Origin: Pseudooceanicola algae | GTDB lineage: Bacteria; Pseudomonadota; Alphaproteobacteria; Rhodobacterales; Rhodobacteraceae | Assembly (NCBI RefSeq): GCF_003590145.2 | Contig: NZ_CP060436.1 | Location: forward strand, 1,212,001-1,276,000 | Length of the DNA: 64,000 bases | Direction: 5' to 3' | The notes under the pieces: model-generated | The model's database searches: none | What the model saw: only the letters and a program-made list of their open reading frames with translations | What the model was told of the DNA's origin: nothing | In this document: positions 1-64,000 of the stretch, one piece after another | Numbering within the stretch: position 1 is the stretch's first letter | Layout: every line of letters begins with the position of its first letter | Translations under genes and position numbers: made by a program

Positions 1-2
1 GC

Positions 3-824
3 GGGTCCACGCCCAAGGCTTTGAAGCTCTACGGCATCGAGGAAGATGCCTATTCCGGCGATGCCGAGATGTTTTCCCTGATGCACCAGATGCGGGCGCG
101 GATCATCAAGTCCCCCGCCTTCAACGGTGAAAAGGTGATCGGCGCGATCCTGTTCGAACGCACCATGGATGGCGAGATCGACGGCGTGCCGACGGCCGAA
201 TATCTTTGGAAAGAAAAGCAGGTCGTGCCCTTCCTGAAGGTCGACAAGGGCCTTGCCGATCCGGAAGACGGTGTGAAGCTGATGAAGCCGATGCCCGAGC
301 TTGACACGCTGTGTGCCCGTGCGGTCACCAAGGGGATCTTCGGGACCAAGATGCGTTCGGTTGTGGATGCGGCCGATCCGGTCGGCATCAAGAAGATCGT
401 CGATCAGCAGTTCGAGGTCGGGATGCAGATCCTGGGCCATGGGCTGATGCCGATCCTGGAACCCGAGGTGACGATCACCATCGAGGACAAGGCCGCAGCC
501 GAAGACCTTCTGCGGGACGAGATCCTGGCCCATCTGGACGCCCTGCCCGAGGGCATCGAAGTGATGCTGAAGCTGTCGATCCCCGAGGCGGTGAACCAGT
601 ACAAGGCTCTGGTCGATCACCCCAAGGTCATGAAGGTCGTGGCCCTGTCCGGCGGCTATGCCCGCGAGGACGCCAATATGCGCCTGTCCAAACAGACCGG
701 CATGATCGCCTCGTTCAGCCGGGCGCTGACCGAAGGTCTGTCGGCACAGCAACCGGATGCGGATTTCGACGCCGTGCTGGGCGAGACCATCGACGGGATC
801 TACCAAGCCTCTGTCGCGGGCTGA
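3..824 (+). CDS. Class I fructose-bisphosphate aldolase, 5' partial
   Basis: The reading frame is open from the left edge of the window, so the start codon and roughly the first 25 residues lie outside. The visible 273 residues begin GSTPKALKLYGIEEDAYSGD, an internal segment of bacterial class I (Schiff-base) fructose-bisphosphate aldolases of about 296 residues. A TTG at position 21 is internal and is not the start. The enzyme cleaves fructose 1,6-bisphosphate to dihydroxyacetone phosphate and glyceraldehyde 3-phosphate in the cytosol, for glycolysis or gluconeogenesis. A lysine within MLKLSIPEA in the C-terminal third sits in a likely active-site strand, but I cannot prove which lysine forms the Schiff base. 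A terminator hairpin follows within 70 bases, so this is the last gene of its transcript. Confidence 0.88.
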   Translation, partial: GSTPKALKLYGIEEDAYSGDAEMFSLMHQMRARIIKSPAFNGEKVIGAILFERTMDGEIDGVPTAEYLWKEKQVVPFLKVDKGLADPEDGVKLMKPMPELDTLCARAVTKGIFGTKMRSVVDAADPVGIKKIVDQQFEVGMQILGHGLMPILEPEVTITIEDKAAAEDLLRDEILAHLDALPEGIEVMLKLSIPEAVNQYKALVDHPKVMKVVALSGGYAREDANMRLSKQTGMIASFSRALTEGLSAQQPDADFDAVLGETIDGIYQASVAG

Positions 825-867
825 GCCCCGGCGCCCTAGGCGCGCCGAGATATTTGCAAACGACCTT

Positions 868-890
868 GGGCGCCTGCGGGCGCCCTTTTC
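868..890 (+). terminator. Rho-independent terminator after the aldolase gene
   Basis: GGGCGCC (868-874) pairs with GGCGCCC (879-885) across a four-base loop and is followed by four T residues. It lies 44 bases after the aldolase stop codon. Confidence 0.75.
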
Positions 891-1030
891 GTGGAGCGTT
901 CAACCGCCGATTTGCGCGAAAAGTGATGCTTCGGGGGATTCCCTTTGCGAATCAGCTGTGTCATGATGATCGGACAGCGCCCAGAAGAGGCGCAAGGCAG
1001 ACCCTTGAGGTCGGGATCACGAGGCAAGGC

Positions 1031-1330
1031 ATGACTGGCGAGACGCGCCCGGCGTTCGGGTTGTTTCTATATTTCGGGCTGATTTTCCTGCTCGGCATGT
1101 ATTTCACCTTTGCCGCCGTGCAGGGCGAATACGGGCTGTTCCGTCGCGCCGTGGTCCAGAGCGACAACGTGCAATTGCGCCATCAGCTGGCCGAGCTGGA
1201 AGAGCGGATCGTCGTGATGGAAAACCGCACCCGGCGCCTGTCGGATGATTACCTCGACCTCGATCTGCTGGATCAACAGGCCCGCGATGTTCTGGGTCTG
1301 GTGCGCGGCGACGAATTCGTCCTGCGCTGA
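1031..1330 (+). CDS. FtsB/DivIC-like septum formation initiator protein
   Basis: A protein of 99 residues with one hydrophobic segment near residues 10-32 (FGLFLYFGLIFLLGMYF region), followed by a heptad-like coiled coil (about residues 42-75) and a short C-terminal tail. This single-pass plus coiled-coil layout and size match the FtsB/DivIC family, inner-membrane proteins that link FtsL and FtsQ in the division machinery. The ATG at 1031 follows a purine-rich GAGGCAAGG. A longer in-frame opening upstream is an artefact of high GC content. Position just before pdhA is common for this family in alphaproteobacteria (from general knowledge). The family call rests on architecture, with few diagnostic residues. 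Confidence 0.75.
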   Translation: MTGETRPAFGLFLYFGLIFLLGMYFTFAAVQGEYGLFRRAVVQSDNVQLRHQLAELEERIVVMENRTRRLSDDYLDLDLLDQQARDVLGLVRGDEFVLR

Positions 1331-1336
1331 TTTTGG

Positions 1337-1425
1337 GCCGGCTTGGGGGCGCTGCCCCCGCGCGCCCGGACGCTGCGCGTCCAGGCGCCCTCCCCCGGGA
1401 TATTTAGAACAGGGAAACATGGTGC
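1337..1425 (+). repeat. Intergenic repeat element, copy A
   Basis: GGGGGCGCTGCCCCC, a variable GC-rich inverted segment, CTCCCCCGGGATATTT, three variable bases and ACAGGGAAACATG. The same arrangement recurs near 23340-23402 (same strand) and, inverted, near 24925-24985. It starts seven bases after the ftsB-like stop. The first part is self-complementary (GGGGGC/GCCCCC). The rest of the 324-base gap up to pdhA holds the pdhA promoter region. Confidence 0.7.
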
Positions 1426-1590
1426 AAGTCTGTCAGGCTATGCGCCTTTCCGGCATTGTCGGATGGCATCAAAGCTCTATTGTAAAGAAATGAAACGGCC
1501 CTGGCGGCCGCCTGCGGGTGGTCGGGCACGGGCCTGGGAAGGGGTTGCGGCAAATTCCCCCTCGCATCCGGCGGGGAAGTGTTGTAGTTG

Positions 1591-1610
1591 ATAGTTTAAT
1601 ACTAAACTAT
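1591..1610 (+). promoter_or_regulatory. Perfect palindrome upstream of pdhA, probable operator
   Basis: ATAGTTTA (1591-1598) and TAAACTAT (1603-1610) are exact reverse complements separated by ATAC. The site is AT-rich in a GC-rich region and lies 45 bases before the pdhA start codon, where a repressor would overlap the promoter or transcript start. I do not recognise the regulator. Confidence 0.55.
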
Positions 1611-1654
1611 TCCAGTTTCCCACCTTTTGCGATGACACTCAGGGGAGGATACCC

Positions 1655-2671
1655 ATGGCGACCCGCAAGACCCCAGCCAAGCCGAATGTTTCGGCCGAAG
1701 AGCTGAAGACCTATTACCATGACATGCTGCTGATCCGCCGCTTCGAAGAGAAGGCCGGCCAGCTATACGGCATGGGCCTGATCGGCGGCTTCTGTCACCT
1801 CTACATCGGCCAGGAGGCCGTCGTGGTCGGGCTGGAAGCCGCGGCCGAGGAAGGCGACAAGCGCGTCACCTCTTACCGTGACCACGGGCATATGCTGGCC
1901 TGCGGCATGGATCCCAATGGTGTCATGGCCGAGCTGACAGGTCGCGAAGGCGGCTATTCGAAGGGCAAGGGCGGCTCGATGCACATGTTCTCGAAGGAGA
2001 AGAACTTCTACGGGGGGCATGGGATCGTCGGGGCGCAGGTGCCGATCGGGACCGGGCTGGCCTTTGCCGACAAGTACCTGGGCAATGACCGTGTGAGCTT
2101 TGCCTATTTCGGCGATGGCGCGGCCAACCAGGGTCAGGTCTACGAGAGCTTCAACATGGCCTCGCTGTGGAAGCTGCCGGTGATCTTCGTCATCGAGAAC
2201 AACATGTATGCCATGGGGACTTCGCAGACGCGCTCGACCTCTTCGGCCGAGATCTACAAGCGCGGCGAGCCCTATGGCATCCCCGGCGAAGAGGTCGATG
2301 GCATGGACGTGCTGGCAGTCAAGGCAGCCGGCGAGAAGGCCGTTGCCCATTGTCGCGCCGGCAAGGGGCCATATATCCTTGAGGTGAAGACCTATCGGTA
2401 TCGCGGTCACTCCATGTCGGACCCGGCCAAGTACCGGACCCGCGAGGAAGTGCAGAAGATGCGCACCGAGAAGGATGCCATCGAGCATGTCCGCGATATG
2501 CTGATCACCGGCAAGCACGCCACCGAGGACGAGCTGAAGGAGATCGACAAGACGATCAAGGACATCGTCAACAAGTCCGCCGATTTCGCCAAGGAAAGCC
2601 CCGAGCCCGCGCTTGATGAGCTTTGGACCGATATCTATGCCGATGTGGCGCCGCAAGAAGCCGACGCCTGA
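1655..2671 (+). CDS. pdhA: Pyruvate dehydrogenase E1 component, alpha subunit
   Basis: A 338-residue E1-alpha, the usual length for the alpha2beta2 type. With PdhB it decarboxylates pyruvate using thiamine diphosphate and transfers the acetyl group to the lipoyl arm of E2. The thiamine diphosphate/magnesium motif runs from GDGAANQG (residues 153-160) to ENN (181-183). The phosphorylation-loop-type segment [15 protein letters not shown] is also present. The ATG follows a strong GGGGAGG (1643-1649). It is the first gene of the pdhA-pdhB-pdhC operon, with 14 bases to pdhB. A perfect palindrome 45 bases upstream suggests repressor control. Confidence 0.97.
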
Positions 2672-2685
2672 GGGAGACGACACGC

Positions 2686-4065
<1,380 letters not shown>

Positions 4066-4077
4066 GGAGCGCGCGCA

Positions 4078-5415
4078 ATGCCGACAGAAATTCTGATGCC
4101 TGCCCTGTCTCCCACGATGGAGGAAGGCACGCTGGCGAAGTGGCTGGTCAAGGAGGGCGACACCGTGTCCTCCGGTGACCTGCTGGCCGAGATCGAGACC
4201 GACAAGGCGACGATGGAATTCGAAGCCGTGGATGAAGGGGTGATCGGCAAGATCCTGGTCGCCGAAGGCACCGAAGGCGTGAAGGTCAACGACCCCATCG
4301 CCGTTCTGCTGGAAGAAGGCGAAAGCGTCGACGACATCGGCAAGACCTCCGGTACCGCCAAGGCCAGCGCCAACCCCGAGGAAACCTCCGAGGCGGCTCC
4401 GGCCCCGAAAGAGGCCCAGGCGGCACCGAAGCAGGAGGCCTCCGCCAAGGACGCCCCCGCCCCGGCAGCCCCCAGGGACGGGGATGGCAAGCGCATCTTC
4501 GCCTCGCCGCTGGCACGTCGCATCGCGGCCCAGAAGGGTCTCGACCTGGCGAATGTCACCGGGTCGGGTCCACATGGCCGGATCGTGAAGGCAGACGTGG
4601 AAGCCGCCGAAGCCCAGCCCGCCGAAGCCGCCTCGAAAGAGGCCGCCACGGCGGATGCCGTGGTCGGCAAACCCGCCCCCACTGGCGCCTCTTCCGATGC
4701 GGTCAAGAAAATGTACGGCGACCGCGATTACGAAGAGGTCACGCTGGACGGCATGCGCAAGACCATCGCCGCGCGTCTGACCGAGGCCAAGCAGACCATC
4801 CCGCACTTCTACCTGCGCCGCGACATCAAGCTCGACGCGCTGCTGAAGTTCCGCGCCCAGCTGAACAAGCAGCTGGAAGGGCGCGGTGTGAAGCTGTCGG
4901 TCAATGATTTCATCATCAAGGCCTGCGCCCTGGCGATGCAGTCGGTGCCGGATGCCAACGCGGTCTGGGCCGGTGACCGGGTGCTGAAGATGAAGCCGTC
5001 GGACGTCGCCGTTGCCGTCGCGATCGAAGGTGGTTTGTTCACGCCGGTGCTGCGCGATGCCGACATGAAGTCCCTGTCAGCGCTGTCGGCGGAAATGAAG
5101 GACCTCGCCAAGCGTGCCCGCGACCGCAAGCTCGCGCCGCATGAATACCAGGGCGGCGCCTTCGCGGTCTCGAACCTCGGCATGTTCGGTATCGACAACT
5201 TCGACGCCATCGTGAACCCGCCGCATGCAGGCATCCTGGCCGTCGGCGCGGGCGTCAAGAAGCCCGTCGTCAACGAGGCCGGCGAGATCGAGGTCGCGAC
5301 CGTCATGTCCGTGACCATGTCGGTCGATCACCGCGTGATCGACGGGGCGCTTGGGGCGGACCTGCTGAAAGCCATCGTCGAGAACCTCGAAAACCCGATG
5401 GTCATGCTCGCCTGA
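4078..5415 (+). CDS. pdhC: Pyruvate dehydrogenase E2, dihydrolipoamide acetyltransferase
   Basis: A 445-residue E2 core subunit. One lipoyl domain (residues 1-80, Lys43 in ETDKATMEF) is followed by an Ala/Pro-rich linker, a peripheral subunit-binding domain (about 138-175, [29 protein letters not shown]), a second linker, and the acyltransferase domain (about 215-445) with catalytic DHRVIDG (His418, Asp422). It moves the acetyl group from lipoamide to CoA and scaffolds the complex. It starts 12 bases after pdhB behind GGAGCG. The E3 gene (lpd) is not adjacent here. A bidirectional terminator follows. Confidence 0.96.
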
Positions 5416-5439
5416 CCTTGGTGCGGTTACTGAAACAGC

Positions 5440-5470
5440 AAAGGCCACCCCTCGGGGGTGGCCTTTTTCG
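5440..5470. terminator. Bidirectional terminator between pdhC and cysE
   Basis: AAAGGCCACCCC pairs with GGGGTGGCCTTT with a two-base loop, flanked by T runs on the + side and T-rich sequence on the - side. It sits between convergent pdhC (+) and cysE (-). Confidence 0.88.
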
Positions 5471-5508
5471 TTGTGCTGGATGTCTTGCCGCCACTCAGCG
5501 GGCCCGGA

Positions 5509-6312
5509 TCACATCCCCAGAATCTGGTCCATGCGCAGCGCCGGCTGATCGCAGCCCGCCTCACCCACGATACGGGCAGGTACACCGGCAACGGTCTTGC
5601 AGGCCGGCACCGGATGCAACACCACGGACCCGGCCGCGATCCGCGAACAATGCCCGATCTCGATATTGCCCAGCACCTTGGCCCCAGCCCCGATCAGGAC
5701 ACCGTTTCCGATCTTGGGGTGACGATCCTCTTCTTCCTTGCCGGTACCGCCAAGGGTGACGGAATGCAGCATCGACACATTGTCCCCCACCACGGCGGTT
5801 TCCCCGACGACGATGGAGTGAGCGTGGTCGATCATGATCCCCTTGCCGATCTTGGCTGCCGGATGGATATCGACCCCAAAGACCTCGGACGACCGCATCT
5901 GGAAGAAATAGGACAGATCGCGGCGGCCCTCGTTCCACAGCCAATGGCCCACGCGATAGGCCTGCACGGCCTGGAAGCCCTTGAAGTACAAAAGCGGCTG
6001 AAGGAAACGATGGCAGGCGGGGTCGCGTTCATTGATCGCCACGATATCGGCCCGTGCCGAGGCAAGGATCGCGGGATCGGCGGCAAAGGCCTCGTCACAG
6101 ATTTCGCGCAGGATCTGGCCGGACATCTCGTCCGAGGCCAGCTTCATCGCGATCCGGTAAGCCAGGGCACGCTCCATCGACGGATGGTGCAGAATGGTCG
6201 AATGAACCATCCCGCCCAGAAGCGGCTCCTCCGCAATGGCCAACCTGGCTTCGCGAAGGATCCGGTCCCAGACGGGGTCCAGTTCGGCAAGTTTTGCTTT
6301 CGGTGTGACCAT
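5509..6312 (-). CDS. cysE: Serine O-acetyltransferase
   Basis: A 267-residue enzyme that acetylates L-serine with acetyl-CoA to O-acetylserine, the first step of cysteine synthesis in the cytosol. The N-terminal half is the helical SATase domain (DPVWDRILREARLAI, LASDEMSGQILREI). The C-terminal half is a left-handed beta-helix of hexapeptide repeats (about 160-235) with the catalytic DHAHSIVVGETAVVGD segment and the GGTGK loop. The C-terminal tail ends in isoleucine-X-Gly-Met (DQILGM), the region by which CysE enzymes contact cysteine synthase. It lies downstream of GTA gp15 on the same strand with a 94-base gap and no clear terminator, so GTA read-through is possible. Confidence 0.96.
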   Translation of the reverse strand: MVTPKAKLAELDPVWDRILREARLAIAEEPLLGGMVHSTILHHPSMERALAYRIAMKLASDEMSGQILREICDEAFAADPAILASARADIVAINERDPACHRFLQPLLYFKGFQAVQAYRVGHWLWNEGRRDLSYFFQMRSSEVFGVDIHPAAKIGKGIMIDHAHSIVVGETAVVGDNVSMLHSVTLGGTGKEEEDRHPKIGNGVLIGAGAKVLGNIEIGHCSRIAAGSVVLHPVPACKTVAGVPARIVGEAGCDQPALRMDQILGM

Positions 6313-6406
6313 GGCATCTTTCCTGACGGCTGAAGGTCAGGGTACCAGAACCAGCGGAACGAGGAAATCGTAAACCCGTTACGCCCATGATCACGAACTG
6401 TAATGT

Positions 6407-9400
6407 TCAGGTGACGGTAAACGCCAACTTGCGCGCCGCCCCCGGACCGAAGCTCGCCGAGATCTGGGCTAGTTCAATCTCTCCGCTGCCGCCCAAGCCG
6501 TCCGCCTCTTGCTGTGCGCTGCTGTAGGTCCACGAAGTGCCGCTTACGAAGACCTCACGCAAAAGGGCCCCGCCCGAACGGATACGCAGCAGGAAGCTCA
6601 GGGTCTCTTCGCCAAGCGGCACTTCGGGCAGGTCCCAGCCGTCGCCCCCCACCCGTGTTCGCCGCACCCAGGTAAAGACGGTATCACCGCCAGGCATGGT
6701 TCTGGCCCGCAGATGGCAGGACGACAGCGGCTTCAGTCCGACACCTTGGAAAGCATGTTCGGAATGCCGGTAAGACGCATCATCCAACGACTTGGCAGCC
6801 GGCCCAATGCGGAAATAGCGCGGCAGATTGCGCTGGTTCGGCGCCAGGGAGATCTGTCCCGGCTGTCCGTCCAGCACCACCACATAGGATCCCTCGGGCC
6901 AGACTTCGGGCATCAGGGAATCGCTGCCAAGTTGTCCGCGCAACCGATGGCCAAGCGCATAGGATCCGGGTGCCGTCAGGACTGCGTCACGGAACTGAAA
7001 GACCTCCCAATTGCCCGGACTGCCATCCCCGATGGCCATCAGGTTGCGGCCGGCCAACAGCCCCGCTTCGTCGACCGAAGCCAACTGCCCCGAAGTCAGC
7101 GCCACACCGAGCGGGGGGCCCGGGTCAGGCCGTCCAACGGGACCGCGCGGCATCTCGGTGGTGGTGACCCCGATCACGGACCGGGTCCGGACCACCTGAT
7201 CCAGCAAATAGCCCGCGTCGCTGCCGGAACTGTAGATCGCCACATCTCCCGGCCAAGGCTCCGCCGTGATCGCGACATGGGGAGCATGCGGGGTTTCGTC
7301 GCCACGCATTAACGGCAGGTCCAGGAACAACGGCAGAACCGGCAGCGCGGTGACAAACTGTGCCACCGGCGACGCGGTCTCGTCGATGGCCACGGGCGTA
7401 TAGACATCCGGGTCCACGCGCACTGCCTCCAACAGACCGACGCCGGAAAATTCAGCCCGGTCCACCCGGTAGCGTTCAGTCACACCATCCTCGCTCAGAT
7501 CGATCACGTCGCCGGGTCCGACCCCGCGCCGCGACGGCGGCAGGGCCAGTCGCAGGGTGTCGCGCGCTACGCGGGCCTCGGTCAGCCACCGCTCGACGGT
7601 TTCACGACCTTCGGCGCGGGTCATGGCCAGGGGGAGTTCACTGCCCGCAATACCTCGGGTTTCCTCATCCGGTAGAACAGCCTCTTCGGTAATGGAGGCA
7701 AAGTCTGCATCCGCTTCGAAAAACCGCAAGCGCATGCGCCCGGACATCTCGGCCTCCGCGGCGCGCTGGCGTTCGATCCGCCCGTCGATTTCGCGCGAAA
7801 CGGCGACGCTTCCGGCATCGACCTTGGCAGTGACCCGACCGTCGCGCATTCGAAAGACGATTTGTCCCCCGGTTTCGATCGCGTCGAATGCGTAACGCAG
7901 CATCAGCGGTTGCAGGACGGCACGCGGTTCTGCGACGTCACTCGCCAGGTATCCACTGACCTGGCCATACAATCCGCTGACGTCGTAATCGGTCAACCCC
8001 GCAGCCTCGCAGATCTCAGCGACAACCAGCGCCAGCGATCGACCAGCGCTGCGCCCGGTGATCCAATGCCCCGCATGGTAGTTCGCGCCATCGGTCCAGA
8101 GCGTCCGGTTGTTGGGGAAATAGGGGAAAGGCCGCGCATCCCAAGCCCAGACAAAAGCCCGCGTCATGTCGACCATTGGCCCGGCATAAACCGAAGAGTT
8201 CGGGTTGTTTTCTGTCTCGGCCCAATAGCCATGCATCGCCTGAAGATATTGCGCCTGTATCAGGTCATCCCGACGCCCGCTCGACCCATAGGGCAAGGCG
8301 GATTCCGAACTTTTGGGGTCGAGAAACTTGTTGGGCTCATTGGTGGCCTTGTCGACCGCCGCGCATCCCAGTTCCGTGAACCAGATCGGTTTGGATTGCG
8401 GCTGCCAAAGGGTTGTAGTGGCTTGCCGGATCCCACCGATACGCTCGTGATGCGGCGACGCCCACCAGTTGCGAATATCCTTGATCCGATAGATCCAGGG
8501 CTCTTTATGAGCGCCATCTGTGATGGGCGTACGAATCTGCGCTGCGCGGTCCGCCGCGGACTGGTAATACCAATCGTAAAGCTCTCCGCCGGCGATATTG
8601 CCGCGCAGATACGCCGGATCATAGATCGTGGCATGGGTCTGCGCATCAAGATGGGCGTCCCCGTCCCGCCAGTCAGACAGCGGCATGTAGTTGTCGATGC
8701 CGATAAAATCGATCTCGTCATCGGCCCAAAGAGGATCGAGATGGAAATAGCGATCACCGCTGCCGTCCTGGGGCTGATATCCGGAATACTCCGTCCAATC
8801 CGCCGCATAGCCGATCCGTGTGCCCGCGCCGAGGATCGCACGCACTTCGCCCGCAAGATCGCGCAGGGCCTGCACGGCGGCGAAACTCCCCCCCGCGCCA
8901 CGGATCTGCGTCAGCCCGCGCATTTCCGACCCGATGCAGAAGGAATCCACCCCGCCGGCCGCGACACACAAAGCGGCGCAATGCAGGATGAAGCGGCGAT
9001 AGCGCCACTCCGCCGGGCCGGAGTAGGTAACCGACCCTGAAACAACCGAGAAATCACTGGCGGAAGCGGTCCCGAAAAAGGCCGCCACTTCGCTATCCGC
9101 GGCGGCGGAGCCATCCGGCGACCCCGAAACGCCGGGGGCACGCGAGGTGGTTATCCGCCCCCGCCAAGGCAGTTCCGCCTGACCGGTGCCAGTGCTGTAA
9201 GGGTCAGGCAAGGCATTGCCGGCCAACTGTTCCATCAGCATGAAGGGATAGAACATCACCGCCTTGCCCTGCGCGGCGATCGCCTGAATTGCCTCGATCA
9301 CCGAAGCATCCGCCGGGGTTCCGCCGTAGACGGGTCTGTCGTCATCCCCATGTGGCACGACCTGCGCCGTCGCCCGCGTCAGACCCGACACGGACCAGGG

Positions 9401-10342
9401 CATCTCGATCCCGTCGAAATCGCCCTGTTCGACCTTCGGGCGGATATGGCAATCACCACAGCGCAGGTCATCCCCGAACCAACTGACGATCAGTGATACG
9501 GCTTCGCATTTGGGCAGATTGGCGTCCAATTGGTCGAGAGAGCTTTCAAGGTCGCTCTTGCCAGAGGGTGAATGAACATTGGCCACCGCCCCCCGGCCTG
9601 CGCCGTAGTCGTGATGGACCCGCGTGGTCGCCAGGGCATATTCACCGCTGCCCGGCATAAGCGCCACGCCGCGCAGGGCATGGGCGGCCTCATTCTCCGC
9701 CCCCGAAAGGGCAGCAGGCGCCGGGCGGATCACCTCGAAGGAAAACTGCGGAATGCGGCTGCCGAATTGCGTCAGGTCGAGATCCTCGAAGACCACATAG
9801 GCGAGCCCCCGATAGGCCGGGACCTGGCCCGGTCCCTCGATCGCTTCCATGCGCGGATCGGCCAACTGGTCGGCAGCGCCGTGATAGACCCGCATGCTCA
9901 GCGAACCTGTCTCCAGCTCCGCCCCATCCGCCCAGACGCGCCCGACCGAGGCGATTTCGCCTTCGCAAAGCGCTAGGGCCAGGTTCACGCTGTAGCTGTA
10001 ACTGGTGACCGATGGCTGCGACGGCGCCCCCTTGCCGCCGCCACCACCGGAACGCGCCGAATGCTCGGAAAATTGCGAGGCCCAGATGACCTGCCCCGCC
10101 ACCCGCATCCGGCCATAGACCCGCGCCACGCTGTCGCCTTCCCCCGCGCCGGTCAGGCGGAATCGTTCGACCCGCCCGGTTTCCACTGCTGCAGAGCCCT
10201 GGCCCATGATCCGCTGATCGATGGCTCGACCGACCATGGCCCCTGCGAAACGACCCGCCATGGCCGCCGACACACCGAGGATTGAGCCGCCGATGGACCC
10301 GCCAATAGCCGCGCCAGCGGCCGAAAGAAGAATGGTAGCCAT
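6407..10342 (-). CDS. GTA gp15, tail-tip 'megatron' protein with TIM-barrel-like domain
   Basis: A 1311-residue protein, the last gene of the GTA cluster. The N-terminus (about 5-45) is a Gly/Ala-rich hydrophobic stretch. A TIM-barrel-like (GTA_TIM) region covers roughly residues 420-720, with EIDFIGIDNYMPLSDW near 541 and KPIWFTELGC near 650. The C-terminal half is phage-tail beta-rich. In RcGTA this protein closes the baseplate, contacts the cell surface and forms part of the DNA path through the envelope. Its start overlaps the gp14 stop by one base (TGATG). Length agrees with the RcGTA protein (about 1300). Confidence 0.93.
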   Translation of the reverse strand: MATILLSAAGAAIGGSIGGSILGVSAAMAGRFAGAMVGRAIDQRIMGQGSAAVETGRVERFRLTGAGEGDSVARVYGRMRVAGQVIWASQFSEHSARSGGGGGKGAPSQPSVTSYSYSVNLALALCEGEIASVGRVWADGAELETGSLSMRVYHGAADQLADPRMEAIEGPGQVPAYRGLAYVVFEDLDLTQFGSRIPQFSFEVIRPAPAALSGAENEAAHALRGVALMPGSGEYALATTRVHHDYGAGRGAVANVHSPSGKSDLESSLDQLDANLPKCEAVSLIVSWFGDDLRCGDCHIRPKVEQGDFDGIEMPWSVSGLTRATAQVVPHGDDDRPVYGGTPADASVIEAIQAIAAQGKAVMFYPFMLMEQLAGNALPDPYSTGTGQAELPWRGRITTSRAPGVSGSPDGSAAADSEVAAFFGTASASDFSVVSGSVTYSGPAEWRYRRFILHCAALCVAAGGVDSFCIGSEMRGLTQIRGAGGSFAAVQALRDLAGEVRAILGAGTRIGYAADWTEYSGYQPQDGSGDRYFHLDPLWADDEIDFIGIDNYMPLSDWRDGDAHLDAQTHATIYDPAYLRGNIAGGELYDWYYQSAADRAAQIRTPITDGAHKEPWIYRIKDIRNWWASPHHERIGGIRQATTTLWQPQSKPIWFTELGCAAVDKATNEPNKFLDPKSSESALPYGSSGRRDDLIQAQYLQAMHGYWAETENNPNSSVYAGPMVDMTRAFVWAWDARPFPYFPNNRTLWTDGANYHAGHWITGRSAGRSLALVVAEICEAAGLTDYDVSGLYGQVSGYLASDVAEPRAVLQPLMLRYAFDAIETGGQIVFRMRDGRVTAKVDAGSVAVSREIDGRIERQRAAEAEMSGRMRLRFFEADADFASITEEAVLPDEETRGIAGSELPLAMTRAEGRETVERWLTEARVARDTLRLALPPSRRGVGPGDVIDLSEDGVTERYRVDRAEFSGVGLLEAVRVDPDVYTPVAIDETASPVAQFVTALPVLPLFLDLPLMRGDETPHAPHVAITAEPWPGDVAIYSSGSDAGYLLDQVVRTRSVIGVTTTEMPRGPVGRPDPGPPLGVALTSGQLASVDEAGLLAGRNLMAIGDGSPGNWEVFQFRDAVLTAPGSYALGHRLRGQLGSDSLMPEVWPEGSYVVVLDGQPGQISLAPNQRNLPRYFRIGPAAKSLDDASYRHSEHAFQGVGLKPLSSCHLRARTMPGGDTVFTWVRRTRVGGDGWDLPEVPLGEETLSFLLRIRSGGALLREVFVSGTSWTYSSAQQEADGLGGSGEIELAQISASFGPGAARKLAFTVT

Positions 10343-10785
10343 CAGGACGTTCCTCCGGGAAATGCAAACCGCGCCACGATGCGACGCCTCCAGGGTGCGC
10401 TCAGCGGGCTTTCGACGACCGCGTGGGCGCTATAGGCATGGATGAAGGTGGCACCGGGCCCCGTTTCAGCGGCGATCCCAAGGTGCTTGGCCACACCGCC
10501 TGACCGCATCCGGAACAGCAGCACGTCGCCAGGTGTTTCGCCGTCCAAGGGCTTGGCAATCAGATGCCGCGCGGCTGCCGTCCACAGGCGTTCATCCCGC
10601 TGGGGTTCGGACCAATCCGGTGAATAGGCGGGCACGGCTTCGGGTTCCTGTCCCAGAACCTCACGCCAGATGCCTCGCAGCAGGCCAAGACAATCGGTCC
10701 CCGCGCCCCGAACCGACGCCTGATGGATATAAGGTGTGCCGATCCAGCCACGCGCCGCCGCGACGATGTCGATTTCCTGTCTCAC
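10342..10785 (-). CDS. GTA gp14, NlpC/P60-family tail peptidase
   Basis: A 147-residue NlpC/P60 cysteine peptidase of the GTA baseplate. The expected catalytic Cys is in GTDCLGLLRGIW (Cys32) and the His in AKHLGIAAE (His101), with a polar residue provided by FIHAY (His116). It probably cuts peptide cross-links of recipient peptidoglycan during DNA entry. Its ATG overlaps the gp13 stop in ATGA, so translation is coupled. The family is shared by host hydrolases, but the position and size are diagnostic of the GTA gene. Confidence 0.92.
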   Translation of the reverse strand: MRQEIDIVAAARGWIGTPYIHQASVRGAGTDCLGLLRGIWREVLGQEPEAVPAYSPDWSEPQRDERLWTAAARHLIAKPLDGETPGDVLLFRMRSGGVAKHLGIAAETGPGATFIHAYSAHAVVESPLSAPWRRRIVARFAFPGGTS

Positions 10786-11666
10786 CGTCGGCTCCCCCCC
10801 GAGGCCGAACCGCTGCGCGACGGTGGCACCATAAGCCAGTCCTCACCCGGAATATCCGGAAAACCCTGAAAGTTGAGGCCATTGCCGAACTTTTCCCGGC
10901 AACTCTGGAACCGCTTGTCGCATCCCGCATCAAGCCGGAACATCGCCCCCAGTCCCGGGTCCGCCCGCAACGGGGACCAAAGCTCGAGGCACCGCAGCGC
11001 GCCTTCGGCCCAATCCCGCTTGATCGGCGCCGAAAGTCCCACGGCCGGACCGTCGAGAACCTCAAGCCGACCCCGGGTGAACCACCCGTCGTCATAGCCT
11101 GAGAGCGTGGCGAAGGTCAGCACTCGACTTTCGGCGATATCCGTAGCGGTGGTCTCGGCCCGGAAAGCTGCCTGATCAAGGTCCAGACCACAGGCCGCAT
11201 TGCCAAGTACCGCGCTGCAAGTTTTTTGATAGATCCGTCCCTGCGGCCGGTTCAGGATCTCGGCCAAGCCGCGCAACTCGGCCCGGAAAGCGCCGCCACT
11301 GCGGGTGATTTCCCCGATCGTGCCACGGAAGACGACCTGACGCTCGTTCGGCGCAGACCAGTTGACCATCCAGGCGGTTACTTCTGCCTCGTCATAGCGA
11401 CCGGCTTCGACATCGGCTTCGCTGATCGCGCTGTCACTGAGCGCACCAATGGCGTCGCTGTTGTCAACGGAAAGCCCGGTGCCTTGCTGTAGGGCAGAGG
11501 CGGACAGGCCGCTGTCGGCACGAAATGCGATACCATCGAAGGCCAGCGGCCCGTCGTGATCGGTAAAGCCAAGGGTCGTGCCATCCTTGCGGGTAATCGC
11601 CCAGCAATGGCAGGTCGTGGTCGCTCCCGTGGCAAGATGGGCAGAAAGGGCACTGTTGAAAGTCAT
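10782..11666 (-). CDS. GTA gp13, baseplate hub protein (DUF2163)
   Basis: A 294-residue DUF2163/BR0599-type protein. The N-terminal two thirds carry typical hub features (HCWAITRKDGTTLGFTDHD). The C-terminus is cysteine-containing (CSAVLGNAACG, then DAGCDKRFQSCREKFGN). In RcGTA the hub connects the distal tail protein to gp15, and the cysteine-rich part has been linked to an iron-sulfur cluster; four cysteines in a plausible arrangement are kept here. The stop of gp12 and the start of this gene overlap by one base (TGATG). Confidence 0.92.
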   Translation of the reverse strand: MTFNSALSAHLATGATTTCHCWAITRKDGTTLGFTDHDGPLAFDGIAFRADSGLSASALQQGTGLSVDNSDAIGALSDSAISEADVEAGRYDEAEVTAWMVNWSAPNERQVVFRGTIGEITRSGGAFRAELRGLAEILNRPQGRIYQKTCSAVLGNAACGLDLDQAAFRAETTATDIAESRVLTFATLSGYDDGWFTRGRLEVLDGPAVGLSAPIKRDWAEGALRCLELWSPLRADPGLGAMFRLDAGCDKRFQSCREKFGNGLNFQGFPDIPGEDWLMVPPSRSGSASGGSRR

Positions 11667-12298
11667 CAGATCCGCACCTCCACCACCGGCACATCGGGAA
11701 CCTCTCCGGCGCGGAAGGTCGCGATGGAGGTCATGATCCGGTCGGTATCGAACCGCACAGGAACATCGAATTCGAAACCGGCGGTCACCAATTGGCCGAC
11801 ACCAGCGGCCGAGGCCAGCGTGACCAGCCCGGTTTCCGTATCGATCGTGAAATCACTACCTAAGCCCTGCTCGACACCATCGATGGTAACGCGGGTCGTG
11901 GCAGCGACAGGCTTGGTAATCGGACGCGTGTAGCTTTGTACGCCCGAGGTATAGGTCTTGCTGAGTTGGAAACAGACCGTGGCGCCATCCCCTGTGCCGA
12001 TGCTCTGATCCGTGGCGCCGACAGAGGCGCTTGGCAGACAGGATTTGTAATCCGCCCAATCCTTCCAACGGAAGGCATGCAATTGCCCCTGACGTGCTTC
12101 GAAGAACGCGATCAGCTGTTCGATATCGTCCAGCGACCGCATCGCGGCCCCTGCGTCGTAGCGGCGGCGGGAATGCTGCCAGGGGGTGTTGCGCTCTTCA
12201 TAGCCATTGGCAAGGGTCACCACCTCGGTGCGCCGCTCGGGGCCGCCCTGGGCACCGAAGGACAGGTTGGCGGGGAAACGGGTTTCGTGAAAGCTCAT
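11666..12298 (-). CDS. GTA gp12, distal tail protein (DUF2460)
   Basis: A 210-residue DUF2460 protein, the distal tail ring of GTA. The N-terminal part (FHETRFPANLSFGAQGGPER) and KDWADYKSC are typical. The ATG at 12298 has a GAGGGAT ribosome site; an earlier in-frame start would lie inside gp11. It follows gp11 after 10 bases. It caps the tail tube and binds the hub protein. Confidence 0.92.
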   Translation of the reverse strand: MSFHETRFPANLSFGAQGGPERRTEVVTLANGYEERNTPWQHSRRRYDAGAAMRSLDDIEQLIAFFEARQGQLHAFRWKDWADYKSCLPSASVGATDQSIGTGDGATVCFQLSKTYTSGVQSYTRPITKPVAATTRVTIDGVEQGLGSDFTIDTETGLVTLASAAGVGQLVTAGFEFDVPVRFDTDRIMTSIATFRAGEVPDVPVVEVRI

Positions 12299-12308
12299 TG
12301 ATCCCTCC

Positions 12309-12971
12309 TCAGGCGTTGCGTTGGCCACGGCCAAGGGCGCGGCTCATCTGCGATGCGATCTGGCTTTGCGACCGGCGGAAACCGTCGACATCGGGGGTCG
12401 AGATATTAACCACCACCTGCACGGGCTGGCCGCCGCTCTCGCTGCGCACCCCGAGCTTGCCGTCGGCACCTCGGGTCAAGGGCATGATCGCTTCGGGACC
12501 GGCTTCGCCCATCAGACCGGTACCGCCGCGCATCGGAAAGGTCGTCGGGCCCGAGACGATCCCACCCGAGGCAAAGGCCTGCACCCGGCCCTGGGAAAAA
12601 CTTCCCCCGGCGGCAAAGGGCATCAGCCCACTCATCAGCGACCCGACGCCTTGGGCAACCATGCCGCCGAAATGATCCGTGACCGGTTTCACCGCCGCCG
12701 AATAGGCCGAGTTCACCATAGAATTCGCCACGCCGCGCATCGCATCGCTGATCCGCATGCCGTCAAGGACAACACCATCCACGGCCCGACGCAGACCCCG
12801 GCTGATCCCCTGCTCCAGGATCGCCATTTCCTTGCCGGTGCTGGTCAGGGAGCCGCGCATCTTGCGCATCTCCAGGTCGAATTCCGAAACCATCCCCGCT
12901 GTGCCCTCCAGAGTCAGGTCCAGCGCATCAAGCTGGCTCTGAAGGTCGTCATAGGTCCCATGATCCGCCAT
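12309..12971 (-). CDS. GTA gp11, tape-measure protein
   Basis: A 220-residue protein with an N-terminal coiled-coil-like region (about 10-70), a hydrophobic glycine-rich middle (about 85-135), and the tail-tape segment FASGGIVSGPTTFPMRGG. It is short for a tape measure, as expected for the short RcGTA tail (about 219 residues there). The ATG at 12971 is preceded by GAGGAGAAG and overlaps the end of gp10.1 by 23 bases. It sets tail length and is probably ejected before the DNA. Confidence 0.9.
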   Translation of the reverse strand: MADHGTYDDLQSQLDALDLTLEGTAGMVSEFDLEMRKMRGSLTSTGKEMAILEQGISRGLRRAVDGVVLDGMRISDAMRGVANSMVNSAYSAAVKPVTDHFGGMVAQGVGSLMSGLMPFAAGGSFSQGRVQAFASGGIVSGPTTFPMRGGTGLMGEAGPEAIMPLTRGADGKLGVRSESGGQPVQVVVNISTPDVDGFRRSQSQIASQMSRALGRGQRNA

Positions 12972-13200
12972 CGTCTTCTCCTCCGTTGTCCGCGTCCCTG
13001 CCCCCCGTGTCGGGATAGGCCGCCAGCAATTCGTCCAATCGTTTACGTCCAAGCACGGCGCCGCTGCCCGCAGCCCCCCCGAGCAAAAGCCGCAGTTCGG
13101 CCGGGGTCAGGCGCCAGAACGCCTCGGGCGAAAGGCTCAGACCGCACATGCCGGCCTGCATCAGGGCGGGCCAGTCGACCCGGCCCGGCCCGCCGCTCAC
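12949..13200 (-). CDS. GTA gp10.1, tail assembly chaperone (rcc01693-like)
   Basis: An 83-residue protein with SLSPEAFWRLTPAELRLLLGG, the signature helix pair of the small GTA tail chaperone often missed in annotation. It starts with GTG at 13200 in the overlap GTGA with the gp10 stop. With gp10 it matches the pair of tail-assembly chaperone genes that phages place before the tape measure. No frameshift site is needed because both have their own starts. The C-terminus is Asp/Glu/Gly-rich. Confidence 0.87.
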   Translation of the reverse strand: MSGGPGRVDWPALMQAGMCGLSLSPEAFWRLTPAELRLLLGGAAGSGAVLGRKRLDELLAAYPDTGGRDADNGGEDDGGSWDL

Positions 13201-13523
13201 ATCGCCTCCTCGGAGGGCAGTTCGAAGGCACGGGTCAGCAGTTGCGCGGCTTTCTGCGCCGCCCCAAGCGGCCCGCCTTCTATCTCGGCAGTCAGCAGAT
13301 CACGCGCCCGCCCCTGCCAGCCACCGCCACGCAGGCCGGCAACGATCAGCGCCAGCACGTCGCGGGTCGAATAGCTGGCGTTCTCGAAGCGCTGCACCAA
13401 GGCGATGAGAGAGCCGTCTTCCAACCCCGCCTCCAGTTCTGCCAAGGCGCCAAGAGTCAGCTTCAGCACATGGCGCTGACCGTCGATCGCAACAGCCACC
13501 TCGCCTGTCCAGGGATTGCCCAT
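13197..13523 (-). CDS. GTA gp10, tail assembly chaperone-like GTA protein
   Basis: A 108-residue GTA family protein with LTLGALAELEAGLEDGSL and a conserved helix ending LTRAF. It is related to phage lambda gpG-type chaperones by position, immediately before gp10.1 and the tape measure. Its ATG overlaps the gp9 stop by one base (TGATG), and its stop overlaps the gp10.1 GTG start. It likely holds the tape measure during tail tube assembly. Confidence 0.88.
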   Translation of the reverse strand: MGNPWTGEVAVAIDGQRHVLKLTLGALAELEAGLEDGSLIALVQRFENASYSTRDVLALIVAGLRGGGWQGRARDLLTAEIEGGPLGAAQKAAQLLTRAFELPSEEAM

Positions 13524-13936
13524 CAGAGCGCCGTGAAGCTGAGCGCACCTGCCGACGCCATCGACAGCTCGTAGGTAGCCTCGCCATCATGGGCGCCGGA
13601 GTATTCGATGGCGGTGACCTGGAAAGGGCCTTCGATGGTGCCGAAATCCGGGATGATGACCTGAAAATCCGGTGTTTCCCCATCAAAGAAGATCTGCCGT
13701 GCGCGTTCGTCGCTGGTCGCGTCCTTGAAGACGCCGGAGCCGCTCATCGATGCCGATCGCACACCTGCGCCACCCAGCAATTCCCGCCAGCCGCCGGTAC
13801 TTTCCAGGCTGGTCACATCGACCGACCCGGCGTTGAAATTGATCCGCGTGGCGCGCAGCCCCGCGAGGGTCTCGAACACGCCGGCTCCGGTCATGTCGAC
13901 CTTGATGAGAAGGTCCTTGCCGTTCTGGGCTACCAT
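13523..13936 (-). CDS. GTA gp9, major tail tube protein
   Basis: A 137-residue major tail protein (MVAQNGKDLLIKVDMTGAG, then DVTSLESTGGWRELLGGAG), the same length as the RcGTA protein. The ATG at 13936 has GGAG eight bases upstream. A GTG three codons earlier has no ribosome site and is rejected. It polymerises into the GTA tail tube. It is separated from gp8 by 22 bases, one of the few non-overlapping junctions, and is the most abundant tail component. Confidence 0.93.
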   Translation of the reverse strand: MVAQNGKDLLIKVDMTGAGVFETLAGLRATRINFNAGSVDVTSLESTGGWRELLGGAGVRSASMSGSGVFKDATSDERARQIFFDGETPDFQVIIPDFGTIEGPFQVTAIEYSGAHDGEATYELSMASAGALSFTAL

Positions 13937-13958
13937 TTTCGTCACTCCGTCAAAAAGT

Positions 13959-14369
13959 TCAGGTATCTTCCACCAAGGCGCGGAAGCTCAGGTCGATCCG
14001 GCGCAAGGCCCCGGAATCCGTCAACTTTGCCCGCGCCTTGAGAAACGTCAGACTGATCAGCACGCCACGGCTCAGCGCCGGCAGCGGTTGGTCGAGCGCA
14101 TCGTTGACCGCGGCGGCGACCTCCTTTGCGGTCTGGAACCCGGCGGCATCGCTGACCACCGACACAGTCAGGTCATGCCGGGCCCCGTTGCCGGTCTTGT
14201 CGGACCGGTCGCGCACGCTTTCAGGACCAAGGGTCACATAGGTCGCGGGTGGGGTGCCCGTTGGGGGCGCATCGAAGATGTCCGACCCGACCAGCGCGGC
14301 GACCGAGACATTCCCGGCGATCTGCTGATAGATGGCCGCCTGCAGGGCGGCAGCGACGCTGTAGCTCAT
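13959..14369 (-). CDS. GTA gp8, tail terminator protein (DUF3168)
   Basis: A 136-residue DUF3168 protein (MSYSVAAALQAAIYQQIAG, ATYVTLGPESVRDRSDK). DUF3168 proteins cap the tail at the head-proximal end and determine its termination. The start overlaps gp7 by four bases (ATGA). Length and order match RcGTA. Confidence 0.91.
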   Translation of the reverse strand: MSYSVAAALQAAIYQQIAGNVSVAALVGSDIFDAPPTGTPPATYVTLGPESVRDRSDKTGNGARHDLTVSVVSDAAGFQTAKEVAAAVNDALDQPLPALSRGVLISLTFLKARAKLTDSGALRRIDLSFRALVEDT

Positions 14370-14701
14370 AGGTAAAGCTCCTCACGTGCTTGGCAGATCA
14401 GGAAACGGCCCTGCGGGTCCCGGTCTGCGACAGTTTCGATCACCAGCGTCTGGATTTCGTCGCGAAAGCGCTGGCCGGGCACCGGGCGGCTGGAGGCCCC
14501 GACCGGAGCACTGCGTACCGTCACCTTGTATTTCTGGACCTGGGCCGCGATACCGCCACGGCTGACGGTCGATCCGGCACCCGGAAGGACCTCTGCCCAG
14601 AGCATGCCGAGCGTGGACCAGACTTGCTGATAGCCGCCCGATCCATCCGGCACATCCTGGGATACTTCCAACATGACGGGGCGGTTCAGACGCGGGATCA
14701 T
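14366..14701 (-). CDS. GTA gp7, head-tail stopper/adaptor
   Basis: A 111-residue phage head-completion (SPP1 gp16/HK97 gp7-like) protein: MIPRLNRPVMLEVSQDVPDGSGGY, then VRSAPVGASSRPVPGQRF. It closes the capsid exit after packaging and joins the tail. The ATG overlaps the gp6 stop by four bases (ATGA). Confidence 0.89.
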   Translation of the reverse strand: MIPRLNRPVMLEVSQDVPDGSGGYQQVWSTLGMLWAEVLPGAGSTVSRGGIAAQVQKYKVTVRSAPVGASSRPVPGQRFRDEIQTLVIETVADRDPQGRFLICQAREELYL

Positions 14702-15300
14702 GACTGCCCACCGACCATGCTAAGACGCATCGGGCGATAGCGTTCGATCAACGCGGTGACGCCGAAGGGGGTGCATCCCTGACCCAGGGCCAGATCATTG
14801 CGGTACTCATAGTAATGTGCAGCCATCAACAGCACGGCCTGCGCAAGGTCCGGCGGCACATCTGACCAGACCTCGGCGCTGCCCGCGTTGATCGAAATCT
14901 CGACCCGACCATTGTCCGGGATCGTCGGCAGGCTGCCGTCTACGGATCGCAGAGCCGGACGATAGCTGTCCTCGACAATCTTGAAATCCGTACTGTCATA
15001 GGCATAGCCGACGCCCGCTTCATTCACCACGGTGACGGCAAAGATCGAGCGAACCGGAGCCAGCGGAAAGACCTGCCGGTCCGCCGACTGCCACTCCGAC
15101 AGGGACAGCACGAAATTACGTGCATACAGCGCCTGCCCGGTGCGCCCTTCGATCGACGAGATTGCCGCTCGAAGGTAGCCTTCCAGCACCTGGTTCTGCA
15201 GGGTATCCTCGGCAAAACCGGATCCCATGCGCAGGTGTTCCTTGAAGTGGTCGATCGGCAGAACCGCCGTCGGAGTCTTGTTTTCTTCGATCAATATCAT
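14698..15300 (-). CDS. GTA gp6, head-tail connector/adaptor
   Basis: A 200-residue phage connector protein (head-tail adaptor, gp6-like) with the N-terminal helices (HFKEHLRMGSGFAEDTLQN), the conserved PLAPVRSI segment and a helical C-terminal part (PPDLAQAVLLMAAHYYEYR). The ATG at 15300 follows GGAGAAAACC. An in-frame opening 132 bases earlier has no ribosome site. It forms a ring below the portal. There are 180 bases between it and the capsid stop codon. Confidence 0.9.
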   Translation of the reverse strand: MILIEENKTPTAVLPIDHFKEHLRMGSGFAEDTLQNQVLEGYLRAAISSIEGRTGQALYARNFVLSLSEWQSADRQVFPLAPVRSIFAVTVVNEAGVGYAYDSTDFKIVEDSYRPALRSVDGSLPTIPDNGRVEISINAGSAEVWSDVPPDLAQAVLLMAAHYYEYRNDLALGQGCTPFGVTALIERYRPMRLSMVGGQS

Positions 15301-15480
15301 GGTTTTCTCCGATGATCGCGACGGTTTCGGCTGGCCCCGCAGGGCGGCGCGAACGACTTTTCCCTCTCCGGCGCGTGTCTCCCAACGTTGCTCGGACGGA
15401 GGGAGCTGCTGGACAACGCATGCAGAAGACACGCGCCCGGTGAGGCCGAAGACCCGGCCCCACCGATCCGCCGCTCGCTG

Positions 15481-16665
15481 TTACGATGCGGCGAATTTCA
15501 GCAGCTTGATCGCGGCGAAATCGCTGACGTCACCGCCCACCCGCTTGGTGGCATAGAAAAGCACATGCGGCTTGGCACTGAAGGGATCACGCAGGATGCG
15601 CAGGTCCGGACGCTCGGCCACCGTATAGCCGGCATGGAAATCCCCAAAGGCGATCGCATAGCTGCCGCTCGAAATGTCGGGCATGTCCTCGGCGATCAGT
15701 ACCGGATAGCCCATCAGGCGCGCAGGTTCACCAGCCGCCAGCCCATCGGACCACAGGAAGCGACCGTCGCCATCCTTCAGCTTGCGCACCGCACCGGCGG
15801 TCTTCGAATTCATCACGAAGGTGCCATTTGCGCGGTAACGGGCACCAAGCGCATAGACCAGATCGACGATCGCATCGGCTGGCTCGGAGGGATCGAAACC
15901 ACCCGAGGTGCCGGTGGCGATATACCCGAGGTTATCCCAGCTCCAGGAGCTTTCAGCGACCTTGGTGTGGGTCAGAAAACCCATCGGTTTGTCGGCACCA
16001 TCCCCGTTGACGAAGGCATCGGCCTCAGCGCGGGCAAACTTGTCGGCGATGCGTTCGGCCAGCCAGCTTTCGATGTCGAAGGCGCTGTCGTCAAGCAGGC
16101 GCTGCGAGGCCTTCGGCAGGGCCGAAAGTTCATGCAACGGGATCGAGATCCGGTCGACACCGGGCGTCGAGGTTTCCGAGACCGAGGTTTCGTCGTCCCA
16201 ACCCGCTCCGACGTCGGAGGTATCGACCAGCACGTCATAGGAGGTCGCATTGACGTTCACTACATTGGCGACCTGGCGGATCGAGGCGGCGGAGTTCATC
16301 ACCGACTGGATCGTGTCCGAAGTCACCGGATCCACCAGGTAGCCACCGTCGCCGGTCAGACTGGCCAGTGCCTTGCCTTCCAGGTCAAGGCTGCGCAGGC
16401 CGTCGTCATCGCCGGTGCGCACATAGGCGGCAAAGGCCTTCTGATGGGGTGCCTCGACTTCGGCAGCATTGGCAAGCGCCGGGCGGGCGGCGGTCAGGGA
16501 TTTGCGGTCAAGCATGGTAAATCGGCTTTCCTGTTGTTGCAGTCGTTCCTGAATGTCGGACTGGAAGTCCTTGAACTCCCTCATGAAACCCGTCATTGCG
16601 GATTTCACCTCAGCCATCGGAGACACAATCTCCCCGTGCCGAGAACTCTTCTCGGTCAATCCCAT
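15481..16665 (-). CDS. GTA gp5, major capsid protein (HK97 fold)
   Basis: A 394-residue HK97-type major capsid protein. The N-terminal about 70 residues are helical and coiled coil-like (DFQSDIQERLQQQESRF) and are the scaffold (delta) domain likely removed by gp4. The mature part begins near residue 70-110 (GDGGYLVDPVTSDTI). The core has the family segments SIRQVANVV, ALPKASQRLLDDSAFDIE and KLKDGDGRFLW. The ATG at 16665 follows AAGGAG. It assembles the small oblate GTA head that holds about 4 kb of DNA in RcGTA. Confidence 0.95.
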   Translation of the reverse strand: MGLTEKSSRHGEIVSPMAEVKSAMTGFMREFKDFQSDIQERLQQQESRFTMLDRKSLTAARPALANAAEVEAPHQKAFAAYVRTGDDDGLRSLDLEGKALASLTGDGGYLVDPVTSDTIQSVMNSAASIRQVANVVNVNATSYDVLVDTSDVGAGWDDETSVSETSTPGVDRISIPLHELSALPKASQRLLDDSAFDIESWLAERIADKFARAEADAFVNGDGADKPMGFLTHTKVAESSWSWDNLGYIATGTSGGFDPSEPADAIVDLVYALGARYRANGTFVMNSKTAGAVRKLKDGDGRFLWSDGLAAGEPARLMGYPVLIAEDMPDISSGSYAIAFGDFHAGYTVAERPDLRILRDPFSAKPHVLFYATKRVGGDVSDFAAIKLLKFAAS

Positions 16666-16697
16666 CGACTTCTCCTTGGATGGTAGGTGAGAGCGCC

Positions 16698-17261
16698 CTA
16701 GCGGGAGCCCAGTTCGGCGCCCGCGTCCCGCAGGGCAGCCGCCAGTTCGCGCAGGTCGTCGTCCAGGGGGTCGACCCCGGACTTGGCAGCGACCCGCGCA
16801 CTTGGCAGCATCGGGAAGGTCACAAGCGACACCTCCCAAAGCTCCAGTTCCGTCAGGAGCCGACGGCCCCCGGTGTCCTTCGCCGCGCGCTTGGTGCGAT
16901 AGCCGATCGACAGCCCGTCGATGGCCCCGGCCTGGATCAGCGCGGCGGCCTCGCGGCCCTTTGCGACGGCCTCCAGCAGACGCCCCTTGACCCAAAGGCC
17001 GGTGCCGTCCTCGCGGATCTCGTCCCAGACACCGATGGGCTGCGCCGGATCGTGCTGCCATAGCATCTTGATCCGCCGCCCCTGCGCCGCCAACCCGGCC
17101 AGCGAGGCCGCATAGGCCCCGGTCTGGACAACATCGCCGCCCTGATCCGTGGCGCCAAAGCGCGAGGCGTAGCCTTCGATCACCATGCCGTCTTCCTTGA
17201 CGGTCAGATCCTCGTCGAAGCGGCAGAACTTCTGTTCCAGCCCGTTCATCGTTTCTTGCAT
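16698..17261 (-). CDS. GTA gp4, prohead protease
   Basis: A 187-residue HK97-family prohead serine protease (peptidase U35). Likely catalytic residues are the His in IKMLWQHDPAQPIG and the Ser in GAIDGLSIGYRTK, followed by LELWEVSLVTFPMLPSA. It trims the capsid N-terminal domain. The ATG at 17261 follows GAGGAGACC; a second ATG four codons in is possible. There are 32 bases to the capsid gene. Confidence 0.92.
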   Translation of the reverse strand: MQETMNGLEQKFCRFDEDLTVKEDGMVIEGYASRFGATDQGGDVVQTGAYAASLAGLAAQGRRIKMLWQHDPAQPIGVWDEIREDGTGLWVKGRLLEAVAKGREAAALIQAGAIDGLSIGYRTKRAAKDTGGRRLLTELELWEVSLVTFPMLPSARVAAKSGVDPLDDDLRELAAALRDAGAELGSR

Positions 17262-17286
17262 CTCGGTCTCCTCGTGGTGCCGGGTT

Positions 17287-17523
17287 TCAGGGCAGCCGTT
17301 CGATGATGGATTGAAAGGCCTGGGCCAGAATGACCCCGACGACGCCGTAAACGGTGATCCACAGACGCTTTTCCATACGCTCGATGATGACGTTCAGCCG
17401 GTCGATCCGCTCGTTCAGCGCCGCGATCTGCAGGGCGCTGACGCGTTCATGCGCTTCCAGCTTCAACGATGGGGCACATTGGAAATCATAGCTTACCGGC
17501 GTAATCTTGCGTGCCTCACCCAT
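17287..17523 (-). CDS. GTA gp3.5, head formation protein (rcc01685-like)
   Basis: A 78-residue protein with a coiled-coil stretch (about 22-52, LNERIDRLNVIIERMEKRL) and one C-terminal hydrophobic segment (TVYGVVGVILAQAF). The layout and position between portal and protease match the small GTA head formation protein. It overlaps the end of the portal gene by eight bases. The molecular role is unknown; a membrane or connector contact is possible. Confidence 0.85.
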   Translation of the reverse strand: MGEARKITPVSYDFQCAPSLKLEAHERVSALQIAALNERIDRLNVIIERMEKRLWITVYGVVGVILAQAFQSIIERLP

Positions 17524-18706
17524 CGGTTTCGGCCATCGGCGGCAGGCCCAGCATTGCGCGTTTTTCGGCCGGGCTCAGAAAATCGGCCTCGCTGACCCGC
17601 TTCCATTGCGCATCCCGTTCCGGCGCCAATGCGGGCACCTGGTCAAGGTCGGGCGACAGGGTCAGGTCTTCGCCGATGTAGCGCTCAAGCCATTCGCAGA
17701 CCGCCGCCGAAACCCGTGTTGCCAGCGGCAGAACCGTCAGGCGATAGAAGGCCCGGTGCGCTTCCTGATAATTGGCGTAGATCGCGTCGCCCTGGATCCC
17801 CAGCAGCATCGGCGGCACGCCAAAGGCCAGGGCAATCTCGCGCGCGGCGGCTTCCTTGGTTTTCTGGAATTCCATGTCCGAGGGACTGAAACCCATCGGC
17901 TTCCAGTCCAGCCCACCTTCGAGCAACATCGGCCGCCCGGCATTGCGCGCACCTTGATGGTGCATCTCCATCTCCGACACCAGACGATCATACTGATCGG
18001 TGGTCATCGCCCCGTCGCCACCCATACCGTTGTAGACGATGGCCCCGGACGGCCGCGCCGCATTGTCCAGCAGCGCCTTCGACCAGCGGGTCGCGCTGTT
18101 GTGCACGTCCAGCGCGGTGGCTGCTGCCTGCATCGGGGACAACCCGTAGTGGTCGTCCTGTGGGTGAAAGCTTTTCAGGTGGCAAATCGGCGGGCGCTCT
18201 CCACTGACGTCAAAGCGATGCTTGCGCCCGTTCACGGTGTAATCAAAGGCCACGGGCCAGCCATCCGCTCCCGGCACCAGGCTCATCCGGTCGCTGCGCA
18301 GCACGTGCAACTCAAACGGAATGCCGGTTTCGATCGCCACGGCCTCTAGGTAGGCATTGCCGGTCAGCAGCAACTGCCCGTAAAGCGCTTCGAACATCTC
18401 TGCCCGGCCCTGCGCCTGGTTCGGCGACTTCAGCAAGGAGATCACGGGATGCTCGTCATAGCGGCGGGCGCGATCGTTCAGCACCAGCGGCAGGGCCGCA
18501 CAGGCCTCGGCGATCATCTTCACGGCACGGAACCCCACCGGGTTGCCGGCAAAGCCGTTGCGGGTCAACGAAACCGCATCCCGAGGCGTCCAGGCCACGC
18601 GGCCGCCCGCCGCCTGCATCGCCACCAGCTTGCCCGTTACGGACGCCTTCTGCTCCGGCGCTGCGGATACAGTTGCCTCGCGGCGGAAATAGTCGATGAC
18701 GCCCAT
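17516..18706 (-). CDS. GTA gp3, portal protein
   Basis: A 396-residue HK97-family portal. It forms the dodecameric ring through which DNA enters and leaves the capsid. Typical segments are RNGFAGNPVGFRAVKMIAEA, the DIC region (LKSPNQAQGRAEMFEALY), and LALAFGVPPMLLGIQGDAIYANYQEA. The ATG at 18706 has GGAGA just upstream. It is separated from terL by a 269-base gap, the only long gap in the cluster. Confidence 0.94.
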   Translation of the reverse strand: MGVIDYFRREATVSAAPEQKASVTGKLVAMQAAGGRVAWTPRDAVSLTRNGFAGNPVGFRAVKMIAEACAALPLVLNDRARRYDEHPVISLLKSPNQAQGRAEMFEALYGQLLLTGNAYLEAVAIETGIPFELHVLRSDRMSLVPGADGWPVAFDYTVNGRKHRFDVSGERPPICHLKSFHPQDDHYGLSPMQAAATALDVHNSATRWSKALLDNAARPSGAIVYNGMGGDGAMTTDQYDRLVSEMEMHHQGARNAGRPMLLEGGLDWKPMGFSPSDMEFQKTKEAAAREIALAFGVPPMLLGIQGDAIYANYQEAHRAFYRLTVLPLATRVSAAVCEWLERYIGEDLTLSPDLDQVPALAPERDAQWKRVSEADFLSPAEKRAMLGLPPMAETDG

Positions 18707-18975
18707 TTCAGTCTCCTTCTCTGCCCTGTCCGGGCCTGACGCTCTCGGGGGTCAAGCGAACCCTCCGAACCGGGAGCACCATGTTGCGAACCCGTGAGAC
18801 AGAGATTGCTACGACTTCGTTAAGAAGCATCTCACGGACCGTTCGGTGCCGGTTTTTCCATTTCTGAAGAGTGCCTTGCCCCAGAATCAAGGAAACGGGC
18901 CCCGGTTTCCCGAGACCCGTTTCCTGGTGTGTCCTGTCGCATCCACGCGTCTTCGGCGCGCTGGCCGTTTCACCG
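18707..18975 (-). other. Non-coding gap between terL and portal with a 9-bp inverted repeat
   Basis: No convincing gene; a 60-codon opening (18708-18890) resembles nothing I know. GGAAACGGG (18891-18899) and CCCGTTTCC (18916-18924) form a perfect inverted repeat 51 bases from the terL stop. Read on the - strand it is followed by only a short T-containing stretch, so it may be a weak terminator or RNA-processing hairpin. Confidence 0.5.
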
Positions 18976-20385
18976 TCAGAGACTGCGCACCTGTGGCCTG
19001 TTGCGGGGCTGAGCAGAGATCATCAGATCGTGCAATGCCCAAACCAGCGCATCGAGGCGATCCGGACTGCCGGCGCCTTCCCAGCCGCGCATGGTCATCT
19101 GGACCAGTTGATCCTCCAACTGCCCGAGGCCGCGCAGATGCCGCACTCGCCCCTGTTCGTAAAGGGCTGCAACCGGTTCGGCGCGGGCGGCCTTGCCACG
19201 GGCGGCGCGAACCTTCTTCACCGGGGCCATGGGATCGACCTGATGGATCACCGCCTCCACAAGGTCGCCGCCCTGGTTGACCTCGGCCACGATCCGTTCC
19301 GCGCCATGGCGTTCCATCGCGGCAATCGCCGCCTCGGCCCATTGCATCGGCGAGGCGGCGCTGACGCTGGCGTCCTCGATCACATAGGCCCGCCAGTCCC
19401 GCGCATCACCCCGGCAGATCACCCCGGCGACGATGATCCCGCATTCATCCGATCCTTCGTGGCCGGTGACCGGAGGATCGACAGCAACGATCACACGGGT
19501 CAGTTCCGGCAGGGTGTCGACCTGCGCCGCAACCAGCATCGCCTCGGTCCAAAGCGCGCCTTCCGCGTCGCTCATCATGATCCCGTCAAGCTCCTGCCGC
19601 CCAAGCCGGGTCCCGGCATAGCGCGAGCGGACTTCCTCAAGAAAGCTTTCAGCCAGATTGGCCCGGTTCGCCTCGGTCGGGGCCTGGGTCACCGCGGTCG
19701 ACGGACTGGCCAGAAGGGTCTTCAGCACCCCCACATTCCGCGGGGTGGTGGTTACGCAGACACGCGGATCATCGCCAAGCCGAAGCGCGAATTGCAGCAT
19801 GTCCCAGGTGTCCTGCGCCTTCTTCCACTTCGCCAACTCGTCCAGCCAGGCGCCGTCGAATTGCGGCCCGCGCAGGACTTCGGGTTCATGGGCGGAATAC
19901 ACTTGCGCCTCGGCCCCATTGGGCCAGACAAGGCGCTTGCGGCTGGCCTGCCAGTCGGGGCGCCGGTCGGGCGGCGAACAGGCCATGATGCCACTGTCGC
20001 CAAAGATCATCACGTCGCGCACCTGATCGATGGTCTCCCCGACCAGCGCAATGCGGCGGCAGCGGCCCGGATCAAGCGGCCCGGCCCCTTCGACCTGGGC
20101 GCGCACCCATTCGGACCCGGCGCGGCTTTTCCCGGCGCCCCGCCCGCCCATGATGATCCATGTGCGCCAATCGCCCTCGGGGGGCAATTGGTGCGGCAGG
20201 GCCCAGAAATCGAACAAAAAAGGGAGAGCACGAAGCTCTCCCTCATCAAGTTCATCCAGAAACCGTTTCTGGACCTGTGCACCTGCGCAGGCGATCCAGG
20301 CGGCACCGGATCGAAGTCCTTGCGGCATCGAGGTCGAGATCTTCGCCTCCTGCGGGCCTTGCGCCCCTCCGCTGTCTACCTTCAT
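18976..20385 (-). CDS. terL: GTA gp2, terminase large subunit
   Basis: A 469-residue packaging ATPase/nuclease. Walker A is GGRGAGKSRAG (around Lys86), Walker B is in FDGAWLDELAKW, and the C-terminal RNase H-like nuclease begins at RVIVAVDPPVTG. It pumps host DNA into the head and cuts by headful. The ATG at 20385 has GGAGG nine bases upstream. This makes it overlap gp1 by about 134 bases; a later ATG at 20328 would shorten the overlap but has a poorly spaced site. Confidence 0.93.
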   Translation of the reverse strand: MKVDSGGAQGPQEAKISTSMPQGLRSGAAWIACAGAQVQKRFLDELDEGELRALPFLFDFWALPHQLPPEGDWRTWIIMGGRGAGKSRAGSEWVRAQVEGAGPLDPGRCRRIALVGETIDQVRDVMIFGDSGIMACSPPDRRPDWQASRKRLVWPNGAEAQVYSAHEPEVLRGPQFDGAWLDELAKWKKAQDTWDMLQFALRLGDDPRVCVTTTPRNVGVLKTLLASPSTAVTQAPTEANRANLAESFLEEVRSRYAGTRLGRQELDGIMMSDAEGALWTEAMLVAAQVDTLPELTRVIVAVDPPVTGHEGSDECGIIVAGVICRGDARDWRAYVIEDASVSAASPMQWAEAAIAAMERHGAERIVAEVNQGGDLVEAVIHQVDPMAPVKKVRAARGKAARAEPVAALYEQGRVRHLRGLGQLEDQLVQMTMRGWEGAGSPDRLDALVWALHDLMISAQPRNRPQVRSL

Positions 20386-20602
20386 CAAGCTTCGCCTCCA
20401 TCTCCATTGCAAACCGGATCCAGTACCGGATTTCCCCGCACATCTTCGCGGTCTCCTTTACCGCGTCGGACTCCCCTGCGCGCAGCCTGCCCTGCAGCGC
20501 CTTCAGATCATCCGTAATGTCGAGCACCTGTCGTTCAATCGTCTCAATCGTGTCACGCAACCGGGTGTCTTCTTTGTTGGACATCGTTTTTGTTTTTGTC
20601 AT
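20252..20602 (-). CDS. terS: GTA gp1, small terminase-like protein (TerS)
   Basis: A 116-residue protein, helical and charged, with a coiled coil (DTRLRDTIETIERQVLDI) and an Asp/Ala-rich C-terminal helix (LDLDAARTSIRCRLDRLR). Size, composition and place before terL match RcGTA gp1, the TerS that feeds DNA to the packaging motor without sequence preference. The ATG at 20602 has GAGG upstream; an ATG six codons later lacks one. The sequence is poorly conserved, so the call rests mainly on context. It is the first GTA gene, so the main promoter should lie upstream. Confidence 0.72.
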   Translation of the reverse strand: MTKTKTMSNKEDTRLRDTIETIERQVLDITDDLKALQGRLRAGESDAVKETAKMCGEIRYWIRFAMEMEAKLDEGRQRRGARPAGGEDLDLDAARTSIRCRLDRLRRCTGPETVSG

Positions 20603-20640
20603 TGTCGCTCTGCCTCGTGCGATTGTTGTCCCCGATCGAG

Positions 20641-20680
20641 CAAAATGAAAAAACGGCCACGGGATTTCTCCCGGACCGTT
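20641..20680 (-). terminator. Terminator-like hairpin in the GTA leader
   Basis: AACGG (20652-20656) pairs with CCGTT (20676-20680) and CGGGA (20660-20664) with TCCCG (20669-20673). Read on the - strand the hairpin is followed directly by a run of six T (20648-20653, one A after). It lies between mltG and gp1, 40-80 bases before the gp1 start. Confidence 0.65.
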
Positions 20681-20761
20681 CGCCCACTTCTTCCAGCATG
20701 TCACAAAAGGTGCCAGAGACCGTTCGCTCTGTCAAATCCCCCCCTCGGGCGCGATGGGTAT

Positions 20762-20780
20762 GAAAATCTTAAGGATTTTC
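20762..20780. promoter_or_regulatory. AT-rich palindrome upstream of the GTA cluster
   Basis: GAAAATC (20762-20768) and GATTTTC (20774-20780) are exact inverted repeats around TTAAG. It lies 160-178 bases upstream of gp1 and 34 bases past the mltG stop, a plausible operator or short hairpin. Confidence 0.4.
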
Positions 20781-20813
20781 CCCACCCGACACCCAAGAGG
20801 TTGATCTGAAAGG

Positions 20814-21968
20814 TTACTGGTTGGCGTTCTGCTGTTCGATCTCGCGCCAGCGCGCGACATTCCGGTTATGTTCGGCCAGCGTCTCGGCAAAGGCGTGACC
20901 GCCCGACCCGTCCGCGACGAAGTATACGAAATCCGTCTGCGCCGGGTGCACCGCCGCTTCGATGGCTGCACGCCCGGGGTTGGCAATGGGTCCTGGCGGC
21001 AGACCGTCGATGATATAGGTGTTGTAGGGGGTCGGACGGCTTAGCTCGCTGGCGCGCAGGCCACGATCCAGCACGCCTTCGCCATTGGTTACCCCGTAGA
21101 TCACCGTCGGGTCGGTCTGCAGACGCATGCTGCGCTTCAGCCGGTTCTCGAAGACGCTGGCAACCATCGTGCGTTCCGCGGCCAGCGCCGTTTCCTTTTC
21201 GATGATCGACGCCATGGTCAGCACCTCTTCGGGGCTGGCCAATGGCAGGTCGGGATCACGTTCTTCCCAGGCCTGCGCAAGGATCACGCTTTGGCGGCTG
21301 ACCATCTTGTCGATCAGCGCCTGGCGGTCGTCGCCCCGTTCGATGCTGTAGCTGTCCGGAGCCAGCGTGCCCTCGGCGGGAAGATCCGCGATATCTCCGG
21401 TCAGAATATCGGCTTGGTTCAAAACCTGAACCACCTGCCACGAGGTCACACCTTCTGCCATGACGACCTGAAACCGCGTGTCGGAATCTTCCAGCAAGTT
21501 GGTGAAGATTTCCGGCTCCGCCCCATCACCGGGGGTGAAGCGCGCCTGTTCCTCGAACCGGTTGCTGGCCGGGTCGAGTTCGCGCACCAGAACGTCGGAC
21601 GTCCGCACGCCGACACGCCAGATAACTTCGGTGCCGCAGGTATTCGCGCCGCCACGGGTCACGATATCGACAATCTCGGCCATCGAGGCGCCGGCAGGAA
21701 CGCGGAACGCCCCTGCCTTCAGATCATCGGCTTTCTCGGCGTAATCGGCCCCGACCCGCAAAAGCGTGCCGCTGCTGATCGCGCCGTTCGATGCCAGGTC
21801 ATCGCTGACCCCGCGCATGTTTTCACCGGGCGCGACCCGAACGCAGATTGCCTCGGCCAGCGGCCCCGGAGCACGGTATTCCCGTTTGCCCCAAAGAACC
21901 GCCCCCGCCAGAAGCACCCCCGCGACGATCAGTATCGAAAACCCGTTCGAAGCGATGGAGCGCCACAT
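20814..21968 (-). CDS. mltG: Endolytic murein transglycosylase MltG
   Basis: A 384-residue YceG/MltG protein: one N-terminal membrane anchor (about 10-27, SILIVAGVLLAGAVLWG), a LysM-like subdomain, then the YceG domain with the catalytic Glu in ASIIEKETALAAER and the conserved NPGRAAIEAAVHP. It cleaves nascent glycan strands and sets their length. The stop codon of fabF is directly followed by this ATG, so it is translated with fabF. It precedes the GTA cluster on the same strand. Confidence 0.94.
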   Translation of the reverse strand: MWRSIASNGFSILIVAGVLLAGAVLWGKREYRAPGPLAEAICVRVAPGENMRGVSDDLASNGAISSGTLLRVGADYAEKADDLKAGAFRVPAGASMAEIVDIVTRGGANTCGTEVIWRVGVRTSDVLVRELDPASNRFEEQARFTPGDGAEPEIFTNLLEDSDTRFQVVMAEGVTSWQVVQVLNQADILTGDIADLPAEGTLAPDSYSIERGDDRQALIDKMVSRQSVILAQAWEERDPDLPLASPEEVLTMASIIEKETALAAERTMVASVFENRLKRSMRLQTDPTVIYGVTNGEGVLDRGLRASELSRPTPYNTYIIDGLPPGPIANPGRAAIEAAVHPAQTDFVYFVADGSGGHAFAETLAEHNRNVARWREIEQQNANQ

Positions 21969-23228
21969 TCAGCGGGCCTTTCCGAAGATCAGGCTGGCAT
22001 TGGTGCCGCCGAAACCGAAGGAATTCGACAGGACATAATTTATCTCGCGTTCGTGCTTGGCCTTGGGGGCCAGGAACACCTTTGAAGAGATTGCCGGATT
22101 GTCGAGATTGATCGTCGGCGGAGCAACCTGGTCACGGATCGCCAGGATCGAGAAGATCGCCTCGATCGCGCCCGCCGCACCCAGAAGGTGCCCCGTGGCG
22201 GATTTGGTCGAGGACATGGTGACCTTGCTCGCGTGATCGCCCATCAGGCGTTCAACGGCGCCCAGTTCGATCGTGTCGGCCATGGTCGACGTCCCATGGG
22301 CATTGACGTAGTCGATATCTTCGGGCGTCAGATCCGCGCGTTTCAGCGCCATCTCCATGCAGCGCCGCGCACCATCGCCATCCTCGGACGGGGCCGTGAT
22401 GTGGTAGGCATCGCCCGACAAGCCATAGCCGAGGTATTCACCATAGATCTTGGCGCCACGCGCCACGGCGTGATCGTAATCTTCCAGCACCACGATGCCG
22501 GCGCCTTCGCCCATCACGAAACCGTCGCGGTCCTCGTCATAGGGGCGGCTCGCTTCTTCCGGGCAATCGGTGCGTTTGGTCGACAGCGCCTTGCAAGCGT
22601 TGAAGCCGGCGATGCCGATCCGGCAGATCGCCGCCTCTGCGCCACCGGCGACCATCACGTCCGCGTCGCCCCATTGGATCAGCCGGGCGGCGTCCCCGAT
22701 AGCATGGGCGCCGGTCGAACAGGCCGTGACAACGGAATGGTTCGGACCGCGGAAGCCGTACTTGATCGAAACCTGACCCGAGATCAGGTTGATCAGGGCA
22801 CCGGGAACGAAGAAGGGGCTGACCCGGCGGGGGCCTTTTTCTTCCATCATCACGGCGGTATTTGCGATCGAGTTCAGCCCGCCGATACCCGAGCCGATCA
22901 GCACGCCGGTGCGCGCCTGATTTTCGGCATCGGTGGGTTTCCAGCCGGAATCCTCGACCGCCTGCAGAGCAGCCGCATAGCCGAACTGGATGAAGGTATC
23001 GACCTTGCGCTGTTCTTTCGGCGCCATCCAGTCATCGGCATTGAACGTACCGTCGCTGCCATCGCCACGGGGCACTTCGCAGGCGTAATTGGTGGTCAGC
23101 CCGTCGGTATCGAACTGTGTGATCCGGCCCGCGCCGGAGTGACCGTCGAGGATCCGTTTCCAGCTTTCTTCGACACCAGTGGCCAGGGGGGTGACCAGCC
23201 CAAGGCCGGTAACGACAACACGACGCAT
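21969..23228 (-). CDS. fabF: 3-oxoacyl-ACP synthase II
   Basis: A 419-residue condensing enzyme that elongates acyl-ACP with malonyl-ACP in type II fatty acid synthesis. The catalytic triad is Cys in VVTACSTGAHAIG, His in VNAHGTSTMADT and His in KSATGHLLGAAG. The N-terminus RRVVVTGLGLVTPLATGV is typical. It lies 295 bases downstream of acpP on the same strand, with a hairpin and a repeat element in between. Confidence 0.97.
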   Translation of the reverse strand: MRRVVVTGLGLVTPLATGVEESWKRILDGHSGAGRITQFDTDGLTTNYACEVPRGDGSDGTFNADDWMAPKEQRKVDTFIQFGYAAALQAVEDSGWKPTDAENQARTGVLIGSGIGGLNSIANTAVMMEEKGPRRVSPFFVPGALINLISGQVSIKYGFRGPNHSVVTACSTGAHAIGDAARLIQWGDADVMVAGGAEAAICRIGIAGFNACKALSTKRTDCPEEASRPYDEDRDGFVMGEGAGIVVLEDYDHAVARGAKIYGEYLGYGLSGDAYHITAPSEDGDGARRCMEMALKRADLTPEDIDYVNAHGTSTMADTIELGAVERLMGDHASKVTMSSTKSATGHLLGAAGAIEAIFSILAIRDQVAPPTINLDNPAISSKVFLAPKAKHEREINYVLSNSFGFGGTNASLIFGKAR

Positions 23229-23337
23229 ATACTGTCCCTTTGTTCTCTGCTTGCTTGCTCATACCCGAGGGGGCGTATCGGGGGCAAGACTTGGCGCTTT
23301 GCGCCATGTGGATCGGCGGGCATTCCGCCGCAGACTA

Positions 23338-23402
23338 CATGGGGGCGCTGCCCCCGAGCGGCAAGCCGCTCTCCCCCGGGATATTTCCGACAGGGAAACA
23401 TG
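23338..23402 (+). repeat. Intergenic repeat element, copy B
   Basis: GGGGGCGCTGCCCCC, an inverted GC-rich segment (GAGCGGC/GCCGCTC-like), CTCCCCCGGGATATTT, three variable bases and ACAGGGAAACATG. It is the same element as 1337-1425. It occupies much of the 295-base acpP-fabF gap; no gene is seen there. Confidence 0.7.
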
Positions 23403-23440
23403 AATTTGTTCGGCAATCGGCGCGGCCGCCCGGAAAACGG

Positions 23441-23473
23441 GAAAGGCCCCTGCCGTTCGGGCAAGGGCCTTTC
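23441..23473 (-). terminator. Terminator downstream of acpP
   Basis: GAAAGGCCC (23441-23449) pairs with GGGCCTTTC (23465-23473), and the inner TGCC (23451-23454) with GGCA (23460-23463). On the - strand it is followed by T-rich sequence. It lies 50 bases after the acpP stop. Confidence 0.7.
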
Positions 23474-23523
23474 ATACGCGATTCCGGCAAGCCCGTCTTG
23501 GCGGACCAAGCCGGGAATGCGGT

Positions 23524-23757
23524 TCAGGCGGCTTCGGAGATGAATTTCACCGCGTCGCCGAACGTCTGGATGTTCTCGGCGGCGTCATCGGGAATCTCGA
23601 TGCCGAATTCTTCTTCGAAGGCCATGACCAACTCGACGGTGTCGAGGCTGTCTGCGCCCAGATCGTCGATGAACGAGGCGTTCTCGGTCACTTTTTCTTC
23701 TTCCACGCCGAGATGCTCGACAACGATTTTCTTCACGCGTTCTGCAACATCGCTCAT
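23524..23757 (-). CDS. acpP: Acyl carrier protein
   Basis: A 77-residue acidic protein with the phosphopantetheine attachment motif [16 protein letters not shown] (Ser at DSL). It carries acyl chains in fatty acid synthesis and supplies lipid A and lipoate pathways. The ATG at 23757 has a GGGG-rich site (GAGGGGATTACC) upstream; the in-frame extension is not coding. It lies between fabG and fabF, the usual alphaproteobacterial order. Confidence 0.98.
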
Positions 23758-24142
23758 AGGTAATCCCCTCACGTCACATGGGCTTCTCGGCCCGGTTTTG
23801 CCTCGCCCCTGCGGGCTGCTTGTTCTGCCCTTTCGGGCTGCTCGACCTCGCGGCATGCGAGGCGCGGGGGCTTGTCGGTAAGGACCGCCCCCGCAGATCT
23901 GCGCCGCCTATAGCATATGCTTGGCAAGAGGCAAACGCTTTCACGACTTGGCCCATGCATGGCGCGATTGCAAGATGCGCAGATCGGCTTTCCCCCGCCA
24001 TCCCCTTAGGTCGCTTGGCCTTTTCGCCGAAAAAACAGGTCGGGTATGGATTTTCCAGCCATTCAAGGCAGGTGTCGCCGCAGAACGCCGATGGCATCTT
24101 CCAAGGGCAAGGCCCCGCCAGATCGCGACCGCGAATCCGCTC
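23758..24142. other. 385-base intergenic region between fabG and acpP
   Basis: No gene recognised. It holds the acpP promoter and 5' leader on the - strand. Short openings in several frames have no ribosome sites or familiar motifs. A small palindrome TTTTCGCCGAAAA lies near 24023-24035. Confidence 0.5.
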
Positions 24143-24880
24143 TCAGAGCATCGCCATGCCGCCGTTCACATGTATCGTCGCGCCGGTGACATAGGCAGCC
24201 TCCGGGCTCGCCAGATAAAGAACCGCTGCCGCGATTTCCTCGGGAGTGCCCATGCGCCCCGCCGGGATCTGGGAATCGATCTTTGCCTTCTGGTCGTCGC
24301 TAAGCTTTTCGGTCATGGCGGTCGCAATGAAACCCGGCGCCACGCAGTTGGCGGTGATCCCCCGGCTGGCGACCTCATAGGCTATGGATTTGGTCATCCC
24401 TACCATGCCGGCTTTGGACGCGGCATAGTTCACCTGACCGGGGTTTCCAGTCGACCCGACGATCGAGGAAATATTCACCACCCGCCCCCAACGCGCCTTC
24501 ATCATCGGACGCATGACGCCACGACACAGGCGCATCGTCGACGTCAGGTTCACGTCCAGCACGCTTTGCCAATCCTCGTCGCTCATCCGCATGAACAGCT
24601 GATCGCGGGTAATCCCGGCATTGTTCACCAGGATGTCGATCCCCCCCATCGCCGCGATAGCGGCTTTTGGAAGGGCATCGACTGCGTCAGGATCAGACAG
24701 GTTGCAAGGCAGCACATATGCGCGCTCGCCCAGGTCCGCCGCCAATGCTTCCAGTGGTGCTTCCCGAGTCCCCGACAACCCCACCGCGGCCCCGGCCCCA
24801 TGCAGAGCCTTCGCAATCGCCCCGCCAATGCCGCCACTTGCGCCCGTGATCAGCGCCCTTTTTCCGGTCAGATCGAACAT
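24143..24880 (-). CDS. fabG: 3-oxoacyl-ACP reductase
   Basis: A 245-residue short-chain dehydrogenase. It has the NADPH-binding TGASGGIGGAIA, NNAGITRD, catalytic Ser in SSIVGSTGNPGQ and Tyr-X3-Lys in NYAASKAGM. It reduces 3-oxoacyl-ACP in the elongation cycle. It is located between fabD and acpP on the same strand. The length is standard for FabG. Confidence 0.96.
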   Translation of the reverse strand: MFDLTGKRALITGASGGIGGAIAKALHGAGAAVGLSGTREAPLEALAADLGERAYVLPCNLSDPDAVDALPKAAIAAMGGIDILVNNAGITRDQLFMRMSDEDWQSVLDVNLTSTMRLCRGVMRPMMKARWGRVVNISSIVGSTGNPGQVNYAASKAGMVGMTKSIAYEVASRGITANCVAPGFIATAMTEKLSDDQKAKIDSQIPAGRMGTPEEIAAAVLYLASPEAAYVTGATIHVNGGMAML

Positions 24881-24917
24881 CTTCCAGTTCCCTCGCTCTT
24901 GTTCAGGCAGCCCCGTC

Positions 24918-24990
24918 CTGCCCGTTTCCCTGTTGGAAATATCCCGGGGGAGTCGCGCAGATGCGCGACGGGGGCAGCGCCCCCTTACCT
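24918..24990 (-). repeat. Intergenic repeat element, copy C (inverted)
   Basis: Read on the - strand: GGGGGCGCTGCCCCC, GTCGCGCATCTGCGCGAC hairpin, TCCCCCGGGATATTT, then ACAGGGAAACGGG. This is the element seen at 1337 and 23338 in the opposite orientation. It lies directly after the fabD stop and may act as a terminator or mRNA-stabilising hairpin. Confidence 0.7.
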
Positions 24991-24994
24991 TGTT

Positions 24995-25927
24995 TCAGCC
25001 CGCGACCACGTTCGCGACGTCTTCCGGTGCACCGATCTGGCGGCACAGGATACTGCGCTCGATCCGCCGCACCATGCCCGAAAGCGCCTTACCGGCTCCG
25101 ATCTCCCAGATTTCCGAGACACCCTGCCCGGCCATCCACGCGACGCTTTCGCGCCAGCGGACGGAGCCTGTGACCTGCTCGACCAACAACGCCTTGATTT
25201 CTTCCGGATCGTTGACGGCTTGGGCACGCACATTGGCAACCAGAGGCACGGCGGGGGAAGAAAAGCGGACATTGGCCAGCGCTTCGGCCATCACCTCGGC
25301 GGCGGGCTGCATAAGGGCACAATGGAAAGGGGCGGACACCGGCAGCAGCAACGCCCTTTTGGCACCACGCCCCTTGGCGATCTCGACCGCACGTTCGACG
25401 GCTTCCTTGTGGCCCGAAACCACGACCTGGCCCGGATCATTGTCATTGGCCGCCTGGCAGACCTGCCCTTCGGCAGCTGCTTCGGCGACTTCCGTGACCG
25501 TGGCGAAATCCAGCCCAAGCAGGGCTGCCATGGCCCCGACACCCACCGGAACCGCCTCCTGCATCGCCGAACCACGAATCCGCAGAAGCCGTGCAGCATC
25601 TCCAACGCTCAGCGCGCCGGCGGCGGCCAGCGCCGAATATTCCCCCAACGAATGCCCGGCCACGAAAGCCGCGTCTGTGACCGAAACCCCTTCGACCTCA
25701 AGCGCGCGCATCGCAGCAAGCGAGGTCGCCATCAGCGCCGGTTGGGCGTTCCGCGTCAGGGTCAGCGCATCCTGGTCGCCTTCCCAGATCAGACTGCTGA
25801 GGCTTTCGCCAAGGGCTTCATCCACCTCGTCGAAGACGGCCTTCGCAGCCGGATAGGTCCGGGCCAGGTCGCGACCCATCCCGATGGTCTGGGCGCCCTG
25901 CCCGGGAAAAACGAATGCGCGGCTCAT
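24995..25927 (-). CDS. fabD: Malonyl CoA-ACP transacylase
   Basis: A 310-residue FabD that moves malonyl from CoA to ACP. Key motifs are FVFPGQGAQTIGMG near the start, the nucleophile serine in GHSLGEYSALAA, and the active-site His in SAPFHCALM. The ATG at 25927 (MSRAFVFPGQ) was chosen over an in-frame opening 150 bases earlier because it has GAGGGAG upstream and matches the family N-terminus. It is divergent from rpsF. Confidence 0.96.
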   Translation of the reverse strand: MSRAFVFPGQGAQTIGMGRDLARTYPAAKAVFDEVDEALGESLSSLIWEGDQDALTLTRNAQPALMATSLAAMRALEVEGVSVTDAAFVAGHSLGEYSALAAAGALSVGDAARLLRIRGSAMQEAVPVGVGAMAALLGLDFATVTEVAEAAAEGQVCQAANDNDPGQVVVSGHKEAVERAVEIAKGRGAKRALLLPVSAPFHCALMQPAAEVMAEALANVRFSSPAVPLVANVRAQAVNDPEEIKALLVEQVTGSVRWRESVAWMAGQGVSEIWEIGAGKALSGMVRRIERSILCRQIGAPEDVANVVAG

Positions 25928-26151
25928 GAAATGCTCCCTCAGGTCGATTGCAGGCGGAATATCCAAAGCGGCGGCATATGGCAATGGATCGGGCTCGCAG
26001 CATAAGGAGCGGACCGGGCGATCAGCAACGGTCACGAACGGCCCCCCGCATAGCCCGGACCGGGCGCGTCCCCGCACCTTCCCGGTGCGATCCCGGCAGG
26101 CAGCAGGCAGATACCCTTGCCAGCCTCGCCGAGGCCGTGTAAGGCAGCACT

Positions 26152-26214
26152 TCCTTCCGCAAGTTCGCTTTCATCGCGCAGCCTCTCGTGGACGGGTCGC
26201 GGAAGGATCGACCC
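26152..26214 (+). promoter_or_regulatory. rpsF leader with two mutually exclusive helices
   Basis: TCCTTCCGC (26152-26160) can pair with GCGGAAGGA (26199-26207). The second strand also forms the loop of a local hairpin, GGGTCG (26194-26199) with CGACCC (26209-26214). Only one fold is possible at a time, and it lies 38 bases before the rpsF start. The rest of the 324-base fabD-rpsF gap holds the two divergent promoters. Confidence 0.45.
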
Positions 26215-26251
26215 TCCTATGAAATGCGCCTCGACAGAAACAGGAGTGCAC

Positions 26252-26608
26252 ATGCCGCTTTACGAGCATGTCTTCATCGCGCGCCAGGACCTTTCCAACG
26301 CGCAGGCCGAAGGCCTCATCGAACATTTCGGCACCGTCCTCGCGGACAACGGCGGCTCGCTCGTCGACAGCGAGTACTGGGGTGTCAAGACGATGGCCTA
26401 CAAGATCAACAAGAACCGCAAGGGTCACTACTCCTTCCTGCGTTCGGACGCCCCGGCGACCGCGATCCAGGAAATGGAACGCCTGATGCGCCTGCATGAC
26501 GACGTGATGCGCGTCCTGACCATCAAGGTCGACGAGCACGCCGAGGGCCCCTCGGTCCAGATGCAGAAACGTGACGAACGCGACGACCGCCGTCGCGAGC
26601 GCCGCTGA
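26252..26608 (+). CDS. rpsF: 30S ribosomal protein S6
   Basis: A 118-residue S6. It has the N-terminus MPLYEHVFIARQDL, the S6 core (MAYKINKNRKGHYSFLRS) and the charged C-terminal tail RDERDDRRRERR. The ATG follows ACAGGAG. It is the first gene of the rpsF-rpsR-rplI operon; S6 binds S18 on the 16S platform. The E. coli protein has glutamate additions to its tail; this tail ends in Arg. Confidence 0.97.
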   Translation: MPLYEHVFIARQDLSNAQAEGLIEHFGTVLADNGGSLVDSEYWGVKTMAYKINKNRKGHYSFLRSDAPATAIQEMERLMRLHDDVMRVLTIKVDEHAEGPSVQMQKRDERDDRRRERR

Positions 26609-26634
26609 TCTTAGCCCAGGAAAGGACATAACAC

Positions 26635-26862
26635 ATGGCCACGAAACCATTTTTCCGCCGTCGCAAGGTTTGCCCCTTCTCCGGCGACAACGCGCCGAAG
26701 ATCGACTACAAGGACACGCGTCTGCTGCAACGCTACGTTTCCGAGCGCGGCAAGATCGTCCCGTCCCGCATCACCGCCGTCTCTGCAAAGAAGCAGCGTG
26801 AACTGTCCCGCGCCATCAAGCGCGCCCGGTTCCTCGCCCTGCTTCCCTACGCCGTCAAGTAA
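26635..26862 (+). CDS. rpsR: 30S ribosomal protein S18
   Basis: A 75-residue S18 with the conserved core [20 protein letters not shown] and the basic C-terminus [17 protein letters not shown]. It binds S6 and the 16S rRNA platform. It is translated after rpsF (26-base gap) behind AGGAAAGG. Confidence 0.98.
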
Positions 26863-26874
26863 GGAGCACATCCC

Positions 26875-27486
26875 ATGGAAGTCATCCTTCTCGAACGCGT
26901 CGCCAAACTGGGCCAGATGGGCGATATCGTCTCGGTCAAACCCGGGTTCGCGCGCAACTACCTGCTGCTGCAAGGCAAGGCGCTGACCGCCTCGAAAGAG
27001 AACATCGCGCAGTTCGAAGTGCAGAAAGCCCAACTTGAAGCCAACAACCTCGAAACCCGCAAGGAAGCCGAGGCCCTGGGCGAAAAGCTGGACGGTCAGA
27101 AGTTCGTCGTGATTCGCGCCGCCTCCGATGGCGGCAACCTTTACGGCTCCGTTTCGCCGCGTGACGTTGCAACCGTCGCCACCGAAAACGGCTACACCGT
27201 CGAGCGCAAGCAGGTCATCATCCCGCAGCCGATCAAGGACCTTGGTCTGCACGAAGCGAATGTGACCCTGCACCCCGAGGTCATCGTCACCGTGATCCTC
27301 AACGTCGCACGGACCCCGGAAGAAGCCGAAGTTCAGGCTGCCGGCAAATCCATCCAGGAGCTTGCCGCCGAGGAAGAAGCCGCTGCGGAGTTCGAGATCT
27401 CCGAACTCTTCGACGACATCGGCTCTGCCGCGTCGGACGACGAAGACGGCGCACCGCTGGAAACCGCGGACGAAGACGAAGACTGA
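26875..27486 (+). CDS. rplI: 50S ribosomal protein L9
   Basis: A 203-residue L9. The N-terminal rRNA-binding domain ([35 protein letters not shown]) is joined by a long helix to the C-terminal domain ([11 protein letters not shown]). A C-terminal extension rich in Glu/Asp/Ala (about 150-203) makes it longer than the 149-residue E. coli L9, a common alphaproteobacterial trait. It is 12 bases after rpsR. A terminator follows. Confidence 0.97.
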
Positions 27487-27514
27487 GCTTCGGTTCAGCG
27501 CTGAAAAGACTTAG

Positions 27515-27546
27515 GCCGCGTCCCCTCGGGGGCGCGGCTTTTTCGT
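27515..27546 (+). terminator. Terminator of the rpsF-rpsR-rplI operon
   Basis: GCCGCGTCCCC pairs with GGGGCGCGGC with a TCG-type loop, followed by TTTTTC. It lies 29 bases after rplI. Confidence 0.88.
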
Positions 27547-27712
27547 TGCCCCCGGGGGTGCCGCAGGTCGCAAGGCCGCCCCGGCAAACGGCCAGGCAGT
27601 GGTGGCTTTTTCACAATCATGACGTGAACTGACTTTCAGCCGACACGCAAAAGTGAAACACTGGCGGCATTTCACCAGGCCCCTGCCGCCTGCCCCTTTC
27701 GGAGCCTTGCCG

Positions 27713-28405
27713 ATGACCGTTTTGACCTCGCGACGCCTCGCGGCCTGCGCCTGTCTCGTCTTGCTGACGGGTCCCCTTGGAGCGGCTGCACAGGAAAAGC
27801 TGGATGACGACCCGACCAAGGTCGCCACCAAGATGGGGGTCAAGTACACGGACGAATTCTCCGTCTCGGGCTCCCTTGCCTTCGGACCGGTCACCAAGAT
27901 CAATGCGCAGGTGTCCGAAAGCGGCCATTGGCAGTTCGGGGGCTCCTACCTGTTTTCCTTCGGGATCGTGAACGTGAACGCTGGCCGCGACGACCTGGAT
28001 AACGGGGTGTCGCAGGTGCATTACGCGATCGGAAGTTTCCTTCCCCTGTCCGCGCTTGGCCTGCAGACGGGCAGTTGGCAGCTATTCACCGCTTTCGGGT
28101 ACAATTACACGGACAGCGATGTGCCGGTTTACGATTACACGCTGAACGACATGATCACGATGCCGGTGACGAACAGCAGCGGCTATCTAGGGCTGATGGC
28201 ACTGAAACCGATCAGCACCAAGGTGACCCTGCAGGGCGGGTTGATCGCCATCCGCGGCACCGACGATTATTCAGGCCTCGGCGGCGGCATCGGCGCAACA
28301 TATCAGGTGACGGACCGGGACGGGATAACCCTGTCGGGCAGTTATTTCGACAACAGCTACGGCACGAAAGACCAGGTGGCGATCAGCTATCGGCACGAAT
28401 TCTGA
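27713..28405 (+). CDS. Exported protein of unknown function, probable outer-membrane beta-barrel
   Basis: A 230-residue protein with a signal peptide (residues 1 to about 27, SRRLAACACLVLLTGPLGAAAQ). The mature part alternates polar and aromatic/hydrophobic residues (HWQFGGSYLFSFGIVNVNAG, LFTAFGYNYTDSDVPVYDY), contains many Gly, Tyr and Ser, and ends SYRHEF, with a C-terminal Phe as in outer-membrane beta-barrels. I do not recognise the family. The ATG at 27713 follows GGAG; the earlier in-frame ATG at 27653 has no signal-peptide logic. It is a single gene between two terminators. Confidence 0.7.
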   Translation: MTVLTSRRLAACACLVLLTGPLGAAAQEKLDDDPTKVATKMGVKYTDEFSVSGSLAFGPVTKINAQVSESGHWQFGGSYLFSFGIVNVNAGRDDLDNGVSQVHYAIGSFLPLSALGLQTGSWQLFTAFGYNYTDSDVPVYDYTLNDMITMPVTNSSGYLGLMALKPISTKVTLQGGLIAIRGTDDYSGLGGGIGATYQVTDRDGITLSGSYFDNSYGTKDQVAISYRHEF

Positions 28406-28442
28406 CGCGTATCAGGCCCCATATTTGCCCCCCCGACGTGAA

Positions 28443-28468
28443 AAAGGCCGCCCCAAGGGGCGGCCTTT
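28443..28468. terminator. Bidirectional terminator before tig
   Basis: A perfect 12-bp stem, AAAGGCCGCCCC with GGGGCGGCCTTT, loop AA, between the convergent exported-protein gene (+) and tig (-). Confidence 0.9.
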
Positions 28469-28492
28469 CTTTCTGATCCGAAGGACCTGAAC

Positions 28493-29821
28493 CTATTCGT
28501 CTTCCAGGGCTTCAACAGCTTTTTCAAGCTCTTCCTTGGAGATTTCCTTTTCACTTACATCCGCAAGTTCGAAGACGTAGTCGACAACCTTGTCTTCGAA
28601 GATCGGCGCCCGCAGCTGCTGTTGCATCTGCTGGTTCTGCTGCACGAATTCAAAGAACTGACGTTCCTGACCGGGATACTGACGCGCCTGGTTCATGACC
28701 GCCTGGGTCATTTCGGCGTCGGTGACCTCGACTTCGGCCTTCTGACCCAGTTCGGCCAGCAGAAGCCCCAGTTTCACCCGGCGCACGGCCAGCTTCACAT
28801 GCTCTTCGGTCGGCTCGACCTTGGCGTGGTCATGCCCTTCGACTTCGGGGTTTTCCTCGTGCCACAGCTGATGTGCGATCTGGCTGGCTTCGGCATCCAC
28901 CAGGCTCGGCGGCAGGTCGAAGGTCACGACCTCGTCCAGCCGGTCCAGCAGGTGACGCTTCATAACGGCACGGGCCGCGCCGGCGTATTCCGCTTCCAGA
29001 CGCTCGGTGATCTGCGTGCGCAGAGCGGCCAGATCTTCAGCGCCGAACTTCTTGGCCAGTTCGTCGTCGATCTCGGCGGCCCTGGGCGATTTGACTGCCT
29101 TGATGGTGCAATCGAACACGGCCGGTTTGCCCGCCAGGTTCTCGGCACCGTATTCCTCGGGGAAGGTGACCTCGACAGCCTTTTCTTCACCGGCTGTGAC
29201 GCCCTTCAGCTGATCCTCGAAACCGGGGATGAAGCTGTTGGAACCCAGCACGAGGGGGTAATCCTCGGCAGAGCCGCCTTCGAAGACTTCGCCGTCGACC
29301 TTGCCGACGAAATCGAAGACGACCTGGTCGCCCTCTTCTGCTTCGCCGTCTTTCTCTTCGAAGTCCTGGGCGGTTTCGGCCAGGTTCTTGAGCGCGTCGT
29401 CGACCGAAGCCTCATCGGCCTTGGCAACCAGCTTCTCGAGCGAGATCGCCTTCAGGTCGACATCCGGCATCGTCGGCAGCGCTTCGTAGGACATCTTGAC
29501 GACGACATCGTCGCCCTCTTTCCAGGTCTCGCCATCGACCATGGTGACCTCGGGCTGAACCGCCGGGCGGTCGCCGCTGTCTTCGAAATGCTTGTTCATG
29601 GCGCCGTCGATGGTTTCCTGCATCGCTTCGCCGACCAGACGCTGGCCGAATTGCTTCTTAAGCAGGGCCATCGGCACCTTGCCCTTGCGGAAGCCCTTCA
29701 TCTCGACATCAGGCTGCGCTTCGGCGAGCTTCTCGTTCACTTTCACGTCGAGCTCATCCGCCGAGACGGTGATCGTGTAGCCGCGCTTCAGGCCCTCATT
29801 CAGGGTTTCGGTGACCTGCAT
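28493..29821 (-). CDS. tig: Trigger factor, ribosome-bound chaperone and peptidyl-prolyl isomerase
   Basis: A 442-residue trigger factor. The N-terminal ribosome-binding domain contains [17 protein letters not shown] (the signature loop that docks at L23). The FKBP-type PPIase domain is about residues 155-245 ([20 protein letters not shown]). The C-terminal helical domain ends in an acidic tail KAVEALEDE. The ATG at 29821 ([13 protein letters not shown]) follows GGACAAGCTAGG; an in-frame opening 87 bases earlier is not used by the family. It helps nascent chains fold. Confidence 0.96.
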
Positions 29822-30358
29822 CCTAGCTTGTCCTTCCATTCCGGGGGCCGCTGCTTGGCGGCCAGCAAAATCAGACGCCCTTCTAAGCGCAGTACCCCCG
29901 CCACGCAAGGCGGATTAATGCGGATTTCAGCCTGAAAAGCGGAAAACCCCGTGCCTTGCCCCGCTGCGCCGCACCCCGCCGGTCAAACCCCTGTCGGTCA
30001 TGGTCCTCACGATAGACCTGGGCCCGTGCCACCCGGGCCTTCAGCCCTGCCGCCCCGCGCCGGACAGCACACGGGATGCGTGTAAAGCATTTTCCAAACC
30101 TGACCGTTCAGGGGGCAGTTCGTGCAAATTCAACAACTTGCAGGGCCAGTAGGACCAAGGTCCAACTATCAGCCCCCCTCGGGACAGCGCAATATGCCCC
30201 TGAAATCAGCGGCACCCTCAACCGCGCTGAGATCTCCTCTTTCCGCCCGCCCCCCGTACGGTCGGCATTCAATTTCGAAAGTCGCGAAAAAGCTGACCAC
30301 TCCCAGCCAAGACATCTACCTTGCAGACGCAGATACCTGGAATTTCCGGAGACTACAG
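29822..30358. other. 537-base divergent intergenic region between tig and the HAD phosphatase gene
   Basis: No gene supported. It must contain promoters for both genes. A GC-rich repeat, CCTGGGCCCGTGCCACCCGGGCC, sits near 30015-30040. No SRP, tmRNA or riboswitch signature was found. The last 100 bases before 30359 are less GC-rich. Confidence 0.45.
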
Positions 30359-31336
30359 ATGACGAAGACCCTTACTTCTGTTGCGGCCCTGTTTGTTCTG
30401 GCTGGCGCCGCTGGCGCGCAAACCCTGCCGTCCTGGAACGACAGCGCGTCCCGCGACGCGATCATCAGCTTTGTCGATGCAGTCACCGAAGAAGGTGGCC
30501 AGAATTTCGTTCCCGAAGCGGACCGGATCGCGGTTTTCGACAATGACGGCACGCTCTGGACCGAACAGCCTGTCTATTTCCAGGCGATCTACGCGCTGGA
30601 CCAGGTCAAGGCACGGGGCGCAGAAGACCCCTCTCTGCTGACTTCCGATGTGCTGAAGGCCGCCGCAGCCGGAGATCTGGAAACGGTTCTGGCCAGCGGC
30701 ATGGACGGCGTGCTGGAGGTCATCAACTTCAGCCACTCCAACGTCACGGTCGCGGATTTCAAGGCCAGCGCCCATGATTGGATGACCAGCGCAACCCATC
30801 CGCAATCGGGCATGGCCTACGCCGAGATGACCTATCAGCCAATGGTCGAACTGCTGGAATATCTGCGCGAAGAAGGTTTTGCGACCTATATCGTCTCGGG
30901 CGGCGGCATTGATTTCATCCGCGCGATTTCGCAGGACGCCTATGGCATCCCGCCCCAGCAGGTCGTGGGCAGCGAAGGCACCACCCATTACGAAGTCATC
31001 GACGGCACCCCCACCCTGATGAAGGACGGCGGGCTCAGCTTCAACGACGACAAGGACGGCAAGCCGGTCGGAATCGAACGCTTCATCGGCAAGCGCCCGA
31101 TCTTTGCGGCCGGCAATTCCGATGGCGATTTCCAGATGCTGGAATGGACCAGCGCCGGCGAAGGCCCCAGCCTTGGCATGCTGGTGCATCACACGGACGA
31201 CACACGCGAATACGCCTATGACCGCGAAGGTCATATCGGCGTCTTGAACATGGGACTCGACGAAGCCGAAGCTCGCGGCTGGGTTATCGTCGATATGGCT
31301 CAGGACTGGTCTGCCATCTGGACAGGTCAGGACTGA
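30359..31336 (+). CDS. Exported HAD-family phosphatase-like protein
   Basis: A 325-residue protein with a signal peptide (about 1-20, cleavage AGA/Q) followed by a haloacid dehalogenase fold. Motif I is DNDGT (residues 61-65, FDNDGTLW), motif II is in TYIVSGGGIDF, and motif III/IV is GIERFIGKRP with AAGNSDGDFQM. It probably hydrolyses a phosphate ester in the periplasm; the substrate is unknown. The ATG at 30359 is preceded by CCGGAGA. It lies just outside the left boundary of the proposed island and ends in a strong terminator. Confidence 0.88.
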   Translation: MTKTLTSVAALFVLAGAAGAQTLPSWNDSASRDAIISFVDAVTEEGGQNFVPEADRIAVFDNDGTLWTEQPVYFQAIYALDQVKARGAEDPSLLTSDVLKAAAAGDLETVLASGMDGVLEVINFSHSNVTVADFKASAHDWMTSATHPQSGMAYAEMTYQPMVELLEYLREEGFATYIVSGGGIDFIRAISQDAYGIPPQQVVGSEGTTHYEVIDGTPTLMKDGGLSFNDDKDGKPVGIERFIGKRPIFAAGNSDGDFQMLEWTSAGEGPSLGMLVHHTDDTREYAYDREGHIGVLNMGLDEAEARGWVIVDMAQDWSAIWTGQD

Positions 31337-31345
31337 CGCCAAGGA

Positions 31346-31391
31346 GCGGGTCTCGTCACATCCCCAATTGATGAGACCCGCGTACCTTTTT
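31346..31391 (+). terminator. Terminator after the HAD phosphatase gene
   Basis: GCGGGTCTCGTCA (31346-31358) pairs with TGATGAGACCCGC (31369-31381), 12 of 13 with one G-T wobble, followed by CCTTTTT. It begins nine bases after the stop codon. A second perfect hairpin follows directly. Confidence 0.85.
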
Positions 31392-31413
31392 GCATGTCCC
31401 CTCGGGGACATGC
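31392..31413. terminator. Second hairpin directly after the HAD terminator
   Basis: GCATGTCCCC (31392-31401) and GGGGACATGC (31404-31413) are a perfect 10-bp inverted repeat with a two-base loop, preceded by five T and followed by GTTTCC. It could terminate transcription on the - strand or reinforce the first hairpin. Confidence 0.55.
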
Positions 31414-31510
31414 GTTTCCGGCGCATTGATCCGGAGACCAGAGCGAAAAAACCAAAGCTTGTATGTGTTTCCCGCTCCTTGGGCCTATGGACGCTCCGAG
31501 GTCTCGCCTT

Positions 31511-31532
31511 GTGCGGGTGAAGCGACCCGAAC
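31511..31532 (+). repeat. Imperfect copy of the tRNA-Leu 3' end (candidate att site, left)
   Basis: GTGCGGGTGAAG, then GAC and CGAAC, agrees with 20 of 22 bases of 41170-41191, the 3' end of tRNA-Leu(TAG), in the same orientation 9.66 kb away. The two mismatches are in the T-arm. See the findings for the island proposal. Confidence 0.45.
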
Positions 31533-31582
31533 GGCTCTGTGCCCTCCCCGTGGACGCAAATGAAATGACGCGTCGCCATCAT

Positions 31583-31604
31583 TTCCTCGGCGTTTCCTCG
31601 GCGT
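31583..31604 (+). repeat. 11-base tandem duplication
   Basis: TTTCCTCGGCG is repeated twice in tandem. It lies in a gene-free stretch (31414-31775) that otherwise shows only decayed openings. Removing one unit restores a longer - strand frame across the candidate att site. Confidence 0.5.
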
Positions 31605-31775
31605 TTCCGGACCCTCGGAATTCCGGCGCCCATGTCGCGATGCTGCCCAGCACGAAGCCCTGGCGTCGGATCATCTCGTCGACCTCGGCCATGACCGTTT
31701 TGGTTTCGGACCGTCGCAAGCCGTATCCCCACGTGCCGACGCAATGGTTTACCCCGGTGGACCGGGCGCGGCGGA

Positions 31776-32360
31776 TCACTCCACGCGCATTGCCTCGGTC
31801 TCGATGGTGATCTGCACCTCGTCGCCGACCAGCCCGTTGTCGACGCCGTAGCGCATGCCGAAGTCGCTGCGCCTGACGCTGCCGCGCGCCGACAGGCCCA
31901 GCACAAAGCGCTTGTGGCCAAAGGGATAGGCCTCGGCCTTGTTCAGCGTCACCTCCAGGGTCAGCGGTCTGCTTTCTCCCAGCAGGGTCAGGGTGCCCTC
32001 GACCGTGCCGGAGTTGTCACCCTTCGGGGTGCCGCCATCGGCGGTGAAGGTCATCACCGGATGCGCGGAGACGTTCAGGAAATCGCCGCTGCGCAGGTGC
32101 TGGTCGCGCGCCTCGTTCAAGGTGATCACGGTGTCAGTCCTGACCCGGACTTTCAGGTCCGACAGCGCCTGCGTGTCCATGTCGTAGGTGAAAGCGCCCT
32201 CGATCCCGCTGAACAGGCCGAGCCTGCCGGCATACCCGGCGTGGGACACCAGAAAGGACACGGTAGTATGGCTCGGGTCGAGCTCGTAGCGGGCGGGGTC
32301 CGCCCGAGAGGGCGCCGCCAGCAGGACCAGGGAAGCCGAAAGCAGGAGGGTCTGTCGCAT
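31776..32360 (-). CDS. yceI: YceI-family periplasmic lipid-binding protein
   Basis: A 194-residue exported YceI protein. The signal peptide (about 1-20, LLLSASLVLLAAPSRA) is followed by a lipocalin-like beta-barrel with YELDPSHTTVSFLVSHAGY, TVEGTLTLLGESRPLTLEV and VGDEVQITIETEA. The family binds long isoprenoids or amides in the periplasm and is induced by stress in some species; the ligand here is unknown. The ATG at 32360 is at the signal peptide start. It is inside the proposed island, oriented opposite to the seven-gene operon. Confidence 0.9.
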   Translation of the reverse strand: MRQTLLLSASLVLLAAPSRADPARYELDPSHTTVSFLVSHAGYAGRLGLFSGIEGAFTYDMDTQALSDLKVRVRTDTVITLNEARDQHLRSGDFLNVSAHPVMTFTADGGTPKGDNSGTVEGTLTLLGESRPLTLEVTLNKAEAYPFGHKRFVLGLSARGSVRRSDFGMRYGVDNGLVGDEVQITIETEAMRVE

Positions 32361-32658
32361 GTCCACTTCGCTCGCAGTGAGGGTACCGTACGAACGATAG
32401 CACGCGGGCGGCGCGGTACGAAGGGGTGTGAAAGCCACGGCTTCCTTTGCATGATCGTGCTGGTCCGTCCCCTCCTTGGCCGTTCCGGGCCGAGGCTTCC
32501 ATGGCTCACCGCCTTCCACAACCAGATCCGTTCACCCGACAGTATCTCGGAAATGTGACCCGCGCGGTTTCCGCGGATTGACGCTCCGTCGCATCCATGG
32601 CCCGCCATGCGACCCCGAAACGCTTGACAGCGTGACCGCAAAGCTCACTTCATCTCCT
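32361..32658. other. 298-base divergent region between yceI and the island operon
   Basis: It should hold divergent promoters for yceI (-) and the CDP-alcohol phosphatidyltransferase operon (+). No ribosome site is evident before 32659 and no TPP or other riboswitch consensus was found. A slightly earlier GTG at 32632 is an alternative start. Confidence 0.4.
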
Positions 32659-33435
32659 ATGGCAGGTTTCGCATATTTCCGTCTTCGCGCCCTCGACGGG
32701 CCGTTCTCCCGAGCGTTGGGATCGCCGCCGCGCAGCTTTCTGGCGGCGGTTCTGCTGTGTGTGCCTGCCGTGGGGCTGGGCGCGGCGGTCCTTTGCGCCA
32801 CTGCGCCGACGCTCGCCGCAAACCTCGCCATTGCGCTGTTTCTGACCGCCTCGGCGCTGACCTACCCAGCCCTGCGCGGCACCTACCCCCATCCGGCTTT
32901 AGGCGCCTGCAACCTGATCACCACCCTGCGCATGGCCATGGTCTGCGTGTTGGGCGCAGCGGTCGCGCAGCCCGTGCCGCATGCCGTCCCGCTGTTCACA
33001 CTGGCAATGGTCGCGCTGGCCCTCGATGGGGTCGACGGCTGGCTGGCGCGGCGGTCCGGTTTGGTGTCCGGCTTCGGCGCCCGCTTCGACATGGAGGTCG
33101 ACGCCGCCCTTGCAGCCGTCCTCGCTCTGCTCCTGATCCGCATGGACGACGGAGGCATTGGGCCGACCGCCGCGCTGATGGTGCTGGGCGCGGCGCGCTA
33201 CGCCTTCGTCGCGGCGGCGATGATGCTGCCCTGGCTGCGCCGCCCCCTGCCCTTCAGCCAGGCACGGCGCGCGATCTGCGTGGTCCAGATCGCCGCGCTG
33301 TCGCTGTTGCTGCTGGTTGGCCCGGCTAGCCTTGCCGGCCGGATCGGCCTGACGCTCGCGGCGGCCTTGATCCTGTGGTCCTTCGGGCGCGACATCCTCT
33401 GGCTGTACCGTCGGCGCGGGCTGCACTGCGCGTGA
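32659..33435 (+). CDS. CDP-alcohol phosphatidyltransferase family protein
   Basis: A 258-residue membrane protein with at least six hydrophobic segments. It carries the complete CDP-alcohol phosphotransferase signature D-x2-D-G-x2-A-R-x8-G-x3-D-x3-D, from Asp123 to Asp148 (LDGVDGWLARR to ARFDMEVDA). Such enzymes transfer a phosphatidyl (or other phospho-alcohol) group from a CDP donor to an acceptor alcohol such as glycerol 3-phosphate, inositol or serine. The acceptor is unknown. First gene of a seven-gene operon; the next gene overlaps in GTGA. GC content is higher than in the core genes. The start lacks a good ribosome site. Confidence 0.85.
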   Translation: MAGFAYFRLRALDGPFSRALGSPPRSFLAAVLLCVPAVGLGAAVLCATAPTLAANLAIALFLTASALTYPALRGTYPHPALGACNLITTLRMAMVCVLGAAVAQPVPHAVPLFTLAMVALALDGVDGWLARRSGLVSGFGARFDMEVDAALAAVLALLLIRMDDGGIGPTAALMVLGAARYAFVAAAMMLPWLRRPLPFSQARRAICVVQIAALSLLLLVGPASLAGRIGLTLAAALILWSFGRDILWLYRRRGLHCA

Positions 33436-35069
33436 GGGACAAGCGCAAACGGGACCTGGAGATGGCCCTCGGCGCAGTGGCGCTGTTTGGCGTGCTCGCC
33501 CTTCCGGGACGCCCCTCTCAATTGGTGCCCGGTGCGATCTGGGTCGTGCCCCTGGAACTGCCCGCCCTGCTGGGGATGATGCTGGCACTTGGCGCCTGGC
33601 CCCGGATCGCCCGGGTCGTCGCCTTGTGTCTGGTGGCCCTGCTGACCCTTCTGACCGCGCTCAAGGTGGCGGACCTCGTGACCTACGAGGCCTTCTCGCG
33701 CCCCTTCAACCCGGTTGTCGATCTGTTCATGTTTCCCGCTGCAATGAACCTGCTGACCGGCAGCCTGGGGCGGCCTCTGGCCCTTGTGGTCGCCGTGCTC
33801 GCGGGGCTGGCCGTGGGGCTGACCGGCTGGCTGATCTACCGCGCCCTGCGCGCGTGGTGCCTGCCCTCCGCGCGCCCTGGTGCCCGGATCGCAGCCTCGG
33901 TCGTGGCGCTGTTCGCCCTGGGATGGACGGCGCTGGCCTCCGGGCAAACGGTCGGCCTGACGGCGCGGGATCTCGACCCGCCGGGCGACGCAATGACCAC
34001 GCGGCTGGCGCTGGCCCAGGCCCGGCGCGGCGCGGATGCCGCGCGAAAGCTGGCAGCGTACCGCGTCGCGGCGGCGCAGGATCCCTATGCCCGGGGCGAG
34101 ACCCTGTTCGATCTGCTGGAGGGCCGGGACGTCGTGATCGTCTTCGTGGAAAGCTACGGCCGCACCAGTTTCGACAATCCGCTCTACCGCCCCACCCACG
34201 TGCCGACCCTGCAGGCGGCCGAGGACGCGCTGCGCGACAGCGGCCTTGCCATGGCAAGCGGCTGGCTGACCGCGCCGATCGCGGGCGGGCAAAGCTGGCT
34301 CGCCCATGGGACGCTGGCCTCGGGTCTGGCGACGGCGGACCAGGCACGCTACGCCGCCATGCTGGCCAGCCCCCGACAGACGCTGTTCCACCTCGCACGC
34401 GGGGCGGGGTACCGCACCGCCGCCGTGATGCCGGCGATCACCCTGCCCTGGCCCGAGGGGCCGATGCTGGGGTTCGAGACGATCCTGGACGCCGCCGACC
34501 TGCACTATGCCGGGCAGCCCTTCAATTGGGTCACCATGCCCGATCAGTATACGCTCGACGCCTATCCCGACCTGCTGGGGGACGATCCGCGGCCCGATTT
34601 CCTGCAGATCGCCCTGATCTCGTCGCACGCGCCCTGGGTGCCGGTGCCGCAGATGGTCGATTGGGCCAGGGTGGGCGATGGCAGGATCTTTGACCGCTGG
34701 GCGACCTCGGGCGATCCGCCCCGGGTGGTCTGGAAAGACCGCGACCGGGTGCGTGACCAGTATCGCCAGGCCATCGACTACGCGCTGCAGGCCGCCTTCT
34801 CCTTCGCCGCGCGGCAGGGCGGCGCAAACGCCCCGCTGATGATCGTACTGGGCGACCATCCCCCGGCGGCCTTCGTGTCCCAGATCGACGGCAAGGACGT
34901 ACCGGTCCACATCATCGGGCCGCCCGAGGTGCTGGCGCGGCTGGACGCCTGGGGCCTGAAGGAGGGGCTTGTCCCGGACGAGACAGCACCTGTCTGGCCC
35001 ATGGAGGACTTCCGCGACCGCTTCATCACAGCCTACACCTCGACCCTCGCCGCGCAGGACGGGACATGA
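33432..35069 (+). CDS. Membrane sulfatase-like (alkaline phosphatase superfamily) protein
   Basis: A 545-residue protein. About five membrane segments lie in residues 10-170. The C-terminal alkaline phosphatase-superfamily domain has VIVFVESYGRTSF (Glu240), AGGQSWLAHGTLASG (possible nucleophile serine), LISSHAPWVPVP and VLGDHPP (metal-binding Asp/His). Related proteins transfer phosphoglycerol or phosphoethanolamine to envelope glycans, or hydrolyse sulfate or phosphate esters; I cannot choose. It starts with GTG at 33432, overlapping the preceding stop (GTGA), and ends in ATGA overlap with the next gene. Confidence 0.82.
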   Translation: MRDKRKRDLEMALGAVALFGVLALPGRPSQLVPGAIWVVPLELPALLGMMLALGAWPRIARVVALCLVALLTLLTALKVADLVTYEAFSRPFNPVVDLFMFPAAMNLLTGSLGRPLALVVAVLAGLAVGLTGWLIYRALRAWCLPSARPGARIAASVVALFALGWTALASGQTVGLTARDLDPPGDAMTTRLALAQARRGADAARKLAAYRVAAAQDPYARGETLFDLLEGRDVVIVFVESYGRTSFDNPLYRPTHVPTLQAAEDALRDSGLAMASGWLTAPIAGGQSWLAHGTLASGLATADQARYAAMLASPRQTLFHLARGAGYRTAAVMPAITLPWPEGPMLGFETILDAADLHYAGQPFNWVTMPDQYTLDAYPDLLGDDPRPDFLQIALISSHAPWVPVPQMVDWARVGDGRIFDRWATSGDPPRVVWKDRDRVRDQYRQAIDYALQAAFSFAARQGGANAPLMIVLGDHPPAAFVSQIDGKDVPVHIIGPPEVLARLDAWGLKEGLVPDETAPVWPMEDFRDRFITAYTSTLAAQDGT

Positions 35070-36043
35070 GCGCACGGCTCAAGACCCTGGCGCGGTTTGC
35101 CATGTCGGCGGCGCTGGTCGCGGGGGTACTTGTGGCCCTTGATGCCGGCGCAGCCTTGAAAAAGCTGTCCTCGGCGGATCCGCTGTGGCTCTTCGTCACG
35201 GCCCTTCTGCTGAGCGCGCAGACCTGGGCCATGGCCCTGCGCTGGCGGCTGGTGGCCGCGCGTCTCGGGGTGCAGATCGGGGCGGTGCGGGCGGTGACGG
35301 AATACTACCTTGCCCAAGCGGTGAACATGACCCTGCCCGGCGGGGTGCTGGGCGATGTCACCCGCGCCGCACGCAGCCGCGAAAGCGCCGGGCTTGGCCC
35401 CGCGGCCCTGGCCGTGGCGCTCGAGCGGTTGGCAGGGCAGATCGCCATGGGGACCATCCTTGGCTTGGGGTTCCTGCTCGCGCTGGTACTGCCGGGCGGC
35501 ATGGCCTGGCCCCGGCCCATGGCGACGGGGATCAGCGCCGGCGTGCTGGTCGCCCTGTTGGCTGGCGTCGCCCTGCACCACATGGCACTGCGAAAGCCCG
35601 GCACCCGCGCGGCCCGCTTCGCCGCTGCCCTGTCGCGCGCGCTGTTCGCGCCGGACATCCGGGGACGCCAGATCGCCCTCGGACTGCTTGTCGCGGGGCT
35701 GAACCTCGCCGCCTTTGCCGCGGCCGCGCGGGCCACCGGTACCACGCTGCCGCCCGAGGCCTGGGTCACCCTGATCCCGCTGGTGCTGACGGCCATGGTC
35801 ATCCCACTGTCCATCGGCGGCTGGGGCTGGCGCGAGGGGGCGGCGGCGGCGTTGTTCCCCATTGCCGGCGCCTCCGCCGAAGCGGGTGTCGCCGCCGCGC
35901 TGGCGTTCGGGCTGGTGCTTCTGGGGATCAGCCTGCCGGGCGCCCTGGTGCCCCTGCTGGCGCGACGCCGCTTGCCTGCGCCGGATCCCCCCCTAAGTTC
36001 AAAGACAGAAAAATTGTCCCGTTGTCAGGAGACCCCGCCGTGA
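35066..36043 (+). CDS. Lysylphosphatidylglycerol synthase/flippase-type membrane protein (UPF0104-like)
   Basis: A 325-residue protein with about eight hydrophobic segments. It matches the transmembrane domain of LPG synthase (TLPGGVLGDVTRAARSRESAG is the family signature region; PLSIGGWGWREG occurs near 250). It lacks the soluble aminoacyl-transfer domain of MprF, so a flippase role is more likely than lysine transfer. It starts in ATGA overlap at 35066. The flanking enzyme genes suggest it moves a lipid product across the inner membrane; this is inference. Confidence 0.83.
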   Translation: MSARLKTLARFAMSAALVAGVLVALDAGAALKKLSSADPLWLFVTALLLSAQTWAMALRWRLVAARLGVQIGAVRAVTEYYLAQAVNMTLPGGVLGDVTRAARSRESAGLGPAALAVALERLAGQIAMGTILGLGFLLALVLPGGMAWPRPMATGISAGVLVALLAGVALHHMALRKPGTRAARFAAALSRALFAPDIRGRQIALGLLVAGLNLAAFAAAARATGTTLPPEAWVTLIPLVLTAMVIPLSIGGWGWREGAAAALFPIAGASAEAGVAAALAFGLVLLGISLPGALVPLLARRRLPAPDPPLSSKTEKLSRCQETPP

Positions 36044-37050
36044 CCCATGCCAGTCCCGCGTACCGCCCCACCCTTACCCGCCGCCGCCTGCTGGGCACCG
36101 GCCTTGGCGCCGCGGTGCTGAGCCTTGGCGGGGGCCTGGCCCGTGCCCAAACCCGCGAGGTCGCGCTGCAACTTTCGTGGCTGCATTCGGTGCAGTTCGG
36201 CGGCAGTTATATCGCCAGGGACAAGGGCTATTGGACGGACCAGGGCCTGTCCGTCGCGTTGAACCCCGGCGGGCCGAACGCGCCGGTGGAGCCGCCCGTG
36301 GTGGCAGGCAACGCGCTGGTGGGCATTTCCGCCGCCGATTACACCGCCGCCGCCGTGGCGCAGGGCGCACCGTTCAAGATCATCGGCGTGGCGATGCAGA
36401 AGAACCCCTTCGTCATCGCCTCGCTTCCGGACAACCCGGTGAACGAACCGAAGGACCTCGAAGGCAAGCGCATCGGCATGGCGGTTGCGAACACCCCGGT
36501 GCTGCAAGCCCTGTGCAGTCTGAACGACGTCGACATCGACGCGATCGAAGTGGTGCCGACCCAATACGATGCCGCCCCGTTAGTGGCCGGCCAGGTCGAT
36601 TGCCTGCTCTGCTGGGCGACGGACCTGCCCGTGGCCATGGCAATCCAGGGGATCGACAGCGTCACCATGCTGATGGCCGACCACGGGTACGCCGTCCATT
36701 CGCAGACCTACATCGCCACGCAGGACAGCATCGCCAACCGCCGCGACGACCTGATCGCCCTGCTGCGGGGCGAGGTTATGGGCTGGAACGACTACCACGC
36801 CGACCCCGCCGCCGCCGCCGCCCTGACGGTCGGAATGTTCCCCGATGCCGGCCTAGACCTGCAGACCCAGGAACTGCAGGCCGAACGCCAGGTGCCGCTG
36901 ATGTTCTCGGACCTGACCGAGGAACACGGCTTCGGCTGGTTCACGGACGAAACTGTGGCCGCCAACGTCGAGACCCTCGCCCTGCTGGGGCGCGACGTCA
37001 GCCCCGACATGTGGGACCGGTCTCTGCTGCAGGACGTGCATGACGGGTAA
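36040..37050 (+). CDS. ABC transporter substrate-binding protein, NMT1/THI5-like, Tat-exported
   Basis: A 336-residue periplasmic binding protein. The N-terminus contains a twin-arginine signal (LTRRRLLGTGLGAAVLSLGG, cleavage after LARAQ). The mature protein matches the NMT1/THI5 fold (LQLSWLHSVQFGGSYIARDK, LNPGGPNAPVEPPVVAGNAL). Members bind pyrimidines, sulfonates, nitrate, riboflavin or other small solutes; no ligand motif allows a choice. It starts with GTG in GTGA overlap, with AGGAG upstream. The ATPase gene overlaps its end by 11 bases. Confidence 0.88.
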   Translation: MTHASPAYRPTLTRRRLLGTGLGAAVLSLGGGLARAQTREVALQLSWLHSVQFGGSYIARDKGYWTDQGLSVALNPGGPNAPVEPPVVAGNALVGISAADYTAAAVAQGAPFKIIGVAMQKNPFVIASLPDNPVNEPKDLEGKRIGMAVANTPVLQALCSLNDVDIDAIEVVPTQYDAAPLVAGQVDCLLCWATDLPVAMAIQGIDSVTMLMADHGYAVHSQTYIATQDSIANRRDDLIALLRGEVMGWNDYHADPAAAAALTVGMFPDAGLDLQTQELQAERQVPLMFSDLTEEHGFGWFTDETVAANVETLALLGRDVSPDMWDRSLLQDVHDG

Positions 37051-37840
37051 GGACCACCCCCGTGGCGATGTCGTCTGCGACGGCGTATCGCACCGTTTCG
37101 ACAGCCGGAACGGCGCGGTCGAGGCCCTGGGGCAGATCGACGTGACGCTGGAGGGCGGGCAGACAACCGCCCTGGTCGGCCCCTCGGGCTGCGGCAAATC
37201 CACCCTGCTGCGCCTGATCGCGGGACTGGACAGCCCCACCACGGGAACGGTGCACATCGGGGACGAGAGCCCCCGCGACCTGCGCCGCCGGGGCGCCTTG
37301 GCGATGGCGTTCCAGGATGCGTCCCTGCTGCCCTGGCGCACGTTGCGCAGCAACGTCGCGCTTGCCCTCGGCCTGTCGAGGCGCAGCCCCGATCCGGCGG
37401 CTGTGGACGCCATGATTGCCCGCGTCGGCCTTTCTGGGTTCGAGGCGCGGCGACCGGCTGAGCTGTCCGGCGGCATGCGCCAGCGCGCCGCCATCGCCCG
37501 CTGCCTCGTGGGGCGGCCCGAGCTGTTGCTGCTGGACGAGCCTTTCGGCGCGGTGGACGAGCTGACCCGCCGCCGCCTCAACCACGACCTACCGGCCCTT
37601 TGGCGGGAACGGGGCACCACGGCCCTGCTGGTCACCCATTCGATCACCGAGGCGGTGCTTCTTGCCGACCGCATCCTGGTCATGTCGCCCCGCCCGGCCC
37701 GGATCGTCGCCGACTTCGCGGTAAAGCTGCCCCGGCGCGAGGACCCCGGCACCGAGGACACCGACGCCGTCCGCACCCTGCGCGCCGAGGTCTCTGCCGC
37801 CCTGCTCGAAAGCGCCGACCAGCGGGTTGCCGCACAGTGA
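37040..37840 (+). CDS. ABC transporter ATP-binding protein (SsuB/TauB/NMT1-type)
   Basis: A 266-residue ATPase with Walker A GPSGCGKST (47-55), Q-loop (AFQDASLLPWR), signature LSGGMRQR, Walker B LLLLDEPFG and the H-loop VTHSITEAV. The LLPWR/EAVLLADRILVMSPRP pattern is typical of nitrate/sulfonate/taurine-type importers. It couples ATP hydrolysis to the adjacent permease. It overlaps the binding protein gene by 11 bases, and its stop overlaps the permease start (TGATG). Confidence 0.92.
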   Translation: MTGKDHPRGDVVCDGVSHRFDSRNGAVEALGQIDVTLEGGQTTALVGPSGCGKSTLLRLIAGLDSPTTGTVHIGDESPRDLRRRGALAMAFQDASLLPWRTLRSNVALALGLSRRSPDPAAVDAMIARVGLSGFEARRPAELSGGMRQRAAIARCLVGRPELLLLDEPFGAVDELTRRRLNHDLPALWRERGTTALLVTHSITEAVLLADRILVMSPRPARIVADFAVKLPRREDPGTEDTDAVRTLRAEVSAALLESADQRVAAQ

Positions 37841-39405
37841 TGCGCCGTTTCGCGACCTTCCCGGCGGTTAAGGCCCTGCCAGGCCTCCTCGCCGTTGTCG
37901 TCCTGTGGGAGATCGCCGCGCGGCTGAACGCCGGCAGCTTCGTCCTGGCCGGTCCGGGGGCGATTGCGGTCTACCTCTGGGACAATGCCGGGCTGCTGGG
38001 GCGGGCTTTGGCGGCCAGCCTTCACAGTGCCGCATGGGGGTTTTTATGGGGGAACCTGGCCGCCATGGCGCTTGCGGTTACGGTGGTGCTGGTGCCGCGC
38101 AGCGAGCGGCTGATCGGGACACTGGCGCTGATCGTCTTCTGCCTGCCACTGGTGGCGACGGGCCCGATCCTGCGGGTGCTGTTCGGCACCGGAGCGGGGC
38201 CGCAGATCACCCTTGCCGCGCTGGCCGTCTATTACACCACCTTCCTGCCGCTGGTCGTGGGGCTGCGCGCGGTGCCGCGGGGGTGGCTTGATCTTGTGGA
38301 AATCCACGGGCGGGGGCGGTTGTCGCAGATGATCCATGTCCGCGCGCCCGCTGCCTTGCCCTACCTGCTGGCCGGGTTCCAGATCGCCGCCCCCGCGGCG
38401 GTGCTGGGCGCGCTGGTGGGCGAGTTCACCGGGGCCGAGCGGGGCCTGGGCGTTCTGACCGTGCGCGCGATGAGGGCGATGGACGTCAATGCGACCTGGG
38501 CCGTGGCCATCCTGGCAGCCACCGTTTCGATCGCGGCCTACGGGGCGCTTGGCCTGCTCGCCCGGCGCCTCAGCCGCGCGGGCCCGGCGCTGCTTCTGGC
38601 GCCTCCCGGCGTGCCCACGGACCGGTCGCTCTGGTCCGGCGGCCTGTCGATGGCAGGCGTCGGGCTGGTGGCGGTTGTCCTGTGGCAAGGGGTCATGGAC
38701 CTTTTCGATCTCAACACCTTCTTCGCCAAGCGACCCGGCGACGTCTTCGCCTTCCTCTTCACCGGGCCCGACGCTGCGGCCAACCGGGCCGTGCTGTTCG
38801 CGGCCTGCGGCGAGACCCTGACCTTTGCCTTGCCCGGCTACCTGGTCGGCCTTTTGCTGGGGGCGGCACTGGCCTGCGCCATCGTACTGGTGCCCGGGCT
38901 GGCCCACACGGCCCTGCCCGTATCGGTTGCGCTGCGCTCCATCCCGATCATCACGACGGCCCCGCTGATCGTGCTGGCCCTGGGGCGGGGCGCGACGGGC
39001 ACCATCACCATCGTCGCCGTGATGATCTTTTTCCCCACCCTCGTGACCTGCCTTCAGGGCCTGCGCCAGACGCCGGGCCAGATCATCGACATTTTCGACA
39101 CCTATGCCGCCGGGCGATGGCGCGTGCTGACCCTGGCGCGGCTTCCGGCCATGCTGCCCGCGTTCTTCGCCTCGGCCCGCATGGCGATCCCGGCCGCGAT
39201 CCTGGCCGTGACCACCGCCGAATGGCTGGCGACCGGCAAGGGGATCGGCGCGCTGATGGCGCTTACCGCGTCAACCTCGGCCTACGGGATGCTTTGGAGC
39301 GCCGTCCTTCTGGTCGCGCTTGCCGCGGCCCTGGCCTATGGCGCCGTGGCGCGGATCGAGGCGCGGGTGCTGGCCGTCTTCGCGCCGGAACAGGGGGCGC
39401 GATGA
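37840..39405 (+). CDS. Fused double ABC permease (two BPD_transp_1 domains)
   Basis: A 521-residue protein made of two homologous halves, each about 250 residues with about six membrane segments. Cytoplasmic EAA-type loops occur in both: around DLVEIHGRGRLSQMIHVRAP in the first half and IDIFDTYAAGRWRVLTLARL in the second. In most systems the two permease copies are separate or a homodimer; here they are one chain. It starts one base into the ATPase stop. It forms the importer with the neighbouring binding protein and ATPase. Confidence 0.88.
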   Translation: MRRFATFPAVKALPGLLAVVVLWEIAARLNAGSFVLAGPGAIAVYLWDNAGLLGRALAASLHSAAWGFLWGNLAAMALAVTVVLVPRSERLIGTLALIVFCLPLVATGPILRVLFGTGAGPQITLAALAVYYTTFLPLVVGLRAVPRGWLDLVEIHGRGRLSQMIHVRAPAALPYLLAGFQIAAPAAVLGALVGEFTGAERGLGVLTVRAMRAMDVNATWAVAILAATVSIAAYGALGLLARRLSRAGPALLLAPPGVPTDRSLWSGGLSMAGVGLVAVVLWQGVMDLFDLNTFFAKRPGDVFAFLFTGPDAAANRAVLFAACGETLTFALPGYLVGLLLGAALACAIVLVPGLAHTALPVSVALRSIPIITTAPLIVLALGRGATGTITIVAVMIFFPTLVTCLQGLRQTPGQIIDIFDTYAAGRWRVLTLARLPAMLPAFFASARMAIPAAILAVTTAEWLATGKGIGALMALTASTSAYGMLWSAVLLVALAAALAYGAVARIEARVLAVFAPEQGAR

Positions 39406-40469
39406 CACGGCTGTCGATCACCTTTGCAATTCCCGGCGACCGATACCAACGCACCGGCGGATACATCTACGAATCCCGCGTTCTCGACGCCCTGCGGGAC
39501 CTAGGCCACGACGTCGAACACCTTGAATTGCCTGACGGCTTCCCCAACCCCACCCCGACAGAGCTGGCCGAGACCCGCGCCCTGCTGCGCGCCGTGTCCC
39601 CCGGGCGGATCCTGCTGCTGGACGGTTTCCTGCCCGGCTGCCTTGGGCCCGAGGGACTGACCGGGATTGAAGCGCCAATGGTCCCCATCATCCACCACCC
39701 CCTGGGCCTCGAGACCGGTCTGGACCCCGCCCGGGCCAGGCAGTTGCTGCGCGATGAAGCCGCAGGTCTGCGCCTGGTCCGACGCATCGTGGTGCCCAGC
39801 CCTCACACCGGCCTGCTGCTGACGCGGGACTTCGGAATCGACAGCGCGCTGATCGACATGGCCGCGCCGGGTTTCGACGCGCCCGAAGCGGCGCCCCGCC
39901 CGATCTCGCCACCCCTGATCCTGTCGGTGGGTCTGCTGGCACAGCGCAAGGGCCATGACGTCCTGCTGCGCGCGCTGGCCCAACTGGGCGATCTCGACTG
40001 GCAGGCCCGCATCGTCGGAGGTGTCCACGACCCTGCGCTGGCCAAGGCCCTGCACGGCCAGGCGCAAGACCCGGCGCTGCGCGGCCGTGTCACCTTCACC
40101 GGCCTGCTGAGCGACATCGAGGTCGATCGCGCCTACGCCGAGGCGTCCCTGTTTGCCCTCGCCACCCGTTTCGAGGGCTACGGGATCGTCTTCGGCGAGG
40201 CGATGCTGCGCGGCCTGCCCATCGTGACCTGCCGCGCCGGCGCCGTCCCCGACACTGTGGGCGAGGCCGCCGACCTGGTGCCCCCCGACGATCCCGAGGC
40301 CTTCGCCGCCGCCCTGCGCCGCAGTCTCACGGATCCCGCACACCGCGCCCGTCGCGCCCACGCATCACGCACTGTCGGGGCCGCACTGCCCTTGTGGCAG
40401 GACACCGCCCGCAGCATCGCGCAAACGCTGGCCGTGGCGCAGGGCGATGCAGGCGGCAAATCGGTTTGA
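39402..40469 (+). CDS. Glycosyltransferase family 4-like protein
   Basis: A 355-residue GT-B glycosyltransferase. The C-terminal donor-binding half has ILSVGLLAQRKGHDVLLRAL and the E-x7-E motif in TRFEGYGIVFGEAMLRGLP. The N-terminal part has the Gly-rich TGGYIYESRVLDAL. There are no membrane segments, so it acts at the cytosolic side. It starts in ATGA overlap with the permease gene, last in the operon. Donor and acceptor are unknown; the neighbours suggest a lipid acceptor. Confidence 0.87.
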   Translation: MTRLSITFAIPGDRYQRTGGYIYESRVLDALRDLGHDVEHLELPDGFPNPTPTELAETRALLRAVSPGRILLLDGFLPGCLGPEGLTGIEAPMVPIIHHPLGLETGLDPARARQLLRDEAAGLRLVRRIVVPSPHTGLLLTRDFGIDSALIDMAAPGFDAPEAAPRPISPPLILSVGLLAQRKGHDVLLRALAQLGDLDWQARIVGGVHDPALAKALHGQAQDPALRGRVTFTGLLSDIEVDRAYAEASLFALATRFEGYGIVFGEAMLRGLPIVTCRAGAVPDTVGEAADLVPPDDPEAFAAALRRSLTDPAHRARRAHASRTVGAALPLWQDTARSIAQTLAVAQGDAGGKSV

Positions 40470-40902
40470 CCGACTGAGAAGCGGTGGCCCAAAACGACAA
40501 GCTGCGAACCTCGTTCTTGACGTCTGCTTTCATGACACCTTCACGCATTTGGAAGCGCCATGAGACAAGTGCGTCTCGGGGGCGTCACGGATTGTCGACG
40601 GGGACATCACGGGGGCATCCATCCACGCACAAATCGTTTGATGGCCGAGGCTCGCCTTTCCCCGAGTGGACTTAACCGAAACCTCCCGGGTCGGGTAGTC
40701 GAGCGCGGTGTAACCGTTCGAGACGGCAATGCGGACCTGGCGTGCGGCGACCAGAGCCACCCTGAAAACTCTGACGAAGAGCGGGCCGCACCCTGCGGCG
40801 AAGTCACCGACACGGCCGATCGGCATCCGACAGGTTCAGAAGGCCAACGAAAGTCTTCGTGATGCGATTGGAGTGTTTCACGGCGAGGATCGCCCTGTGC
40901 CT
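40470..40902. other. Decayed intergenic region left of the integrase remnant
   Basis: No intact gene. A - strand opening of 98 codons (40530-40826) has no recognised motif. The lower GC content compared with the operon and the direct repeat GGGG-CG/ACA-TCACGG near 40580-40612 fit a deteriorated mobile-element end. Confidence 0.4.
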
Positions 40903-41166
40903 CACAGATCGCACTACACCGCGGCCAAGACGTTGGCCGATGCGGGTGTCGACATTTCCGACATTCAAGCGGTGGCTGGGCACAAGACACTTGAAACGGC
41001 TCAAAAACATGCCTCTGGCGCAGACCAGAAGAATGCATCCAAATGCGATCAGCAGAAGCGGAACCGAAACAAGGAGAAATCCGAAAAGCGCAAGACAAAC
41101 TGCGAAACCGTTCCGGGACCGCAGTGGCAAGCTAGGCAGACTCGAGAGAATGATCAAAATTCCAAT
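40903..41166 (+). pseudogene. Tyrosine recombinase (integrase) C-terminal remnant
   Basis: The frame reads HYTAAKTLADAGVDISDIQ, then AVAGHKTLETAQKHASGADQ, the C-terminal catalytic region of prophage/island integrases. The N-terminal and core domains are missing, the arginine of the LRHT box is gone (HRSHYT), and the position of the catalytic Tyr (usually QKYASGADQ type) is His. It abuts the 3' end of tRNA-Leu, the usual place of an island integrase. It is probably not functional. Confidence 0.72.
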
Positions 41167-41167
41167 G

Positions 41168-41251
41168 TGGTGCGGGTGAAGGGACTCGAACCCCCACGCC
41201 ATAGGCGCCAGAACCTAAATCTGGTGCGTCTACCAATTCCGCCACACCCGC
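41168..41251 (-). tRNA. tRNA-Leu, anticodon TAG
   Basis: The reverse strand reads GCGGGTG acceptor arm, D-arm GCGGAATTGGTAGACGC, anticodon stem-loop CCAGATTTAGGTTCTGG (anticodon TAG), a variable arm and T-arm GGGGGTTCGAGTCCC, then CACCCGC and encoded CCA. The long variable arm fits a class II leucine tRNA. It reads CUA and other CUN codons. Its 3' end faces the integrase remnant. Confidence 0.95.
41170..41191 (+). repeat. tRNA-Leu 3' end, candidate att site (right)
   Basis: This is the segment of the tRNA gene matched 20/22 by 31511-31532 in the same orientation. It serves as the functional tRNA 3' end here. Confidence 0.45.
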
Positions 41252-41382
41252 AACACGCCGTGGGTCTGTCGCCCGCCGCGCAAGGCGGTTAGTAGCAAAG
41301 CCCCCGCCCCGATAGAAGCCATAATCGGCAGGCAGGACGCATAACTTCCGGCATGAGCCGGCAAAGGGCCGAAAGGCCCTGT

Positions 41383-41970
41383 ATGACTATTTTCCACCCG
41401 ACTACGCCACGGGGATGCGCAGCCCCGGAACTTTCCGATGGACGGGATCTTCAAAACCTCCGTTTTCGGGTCAATTCCGCTGCTCTCATGGGGTCTGTTC
41501 CATGGCGGTTCCTGGTCCGGTGGCAGTTCGAAGGGTCGTTACCGCCTTGCCACCTGCACGGATTGCCTGCCGGTACCGCCGTCCTGACGCCGGCGGGCGA
41601 GCGCCCCTTCGAAACCCTCGCCCTCGGGGACCGCATCATCACCCTTGGCACCGCGGTCCTGCGGAGCATTTCGCGCCACCAGATCACCTGCCTTGCCGTG
41701 CGCTTTTCCTGCTGTCAGGAGCGACGCATGCGGGCCGTGATCCTGCCCTGCCGGGAACCAGTCCTCGTGCGAAACCGGCGCAACCTCGCAAGCCGAACCA
41801 AGCCGAGGCCGCCCCATCCCCTTGCCATGCTGACACCGACAGTGGATCGGGTCGACGACGTCCGAGCCCATGGCCTTGGCCATCTCGACGTCACGGTGCT
41901 TCGATGGCGCTTTGCGCGGGATCAAATCATCCATGCCTCCGGGCTGGAACTGCTTGCCTCGGACGACTGA
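41383..41970 (+). CDS. Hint-domain protein, hedgehog/intein-like
   Basis: A 195-residue protein whose middle, HGLPAGTAVLTPAGERPFETLALGDRIIT, is the N-terminal block of Hint-type domains common in Rhodobacterales. The rest includes paired HINT-like beta segments and ends HASGLELLASDD. Whether it self-processes cannot be judged: there is no clear N-terminal catalytic Cys/Ser before the start of the block (HLHG). The start at 41383 is uncertain; 41353 is possible. It overlaps the end of nnrD/nnrE by 49 bases (convergent). Confidence 0.6.
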   Translation: MTIFHPTTPRGCAAPELSDGRDLQNLRFRVNSAALMGSVPWRFLVRWQFEGSLPPCHLHGLPAGTAVLTPAGERPFETLALGDRIITLGTAVLRSISRHQITCLAVRFSCCQERRMRAVILPCREPVLVRNRRNLASRTKPRPPHPLAMLTPTVDRVDDVRAHGLGHLDVTVLRWRFARDQIIHASGLELLASDD

Positions 41971-43541
41971 AGCGCCCTCAGCACGGCCGGGATCGCCTCT
42001 GGCAGGTCCTCGGAGATCAGACCGGGACCATAGCCGCGTGCGGCCTCGACATGCAGCCAGGCAGCCATTCCTACGGCATCGAACGGCGCGAATCCGCGGG
42101 CCAGCATCCCGGTTACCAGACCGGCAAGAACATCGCCCGTGCCGGCCGTGGCAAGCCAGGGGGCTGCGCGGCCCCTCAGCGCGGCGTGGATTCGCACCCG
42201 TCCGTCCGGAGCGGCGATGACGCTGGTGGGACCTTTCAACAGCACCACGGCGCCGGACCGACGCGCCGCGTCCCGGACAGCGTCCAGACGCGAATAGGCC
42301 GGGCCATGCGGCGGCGTCCCCCGCAAGCGCGCGGCAAGGTCCGGGAAAAGCCGGGCAAATTCGCCATCATGCGGCGTCAGCACCGCCGCGCCGGAGCCGA
42401 TGGCCGCGAACAAGGTGGCGGGCGCCTTTGCGAAAGCCGACAGCGCGTCGGCGTCCAGCACCACCCCCCGCCCCGCGGCAAGGGCCTCAGGCACCAGCGC
42501 TGCCGCGCGGTCCAGCCCCATGCCCGGCCCGAGGCACAGCGCATTGATCCGGCGATCCTGCAACAGCGCTTCCAGTGCCGGGGCGTCTTCCACATCGCGC
42601 ATCATAAGCGCAGTGATCGTGGCGGCGACCTCGGGCCGGGCCGCCATGGGCACCCCAAGCGTCACGAGACCCGCACCAATGCGCAGCGCCGCCCGCGCCG
42701 CCAGTCGCGCCGCGCCCGTTGCCCCGGTCCCACCACTGACCACCAAAGCATGTCCATTGCCGTACTTGTGGCCTTCGACCGCCTTGATGGCGGCCGGAGA
42801 GGCCAAATCGCGCTCGACCAACTCCGCAGGGACCTTCGAGGGCAGATCGGGCCAATCAGGCTGCCCGCTCGGCAGACCGATATCAACCACCTTCAGCGCC
42901 CCGCCGGCCTGAGCGCCATTGGCCAGGAAATGTCCCGGCTTCGGGCGGTGAAACGTGACCGTGAGATCCACCTGAAGGGAGGCTGCCGCGGTCTTTTCGT
43001 CCCCAAGGACCCGCCCCGAATCCGCGCAGATGCCCGACAGGATATCCACTGCTACCCGGTTGCGCGCGCGCGCCAAGGCCGCGTTCAGGCTGGCCGTCAC
43101 CTCTGGTGCCAGACCGCGCCGCAATCCGGTGCCGAACAGGGCATCCACGACAAGATCCACCGTCGCATCCCTGTCTGGTTCAACCGAAAAAGGCCACGTT
43201 TGCCCGATATCACACCACTGCCGGTAATTTTCGGCTGCATCGCCGCGCAACCGCCCCGGATCGCCCAGAAGACGCAGGTGAATGTTCCATCCGCGCTTGG
43301 CCAGCAGGCGCGCCACGACGAATCCATCCCCCCCATTGTTTCCGGGTCCACAAAGGATCTCGGCCCGCCGCTGCCCGTCTTGCAGGTCAGGCCAACGGGC
43401 CAAACAGGCGCTGACAACACCGCCCCCTGCGGCCTCCATCAGGTCCGCCCCGGTGACCACCCCAGAAGCCATCGCCACAGCCTCGCAGGACTGCATTTCC
43501 GATCCGGTCAGCACCGCTGACATGGTTTTTTCATTATGCAT
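41922..43541 (-). CDS. nnrDE: Bifunctional NAD(P)H-hydrate epimerase and ADP-dependent dehydratase
   Basis: A 539-residue repair enzyme. The N-terminal YjeF_N domain (epimerase, about 20-230) has ILCGPGNNGGDGFVVARLL. The C-terminal kinase-like domain (dehydratase, about 250-539) has GHKYGNGHALVVSGG and ATAGTGDVLAGLVTGM. It repairs hydrated NAD(P)H. The ATG at 43541 has GGAAG upstream; an ATG six codons later (43523) lacks one. It is divergent from glnB. Confidence 0.93.
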   Translation of the reverse strand: MHNEKTMSAVLTGSEMQSCEAVAMASGVVTGADLMEAAGGGVVSACLARWPDLQDGQRRAEILCGPGNNGGDGFVVARLLAKRGWNIHLRLLGDPGRLRGDAAENYRQWCDIGQTWPFSVEPDRDATVDLVVDALFGTGLRRGLAPEVTASLNAALARARNRVAVDILSGICADSGRVLGDEKTAAASLQVDLTVTFHRPKPGHFLANGAQAGGALKVVDIGLPSGQPDWPDLPSKVPAELVERDLASPAAIKAVEGHKYGNGHALVVSGGTGATGAARLAARAALRIGAGLVTLGVPMAARPEVAATITALMMRDVEDAPALEALLQDRRINALCLGPGMGLDRAAALVPEALAAGRGVVLDADALSAFAKAPATLFAAIGSGAAVLTPHDGEFARLFPDLAARLRGTPPHGPAYSRLDAVRDAARRSGAVVLLKGPTSVIAAPDGRVRIHAALRGRAAPWLATAGTGDVLAGLVTGMLARGFAPFDAVGMAAWLHVEAARGYGPGLISEDLPEAIPAVLRALQSSEASSSSPEAWMI

Positions 43542-43616
43542 AAATTTCGGGCTTCCAGCAAATTTTTTACGCAGCATTTTCACGCGGCCTCTAGCCTCCG
43601 CGCGGGGTTTCACATT

Positions 43617-43630
43617 ACTCAATTGTGAGT
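43617..43630 (+). promoter_or_regulatory. Small palindrome in the glnB promoter region
   Basis: ACTCA and TGAGT are exact inverted repeats around ATTG, 51-64 bases before the glnB start. It is a possible operator. I do not see a convincing sigma-54 or NtrC consensus, so the regulator is open. Confidence 0.3.
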
Positions 43631-43659
43631 GCGCTGCGAAAGTGGTCTGACCGGACTGA

Positions 43660-44019
<360 letters not shown>

Positions 44020-44093
44020 TCAACACCCCTTACAGGGTGGACGCGCGGCAACGCGCGCACCTTCAAGAGACTCAAAACCGAAGGGAAAAGGGA

Positions 44094-45500
44094 ATGAGCA
44101 AGGACAAGGTTCTCAAGCTGATCAAGGACGAGGACGTCGCATACGTCGACATCCGGTTCACCGATCCGCGGGGCAAACTGCAACACGTGACTGTCGTGGC
44201 CGACCTGGTCGACGAGGATTTCCTCGACGAAGGCTTCATGTTCGACGGCTCCTCGATCGCGGGCTGGAAGTCCATCGAAGCCTCCGACATGAAGCTGATG
44301 CCCGACACTGAATCGGCCTATGTCGACCCCTTCTATGCGGAAAAGACGCTCTGCGTGCATTGCTCGGTCGTCGAACCCGACACGATGGAGCCCTATGAAC
44401 GCGACCCGCGCGGCACCGCGCAGAAGGCCGAAGCCTACCTGATCTCCTCCGGAATCGGCGACACCGCCTTCATGGGTCCGGAAGCGGAATTCTTCCTGTT
44501 CGACAACGTCAAATACTCCGTCGGCATGAACAAGGTGTCCTTCGAAGTGGACGCACTGGACGCCTCCTGGAACACCGACACCGACTACGAGATGGGCAAC
44601 ACCGGCCACCGTCCGGGCATCAAGGGCGGCTATTTCCCGGTCAACCCCGTGGACGACGCCCAGGACATCCGTGCCGAGATGCTTTCGACCATGAAACGCA
44701 TCGGCATGAAGGTCGACAAGCACCACCACGAAGTTGCCTCCTGCCAGCACGAACTGGGCCTGATCTTCGGCACCCTGACCACCCAGGCCGACGAGATCCA
44801 GAAGTACAAGTACATCATCCACAACGTGGCCCAGGCCTACGGCAAGTCGGCAACCTTCATGCCCAAGCCGATCGCCGGCGACAACGGCACCGGCATGCAC
44901 GTGAACATGTCGATCTGGAAGGACGGCAAGCCGCTCTTCGCAGGTGACAAGTACGCCGACCTTTCGGACGAAGCCCTGTACTACATCGGCGGCATCCTGA
45001 AGCACGCGAAAGCGCTGAACGCCTTCACCAACCCCGGCACCAACTCCTACAAGCGCCTGATCCCCGGCTTCGAAGCCCCGGTTCTGCGTGCCTATTCCGC
45101 TCGCAACCGCTCCGGCTGCGTCCGGATCCCGTGGTCGGAATCGCCCAAGGCAAAACGCGTCGAAGCCCGCTTCCCCGATCCTTCGGCCAACCCCTACCTG
45201 TGCTTCGCTGCCCTTCTGATGGCCGGCCTCGACGGCATCAAGAACAAGATCCACCCCGGCGACGCGATGGACAAGAACCTCTACGATCTGCCGCCCGAAG
45301 AGCTGGCCGATATCCCCACCGTCTGCGGGTCGCTGCGCGAAGCCCTGGACGAGCTGCAGAAGGACATGGACTTCCTGCTGGCGGGCGATGTCTTCACCAA
45401 GGACCAGATCGACGGCTATATCGGCCTGAAGATGGAAGAGATCGAAGCCTACGAGCACACGCCGCACCCTGTGGAATACAAGCTCTACTACTCCTGCTGA
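44094..45500 (+). CDS. glnA: Glutamine synthetase type I
   Basis: A 468-residue GSI. It makes glutamine from glutamate, ammonia and ATP. Motifs seen are the N-terminal [12 protein letters not shown], the ATP-binding [16 protein letters not shown], and the adenylylation segment NLYDLPPEE (Tyr near 398). The ATG at 44094 follows GGGAAAAGG. Activity is likely to be controlled by adenylylation through GlnE and PII. It is followed by a terminator. Confidence 0.98.
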
Positions 45501-45521
45501 TCCCTTTCGGATCTCGCAGAC

Positions 45522-45550
45522 AAGGGGCGCCTTTCGGGGCGCCCCTTCGC
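45522..45550 (+). terminator. Terminator of glnBA
   Basis: AAGGGGCGCC (45522-45531) pairs with GGCGCCCCTT (45538-45547). The T tract is weak (CGCGTTT). It starts 22 bases after the glnA stop. Confidence 0.7.
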
Positions 45551-45677
45551 GTTTGCGGGGGGCGATCTGGCGATTGGGAGGCCGATTGGCCTGTGTTTGG
45601 AGCCGGGGCAAAGCCCCCTCGCCCGCAGTCCGTGCACAGCCTGGTACGCGCGTTGCCTGAAGCTTGGGGCCCGGCCT

Positions 45678-46406
45678 TCAGGCAGGAACGACAAAGGTAT
45701 GGATGCCGAAGATCACGACCCTGGTCTGCGGCAAGCGCAGGATCGTCTGACGTTCAGAGCGATGAAAGGGTGCCTCGCGGTCGTAGCGGGCGTCACGCGG
45801 CAGGTATTCGCTCGCCGGATTGAACAGCTCCGGCGCCCGGTTCCCGAGGAAATTGGCCCGCCATAGCGGTCGCCCGACCTGAACGCCATCCAGCAACCGC
45901 TGCACGCGCCTGGCCAGCCCGTCGTCATATTCCTTCACCGGGATATGGATGCTGCGCATCGGGCGCATGAACTTTTCCGCCAGGGTCCATTGCGAGGGAA
46001 AGCACAGGACCGCGCCGGTCAGCACGTGTTCCTCGGCCCCGTCGCGCTTTTCCATGATGCAGAAATCCTCTTGCACCAGCCGGCCCAGGGTCGCCATTGG
46101 CACCGCGCGATCCAGCGGCACGGTCACGCCGTCCGGGCGCGTGACGCTTTCTGCATTCACGGCATAGTCATCGTGGGCGCGCAGCACCTCGAGCACCGTA
46201 TCATAAAGCTCCTCGGCCACCGGACGGGCCTCCGGGTCCAGCGCAAGCACGTCCCCGGGCCGCGTGGCGATCAAGTGGTCCCGCAGGGCCATCTGACCGG
46301 CAAAGGCGTCGTCCACCAGCAGCCAATTGGCCGGGTCGAGAGGCGCAGTGCCCGGCAGACGCTCGGGCACCTTGTAGGGCAAGGCGGATTGGGTGATCGG
46401 TTCCAT
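45678..46406 (-). CDS. DUF3445 haem-dependent oxidative N-demethylase-like protein
   Basis: A 242-residue DUF3445 protein (HodA-type family). The characteristic segments are LVQEDFCIMEKRDGAEEHVLTGAVLCFPSQW and IHIPVKEYDDGL. Characterised members bind haem and oxidatively demethylate secondary amines such as dimethylamine with a flavin partner; the substrate here is not known. The start at 46406 opens MEPITQSALPYK. A demethylase next to glnBA would release ammonia or methylamines for nitrogen assimilation; this link is inference. Confidence 0.8.
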   Translation of the reverse strand: MEPITQSALPYKVPERLPGTAPLDPANWLLVDDAFAGQMALRDHLIATRPGDVLALDPEARPVAEELYDTVLEVLRAHDDYAVNAESVTRPDGVTVPLDRAVPMATLGRLVQEDFCIMEKRDGAEEHVLTGAVLCFPSQWTLAEKFMRPMRSIHIPVKEYDDGLARRVQRLLDGVQVGRPLWRANFLGNRAPELFNPASEYLPRDARYDREAPFHRSERQTILRLPQTRVVIFGIHTFVVPA

Positions 46407-46461
46407 GATCAACCCATACGCTTGCGCCCGGTCCCTGGCGAGCGCTCCGTTGCGCGAAAGC

Positions 46462-46490
46462 AAAAAGGGCGCCCCGCGAGGCGCCCTTTC
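46462..46490 (-). terminator. Terminator of bioY
   Basis: AAGGGCGCC pairs with GGCGCCCTT around CCGCGA. On the - strand it is followed by TTTTTGCTTT. It lies downstream of bioY and upstream of the DUF3445 gene, both on the - strand. Confidence 0.75.
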
Positions 46491-46552
46491 CGATCAGAAT
46501 TTCATCACCGTCGCGGGGGCCGTCTTGGGGCCACCGGCAGCGAAGGGTATGG

Positions 46553-47158
46553 TCAGGACCGTGCCTTGCCGACCAGCTTCCAGGCGGCAGGCAGCAGCAG
46601 CGCAGCCAGAGCGAGTTTCAGCGCATCGCCCAGGACGAAGGGTGCCAGACCCCATGCCAGGATCGGCTGGTCCCAGCCGTAAAGCTGACCCAGCCACAGC
46701 AGGCCGGGAACATAGAGCAGGACATTGCCAAGCAGCATGGCCAGCGCCATGCCCTTGACCGAACGGTCCCAGCCGCGTTGCGCCAGAGCCCCCAGCAGCA
46801 CGGTCGCCATGACATAGCCAACCAGGTAACCGCCTGTGCCGCCCATCATGTAGCTGATGCCGTTCAGATCCGCGGTCGAGCTTTGGAAAATGTCAAAGCC
46901 CAGCATGCCGAGCAGCATGTAACCCACGATTGTCACCAGCCCGAGACGCGCGCCATAGGCCGCACCGATGGTGAGCACGGCGAAGGTGCCCATGCTGACC
47001 GCGACAGGCGAACCCGGCACCGGCAGCTTGATCTTGGCCATCACAGCCAGCAGGACGATCCCCGCCAGCACGAGAACCACCTGCTTGACCCGAAGGGCAA
47101 GGCCTTCTGTCGGGCCGAAGGTCTCGGTCAGGACCTTTGCGCTCATAGCCTGGGACAT
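46553..47158 (-). CDS. bioY: Biotin transporter substrate-binding component BioY
   Basis: A 201-residue S component of ECF biotin transporters, with about six hydrophobic segments and the conserved KIKLPVPGSPVAVSMGTFAVLTIGAA, DLNGISYMMGGTGGYLVGY and GNVLLYVPGLLWL. No EcfA or EcfT is in the window, so it works alone or with components elsewhere. The ATG at 47158 follows GGAGGGGAAAC; an in-frame ATG 36 bases earlier has no site. TTTGCAAA-type boxes lie upstream. Confidence 0.93.
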   Translation of the reverse strand: MSQAMSAKVLTETFGPTEGLALRVKQVVLVLAGIVLLAVMAKIKLPVPGSPVAVSMGTFAVLTIGAAYGARLGLVTIVGYMLLGMLGFDIFQSSTADLNGISYMMGGTGGYLVGYVMATVLLGALAQRGWDRSVKGMALAMLLGNVLLYVPGLLWLGQLYGWDQPILAWGLAPFVLGDALKLALAALLLPAAWKLVGKARS

Positions 47159-47247
47159 GTGTTTCCCCTCCATATCCTCGATGAATGTTCCCACCGTGAT
47201 GCCTCAGCCCATGACGAAGCGCAAGTTTCTTGCGGCACTGCAGCGAG

Positions 47248-47292
47248 TGCAAATTGCAAATCCGCACTTTGCAAAACAGCTAGTTTTGCAAA
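47248..47292 (-). promoter_or_regulatory. Cluster of TTTGCAAA-type boxes upstream of bioY
   Basis: TGCAAA (47248-47253), ATTGCAAA (47253-47260), TTTGCAAA (47268-47275) and TTTGCAAA (47285-47292) lie 90-134 bases before bioY. TTTGCAAA pairs are the known target of ScfR/RamB-family short-chain acyl-CoA regulators such as PccR in Rhodobacter. Biotin is the cofactor of propionyl-CoA carboxylase, so the link is plausible but inferred. Confidence 0.5.
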
Positions 47293-47354
47293 ATCTGCTA
47301 AATACCGGGCCTGTGCCCATCCACCGACCCGTAGCATCTGCCCGGCCTGTAGCT

Positions 47355-47380
47355 GAGTATTTATGGCCAGATGAAAGAGC
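47355..47380 (+). repeat. TATTT/CCAGATGA repeat, single copy E
   Basis: GAGTATTT, AT, then GGCCAGATGAAAGAGC matches the inverted pair at 60351-60458. It lies in the 256-base bioY-DUF6314 gap, which otherwise holds bioY's promoter. Confidence 0.55.
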
Positions 47381-47414
47381 GCGTCGGCGCTTCGGACGGT
47401 GCTGGAATGGCGGC

Positions 47415-47837
47415 TCAGGCGCGGGTGTAGCGGGTCTGCATGCCGTAGTCCTTGCGCGGTCCGGTCACGCGCCAATGGGCGGTCCAGTCCGGCCATCGGC
47501 TGAAATCATAGGTCACGAGGTAGAGATCAGGGGCGCAGTCGTGGCGCGCCTCGGGGGAGATTTCGCCCGGAGCGAAGTCGTGAAAAAAACGGCCATCGTC
47601 GAAATCCACTGCGATCCGGGCGCCGACCGTACGCCAGAGATAGCGCCGCTCTGCCGCAAAGCTTTGCCCGGCGAGCTGCATGGTTCCGGTTTCCGTCACC
47701 TCCAGAGCGCCGCCACCGGACGGGGTATCCAAAGGGCAGAACCGGGCCAGCCCTTCCAGGCGGGCATCTTCGCCAAGCGCATTGGCAACGCGCCGTTCGA
47801 TCCGCCAATCGCCTTCGAATGATCCAAGATCGCGCAT
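47415..47837 (-). CDS. DUF6314-family protein
   Basis: A 140-residue cytosolic protein (FEGDWRIERRV near the start, then RRYLWRTVGARIAVDFDDGRFFHDF, and TYDFSRWPDWTAHWRVTGP). The family has a small beta-barrel-like layout, no catalytic motif known to me, and no known function. The ATG at 47837 has no strong ribosome site; the in-frame upstream region lacks coding features. It is divergent from purB (121 bases). Confidence 0.7.
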   Translation of the reverse strand: MRDLGSFEGDWRIERRVANALGEDARLEGLARFCPLDTPSGGGALEVTETGTMQLAGQSFAAERRYLWRTVGARIAVDFDDGRFFHDFAPGEISPEARHDCAPDLYLVTYDFSRWPDWTAHWRVTGPRKDYGMQTRYTRA

Positions 47838-47958
47838 CCTTGCCCCTTTTCCGGTGGGTGGCGGGCCAGCCCGCACCGCCTGCGGCCTTGCCGCCTTGGC
47901 CCCAAGGCAGTAAAGACCGCGCGACACCGCGTAAAGCCGTTCCAGAGGAGCCTCGCCC

Positions 47959-49266
47959 ATGATCCCCCGCTATGCCCGCAAGGAAATGACCGACATCTGG
48001 GAGCCCGCGACCAAGTTCCGCATCTGGTACGAGATCGAGGCCCATGCCTGCGATGCCATGGCCGATCTGGGCGTGATCCCACGTGAGAATGCCGATGCCG
48101 TCTGGAAAGCCAGGGACGTGGAATTCGACGTGGCCCGTATCGACGAGATCGAGGCGGTCACCAAGCATGACGTCATCGCCTTCCTGACCCACCTGGCTGA
48201 ACATGTGGGCAGTGACGAGGCGCGATTTGTGCACCAAGGCATGACATCTTCGGACGTGCTGGACACCTGCCTGAACGTGCAACTGGTCCGCGCCGCCGAC
48301 ATCCTGCTGGCCGACATGGACAAGCTGCTGGCCGCGCTGAAGAAACGCGCGCTTGAGCACAAGATGACCGTGCGGGTCGGACGCAGCCACGGCATCCACG
48401 CCGAACCCACCACCATGGGCCTGACCTTCGCGCGTTTCTACGCTGAGATGGACCGCAACAAGGCCCGCCTGCAGGCAGCCCGGGCCGAGGTTGCCACCGG
48501 CGCGATTTCCGGCGCTGTCGGTACCTTTGCCAATATCGATCCGGCGGTCGAGGAACACGTCTGTGCCAAGCTGGGCCTTTCCCCCGAGCCGATCAGCACC
48601 CAGGTCATCCCGCGCGACCGTCACGCGATGTTCTTTGCCGTGCTCGGCGTCATCGCCAGCTCCATCGAGAACGTCGCGATCGAAATCCGGCACATGCAGC
48701 GCACCGAGGTCCTTGAAGGCGCCGAGTTCTTTTCCATGGGGCAGAAGGGTTCTTCTGCCATGCCGCACAAGAAGAACCCGGTGCTGACCGAGAACCTGAC
48801 CGGCCTGGCCCGACTGGTGCGCATGACCGTCATCCCGGCGATGGAAAACGTGGCCCTCTGGCACGAGCGCGACATCTCGCATTCCTCGGTCGAACGCGGC
48901 ATTGCGCCGGATGCGACCGTGACGCTTGATTTCGCGCTGAACCGGCTGGCCGGGGTCGTCGACAAGATGATCATCTACCCGCAGAACATGCTCGACAACA
49001 TGAACAAGTTCCCCGGGCTTGTCATGTCGCAACGCGTTCTGCTGGCCCTGACGCAGGCCGGTGTATCGCGCGAGGCCGCCTATTCCATGGTCCAGCGCAA
49101 CGCCCTGAAAGTCTGGGAAGAGCGCCTTGATTTCCGTGAACTGCTGCTGGCCGATGAAGAGGTCGTCGCGGCGCTCGGCACCGACGGCATCAACGAGAAA
49201 TTCGACATGGGCTATCACACCAAGCATGTCGACACGATCTTTACCCGCGTCTTCGGCGAAAGTTGA
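47959..49266 (+). CDS. purB: Adenylosuccinate lyase
   Basis: A 435-residue PurB. It cleaves SAICAR and adenylosuccinate in purine synthesis. The fumarase/aspartase superfamily signature is GSSAMPHKKNPVLTENL, and other active-site parts are HQGMTSSDVLDT and VGRSHGIHAEP. The ATG follows AGAGGAG. It is a single gene with a terminator after it. Confidence 0.97.
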   Translation: MIPRYARKEMTDIWEPATKFRIWYEIEAHACDAMADLGVIPRENADAVWKARDVEFDVARIDEIEAVTKHDVIAFLTHLAEHVGSDEARFVHQGMTSSDVLDTCLNVQLVRAADILLADMDKLLAALKKRALEHKMTVRVGRSHGIHAEPTTMGLTFARFYAEMDRNKARLQAARAEVATGAISGAVGTFANIDPAVEEHVCAKLGLSPEPISTQVIPRDRHAMFFAVLGVIASSIENVAIEIRHMQRTEVLEGAEFFSMGQKGSSAMPHKKNPVLTENLTGLARLVRMTVIPAMENVALWHERDISHSSVERGIAPDATVTLDFALNRLAGVVDKMIIYPQNMLDNMNKFPGLVMSQRVLLALTQAGVSREAAYSMVQRNALKVWEERLDFRELLLADEEVVAALGTDGINEKFDMGYHTKHVDTIFTRVFGES

Positions 49267-49287
49267 TCTGACCGGCGGATCCGGTGA

Positions 49288-49314
49288 AACGGCGCGCCCC
49301 GGTGCGCCGTTTTG
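49288..49314 (+). terminator. Terminator after purB
   Basis: AACGGCGC (49288-49295) pairs with GCGCCGTT (49304-49311), followed by TTGCATTTG. It is 22 bases after the stop. Confidence 0.75.
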
Positions 49315-49403
49315 CATTTGCGGCCCCTGATCTGACTGGTCGCGACTAAAGCCTTTTTTCACCCTTCCCTGCTTATCTGGCGCAAACCAGACACGAGGGG
49401 ACT

Positions 49404-50468
49404 ATGGGCAATCTGACGCCACTGGCACAGTTCGGATCATTGGCCCCGGCCACACCGGGCGTCCTGACGCGCAAACAGAAGGCTGCAATCATCGTGCGGG
49501 TGCTGCTGAACAGCGGGACCGACCTGCAGTACAGGGATTTCCCCGAAGAATTACAGGAGGAACTGACCTTCCTGCTGGGCACCATGCGCCATATCGACCG
49601 CGACACGCTTGGCCAGGTGGTCGACGAGTTTGTCGAGGAACTGGATTCGCTTGGCCTGACCTTCCCCAAGGGACTGGCCGGGGCCCTGTCGATCCTGGAT
49701 GGCAAGATCAGCCCGCATACCGCCGCCCGCCTGCGCAAGGAAGCCGGCGTGCGCCAGACCGGCAATCCATGGGAACGGCTGGGCAATCTGGATGTGGCCA
49801 AGCTGCTGCCGATCGCCGAAAATGAAAGCATCGAGATCGCAGCGGTCATGCTGTCCAAGCTTGATACCGACAAGGCGGCGAAACTTCTGTCGATGCTGCC
49901 GGGCCCAAGGGCGCGGCGCATCACCTATGCGGTTTCGCTGACCAGTGGCATCACGCCCGACAGCCTTGACCGGATCGGCCTGTCTCTGGCCGCCCAACTG
50001 GACAGCCAGCCGGAATCAGCCTTCGACAAGGGGCCTGTGGAACGGGTGGGCGCGATCCTGAACTTCTCCACCGCCTCGACGCGGGACGATGTGCTGGAAG
50101 GCCTTGACGAGACCGACGCCGCCTTTGCCGAACAGGTCCGCAAGGCGATCTTTACCTTCACCAACATTCCCGCGCGGATCGCCCCACGGGACGTGCCGAA
50201 GATCGTTCGGGGCATTGACCAGGCCATGCTCGTCACGGCCCTCGCCGCCGCGACCGACCCGGAATCCGCCAAGGCCGCGGAATTCGTTCTTGCCAATATG
50301 TCCGCCCGCCTTGCCGACAGCCTGCGCGAGGAAATGAGCGATCGCGGCAAGGTCAAGGCGAAGGATGCCGAAGAGGCCATGAACGAGGTCGTCGCCGAGA
50401 TCCGCAAGCTGGAGGCCTCCGGCGAACTCCTTTTGCTGTCCGGGGATGACGAATCCGAAGACGAATGA
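49404..50468 (+). CDS. FliG-like flagellar motor switch protein, orphan and divergent
   Basis: A 354-residue protein with FliG layout. N-terminal helices are followed by the middle domain (ENESIEIAAVMLSKLDTDKAAKLLSMLP) and the C-terminal domain (FTFTNIPARIAPRDVPKIVRGIDQ, then SARLADSLREEMSDRGKVKAKDAEEA). The C-terminal pattern is FliG_C. However, the EHPQ motif of the middle domain is replaced by ESIE, and no other flagellar gene is nearby. It may be a paralogue or a motor protein encoded away from the flagellar cluster. Confidence 0.8.
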   Translation: MGNLTPLAQFGSLAPATPGVLTRKQKAAIIVRVLLNSGTDLQYRDFPEELQEELTFLLGTMRHIDRDTLGQVVDEFVEELDSLGLTFPKGLAGALSILDGKISPHTAARLRKEAGVRQTGNPWERLGNLDVAKLLPIAENESIEIAAVMLSKLDTDKAAKLLSMLPGPRARRITYAVSLTSGITPDSLDRIGLSLAAQLDSQPESAFDKGPVERVGAILNFSTASTRDDVLEGLDETDAAFAEQVRKAIFTFTNIPARIAPRDVPKIVRGIDQAMLVTALAAATDPESAKAAEFVLANMSARLADSLREEMSDRGKVKAKDAEEAMNEVVAEIRKLEASGELLLLSGDDESEDE

Positions 50469-50814
50469 GCCGGGCGGCTTTCGCGGGCATCAGCCGGCCG
50501 GCGGGACCTTGCGCGTTTTTCGTCGCAGGGCCGGCACCGGCAGGCCTGTCCCGGCTGGGTCACCTTGCAAACCCGCTGCTGCGGCGAATGCAAGGTCGGC
50601 TCATGGACAGTTGGGGTACCTTTTCGCATATCAGACCAACAGGCTGATATAGAATATAAAACCCGGTTCAGAACGCATGCATGGGGACCACGCACATCCG
50701 CGCGGACGGCGCCTGCGCCCCTCGGCGCCTTTCTGGACAGGGGCATGGCGCGGCCCTAGTAGTTGGCGGAGCCTCACGCCCGGCATCCGGCCCGGCCCCC
50801 GGATCGGAGATCCC
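50469..50814. other. 346-base gap between the fliG-like gene and the EamA exporter
   Basis: An AT-rich stretch near 50630-50662 (TGATATAGAATATAAAA) looks like a promoter for the exporter. A 60-codon opening starting at 50465, overlapping the fliG-like stop, has no supporting motif. Confidence 0.45.
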
Positions 50815-51714
50815 ATGTCCAACAATGCCCGCGCCATCCTGCTGATGATCATCGCGATCCTCTGCTATTCCTCGATGGATGCGACCGCCAAGTCCATCGC
50901 CGAGGACACCAACACGATCATGGCGCTCTGGGCGCGTTATGCGGGTTCCGCACTGGTGGTGATCGCGATCACATGGCGTCGATTGGGCAAGGTGGCGCGG
51001 TCGCGGTTCCCGGTCATGCAGCTGGTGCGCGGGGCTTTCCTTCTGGGCGCGACGGCAAGCTTCTTTACCGGCTTGCAATTTCTCGGGTTGGCCGAGAACA
51101 CTGCAATCATGGATCTGAACCCGGTCCTGATTACCCTGGGGGCTGCGCTGTTCCTCGGCGAAAAGCTGGGTCCGCGTCGCATTGCGGCCATTGCCGTGGC
51201 ACTGACCGGCGCCTTGATCGTGATCCGGCCCGGTTCAGCCGTCTTCTCGATCCACGCGCTGCTGCCGATGATGGCTGCCTGCTGCTATGCAGGTTTCTCG
51301 CTGATCACCCGCTACATGGGGGATCGCGAAGATCCCTGGACCTCGCTTCTCTACGGTGCGGGGCTTGGCGCGATCTTGGTCACGCTACTTCTGCCCGGCT
51401 CCTGGGAAATGCCCGGTCCGGCCACGGCCGCAAAGATGGTGCTCCTGGCCGCGCTTGGCACCGTCGCGCAGATGCTGCTGATCCGCGCCCTTTCGATCGG
51501 CGAGGCCGCGATGCTGGCGCCTTTTGCCTATGTCGGGCTGATCAATGCGACCTTCCTCGGGATGGTGGTCTTTGGCGAATATCCCGACCTCTGGACCATT
51601 GTCGGTGCGCTTGTGATCGTTGCGGCCGGTGTCTATGTATGGCACCGCGAAACGCGCGCGGGCCACAAGACCGCGCTCTCTGCCGAAGCGAAAACACCGC
51701 CGGAAGGGCTTTGA
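50815..51714 (+). CDS. EamA-family (DMT superfamily) transporter
   Basis: A 299-residue integral membrane protein with about ten hydrophobic segments in two EamA repeats: the first with LGLAENTAIMDLNPVLITLGAALFLGEKL, the second with LAPFAYVGLINATFLGMVVFGEYP. It exports small metabolites such as amino acids or drugs; the substrate is unknown. The ATG at 50815 follows GGATCGGAGA. The next gene begins six bases after its end. Confidence 0.9.
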   Translation: MSNNARAILLMIIAILCYSSMDATAKSIAEDTNTIMALWARYAGSALVVIAITWRRLGKVARSRFPVMQLVRGAFLLGATASFFTGLQFLGLAENTAIMDLNPVLITLGAALFLGEKLGPRRIAAIAVALTGALIVIRPGSAVFSIHALLPMMAACCYAGFSLITRYMGDREDPWTSLLYGAGLGAILVTLLLPGSWEMPGPATAAKMVLLAALGTVAQMLLIRALSIGEAAMLAPFAYVGLINATFLGMVVFGEYPDLWTIVGALVIVAAGVYVWHRETRAGHKTALSAEAKTPPEGL

Positions 51715-51720
51715 TCCACC

Positions 51721-52605
51721 ATGTCGTCTAGCGCCGCCCCTTTCCGTGTTCGCGCCGGCCATTTTCTGGTCAACCTGGTGCTGGGCGGCTTGATGGCCCT
51801 GTTGCTCGCCCTGCCCTATGGCATGCGCGTCAATCTTACCGGCTGGCTGTTCGCCCATGTGGTCGGCCCCCTTGCAGGCTGGCGCAAACGCATCCGCGAG
51901 AACCTGTCCCTGATCTGGCCCGACCTGCCCGAAGACCGCCTGCGCGCGCTTGAACGCGGGGTTGCCGATAATTCCGGCCGCAGCCTGATCGAGATCTATT
52001 CGTCGCGGGAACTGCGGAACCGGCTGGCCGGGCAACAGTTTGTCGGACCGGGGGTGCCCGCCTTTGATGCGGCCCGTGCGGCCGGGCGACCAATCGTGTT
52101 TGCCTCGGCCCATTTCGGAAATTACGAGGCCGGGCGCGCGGGTCTTGCCAATATCGGGTGCAGCGTCGCCGCCCTCTATCGTCCGCTGAATAACCCGTAT
52201 TTCAATCGCCACTACGAAGCAGCCATGTCGGTGTCCGGCGCCCTGTTCCCCCGCGGGCGGCGCGGATTGGCCGAAATGGTGCGCCACCTCAAGCAGGGCG
52301 GAAACCTGGCGATCCTGCTCGATCAGCACATGGGCTCCGGCGCCGAGCTGACCTTCATGGGGCACCGCGCCTATACCTCGACCACCTTGCTGGAAATCGC
52401 GCGTCGGCAGAACGCGCTGGTTCTGCCCTGTTTCGCGGTGCGCCAGCCTGATGGCCTGAGCTTTGAGTTGCGGCTCGAGGCACCGATCCCGGACATGGAA
52501 CCGGAGGCCATGGCCCAGGCCTACAACGATGCCCTGGAAGTAAAGGTGAAGGCGCATCCCGAGCAATGGCTCTGGGTGCACCGGCGCTGGAAGGACGCAG
52601 GCTAG
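51721..52605 (+). CDS. LpxL/HtrB-like lysophospholipid acyltransferase
   Basis: A 294-residue membrane-bound acyltransferase. One N-terminal membrane segment (FLVNLVLGGLMALLLALPYG) is followed by the HX4(D/E) motif in SAHFGNYEAGR, and KQGGNLAILLDQHMG. The family adds secondary acyl chains to lipid A or ornithine-type lipids. It is shorter than E. coli LpxL (306). It is cotranscribed with the EamA gene (6-base gap). Confidence 0.87.
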   Translation: MSSSAAPFRVRAGHFLVNLVLGGLMALLLALPYGMRVNLTGWLFAHVVGPLAGWRKRIRENLSLIWPDLPEDRLRALERGVADNSGRSLIEIYSSRELRNRLAGQQFVGPGVPAFDAARAAGRPIVFASAHFGNYEAGRAGLANIGCSVAALYRPLNNPYFNRHYEAAMSVSGALFPRGRRGLAEMVRHLKQGGNLAILLDQHMGSGAELTFMGHRAYTSTTLLEIARRQNALVLPCFAVRQPDGLSFELRLEAPIPDMEPEAMAQAYNDALEVKVKAHPEQWLWVHRRWKDAG

Positions 52606-52629
52606 GCGGCGAAAACCAAAGGCCCCGAC

Positions 52630-53475
52630 TTACGGCAGCCGGATCGCGCCGGCGATGGAGCCATGGTTGGCCCTTTGCAGCAGCACCGCCCCCGGCAGGT
52701 CCGACCCCGGTTGGAAGCCGATGTCCAGGACCCCGGTGCCGTCCCATTCGCCTAGGTTGGTCCAGGACGAGACGATGTTGACATAGGTCACTTCGGTCCC
52801 GGCGTTTTCGCCGCGCTCGATCTGCACCGTCTTGGACGGCAGGTACTGGATCAACTGGATCAGCAGCGGTTCGGCCGGGCCCGTCGCGTTGCGCGACACC
52901 ACTGGCCCGCCTTGCGGAGCCTCATTGCCCGCCACCAGGGGCGCCGAGCCTTCGCGCGCGGCTGCAACCAGATGCAACCCTCCGTCCGCTTCGGCGCGAA
53001 TCTGCAGGGCGAAAGCATCGGGCAGGCTCCGGTGCAGGGTGATGAATTCCGCCAGCTGCATTGGATGGGTGCCTTTCACGAAGCTCGCCCCGCCCACGAT
53101 CATCTGAGGCGTGTAGATCATCCGTTTGCCGCGCGCCTGCGCGTAGGCCTTCTGGCGATGGGTAAAGGCAGGGTTGGCCAGGCTGTCCTTCCAGCCCAGG
53201 TAATCCCAATAATCGACATGCATGGCGAGTGGCAGCACATCCGTCCGGCTGGCCAGTTGCGCCATCAGCGCGTCAGCCGGCGGACAGGAGGAACAGCCCT
53301 GCGAGGTGAACAGCTCCACCACGACCGGAGAGGTCGTCTGAACCGGGGCATTTGTGCTCCAGACGTCATCCGGCACGGACGCGCCGGCGGTCTGGGCATC
53401 AGCCGCTCCAGCGCTCCACAATGGAAGAGCCGCCAGCAGCCCTGCCATCAGCAATGCCTTGCGACGTCCGATCAT
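52630..53475 (-). CDS. DUF1223 secreted thioredoxin-like protein
   Basis: A 281-residue exported protein. The signal peptide (1 to about 28, ALLMAGLLAALPLWSAGAADAQ) is followed by a DUF1223 thioredoxin-like domain with the Cys-X2-Cys motif in FTSQGCSSCPPAD. Later segments are RKAYAQARGKRMIYTPQMIVGG-like. It may act in periplasmic redox chemistry; the role is unproven. The ATG at 53475 follows GGAGATTTC. It is divergent from acnA. Confidence 0.88.
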   Translation of the reverse strand: MIGRRKALLMAGLLAALPLWSAGAADAQTAGASVPDDVWSTNAPVQTTSPVVVELFTSQGCSSCPPADALMAQLASRTDVLPLAMHVDYWDYLGWKDSLANPAFTHRQKAYAQARGKRMIYTPQMIVGGASFVKGTHPMQLAEFITLHRSLPDAFALQIRAEADGGLHLVAAAREGSAPLVAGNEAPQGGPVVSRNATGPAEPLLIQLIQYLPSKTVQIERGENAGTEVTYVNIVSSWTNLGEWDGTGVLDIGFQPGSDLPGAVLLQRANHGSIAGAIRLP

Positions 53476-53862
53476 TCCGAAATCTCCGGTCCAGTTAAAC
53501 ACCGCAGATGGATAGCCAAGCGATGCCGAAATAGCCAATCAAGGTTTTGCGAGAGATCCGTCAGCGCGCCGACCTGTGATGCAAAGTCAACGATTGTCGG
53601 AAACGGGCGCCCTGCCACACCGCCGCCGCGCCATGAGGGTCCCGGGTTGCAACCGAGACGATTTTCCACAGCGCCGCTTTCCCGTGCACTGCCCGCCCGA
53701 TTGCTGCAAAGGTCCCGCGCCCATGCCGTCGCGCAGCGAAATTGGCGACTCTGTGCACAAATGTATACTAAAAACTCCGCGACCCTCTTGATCGACACCC
53801 GCCAATGGGGCAGAAGCAAGTCAGCACATACCCCTCATTCATCTCGGAAGGGAGCCATCTCC
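53476..53862. promoter_or_regulatory. 387-base divergent control region, DUF1223 gene and acnA
   Basis: No gene seen. The AT-rich part near 53753-53780 (TGTGCACAAATGTATACTAAAA) contains the palindromes TGTGCACA and GTATAC about 90 bases before acnA, a probable promoter/operator. No known iron or GntR motif can be assigned. Confidence 0.4.
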
Positions 53863-56607
<2,745 letters not shown>

Positions 56608-56630
56608 ACCTGATTTCAGGGTGATGACGG

Positions 56631-56657
56631 AAAGGGTCCTCTTCGGAGGGCCCTTTT
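56631..56657 (+). terminator. Terminator after acnA
   Basis: AAAGGGTCC pairs with GGAGGGCCCTTT-like sequence around TCTTC, followed by TTTTT. It is 24 bases after the stop. Confidence 0.75.
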
Positions 56658-56827
56658 TGTTTTGGCGAGATCGTGTTGTCGAGAGGCGGCATCGGGGCCG
56701 CTACCGCCCTTGGCCTGCGGCCAATTTCCCCGGAGTATGTCGGACAGGATCAGGTCCGGGCGGTGTTTGGGTCAGAAACCCCGCTGGAAAGCCGGAACCC
56801 TGCCCCGGCCAGCGCCGTTTGGTTGGC

Positions 56828-57535
56828 ATGGACATGCTTCTCGATTTCGTCTCCGGTCCCTGGTTCATCACCCTATGGCTGGCCCTGATGCTGCCGTCCC
56901 TGCTGGTGTTGATCCTGGACCTGCACTACCGCAACAGCCACCTGATGCCGCTGATGAAACTGGTCTGGGGGCTGAGCGTCGCCTACTCCGGTCCCATCGG
57001 GCTTGGCATCTATTGGGTCGCGGGCCGCAAGGAAATCTCAAACGATAGCGACTGGCGTCGGGCCTTTCGGTCCGTGGCACATTGCTATTCCGGCTGCGGG
57101 TTGGGCGAAATCACCGGGGTCGCGATTGCCGTGGGTCTGTTGCAGGCCGGCAATACGGTCACGGCAGCGGTGACCTTTGCGCTGGCCTATATCTTTGGCT
57201 TCGGCCTGACCGTCGGGCCCGAGATCCAGGGCGGTACAGATTTCCGCCAGGCGATAGCCGATGCCTTCAAGGCCGAGACCCCCTCCATCGCGGTGATGGA
57301 GATCGTCGCCATCGGCGTGGACCTCAGCCTTGCCGGCAGCGCCGGAATGGGCGAGTGGGTCTTCTGGTCCTCGCTGGTGATCTCGCTCAGTTGCGGCTTG
57401 TTCGCCGCCTGGCCCGTGAATTACTGGCTGATCCGCAAGGGCGTGAAAGAGGGCATGATGGATCCGCGCATGACCGATCATGGGTCCGGCGACGAAAATG
57501 AGGGATGCGAAGGGCACGGACAGCACGCCCATTGA
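56828..57535 (+). CDS. DUF4396 membrane protein
   Basis: A 235-residue protein with four to five hydrophobic segments, a conserved FRSVAHCYSGCGLGEITGV segment and a C-terminal tail rich in His, Asp and Glu (GSGDENEGCEGHGQHAH). The motif matches DUF4396. The His/Cys-rich tail could bind metal; function unknown. The ATG at 56828 (MDMLLDF) is the only start giving the full first membrane segment. It converges with ccmG (13-base gap). Confidence 0.8.
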   Translation: MDMLLDFVSGPWFITLWLALMLPSLLVLILDLHYRNSHLMPLMKLVWGLSVAYSGPIGLGIYWVAGRKEISNDSDWRRAFRSVAHCYSGCGLGEITGVAIAVGLLQAGNTVTAAVTFALAYIFGFGLTVGPEIQGGTDFRQAIADAFKAETPSIAVMEIVAIGVDLSLAGSAGMGEWVFWSSLVISLSCGLFAAWPVNYWLIRKGVKEGMMDPRMTDHGSGDENEGCEGHGQHAH

Positions 57536-57548
57536 CCATCCTTGCGCG

Positions 57549-58088
57549 CTATTCGGCGGCCCGTTCAAGGGCGGGGTTGATCGTGCCTTCCAGCACCCTC
57601 TGCGTCACCGGCCCCGCAAAGCGTTCCACGATGCGCCCTTCTCCGTCCACGACGAAGGTTTCCGGCACGCCGTAAAGACCCCATTCGATGCCGGCGCGAC
57701 CCGAGGTGTCCGCGCCCACGGCAAGATAGGGATTGCCCAGCTCGGCCAGAAATCCCTGTGCCGCGCCGGGCTGATCCTTGTAGTTCACGCCATAGATCGG
57801 GATGCCGCGATCCTCGGCAAGCGCGATAAGGTTGGGATGCTCGACCCGACAGGGCGCGCACCAGCTGGCCCAGAAATTGACCAGTTTGACCTCGCCATCC
57901 GCGAGGGTCTCATCCGGCGAAAAGACCGGCAGATCCCCAAGATTGTCCAGTTGAACGACCGGGGCCGGTTTGCCGGTCATCGCGCTTGGCAATTGATCCG
58001 GATCTTCCCGCTGCATGCCCAGAAAGAACAGGCCCGCCAATCCGGCAAAGATCATCGGTGGCAATATCATCAGTGGCTTAACGGCCAT
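57549..58088 (-). CDS. ccmG: Thiol:disulfide interchange protein CcmG (DsbE/CycY)
   Basis: A 179-residue periplasmic thioredoxin anchored by one N-terminal segment (MILPPMIFAGLAGLFFLGM). The redox motif is WCAPC, followed by RVEHPNL, and GVNYKDQPGAA and YGVPETFVVDGEG fit the CcmG fold. It reduces apocytochrome c for haem attachment. It starts 11 bases inside ccmD. It is the last gene of ccmA-B-C-D-G on this strand. Confidence 0.96.
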   Translation of the reverse strand: MAVKPLMILPPMIFAGLAGLFFLGMQREDPDQLPSAMTGKPAPVVQLDNLGDLPVFSPDETLADGEVKLVNFWASWCAPCRVEHPNLIALAEDRGIPIYGVNYKDQPGAAQGFLAELGNPYLAVGADTSGRAGIEWGLYGVPETFVVDGEGRIVERFAGPVTQRVLEGTINPALERAAE

Positions 58089-58236
58089 TCTTGATCCTTT
58101 CTTCGACGACGCGCAGGGCCGCCTTGACCCGTCGCGCGCGCCAGATGCTGGCGCCGCAGATCACCGCCAGAAGCAGCAGGGAGACGCCATAGGCGCTTAG
58201 CACCGTGACCGCGTATTTTCCCAGGTCGGGTATCAT
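58078..58236 (-). CDS. ccmD: Haem exporter protein CcmD
   Basis: A 52-residue membrane protein with one hydrophobic segment (about 9-31, AVTVLSAYGVSLLLLAVICG), followed by a basic stretch. The size and position between ccmC and ccmG are diagnostic. The ATG overlaps the ccmC stop by four bases (ATGA). CcmD stabilises the CcmABC-haem complex. Confidence 0.95.
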   Translation of the reverse strand: MIPDLGKYAVTVLSAYGVSLLLLAVICGASIWRARRVKAALRVVEERIKNGR

Positions 58237-58964
58237 TGCATGCGCTCCCGCGTGGTCAGGGCCCGCATCCGGCGGGCGCGGATTTCCGTTTGCGTCCGCA
58301 GCAATACCAGCGCCAGGAACAGCAGCACGAAGCCCCCGATCGACACCAGCAGCGGCCAGTAGAAGACATCGGCAACGTTTTCCTCGGCGTCCATCGACAG
58401 GGACGCCCCCTGATGCAGACCCTGGTTCCAGAACAGCACCGCGTAACGCGACAGCACCGCAAAGACCGACCCGACCATGCAGAGGATCGCGGTCAGATCG
58501 GCAGCGGTATCGTCGTCTTCGACCGCCGACCAAAGGGCGATGTAGCCAAGGTAGAACAGGAACAGGATCAGGAAGGAGGTCAGCCGCGGGTCCCAGACCC
58601 ACCAGGTGCCCCACATCGGCTGGCCCCAGATTGCACCGGTCGCAAGGGCAATCAACGTCATCGTGGCCCCGACAGGCGCGGCGGCGCGGGCCGCCAGCGC
58701 GCTGACGTGATGACGCCGTACCAGCCAGATCAGCGAGGCGACCAGCATCATCAGCCATGCATTGATCGCCAACAGGGCTGCGGGCACATGCAGGTAGATG
58801 ATCTTGACCGTCGATCCCTGGCGGTAATCCTCGGGTGTGAAGAAAAAGCCCCAGACCAGCCCGACAACCAGTGTCACCCCGGAAGCGACGGCCAGCGCAG
58901 GCAGGACCTTGTCCGAGGTCTCGATGAACTTTTTCGGGTTCGCATATTGCCAGATAGAGGCCAT
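58233..58964 (-). CDS. ccmC: Haem exporter protein CcmC
   Basis: A 243-residue inner-membrane protein with about six segments and the Trp-rich haem-handling motif GQPMWGTWWVWDPRLTS. It loads haem on to CcmE. The ATG at 58964 (MASIWQYANPKKF) matches the family; an earlier opening has no ribosome site. It is in the ccmABCDG operon, separated from ccmB by 39 bases. Confidence 0.97.
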   Translation of the reverse strand: MASIWQYANPKKFIETSDKVLPALAVASGVTLVVGLVWGFFFTPEDYRQGSTVKIIYLHVPAALLAINAWLMMLVASLIWLVRRHHVSALAARAAAPVGATMTLIALATGAIWGQPMWGTWWVWDPRLTSFLILFLFYLGYIALWSAVEDDDTAADLTAILCMVGSVFAVLSRYAVLFWNQGLHQGASLSMDAEENVADVFYWPLLVSIGGFVLLFLALVLLRTQTEIRARRMRALTTRERMQ

Positions 58965-59003
58965 GCCCTCTCCTATCCCATTCGGCTCGGGGGCCAATTC
59001 ACA

Positions 59004-59660
59004 TTATCGCAAGTTGACCCGCAAGACCGCCGCGCTGGCAAAGGGCAACAGTGCGATTGTGCCGCAGGTGATCCCCCCGAGCAGTAACAGTGGGGTGGCT
59101 GTCGACAGGCCTTCGGCACCGCGCCGGGCGGCCTCGGCCCCGAAGATCAGGGTCGGAACGTAAAGCGGCAGAACAAGCAGGCTCAGCAGCAGACCACCGC
59201 GCTTCAGCCCCACGGTCAGCGCGGCGCCGAAGGTACCGATGGTGCTGAGTGCCGGTGTGCCGATCAGCAACGACAAGGCCAGCCACGGATAACCCGGCCC
59301 CGGTAGCGCCATCAAAACGCCCAACAAGGGCGCGGCGAGGACCAGCGGCAAGCCGGTGGTGATCCAATGCGCCAGGGCCTTCAGCGTCACGATGGCCTCA
59401 AGCGGCACCGGGGCGGTCGCCAGCAGGTCCAGCGACCCGTCTTCGTAGTCAAGCGCCAGGATCCGGTCCAGCGACAGCAGGCAGGCCAAAAGGGCCCCCA
59501 CCCAGAGGATTCCCGGTGCCACCCGCGCCAGCAGCGTATTCTGCGGCCCAATCCCGAAGGCCACTAGCGCGACCAGCACCAGGTAGAAGGCCAGCCCAAG
59601 GCCAAAGCCGCCCCCTGCCCGCAGCGCCAGCCGCAAGTCGCGTAACAGAAGCGCTCTCAC
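59004..59660 (-). CDS. ccmB: Haem exporter protein CcmB
   Basis: A 218-residue membrane protein with about six segments, including [21 protein letters not shown] and [21 protein letters not shown]. It is the membrane partner of CcmA. It starts with GTG at 59660 in GTGA overlap with the ccmA stop. Confidence 0.95.
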
Positions 59661-60274
59661 AGGAAAGCCTCGTCCAGATCGCCCGGCTCGGGAAGACGCG
59701 CCTTGTACGGGCTGACATCCAGAACCCGCGCCTTGGGCAGGCCAAGATCGATATGGGTGGCAATGATGGCAAGGCCGCCGCCGGTGAGATGCCGTTGCAC
59801 CGCGGCGGCAAACAGGGCCACCGAAGCGCTGTCCAGAGAGACCGTCGGCTCATCCAGCAACCAGATCGCGCGTCCCGTGACCACGAGCCGCGCCAACCCC
59901 AACCGGCGCTTCTGCCCCGCCGACAAGGTTCCGGCACGGCGTGGAGCAAGGTCGCTCAGACCGAAATCCTCCAGCGCCCGGTCGATGCCGCGCTGTCCAT
60001 GGACCTCGGCCCAGAAGGCAAGGTTCTCGGCCACGCTCAGCTGCGCCTTTATCCCGTCCGCATGGCCCGCATAGGCGAGATGATCACTCTCGACCGACAG
60101 ACGCCCCGCCAGCGCTGGTTGCAACCTGGCCAGAACACGCAGCAAGGTCGTCTTCCCTGATCCATTGGGACCGCGCAGGACTAGCGCCTCTCCTGCAGAA
60201 ACGGAAAAATCCAGCCCCTCCAGCAACACCAGGCCACCCCGTCCAACGCTCAGATTTTCCACGAGAAGAGACAT
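59657..60274 (-). CDS. ccmA: Haem exporter ATP-binding protein CcmA
   Basis: A 205-residue ABC ATPase with Walker [10 protein letters not shown], signature [15 protein letters not shown] and Walker [12 protein letters not shown]. It powers release of holo-CcmE. It is first in the ccm operon; a 238-base gap with an inverted repeat pair separates it from the Mth938-like gene. Confidence 0.96.
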
Positions 60275-60350
60275 GCTTTTCCATAGCGCAGAGCCGCGTT
60301 CTACGGAAGGCTCGCAATTCTGGAAAGCACTGGCTTCTTCGACGTTCCGA

Positions 60351-60393
60351 CGCCTCCGGCGGGAGTATTTTTCGCCAGATGATAAAGAGCCGC
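60351..60393 (+). repeat. Inverted repeat pair, left arm (element D)
   Basis: GCCTCCGGCGGGAGTATTT, three variable bases, GCCAGATGATAAAGAGCC. Its inverted partner is at 60419-60458, separated by 25 bases. The arms match except at a few positions. Confidence 0.75.
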
Positions 60394-60418
60394 GAATAAT
60401 GTAACGGATGAGACGATG

Positions 60419-60458
60419 GCGGCTCTCTCATCTGGCCGGAAATACTCCCGCCGGAGGC
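60419..60458 (-). repeat. Inverted repeat pair, right arm (element D)
   Basis: Read on the - strand: GCCTCCGGCGGGAGTATTT, then CC and GGCCAGATGA and GAGAGCC, the near-identical inverted copy of 60351-60393. Together they could form an RNA hairpin of about 40 bp before ccmA. Confidence 0.75.
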
Positions 60459-60512
60459 CGGACGAACCTGCCAGCAGGCATCCCGCTTGATCACAGGACG
60501 GCGCCCCCGACG

Positions 60513-60866
60513 TCAGACGCTCAACAGGGCGGCCGCGACGCGCCGGCCTTCGGACAGCAAGACGTTGAAGGTCCGGCAGGCAGCGTCGGAGGTCATGATC
60601 TCGGTTCCGATCCCGGCGTCATCGAGCCTGTCGCGCAGGTCTTTCGGGAGTGGCGTCAGCGTCGGTCCCGTTCCAATGAACAAGACGTCAACCTGCCCCG
60701 CCAGCGCCAGCAAGGCGGCGCTGTCTTCATAGCCGCTCCAGGGCGCGGTGTCGTCGGCCGTGACGATCAGCGGTGCCGTCATGACCTGACCCGCAACGCG
60801 GAAAAACCCCGGCCCATAACCGTCGATGGGCCGGGCATTGTCGTAATTGATCTCGACCAGGTGCAT
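60513..60866 (-). CDS. Mth938-like (DUF498) domain protein
   Basis: A 117-residue protein with the Mth938 fold signature VDVLFIGTGPTLTPLPKDLRDRL and GTEIMTSDAACRTFNVLLSEGRRV. Related human protein NDUFAF3 is a complex I assembly factor; bacterial roles are unclear. The ATG at 60866 (MHLVEINYDN) was chosen; the in-frame upstream region overlaps secF. It lies between secF and ccmA on the same strand. Confidence 0.88.
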   Translation of the reverse strand: MHLVEINYDNARPIDGYGPGFFRVAGQVMTAPLIVTADDTAPWSGYEDSAALLALAGQVDVLFIGTGPTLTPLPKDLRDRLDDAGIGTEIMTSDAACRTFNVLLSEGRRVAAALLSV

Positions 60867-60888
60867 TGAGCCCCCATTTCTTGCGGCA

Positions 60889-60914
60889 GGGCCGCCGGAT
60901 AGCGCCGGCGGCCC
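60889..60914. other. 10-bp perfect hairpin between secF and the Mth938-like gene
   Basis: GGGCCGCCGG (60889-60898) and CCGGCGGCCC (60905-60914), six-base loop. There is no T run, so it is more likely an RNA stability or attenuation structure than a terminator. Confidence 0.55.
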
Positions 60915-60919
60915 GGGAA

Positions 60920-61888
60920 TCAGGCGTCGATATTGGCGAACTGGTTTCCGGCGTTCTTGTCCGGTTTGGTCCAGTCGCGTTTCACCCCGAACCAAAGCAC
61001 CACGTTCTTGGCCACGTAGACCGAGGAATATGTCCCAATGACCACCCCCCAGGTGATGGCAAAGACGAATCCGCGGATCACGTCTCCGCCCAGGACCAGC
61101 AGCGCGATCAGGGCGATCAGCGTGGTACCGGAGGTCATGATCGTGCGCGACAGGGTTTCGTTCACCGAAACGTTCATCACCTCGACCAGCGGCATCGTCT
61201 TGAACTTGCGCAGGTTTTCCCGCAGCCGGTCGAAGATCACCACCGTGTCGTTGATCGAGTAGCCGATGATCGTCAGCAGCGCCGCGATGGTCGCCAGGTC
61301 AAAGCGGATCTGGAACAGCGCGAAGATCCCGATGGTAACAAGCACATCGTGGAACAGCGCAAAGACCGCCCCAAGCGAGAATTGCCATTCGAACCGCAGC
61401 CAGATGTAGAACAGGATCGCCGCCAGAGATGCTGCCACGGCCAGGAAGGCGGTCTTTACCAGCTCGCCCGACACCTTGGGTCCAACGCTTTCGACGCTGG
61501 TGAAGCGGATCGTGGGATCAACCTCCTGCAGCGCGGTTTCGACACGGGAAATGACCTCGGCCGAGGCGCTTTCGGTCTCGTCCTGGGCCTGGATGCGGAT
61601 CGAGGCAACGTGCTGATCCCCGCTGAACGTGGGATCGAAAATCTCGGAGATCACCACGTCGCCCAGCTCGAGCCCGTCCAGCGCGGTCCGGTAATCGGCC
61701 ACGGACACCGCGCTTTCGCTTTCCGTGCGGATCGTCGTACCGCCCCGAAAATCGATGCCGAAGTTCAGACCCATCACCAGCCACAGCACGACCGAGGCGA
61801 CCATGGCCGCACAGGAAATCCCGAAGGTCAGACCACGGTATTTGAAGAAGTCGATCTTCGTGTTGTCGGGAATTAGTTTCAGCCGCAT
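60920..61888 (-). CDS. secF: Protein translocase subunit SecF
   Basis: A 322-residue inner-membrane protein. The N-terminal anchor and GIDFRGGT motif are followed by a periplasmic domain, and five membrane segments of the RND-like fold include TIIGYSINDTVVIFDRLREN. It works with SecD and YajC in the proton-motive-force-dependent late step of export. It begins one base after the secD stop. Confidence 0.97.
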   Translation of the reverse strand: MRLKLIPDNTKIDFFKYRGLTFGISCAAMVASVVLWLVMGLNFGIDFRGGTTIRTESESAVSVADYRTALDGLELGDVVISEIFDPTFSGDQHVASIRIQAQDETESASAEVISRVETALQEVDPTIRFTSVESVGPKVSGELVKTAFLAVAASLAAILFYIWLRFEWQFSLGAVFALFHDVLVTIGIFALFQIRFDLATIAALLTIIGYSINDTVVIFDRLRENLRKFKTMPLVEVMNVSVNETLSRTIMTSGTTLIALIALLVLGGDVIRGFVFAITWGVVIGTYSSVYVAKNVVLWFGVKRDWTKPDKNAGNQFANIDA

Positions 61889-61889
61889 C

Positions 61890-63521
61890 TCAGACCTCGA
61901 TCTTCTTGGGCCGAGCCCGTTCGAACCATGTAACGATCAGCAGTCGGGTGATCCAGATCGCGGTAAACACCGAGGTCAGGATGCCGATGGCCAGCGTCAC
62001 CGAAAAGCCCCGCACCGGGCCGGAGCCAAGCACGAAGAGGATCGCCGCCACGATAAAGGTGGTGATATTGGCATCCACGATCGCCGAGAGCGCGCGGTCA
62101 TAGCCAAGCTCGATGGCCCGCGCCGGACCCTTGGCGGTCTTGCTTTCCTCGCGGATGCGTTCGAACACCAGCACGTTGGCGTCGACCGCCATGCCGATGG
62201 TCAGCACGATGCCCGCGATCCCCGGCAAGGTCAGCGTCGCGCCGATCATGCTCAGGATGCCGAAGATCAGCCCGACGTTCAGGATCAGCGCGATATTGGC
62301 GAAGATCCCGAACAGGCCATAGCTGAGCGCCATGAAGACCAGCACCGCGATCCCGGCCACGATACAGGCGATCTTGCCTGCCTGGATGCTGTCGGCGCCC
62401 AGTTCCGGCCCAATGGTGCGTTCCTCGAGGAAATCAAGCCCCGCAGGCAGCGCCCCGGCGCGCAGCAGGACAGCTAGGTTGGTACTTTCCTCGACCGAGA
62501 AGTTGCCGGTGATGATGCCCGAGCCGCCCGCGATATGGGCCTGGATTACCGGGGCCGAGATGACCTCGTCATCCAGGACGATCGCGAAGGGATTGCCGAT
62601 GTTCTGCGCGGTGTAGTCGCCGAACTTGCGCGCCCCCGAGGGATTGAAGCGGAAGCTGACTGCAGCGCGCCCGTTCTGGTCGAAGGTCGGCTGCGCGTCG
62701 GTCAGCGCCTCGCCCGAAACCACGGGCGCGGTTTCCAGCAGGTAGAAGACGCCCGGTTCATCCAGCGACGGCAGGATTTCTTCGCCGGCAGAGGCCGAGG
62801 CATCTTCGCTGACGCCACGGCGCACGACCGGTTGGAAGCTGAGTTGCGCGGTGGTGCCGATGATCTCTTTCAGCTCGTCGGCGGAGCCAACGCCCGGCAC
62901 CTCGATCAGGATACGATCCTGACCCTGACGCTGGATCGTGGGTTCGCGGGTCCCGACCTCGTCGATACGACGGCGAATAATTTCAAGGCTTTGGCGGACG
63001 GTACGGTCGTCCATCGCCGTGCGCTCGGCTTCGGACAGGTTGACAGTCAGCACGTCGCCGGTGCCCGAAACCTCGATATCCGTGGCCCCGGCACCGGTCA
63101 GTGACACGACCGGCTGCGCCAGGCTGCGCACCGTGCGGATCGCGTCATCCATGCCGTCGGGGGAGCCGATGCGCACCTTCAGTTCGCCGCCGTCCGAGGG
63201 CAGCAGACGGATGGTACCGACGCTGTCACGCTGATCGCGCAACAGGTTGCGCACATCCGGCCAGAGTCCCTGCATCCGGGTTTCATAGACATCCGCCACC
63301 CGCACTTCGGCCAGCAGATGCGCCCCGCCCCGCAGGTCGAGGCCCAGGTTGACGAGACCAGAGGGCAGGAAGGAAGGCCAGCCTGTCCCCGTGCTCCCGG
63401 CGCTCACTTCATCGTTATATCGTTCCACCCGCGGGTAGAAGACATTCGGAAGGGCCAGCACCAGACCGAGGGCGACAAGCCCCCAGATCAGGACCCGTTT
63501 CCACGTTTCGATCTGCAGCAT
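61890..63521 (-). CDS. secD: Protein translocase subunit SecD
   Basis: A 543-residue protein. The N-terminal segment is followed by GLDLRGGAHLLAEV, a large periplasmic domain (about 40-360), and the membrane domain with GMAVDANVLVFERIREE. It pulls translocated proteins from the periplasmic side with SecF. The length is that of an intact alphaproteobacterial SecD. It lies 24 bases after yajC. Confidence 0.97.
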   Translation of the reverse strand: MLQIETWKRVLIWGLVALGLVLALPNVFYPRVERYNDEVSAGSTGTGWPSFLPSGLVNLGLDLRGGAHLLAEVRVADVYETRMQGLWPDVRNLLRDQRDSVGTIRLLPSDGGELKVRIGSPDGMDDAIRTVRSLAQPVVSLTGAGATDIEVSGTGDVLTVNLSEAERTAMDDRTVRQSLEIIRRRIDEVGTREPTIQRQGQDRILIEVPGVGSADELKEIIGTTAQLSFQPVVRRGVSEDASASAGEEILPSLDEPGVFYLLETAPVVSGEALTDAQPTFDQNGRAAVSFRFNPSGARKFGDYTAQNIGNPFAIVLDDEVISAPVIQAHIAGGSGIITGNFSVEESTNLAVLLRAGALPAGLDFLEERTIGPELGADSIQAGKIACIVAGIAVLVFMALSYGLFGIFANIALILNVGLIFGILSMIGATLTLPGIAGIVLTIGMAVDANVLVFERIREESKTAKGPARAIELGYDRALSAIVDANITTFIVAAILFVLGSGPVRGFSVTLAIGILTSVFTAIWITRLLIVTWFERARPKKIEV

Positions 63522-63545
63522 ATTGCTGACCCTTTCGCGACTGGC

Positions 63546-63839
63546 TTATTTCGCTTCCGCGGCCGGCTCGGTTTTCGAAATGACATTGGACAGCGTCGAT
63601 TTCACGACACGGACCTTGACGCCTTCGGCAATCTCGACTTCGACTTCGCCGTCTTCCTTGACCTTGGAGACCTTGCCGATGATGCCGCCCTGGGTGATCA
63701 CCTGGTCGCCACGCCGTACGCCTTCGACCATCGCCTTGTGGTCCTTCATCTTTTTCTGCTGGGGACGGATCAGCAGGAAATACATGATCGCGAAGATCAG
63801 GATGAGGGGCAAAAACTGTCCAAGTGCTGCGGGGTCCAT
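63546..63839 (-). CDS. yajC: Preprotein translocase subunit YajC
   Basis: A 97-residue protein with one N-terminal hydrophobic segment (LILIFAIMYFLLI) followed by RPQQKKMKDHKAMVEGVRRGDQVITQGG, the typical YajC core. It forms part of SecDF-YajC. The ATG follows AGGAACC-type purines. It is the first gene of yajC-secD-secF in the window. Confidence 0.96.
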   Translation of the reverse strand: MDPAALGQFLPLILIFAIMYFLLIRPQQKKMKDHKAMVEGVRRGDQVITQGGIIGKVSKVKEDGEVEVEIAEGVKVRVVKSTLSNVISKTEPAAEAK

Positions 63840-64000
63840 TCAAGGTTCCTTCTGGCTGTGTGCTGACGGGCCAAGCCCGCGAATTTCGCCGGAACCTATG
63901 TGCGAGGGGGCGGGATTGCAAGGATGGATGGGGGGCCAGTGGGGCTTTCGGGGGCTCCACCTTGACCACGTTTCGGTGAGCGGTGTCGGGCTGGTGCGCC
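63840..64000. other. Right-edge non-coding region upstream of yajC
   Basis: 161 bases up to the window end. It should hold the yajC promoter or the end of an upstream gene beyond the edge. No gene is recognised. Confidence 0.4.

Follow-up and report, generated by a model that had tools for sequence, protein, structure and literature searches.

Why should an operon encode a solute importer and a glycosyltransferase together with enzymes that appear to handle lipid headgroups? We examined this question in a 64,000-nt stretch of Pseudooceanicola algae DNA (NZ_CP060436.1, positions 1,212,001 to 1,276,000; hereafter the window), in which the original prediction described seven overlapping genes and suggested that they take up a molecule and build it into an envelope lipid. 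A reading-frame check found all seven frames open with one stop each (7/7), and the frame coordinates confirmed overlaps of 4, 4, 4, 11, 1 and 4 nt at the successive junctions. The Pfam assignments of genes 1-7 were above the curated cut-offs. Searching for the seven families together recovered the identical set, with gene order and strand preserved, in 31 of the 96 related loci left after de-duplication, including plasmid pDSHI05 of Dinoroseobacter shibae, and because of this recurrence a chance insertion is untenable.

Comparison of these loci indicated that the operon consists of two units, an output core (genes 1-3) and a supply unit formed by a THI5-type ABC importer and a GT4 glycosyltransferase. 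GC content was 0.708 in the operon against 0.631 in its surroundings and an integrase remnant lies downstream; despite both, the operon is unlikely to have been inserted here recently, since Oceaniglobus and Jannaschia loci have the same junction between gene 1 and a divergent YceI-family gene (31776..32438, minus strand). This neighbour scored 113 bits on the YceI model, below the equivalog cut-off of 232, and was kept beside the core in a subset of relatives, with a cytochrome b561 gene there in most others; it is probably accessory. Relatives of the importer's binding protein were not found in viral contigs.

The core begins with a CDP-alcohol phosphatidyltransferase (gene 1, 32659-33435, plus strand, 258 aa; Pfam CDP-OH_P_transf PF01066, 52 bits). 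Its motif D(x)2DG(x)2AR(x)8G(x)3D(x)3D is intact in the window (D123, D126, D144 and D148), and D123, G124, D126, G127, A130, R131, G140, D144 and D148 were invariant in 75/75 homologues. It scored 25 and 21 bits on the models for PgsA and PssA, enzymes of known alcohol, below their cut-offs of 109 and 107. Gene 2 (33432-35069, plus strand, 545 aa; Pfam Sulfatase) had been read as a membrane sulfatase-like enzyme, and its predicted structure led us to a different assignment. The AF2 model (pLDDT 88.8) contains helices at residues 2-173 followed by a domain at 234-534, which we interpret as five N-terminal helices and an extracytoplasmic sulfatase-fold domain. E240, S288, D475 and H476, invariant in 12 homologues and positioned at the expected strand and helix ends, are the predicted metal and nucleophile residues. 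Foldseek placed LtaP, MCR-1 and LtaS at the top, full-length EptA aligned with the model across 416 residues, and gene 2 hit no NCBIfam model at E ≤ 0.001, a result that bears on OpgB only insofar as that library includes an OpgB model. Arylsulfatase activity was rejected because the C/S-x-P-S-R motif is absent and LtaS-class matches outranked sulfatases. By predicted fold and active site, gene 2 is a phosphotransferase of the LtaS/EptA class rather than a sulfatase, and it would transfer a phospho-headgroup from a phospholipid. Gene 3 encodes a flippase-like LPG_synthase_TM (UPF0104-type) membrane protein (35066-36043, plus strand, 325 aa; PF03706, 101 bits) that may perform the flipping.

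As to the acceptor of such a transfer, genome distribution pointed to a periplasmic glucan of the OpgG/OpgH type as the most likely candidate. OpgG was present in 19 of 20 core genomes versus 51 of the 129 others in a 149-genome panel (shared descent ignored), and OpgG/OpgH adjoin the core in several families, both within Rhodobacterales and at loci from at least one other class; the P. algae genome has its OpgG genes at a distance from the operon. The core also has an alternative. Among 26 genomes with the GT4 enzyme, 17 held the core, 9 held an OpgH-like GT2 glucan synthase and none held both (p 3.2e-7, a value that ignores shared descent), and 18 additional genomes from other families followed the same either/or pattern, 10 to 8. 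Two loci (L051 and L053) were exceptions carrying both outputs. The OpgH-like protein of L051 scored 486 and 453 bits on two MdoH models whose cut-offs are 419 and 328, and this alternative-output synthase is a paralogue, separate from the OpgH that adjoins OpgG.

The product could instead be a free envelope phosphoglycolipid, or decorated LPS or lipid A, with the LtaS-like enzyme decorating a glycolipid and no glucan acting as acceptor; we consider this possible but unlikely. The close folds of gene 2 include EptA and MCR-1, whose substrate is lipid A, a lipid product would suit a CDP-alcohol phosphatidyltransferase and a flippase-like protein, and OpgG is missing from a single core genome (G132). 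Against these points stand the OpgG distribution, the OpgGH neighbourhoods and an alternative output module that is itself an OpgH-type glucan synthase. The predicted sequence of uptake followed by glycolipid assembly held as far as the importer is tied to envelope enzymes, but the end product is more probably a decorated glucan. That gene 2 is an LtaS-like polymerase, assembling phospho-alcohol units into a teichoic-acid-like polymer with the dedicated lipid of the CDP-alcohol enzyme as donor, is improbable. LtaS was the best match in structure comparison (Z 21.1) and a dedicated phosphatidyltransferase adjoins gene 2, but sequence identity to LtaS is only ~11% and EptA, MCR and GacH matched nearly as well, so that the fold accommodates polymerisation and single transfer alike, and a polymer would leave the glucan linkage unexplained.

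Interchange was equally evident on the supply side, where genes 4-7, all on the plus strand, encode an NMT1/THI5-type periplasmic binding protein (36040-37050, 336 aa; PF09084), an ABC importer ATPase (37040-37840, 266 aa; PF00005 ABC_tran), an importer permease (37840-39405, 521 aa) that is a fusion of two domains (PF00528 BPD_transp_1, two stretches), and the GT4 enzyme (39402-40469, 355 aa; PF13692/PF00534 Glycos_transf_1). Among the 96 loci, 43 had the THI5-type importer, 14 a GTP-derived pathway and 12 a MalE-like sugar-type ABC importer, never two per locus, and the tree of the phosphotransferase requires 13 or more switches between these labels. The pathway loci encode GTP cyclohydrolase II, a RibD-C reductase, a PTPS-like enzyme, a Zn-type dehydrogenase and one or more methyltransferases, with GT4 retained, as at a locus of Rhizobium sp. 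SL42; genomes with the MalE-like importer, the third alternative, are without GT4, which shows the core to be workable in its absence. In the 149 genomes, GT4 and importer or pathway accompanied each other in 25/25 cases, or 26/26 with one further genome recognised by a permease fragment at a contig edge (p 1.6e-27, shared descent ignored); in G063, a single genome, importer and pathway coexist at unlinked positions. Of the 14 panel genomes that carry the importer, 12 contained the core and all 14 contained GT4, the other two combining importer and GT4 without the core. The ABC genes are thus not found always alone, and the proposed coupling of importer to lipid enzymes was borne out as a tie to envelope enzymes (12/14), but the partner of the importer is GT4 and not the lipid enzymes.

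The PTPS-like enzyme scored 28.5 bits on the QueD model against a cut-off of 89, and in the relatives' enzymes the catalytic Cys is absent and HGA replaces HGH, with loss of a zinc His (24 aligned sequences). Canonical pterin synthesis was therefore rejected as a firm label, and we do not name a pterin as the product. The binding protein carries an RR-type signal, is 69-79% identical among orthologues (A2 mean column identity 78%) and scored 142 bits on PF09084 against a cut-off of 20.5; the nearest folds to its AF2 model were thiamin-, FAMP- and Thi5-type proteins, followed by TauA and the PQQ-binding PqqT. The closest NCBIfam models to the ATPase were SsuB, TauB and NtrCD, each under its cut-off. 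Because the binding-protein fold lies near thiamin, FAMP and Thi5 proteins and the pathway that the importer replaces begins at GTP cyclohydrolase II, the ligand would be a heteroaromatic, pyrimidine/pteridine-like compound, which GT4 may then glycosylate. Ordinary uptake of a vitamin or thiamine precursor (or a sulfonate-type solute), only co-transcribed with unrelated envelope genes, would suit the NMT1/THI5 family and these closest structures but is very unlikely, given that no TPP or FMN riboswitch was found upstream of the importer in the window or in two related loci (L041 and L121) and that thiamine uptake would not explain the GT4 linkage, the exclusion of the GTP pathway or the substitution of the importer for that entire pathway beside the same GT4.

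Upstream of gene 1 we found a promoter-like motif, CTTGAC-N14-GCTCACTT (32623..32650, plus strand), which ends near the gene-1 start codon and whose CTTGAC (32623-32628) lies 36 nt upstream of that codon. CTTGA[CAG] occurred ~34-36 nt before the start in 34 of 79 gene-1 orthologues versus 18 of 1254 other genes at the same loci (p 1.5e-32), an enrichment that argues for a single conserved promoter heading the operon; from it the transcript would be leaderless or have a very short leader. The RpoE/ChrR-type motif, TGATC-N-TAAG, was not enriched upstream of gene 1 (4/82), and a sigma-70/terminator scan gave no excess. CTTGAC was given no sigma factor, because its spacing does not fit the published description of RpoHII (PMC3441632). 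In D. shibae, light induced the orthologues of genes 1-3 and the divergent cytochrome b561 gene, all of them attributed to the singlet-oxygen response, and loss of the replicon abolished light-dependent starvation survival (PMC4373377), which is consistent with a role of the operon in protection against light and singlet oxygen. The cured 72-kb replicon carries many further genes, for example LPOR. Phototrophy was rejected as the common denominator, its association with the core being weak (13/20 vs 47/129, p 0.026) and reaction-centre genes being absent from the window's genome.

The best reading of these results is a modular envelope-decoration system, widely shared and apparently undescribed, of which this operon represents one version; literature searches of open-licence papers found no published account of this gene set, in line with the original remark that no system with this exact set was known. 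The earlier interpretation as a whole is partly supported. The exchange of modules was observed directly, as were the conserved gene set, the fold and active-site class of gene 2 and the genome-level link to glucan genes, and the chemistry that we attach to it is tentative, with a likelihood somewhat short of even: a heteroaromatic compound would be imported or made, glycosylated, linked to lipid, flipped and transferred onto periplasmic glucan. The THI5-type importer would take up the pyrimidine/pteridine-like compound, which relatives would make from GTP by GTP cyclohydrolase II, RibD-C, a divergent PTPS-fold enzyme, a Zn-type dehydrogenase and methyltransferases, and GT4, the hub, would add a sugar. 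The CDP-alcohol phosphatidyltransferase would link the alcohol so formed, or else a partner alcohol, to phospholipid, and the flippase-like protein would help the lipid-linked product to cross the inner membrane; the LtaS-like enzyme would hand the phospho-headgroup to the acceptor, likeliest the OpgG/OpgH glucan, much as E. coli OpgB transfers phosphoglycerol. A more doubtful extension is that the product represents a new class of compound in the envelope, namely a pteridine/pyrimidine-like heteroaromatic glycoside derived from GTP, carried by phospholipid to periplasmic glucans, kept reduced by b561 and light-induced against singlet oxygen, with the ring compound imported in some species. 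Should this hold, a novel headgroup with a genetically defined route, importer and biosynthetic alternative would be present on periplasmic glucans and on the lipids that serve as their donors; the swap patterns by themselves offer a strong starting point for discovering pathways, testable in a culturable marine model.

Among known systems, D. shibae Dshi_4160-4172 on pDSHI05 comprises the same seven-gene operon, DSHI_RS20915-20885 in the laboratory strain DFL12, with b561 and mdoH/mdoG, and its published account presents these as induced genes only, without a proposed pathway (PMC4373377). Cyanobacterial pterin glycosides are known (PMC13259868) and would likewise join ring chemistry that starts from GTP to the action of a glycosyltransferase, but here the relatives' PTPS-like enzyme is without canonical catalytic residues and the cluster includes lipid and glucan enzymes. 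The importer shares its binding-protein family and fold with ThiY/Thi5/RibY-type (NMT1/THI5) importers and PqqT, but differs in its tie to GT4, its alternation with a GTP-derived pathway, its fused double permease and the lack of a detected riboswitch at the three loci named above. Gene 2 resembles LtaS/LtaP and EptA/MCR-1/GacH in fold, in a helical membrane part joined to an extracytoplasmic domain and in metal-site residues, whereas it has Ser288 in place of the nucleophilic Thr of LtaS and EptA, shares ~10% identity with them, and belongs to a Gram-negative, glucan-linked system. E. coli OpgB and S. meliloti CgmB transfer phosphoglycerol to periplasmic glucans. Like them, gene 2 is a membrane enzyme of the alkaline-phosphatase superfamily with a genomic link to OpgGH and an expected phospholipid donor; OPG substituents are derived from phospholipids (PMC3818809). 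Unlike those systems, the operon described here has its own phosphatidyltransferase, flippase-like protein, supply module and GT4 enzyme.

Recheck of the window reproduced exactly the seven reading frames and all six overlaps of the operon at 32659-40469 (+) described in the original prediction, and by Pfam its products match, in order, CDP-alcohol phosphatidyltransferase, Sulfatase, LPG_synthase_TM, NMT1, ABC ATPase, permease (with two BPD_transp_1 domains) and GT4. None of the seven genes reached the level of a curated NCBIfam equivalog, and the substrate is therefore not readable from family names. The GC content of the operon is 0.708 against 0.631 in the remainder of the window, and the excess in the core genes, CDP (gene 1), SULF (gene 2, the LtaS/EptA-like phosphotransferase) and FLIP (flippase-like), is larger here (+0.078) than the mean over relatives (+0.025). 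Immediately after the operon, a phage integrase C-terminus fragment overlapping a tRNA-Leu(tag) gene (40729-41292 and 41168-41251) is an old integration scar. A gene-transfer-agent-like cluster lies at 6407-17261 (-), with a 1276-aa protein at 6407-10237 matching GTA_TIM, Phage-tail_3 and Rcc01698_C.

We sought SULF in 149 family genomes, each from a different genus, and found a good homologue in 20, with two more weak matches (E 4e-6 and 9e-4). The window, the family loci and a named-genome scan that yielded 80 loci together gave 96 de-duplicated loci, which we compared using profiles made for this analysis; each was located via SULF, so that locus frequencies are conditional on SULF. The neighbourhood search proposed with the original prediction found the exact seven-gene order in 31 of the 96 loci, for example in Ruegeria, Tateyamaria, Salipiger, Oceaniglobus and Dinoroseobacter shibae plasmid pDSHI05. 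Across loci the core CDP-SULF-FLIP was constant and the remaining genes were exchanged: supply came from a THI5-type importer (43 loci), biosynthetic genes (14) or a MalE-like sugar importer (12), never from two types in one locus (0/96), and was not seen in 27, many of them on short contigs. The biosynthetic group comprises a PTPS-like enzyme, a Zn-type dehydrogenase, a RibD C-terminal reductase and a methyltransferase, often with inositol-monophosphatase-like and FkbM genes and in some cases GTP cyclohydrolase II. On the SULF tree the three supply labels require at least 13 changes, and supply exchange therefore happened repeatedly. In about 40% of loci (e.g. L024 7055-7801), upstream of gene 1 and close to YceI or b561, there is an endonuclease/exonuclease/phosphatase-family gene that is a possible further member of the system.

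GT4 accompanies the THI5-type importer and the biosynthetic genes in these loci, not the MalE-like importer, and whole genomes gave the same picture. At thresholds of E<=1e-30 for GT4, fixed in advance, and at least 70% identity for the importer, orthologues were found in 26 and 14 of the 149 genomes, respectively, and the pathway methyltransferase in 12, with both supply types in G063. GT4 was present in all 25 genomes of the importer-or-methyltransferase union; in the 26th GT4 genome, G147 (73% complete), an importer permease fragment adjoins GT4 at a contig edge. The three genomes with a MalE-like importer all carry the core and none carries GT4. Counting G147, some supply option was present in 20/20 core genomes.

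The core is missing from nine of the 26 GT4 genomes. Some loci have an OpgH-like glucan synthase (GT2) close to GT4, and a search with it matched exactly these nine (44-65% identity, with a wide score gap to the rest and a low-scoring fragmentary match in G008) and 0/17 GT4 genomes with the core (p 3.2e-7). Among the 18 genomes with the pathway methyltransferase that we looked at more closely in a phylum-wide sample, SULF occurred in 10, GT2 in 8 and both in none, where G176 was left out of the genome-wide GT2 search and six GT2 genomes rest on locus and SULF absence. Both outputs were seen together in only two loci, both from Rhodobacterales (L051 6031-7728 and L053 5990-7714), and the exclusion is thus strong, not absolute. 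That supply, GT4 and output form one modular system with exchangeable parts is well supported.

Some loci from outside the class, L160 and L166, hold the pathway, GT4, CDP, SULF and OpgG together (L160 also FLIP). The annotated set of Rhizobium sp. SL42 reads CDP-FkbM-FLIP-SULF-RibA-dehydrogenase-PTPS-GT4-methyltransferase-RibD. This makes the importer version in the window look derived, with the importer replacing a pathway. In loci outside the class (L160 8723-10660, L162 9786-11687) GT4 has a frame of 633-645 aa and a separate methyltransferase frame was not called; the two may be fused.

Conservation of the binding protein is unusually high (69-79% identity versus about 50% for SULF). The closest matches to its predicted fold are a binding protein with bound thiamin, ThiY (the formylaminopyrimidine protein) and Thi5, followed by TauA and PqqT. 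Where complete, the pathway that alternates with the importer has GTP cyclohydrolase II and a RibD-type reductase as its first steps. The economical guess is that the imported ligand would be a pyrimidine or pteridine derived from GTP; the catalytic Cys and one zinc His are missing from the PTPS-like enzymes, so the pathway product cannot be named. The window's genome encodes two further THI5-type binding proteins (32-34% identity; G000:C1:1452460-1453401, followed by its own ABC ATPase gene, and 2988528-2989394).

The element CTTGA[CAG] lies about 34-36 nt before the gene 1 start in 34 of 79 orthologues versus 18 of 1254 other genes, which suggests a conserved near-leaderless promoter; a recount across all loci found none before the b561 and YceI genes. 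In a published D. shibae microarray (PMC4373377), expression of Dshi_4166-4170 was higher in light/dark than in dark or in the non-starved control. These genes, annotated as integral membrane protein, transferase, sulfatase and cytochrome b561, were placed in the singlet-oxygen response; we paired old with new locus tags by gene order and product names. A strain cured of their replicon had no light benefit in starvation (PMC4373377); the replicon also carries other candidates. Phototrophy is only weakly enriched among core genomes.

OpgG was found in 19/20 core genomes versus 51/129 others (p 2.5e-6, shared descent not corrected for). In many loci the core is flanked by OpgG/OpgH, which in D. 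shibae form a divergent unit with cytochrome b561, and in distant families these genes are neighbours of the pathway or of SULF; GT2, the alternative output, is an OpgH-type synthase too. The OpgG genes of the window's genome are located away from the operon. The reading that accounts for most observations is a scheme whose every chemical step we infer: the ligand would be imported, glycosylated, attached to lipid, flipped and transferred to glucan, the main rival being that the product is a free glycolipid.

For the lipid steps, the CDP-alcohol motif of gene 1 has its four Asp intact in 75/75 homologues, and the gene scores far under the PgsA and PssA cut-offs. The gene 2 product is modelled (pLDDT 88.8, 12 sequences) with five helices at the N-terminus and a domain of extracytoplasmic type, with LtaS/LtaP, EptA, MCR-1 and GacH as best structural matches (Foldseek, VIA-align). 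Because of this LtaS/EptA-like fold and the invariant E240, S288, D475 and H476, which occupy the positions of the metal ligands and nucleophile of LtaS, SULF more likely transfers a phospho-headgroup from lipid than cleaves sulfate esters, its model aligning with LtaS at Z 21.1 and 3.6 A across 269 residues.
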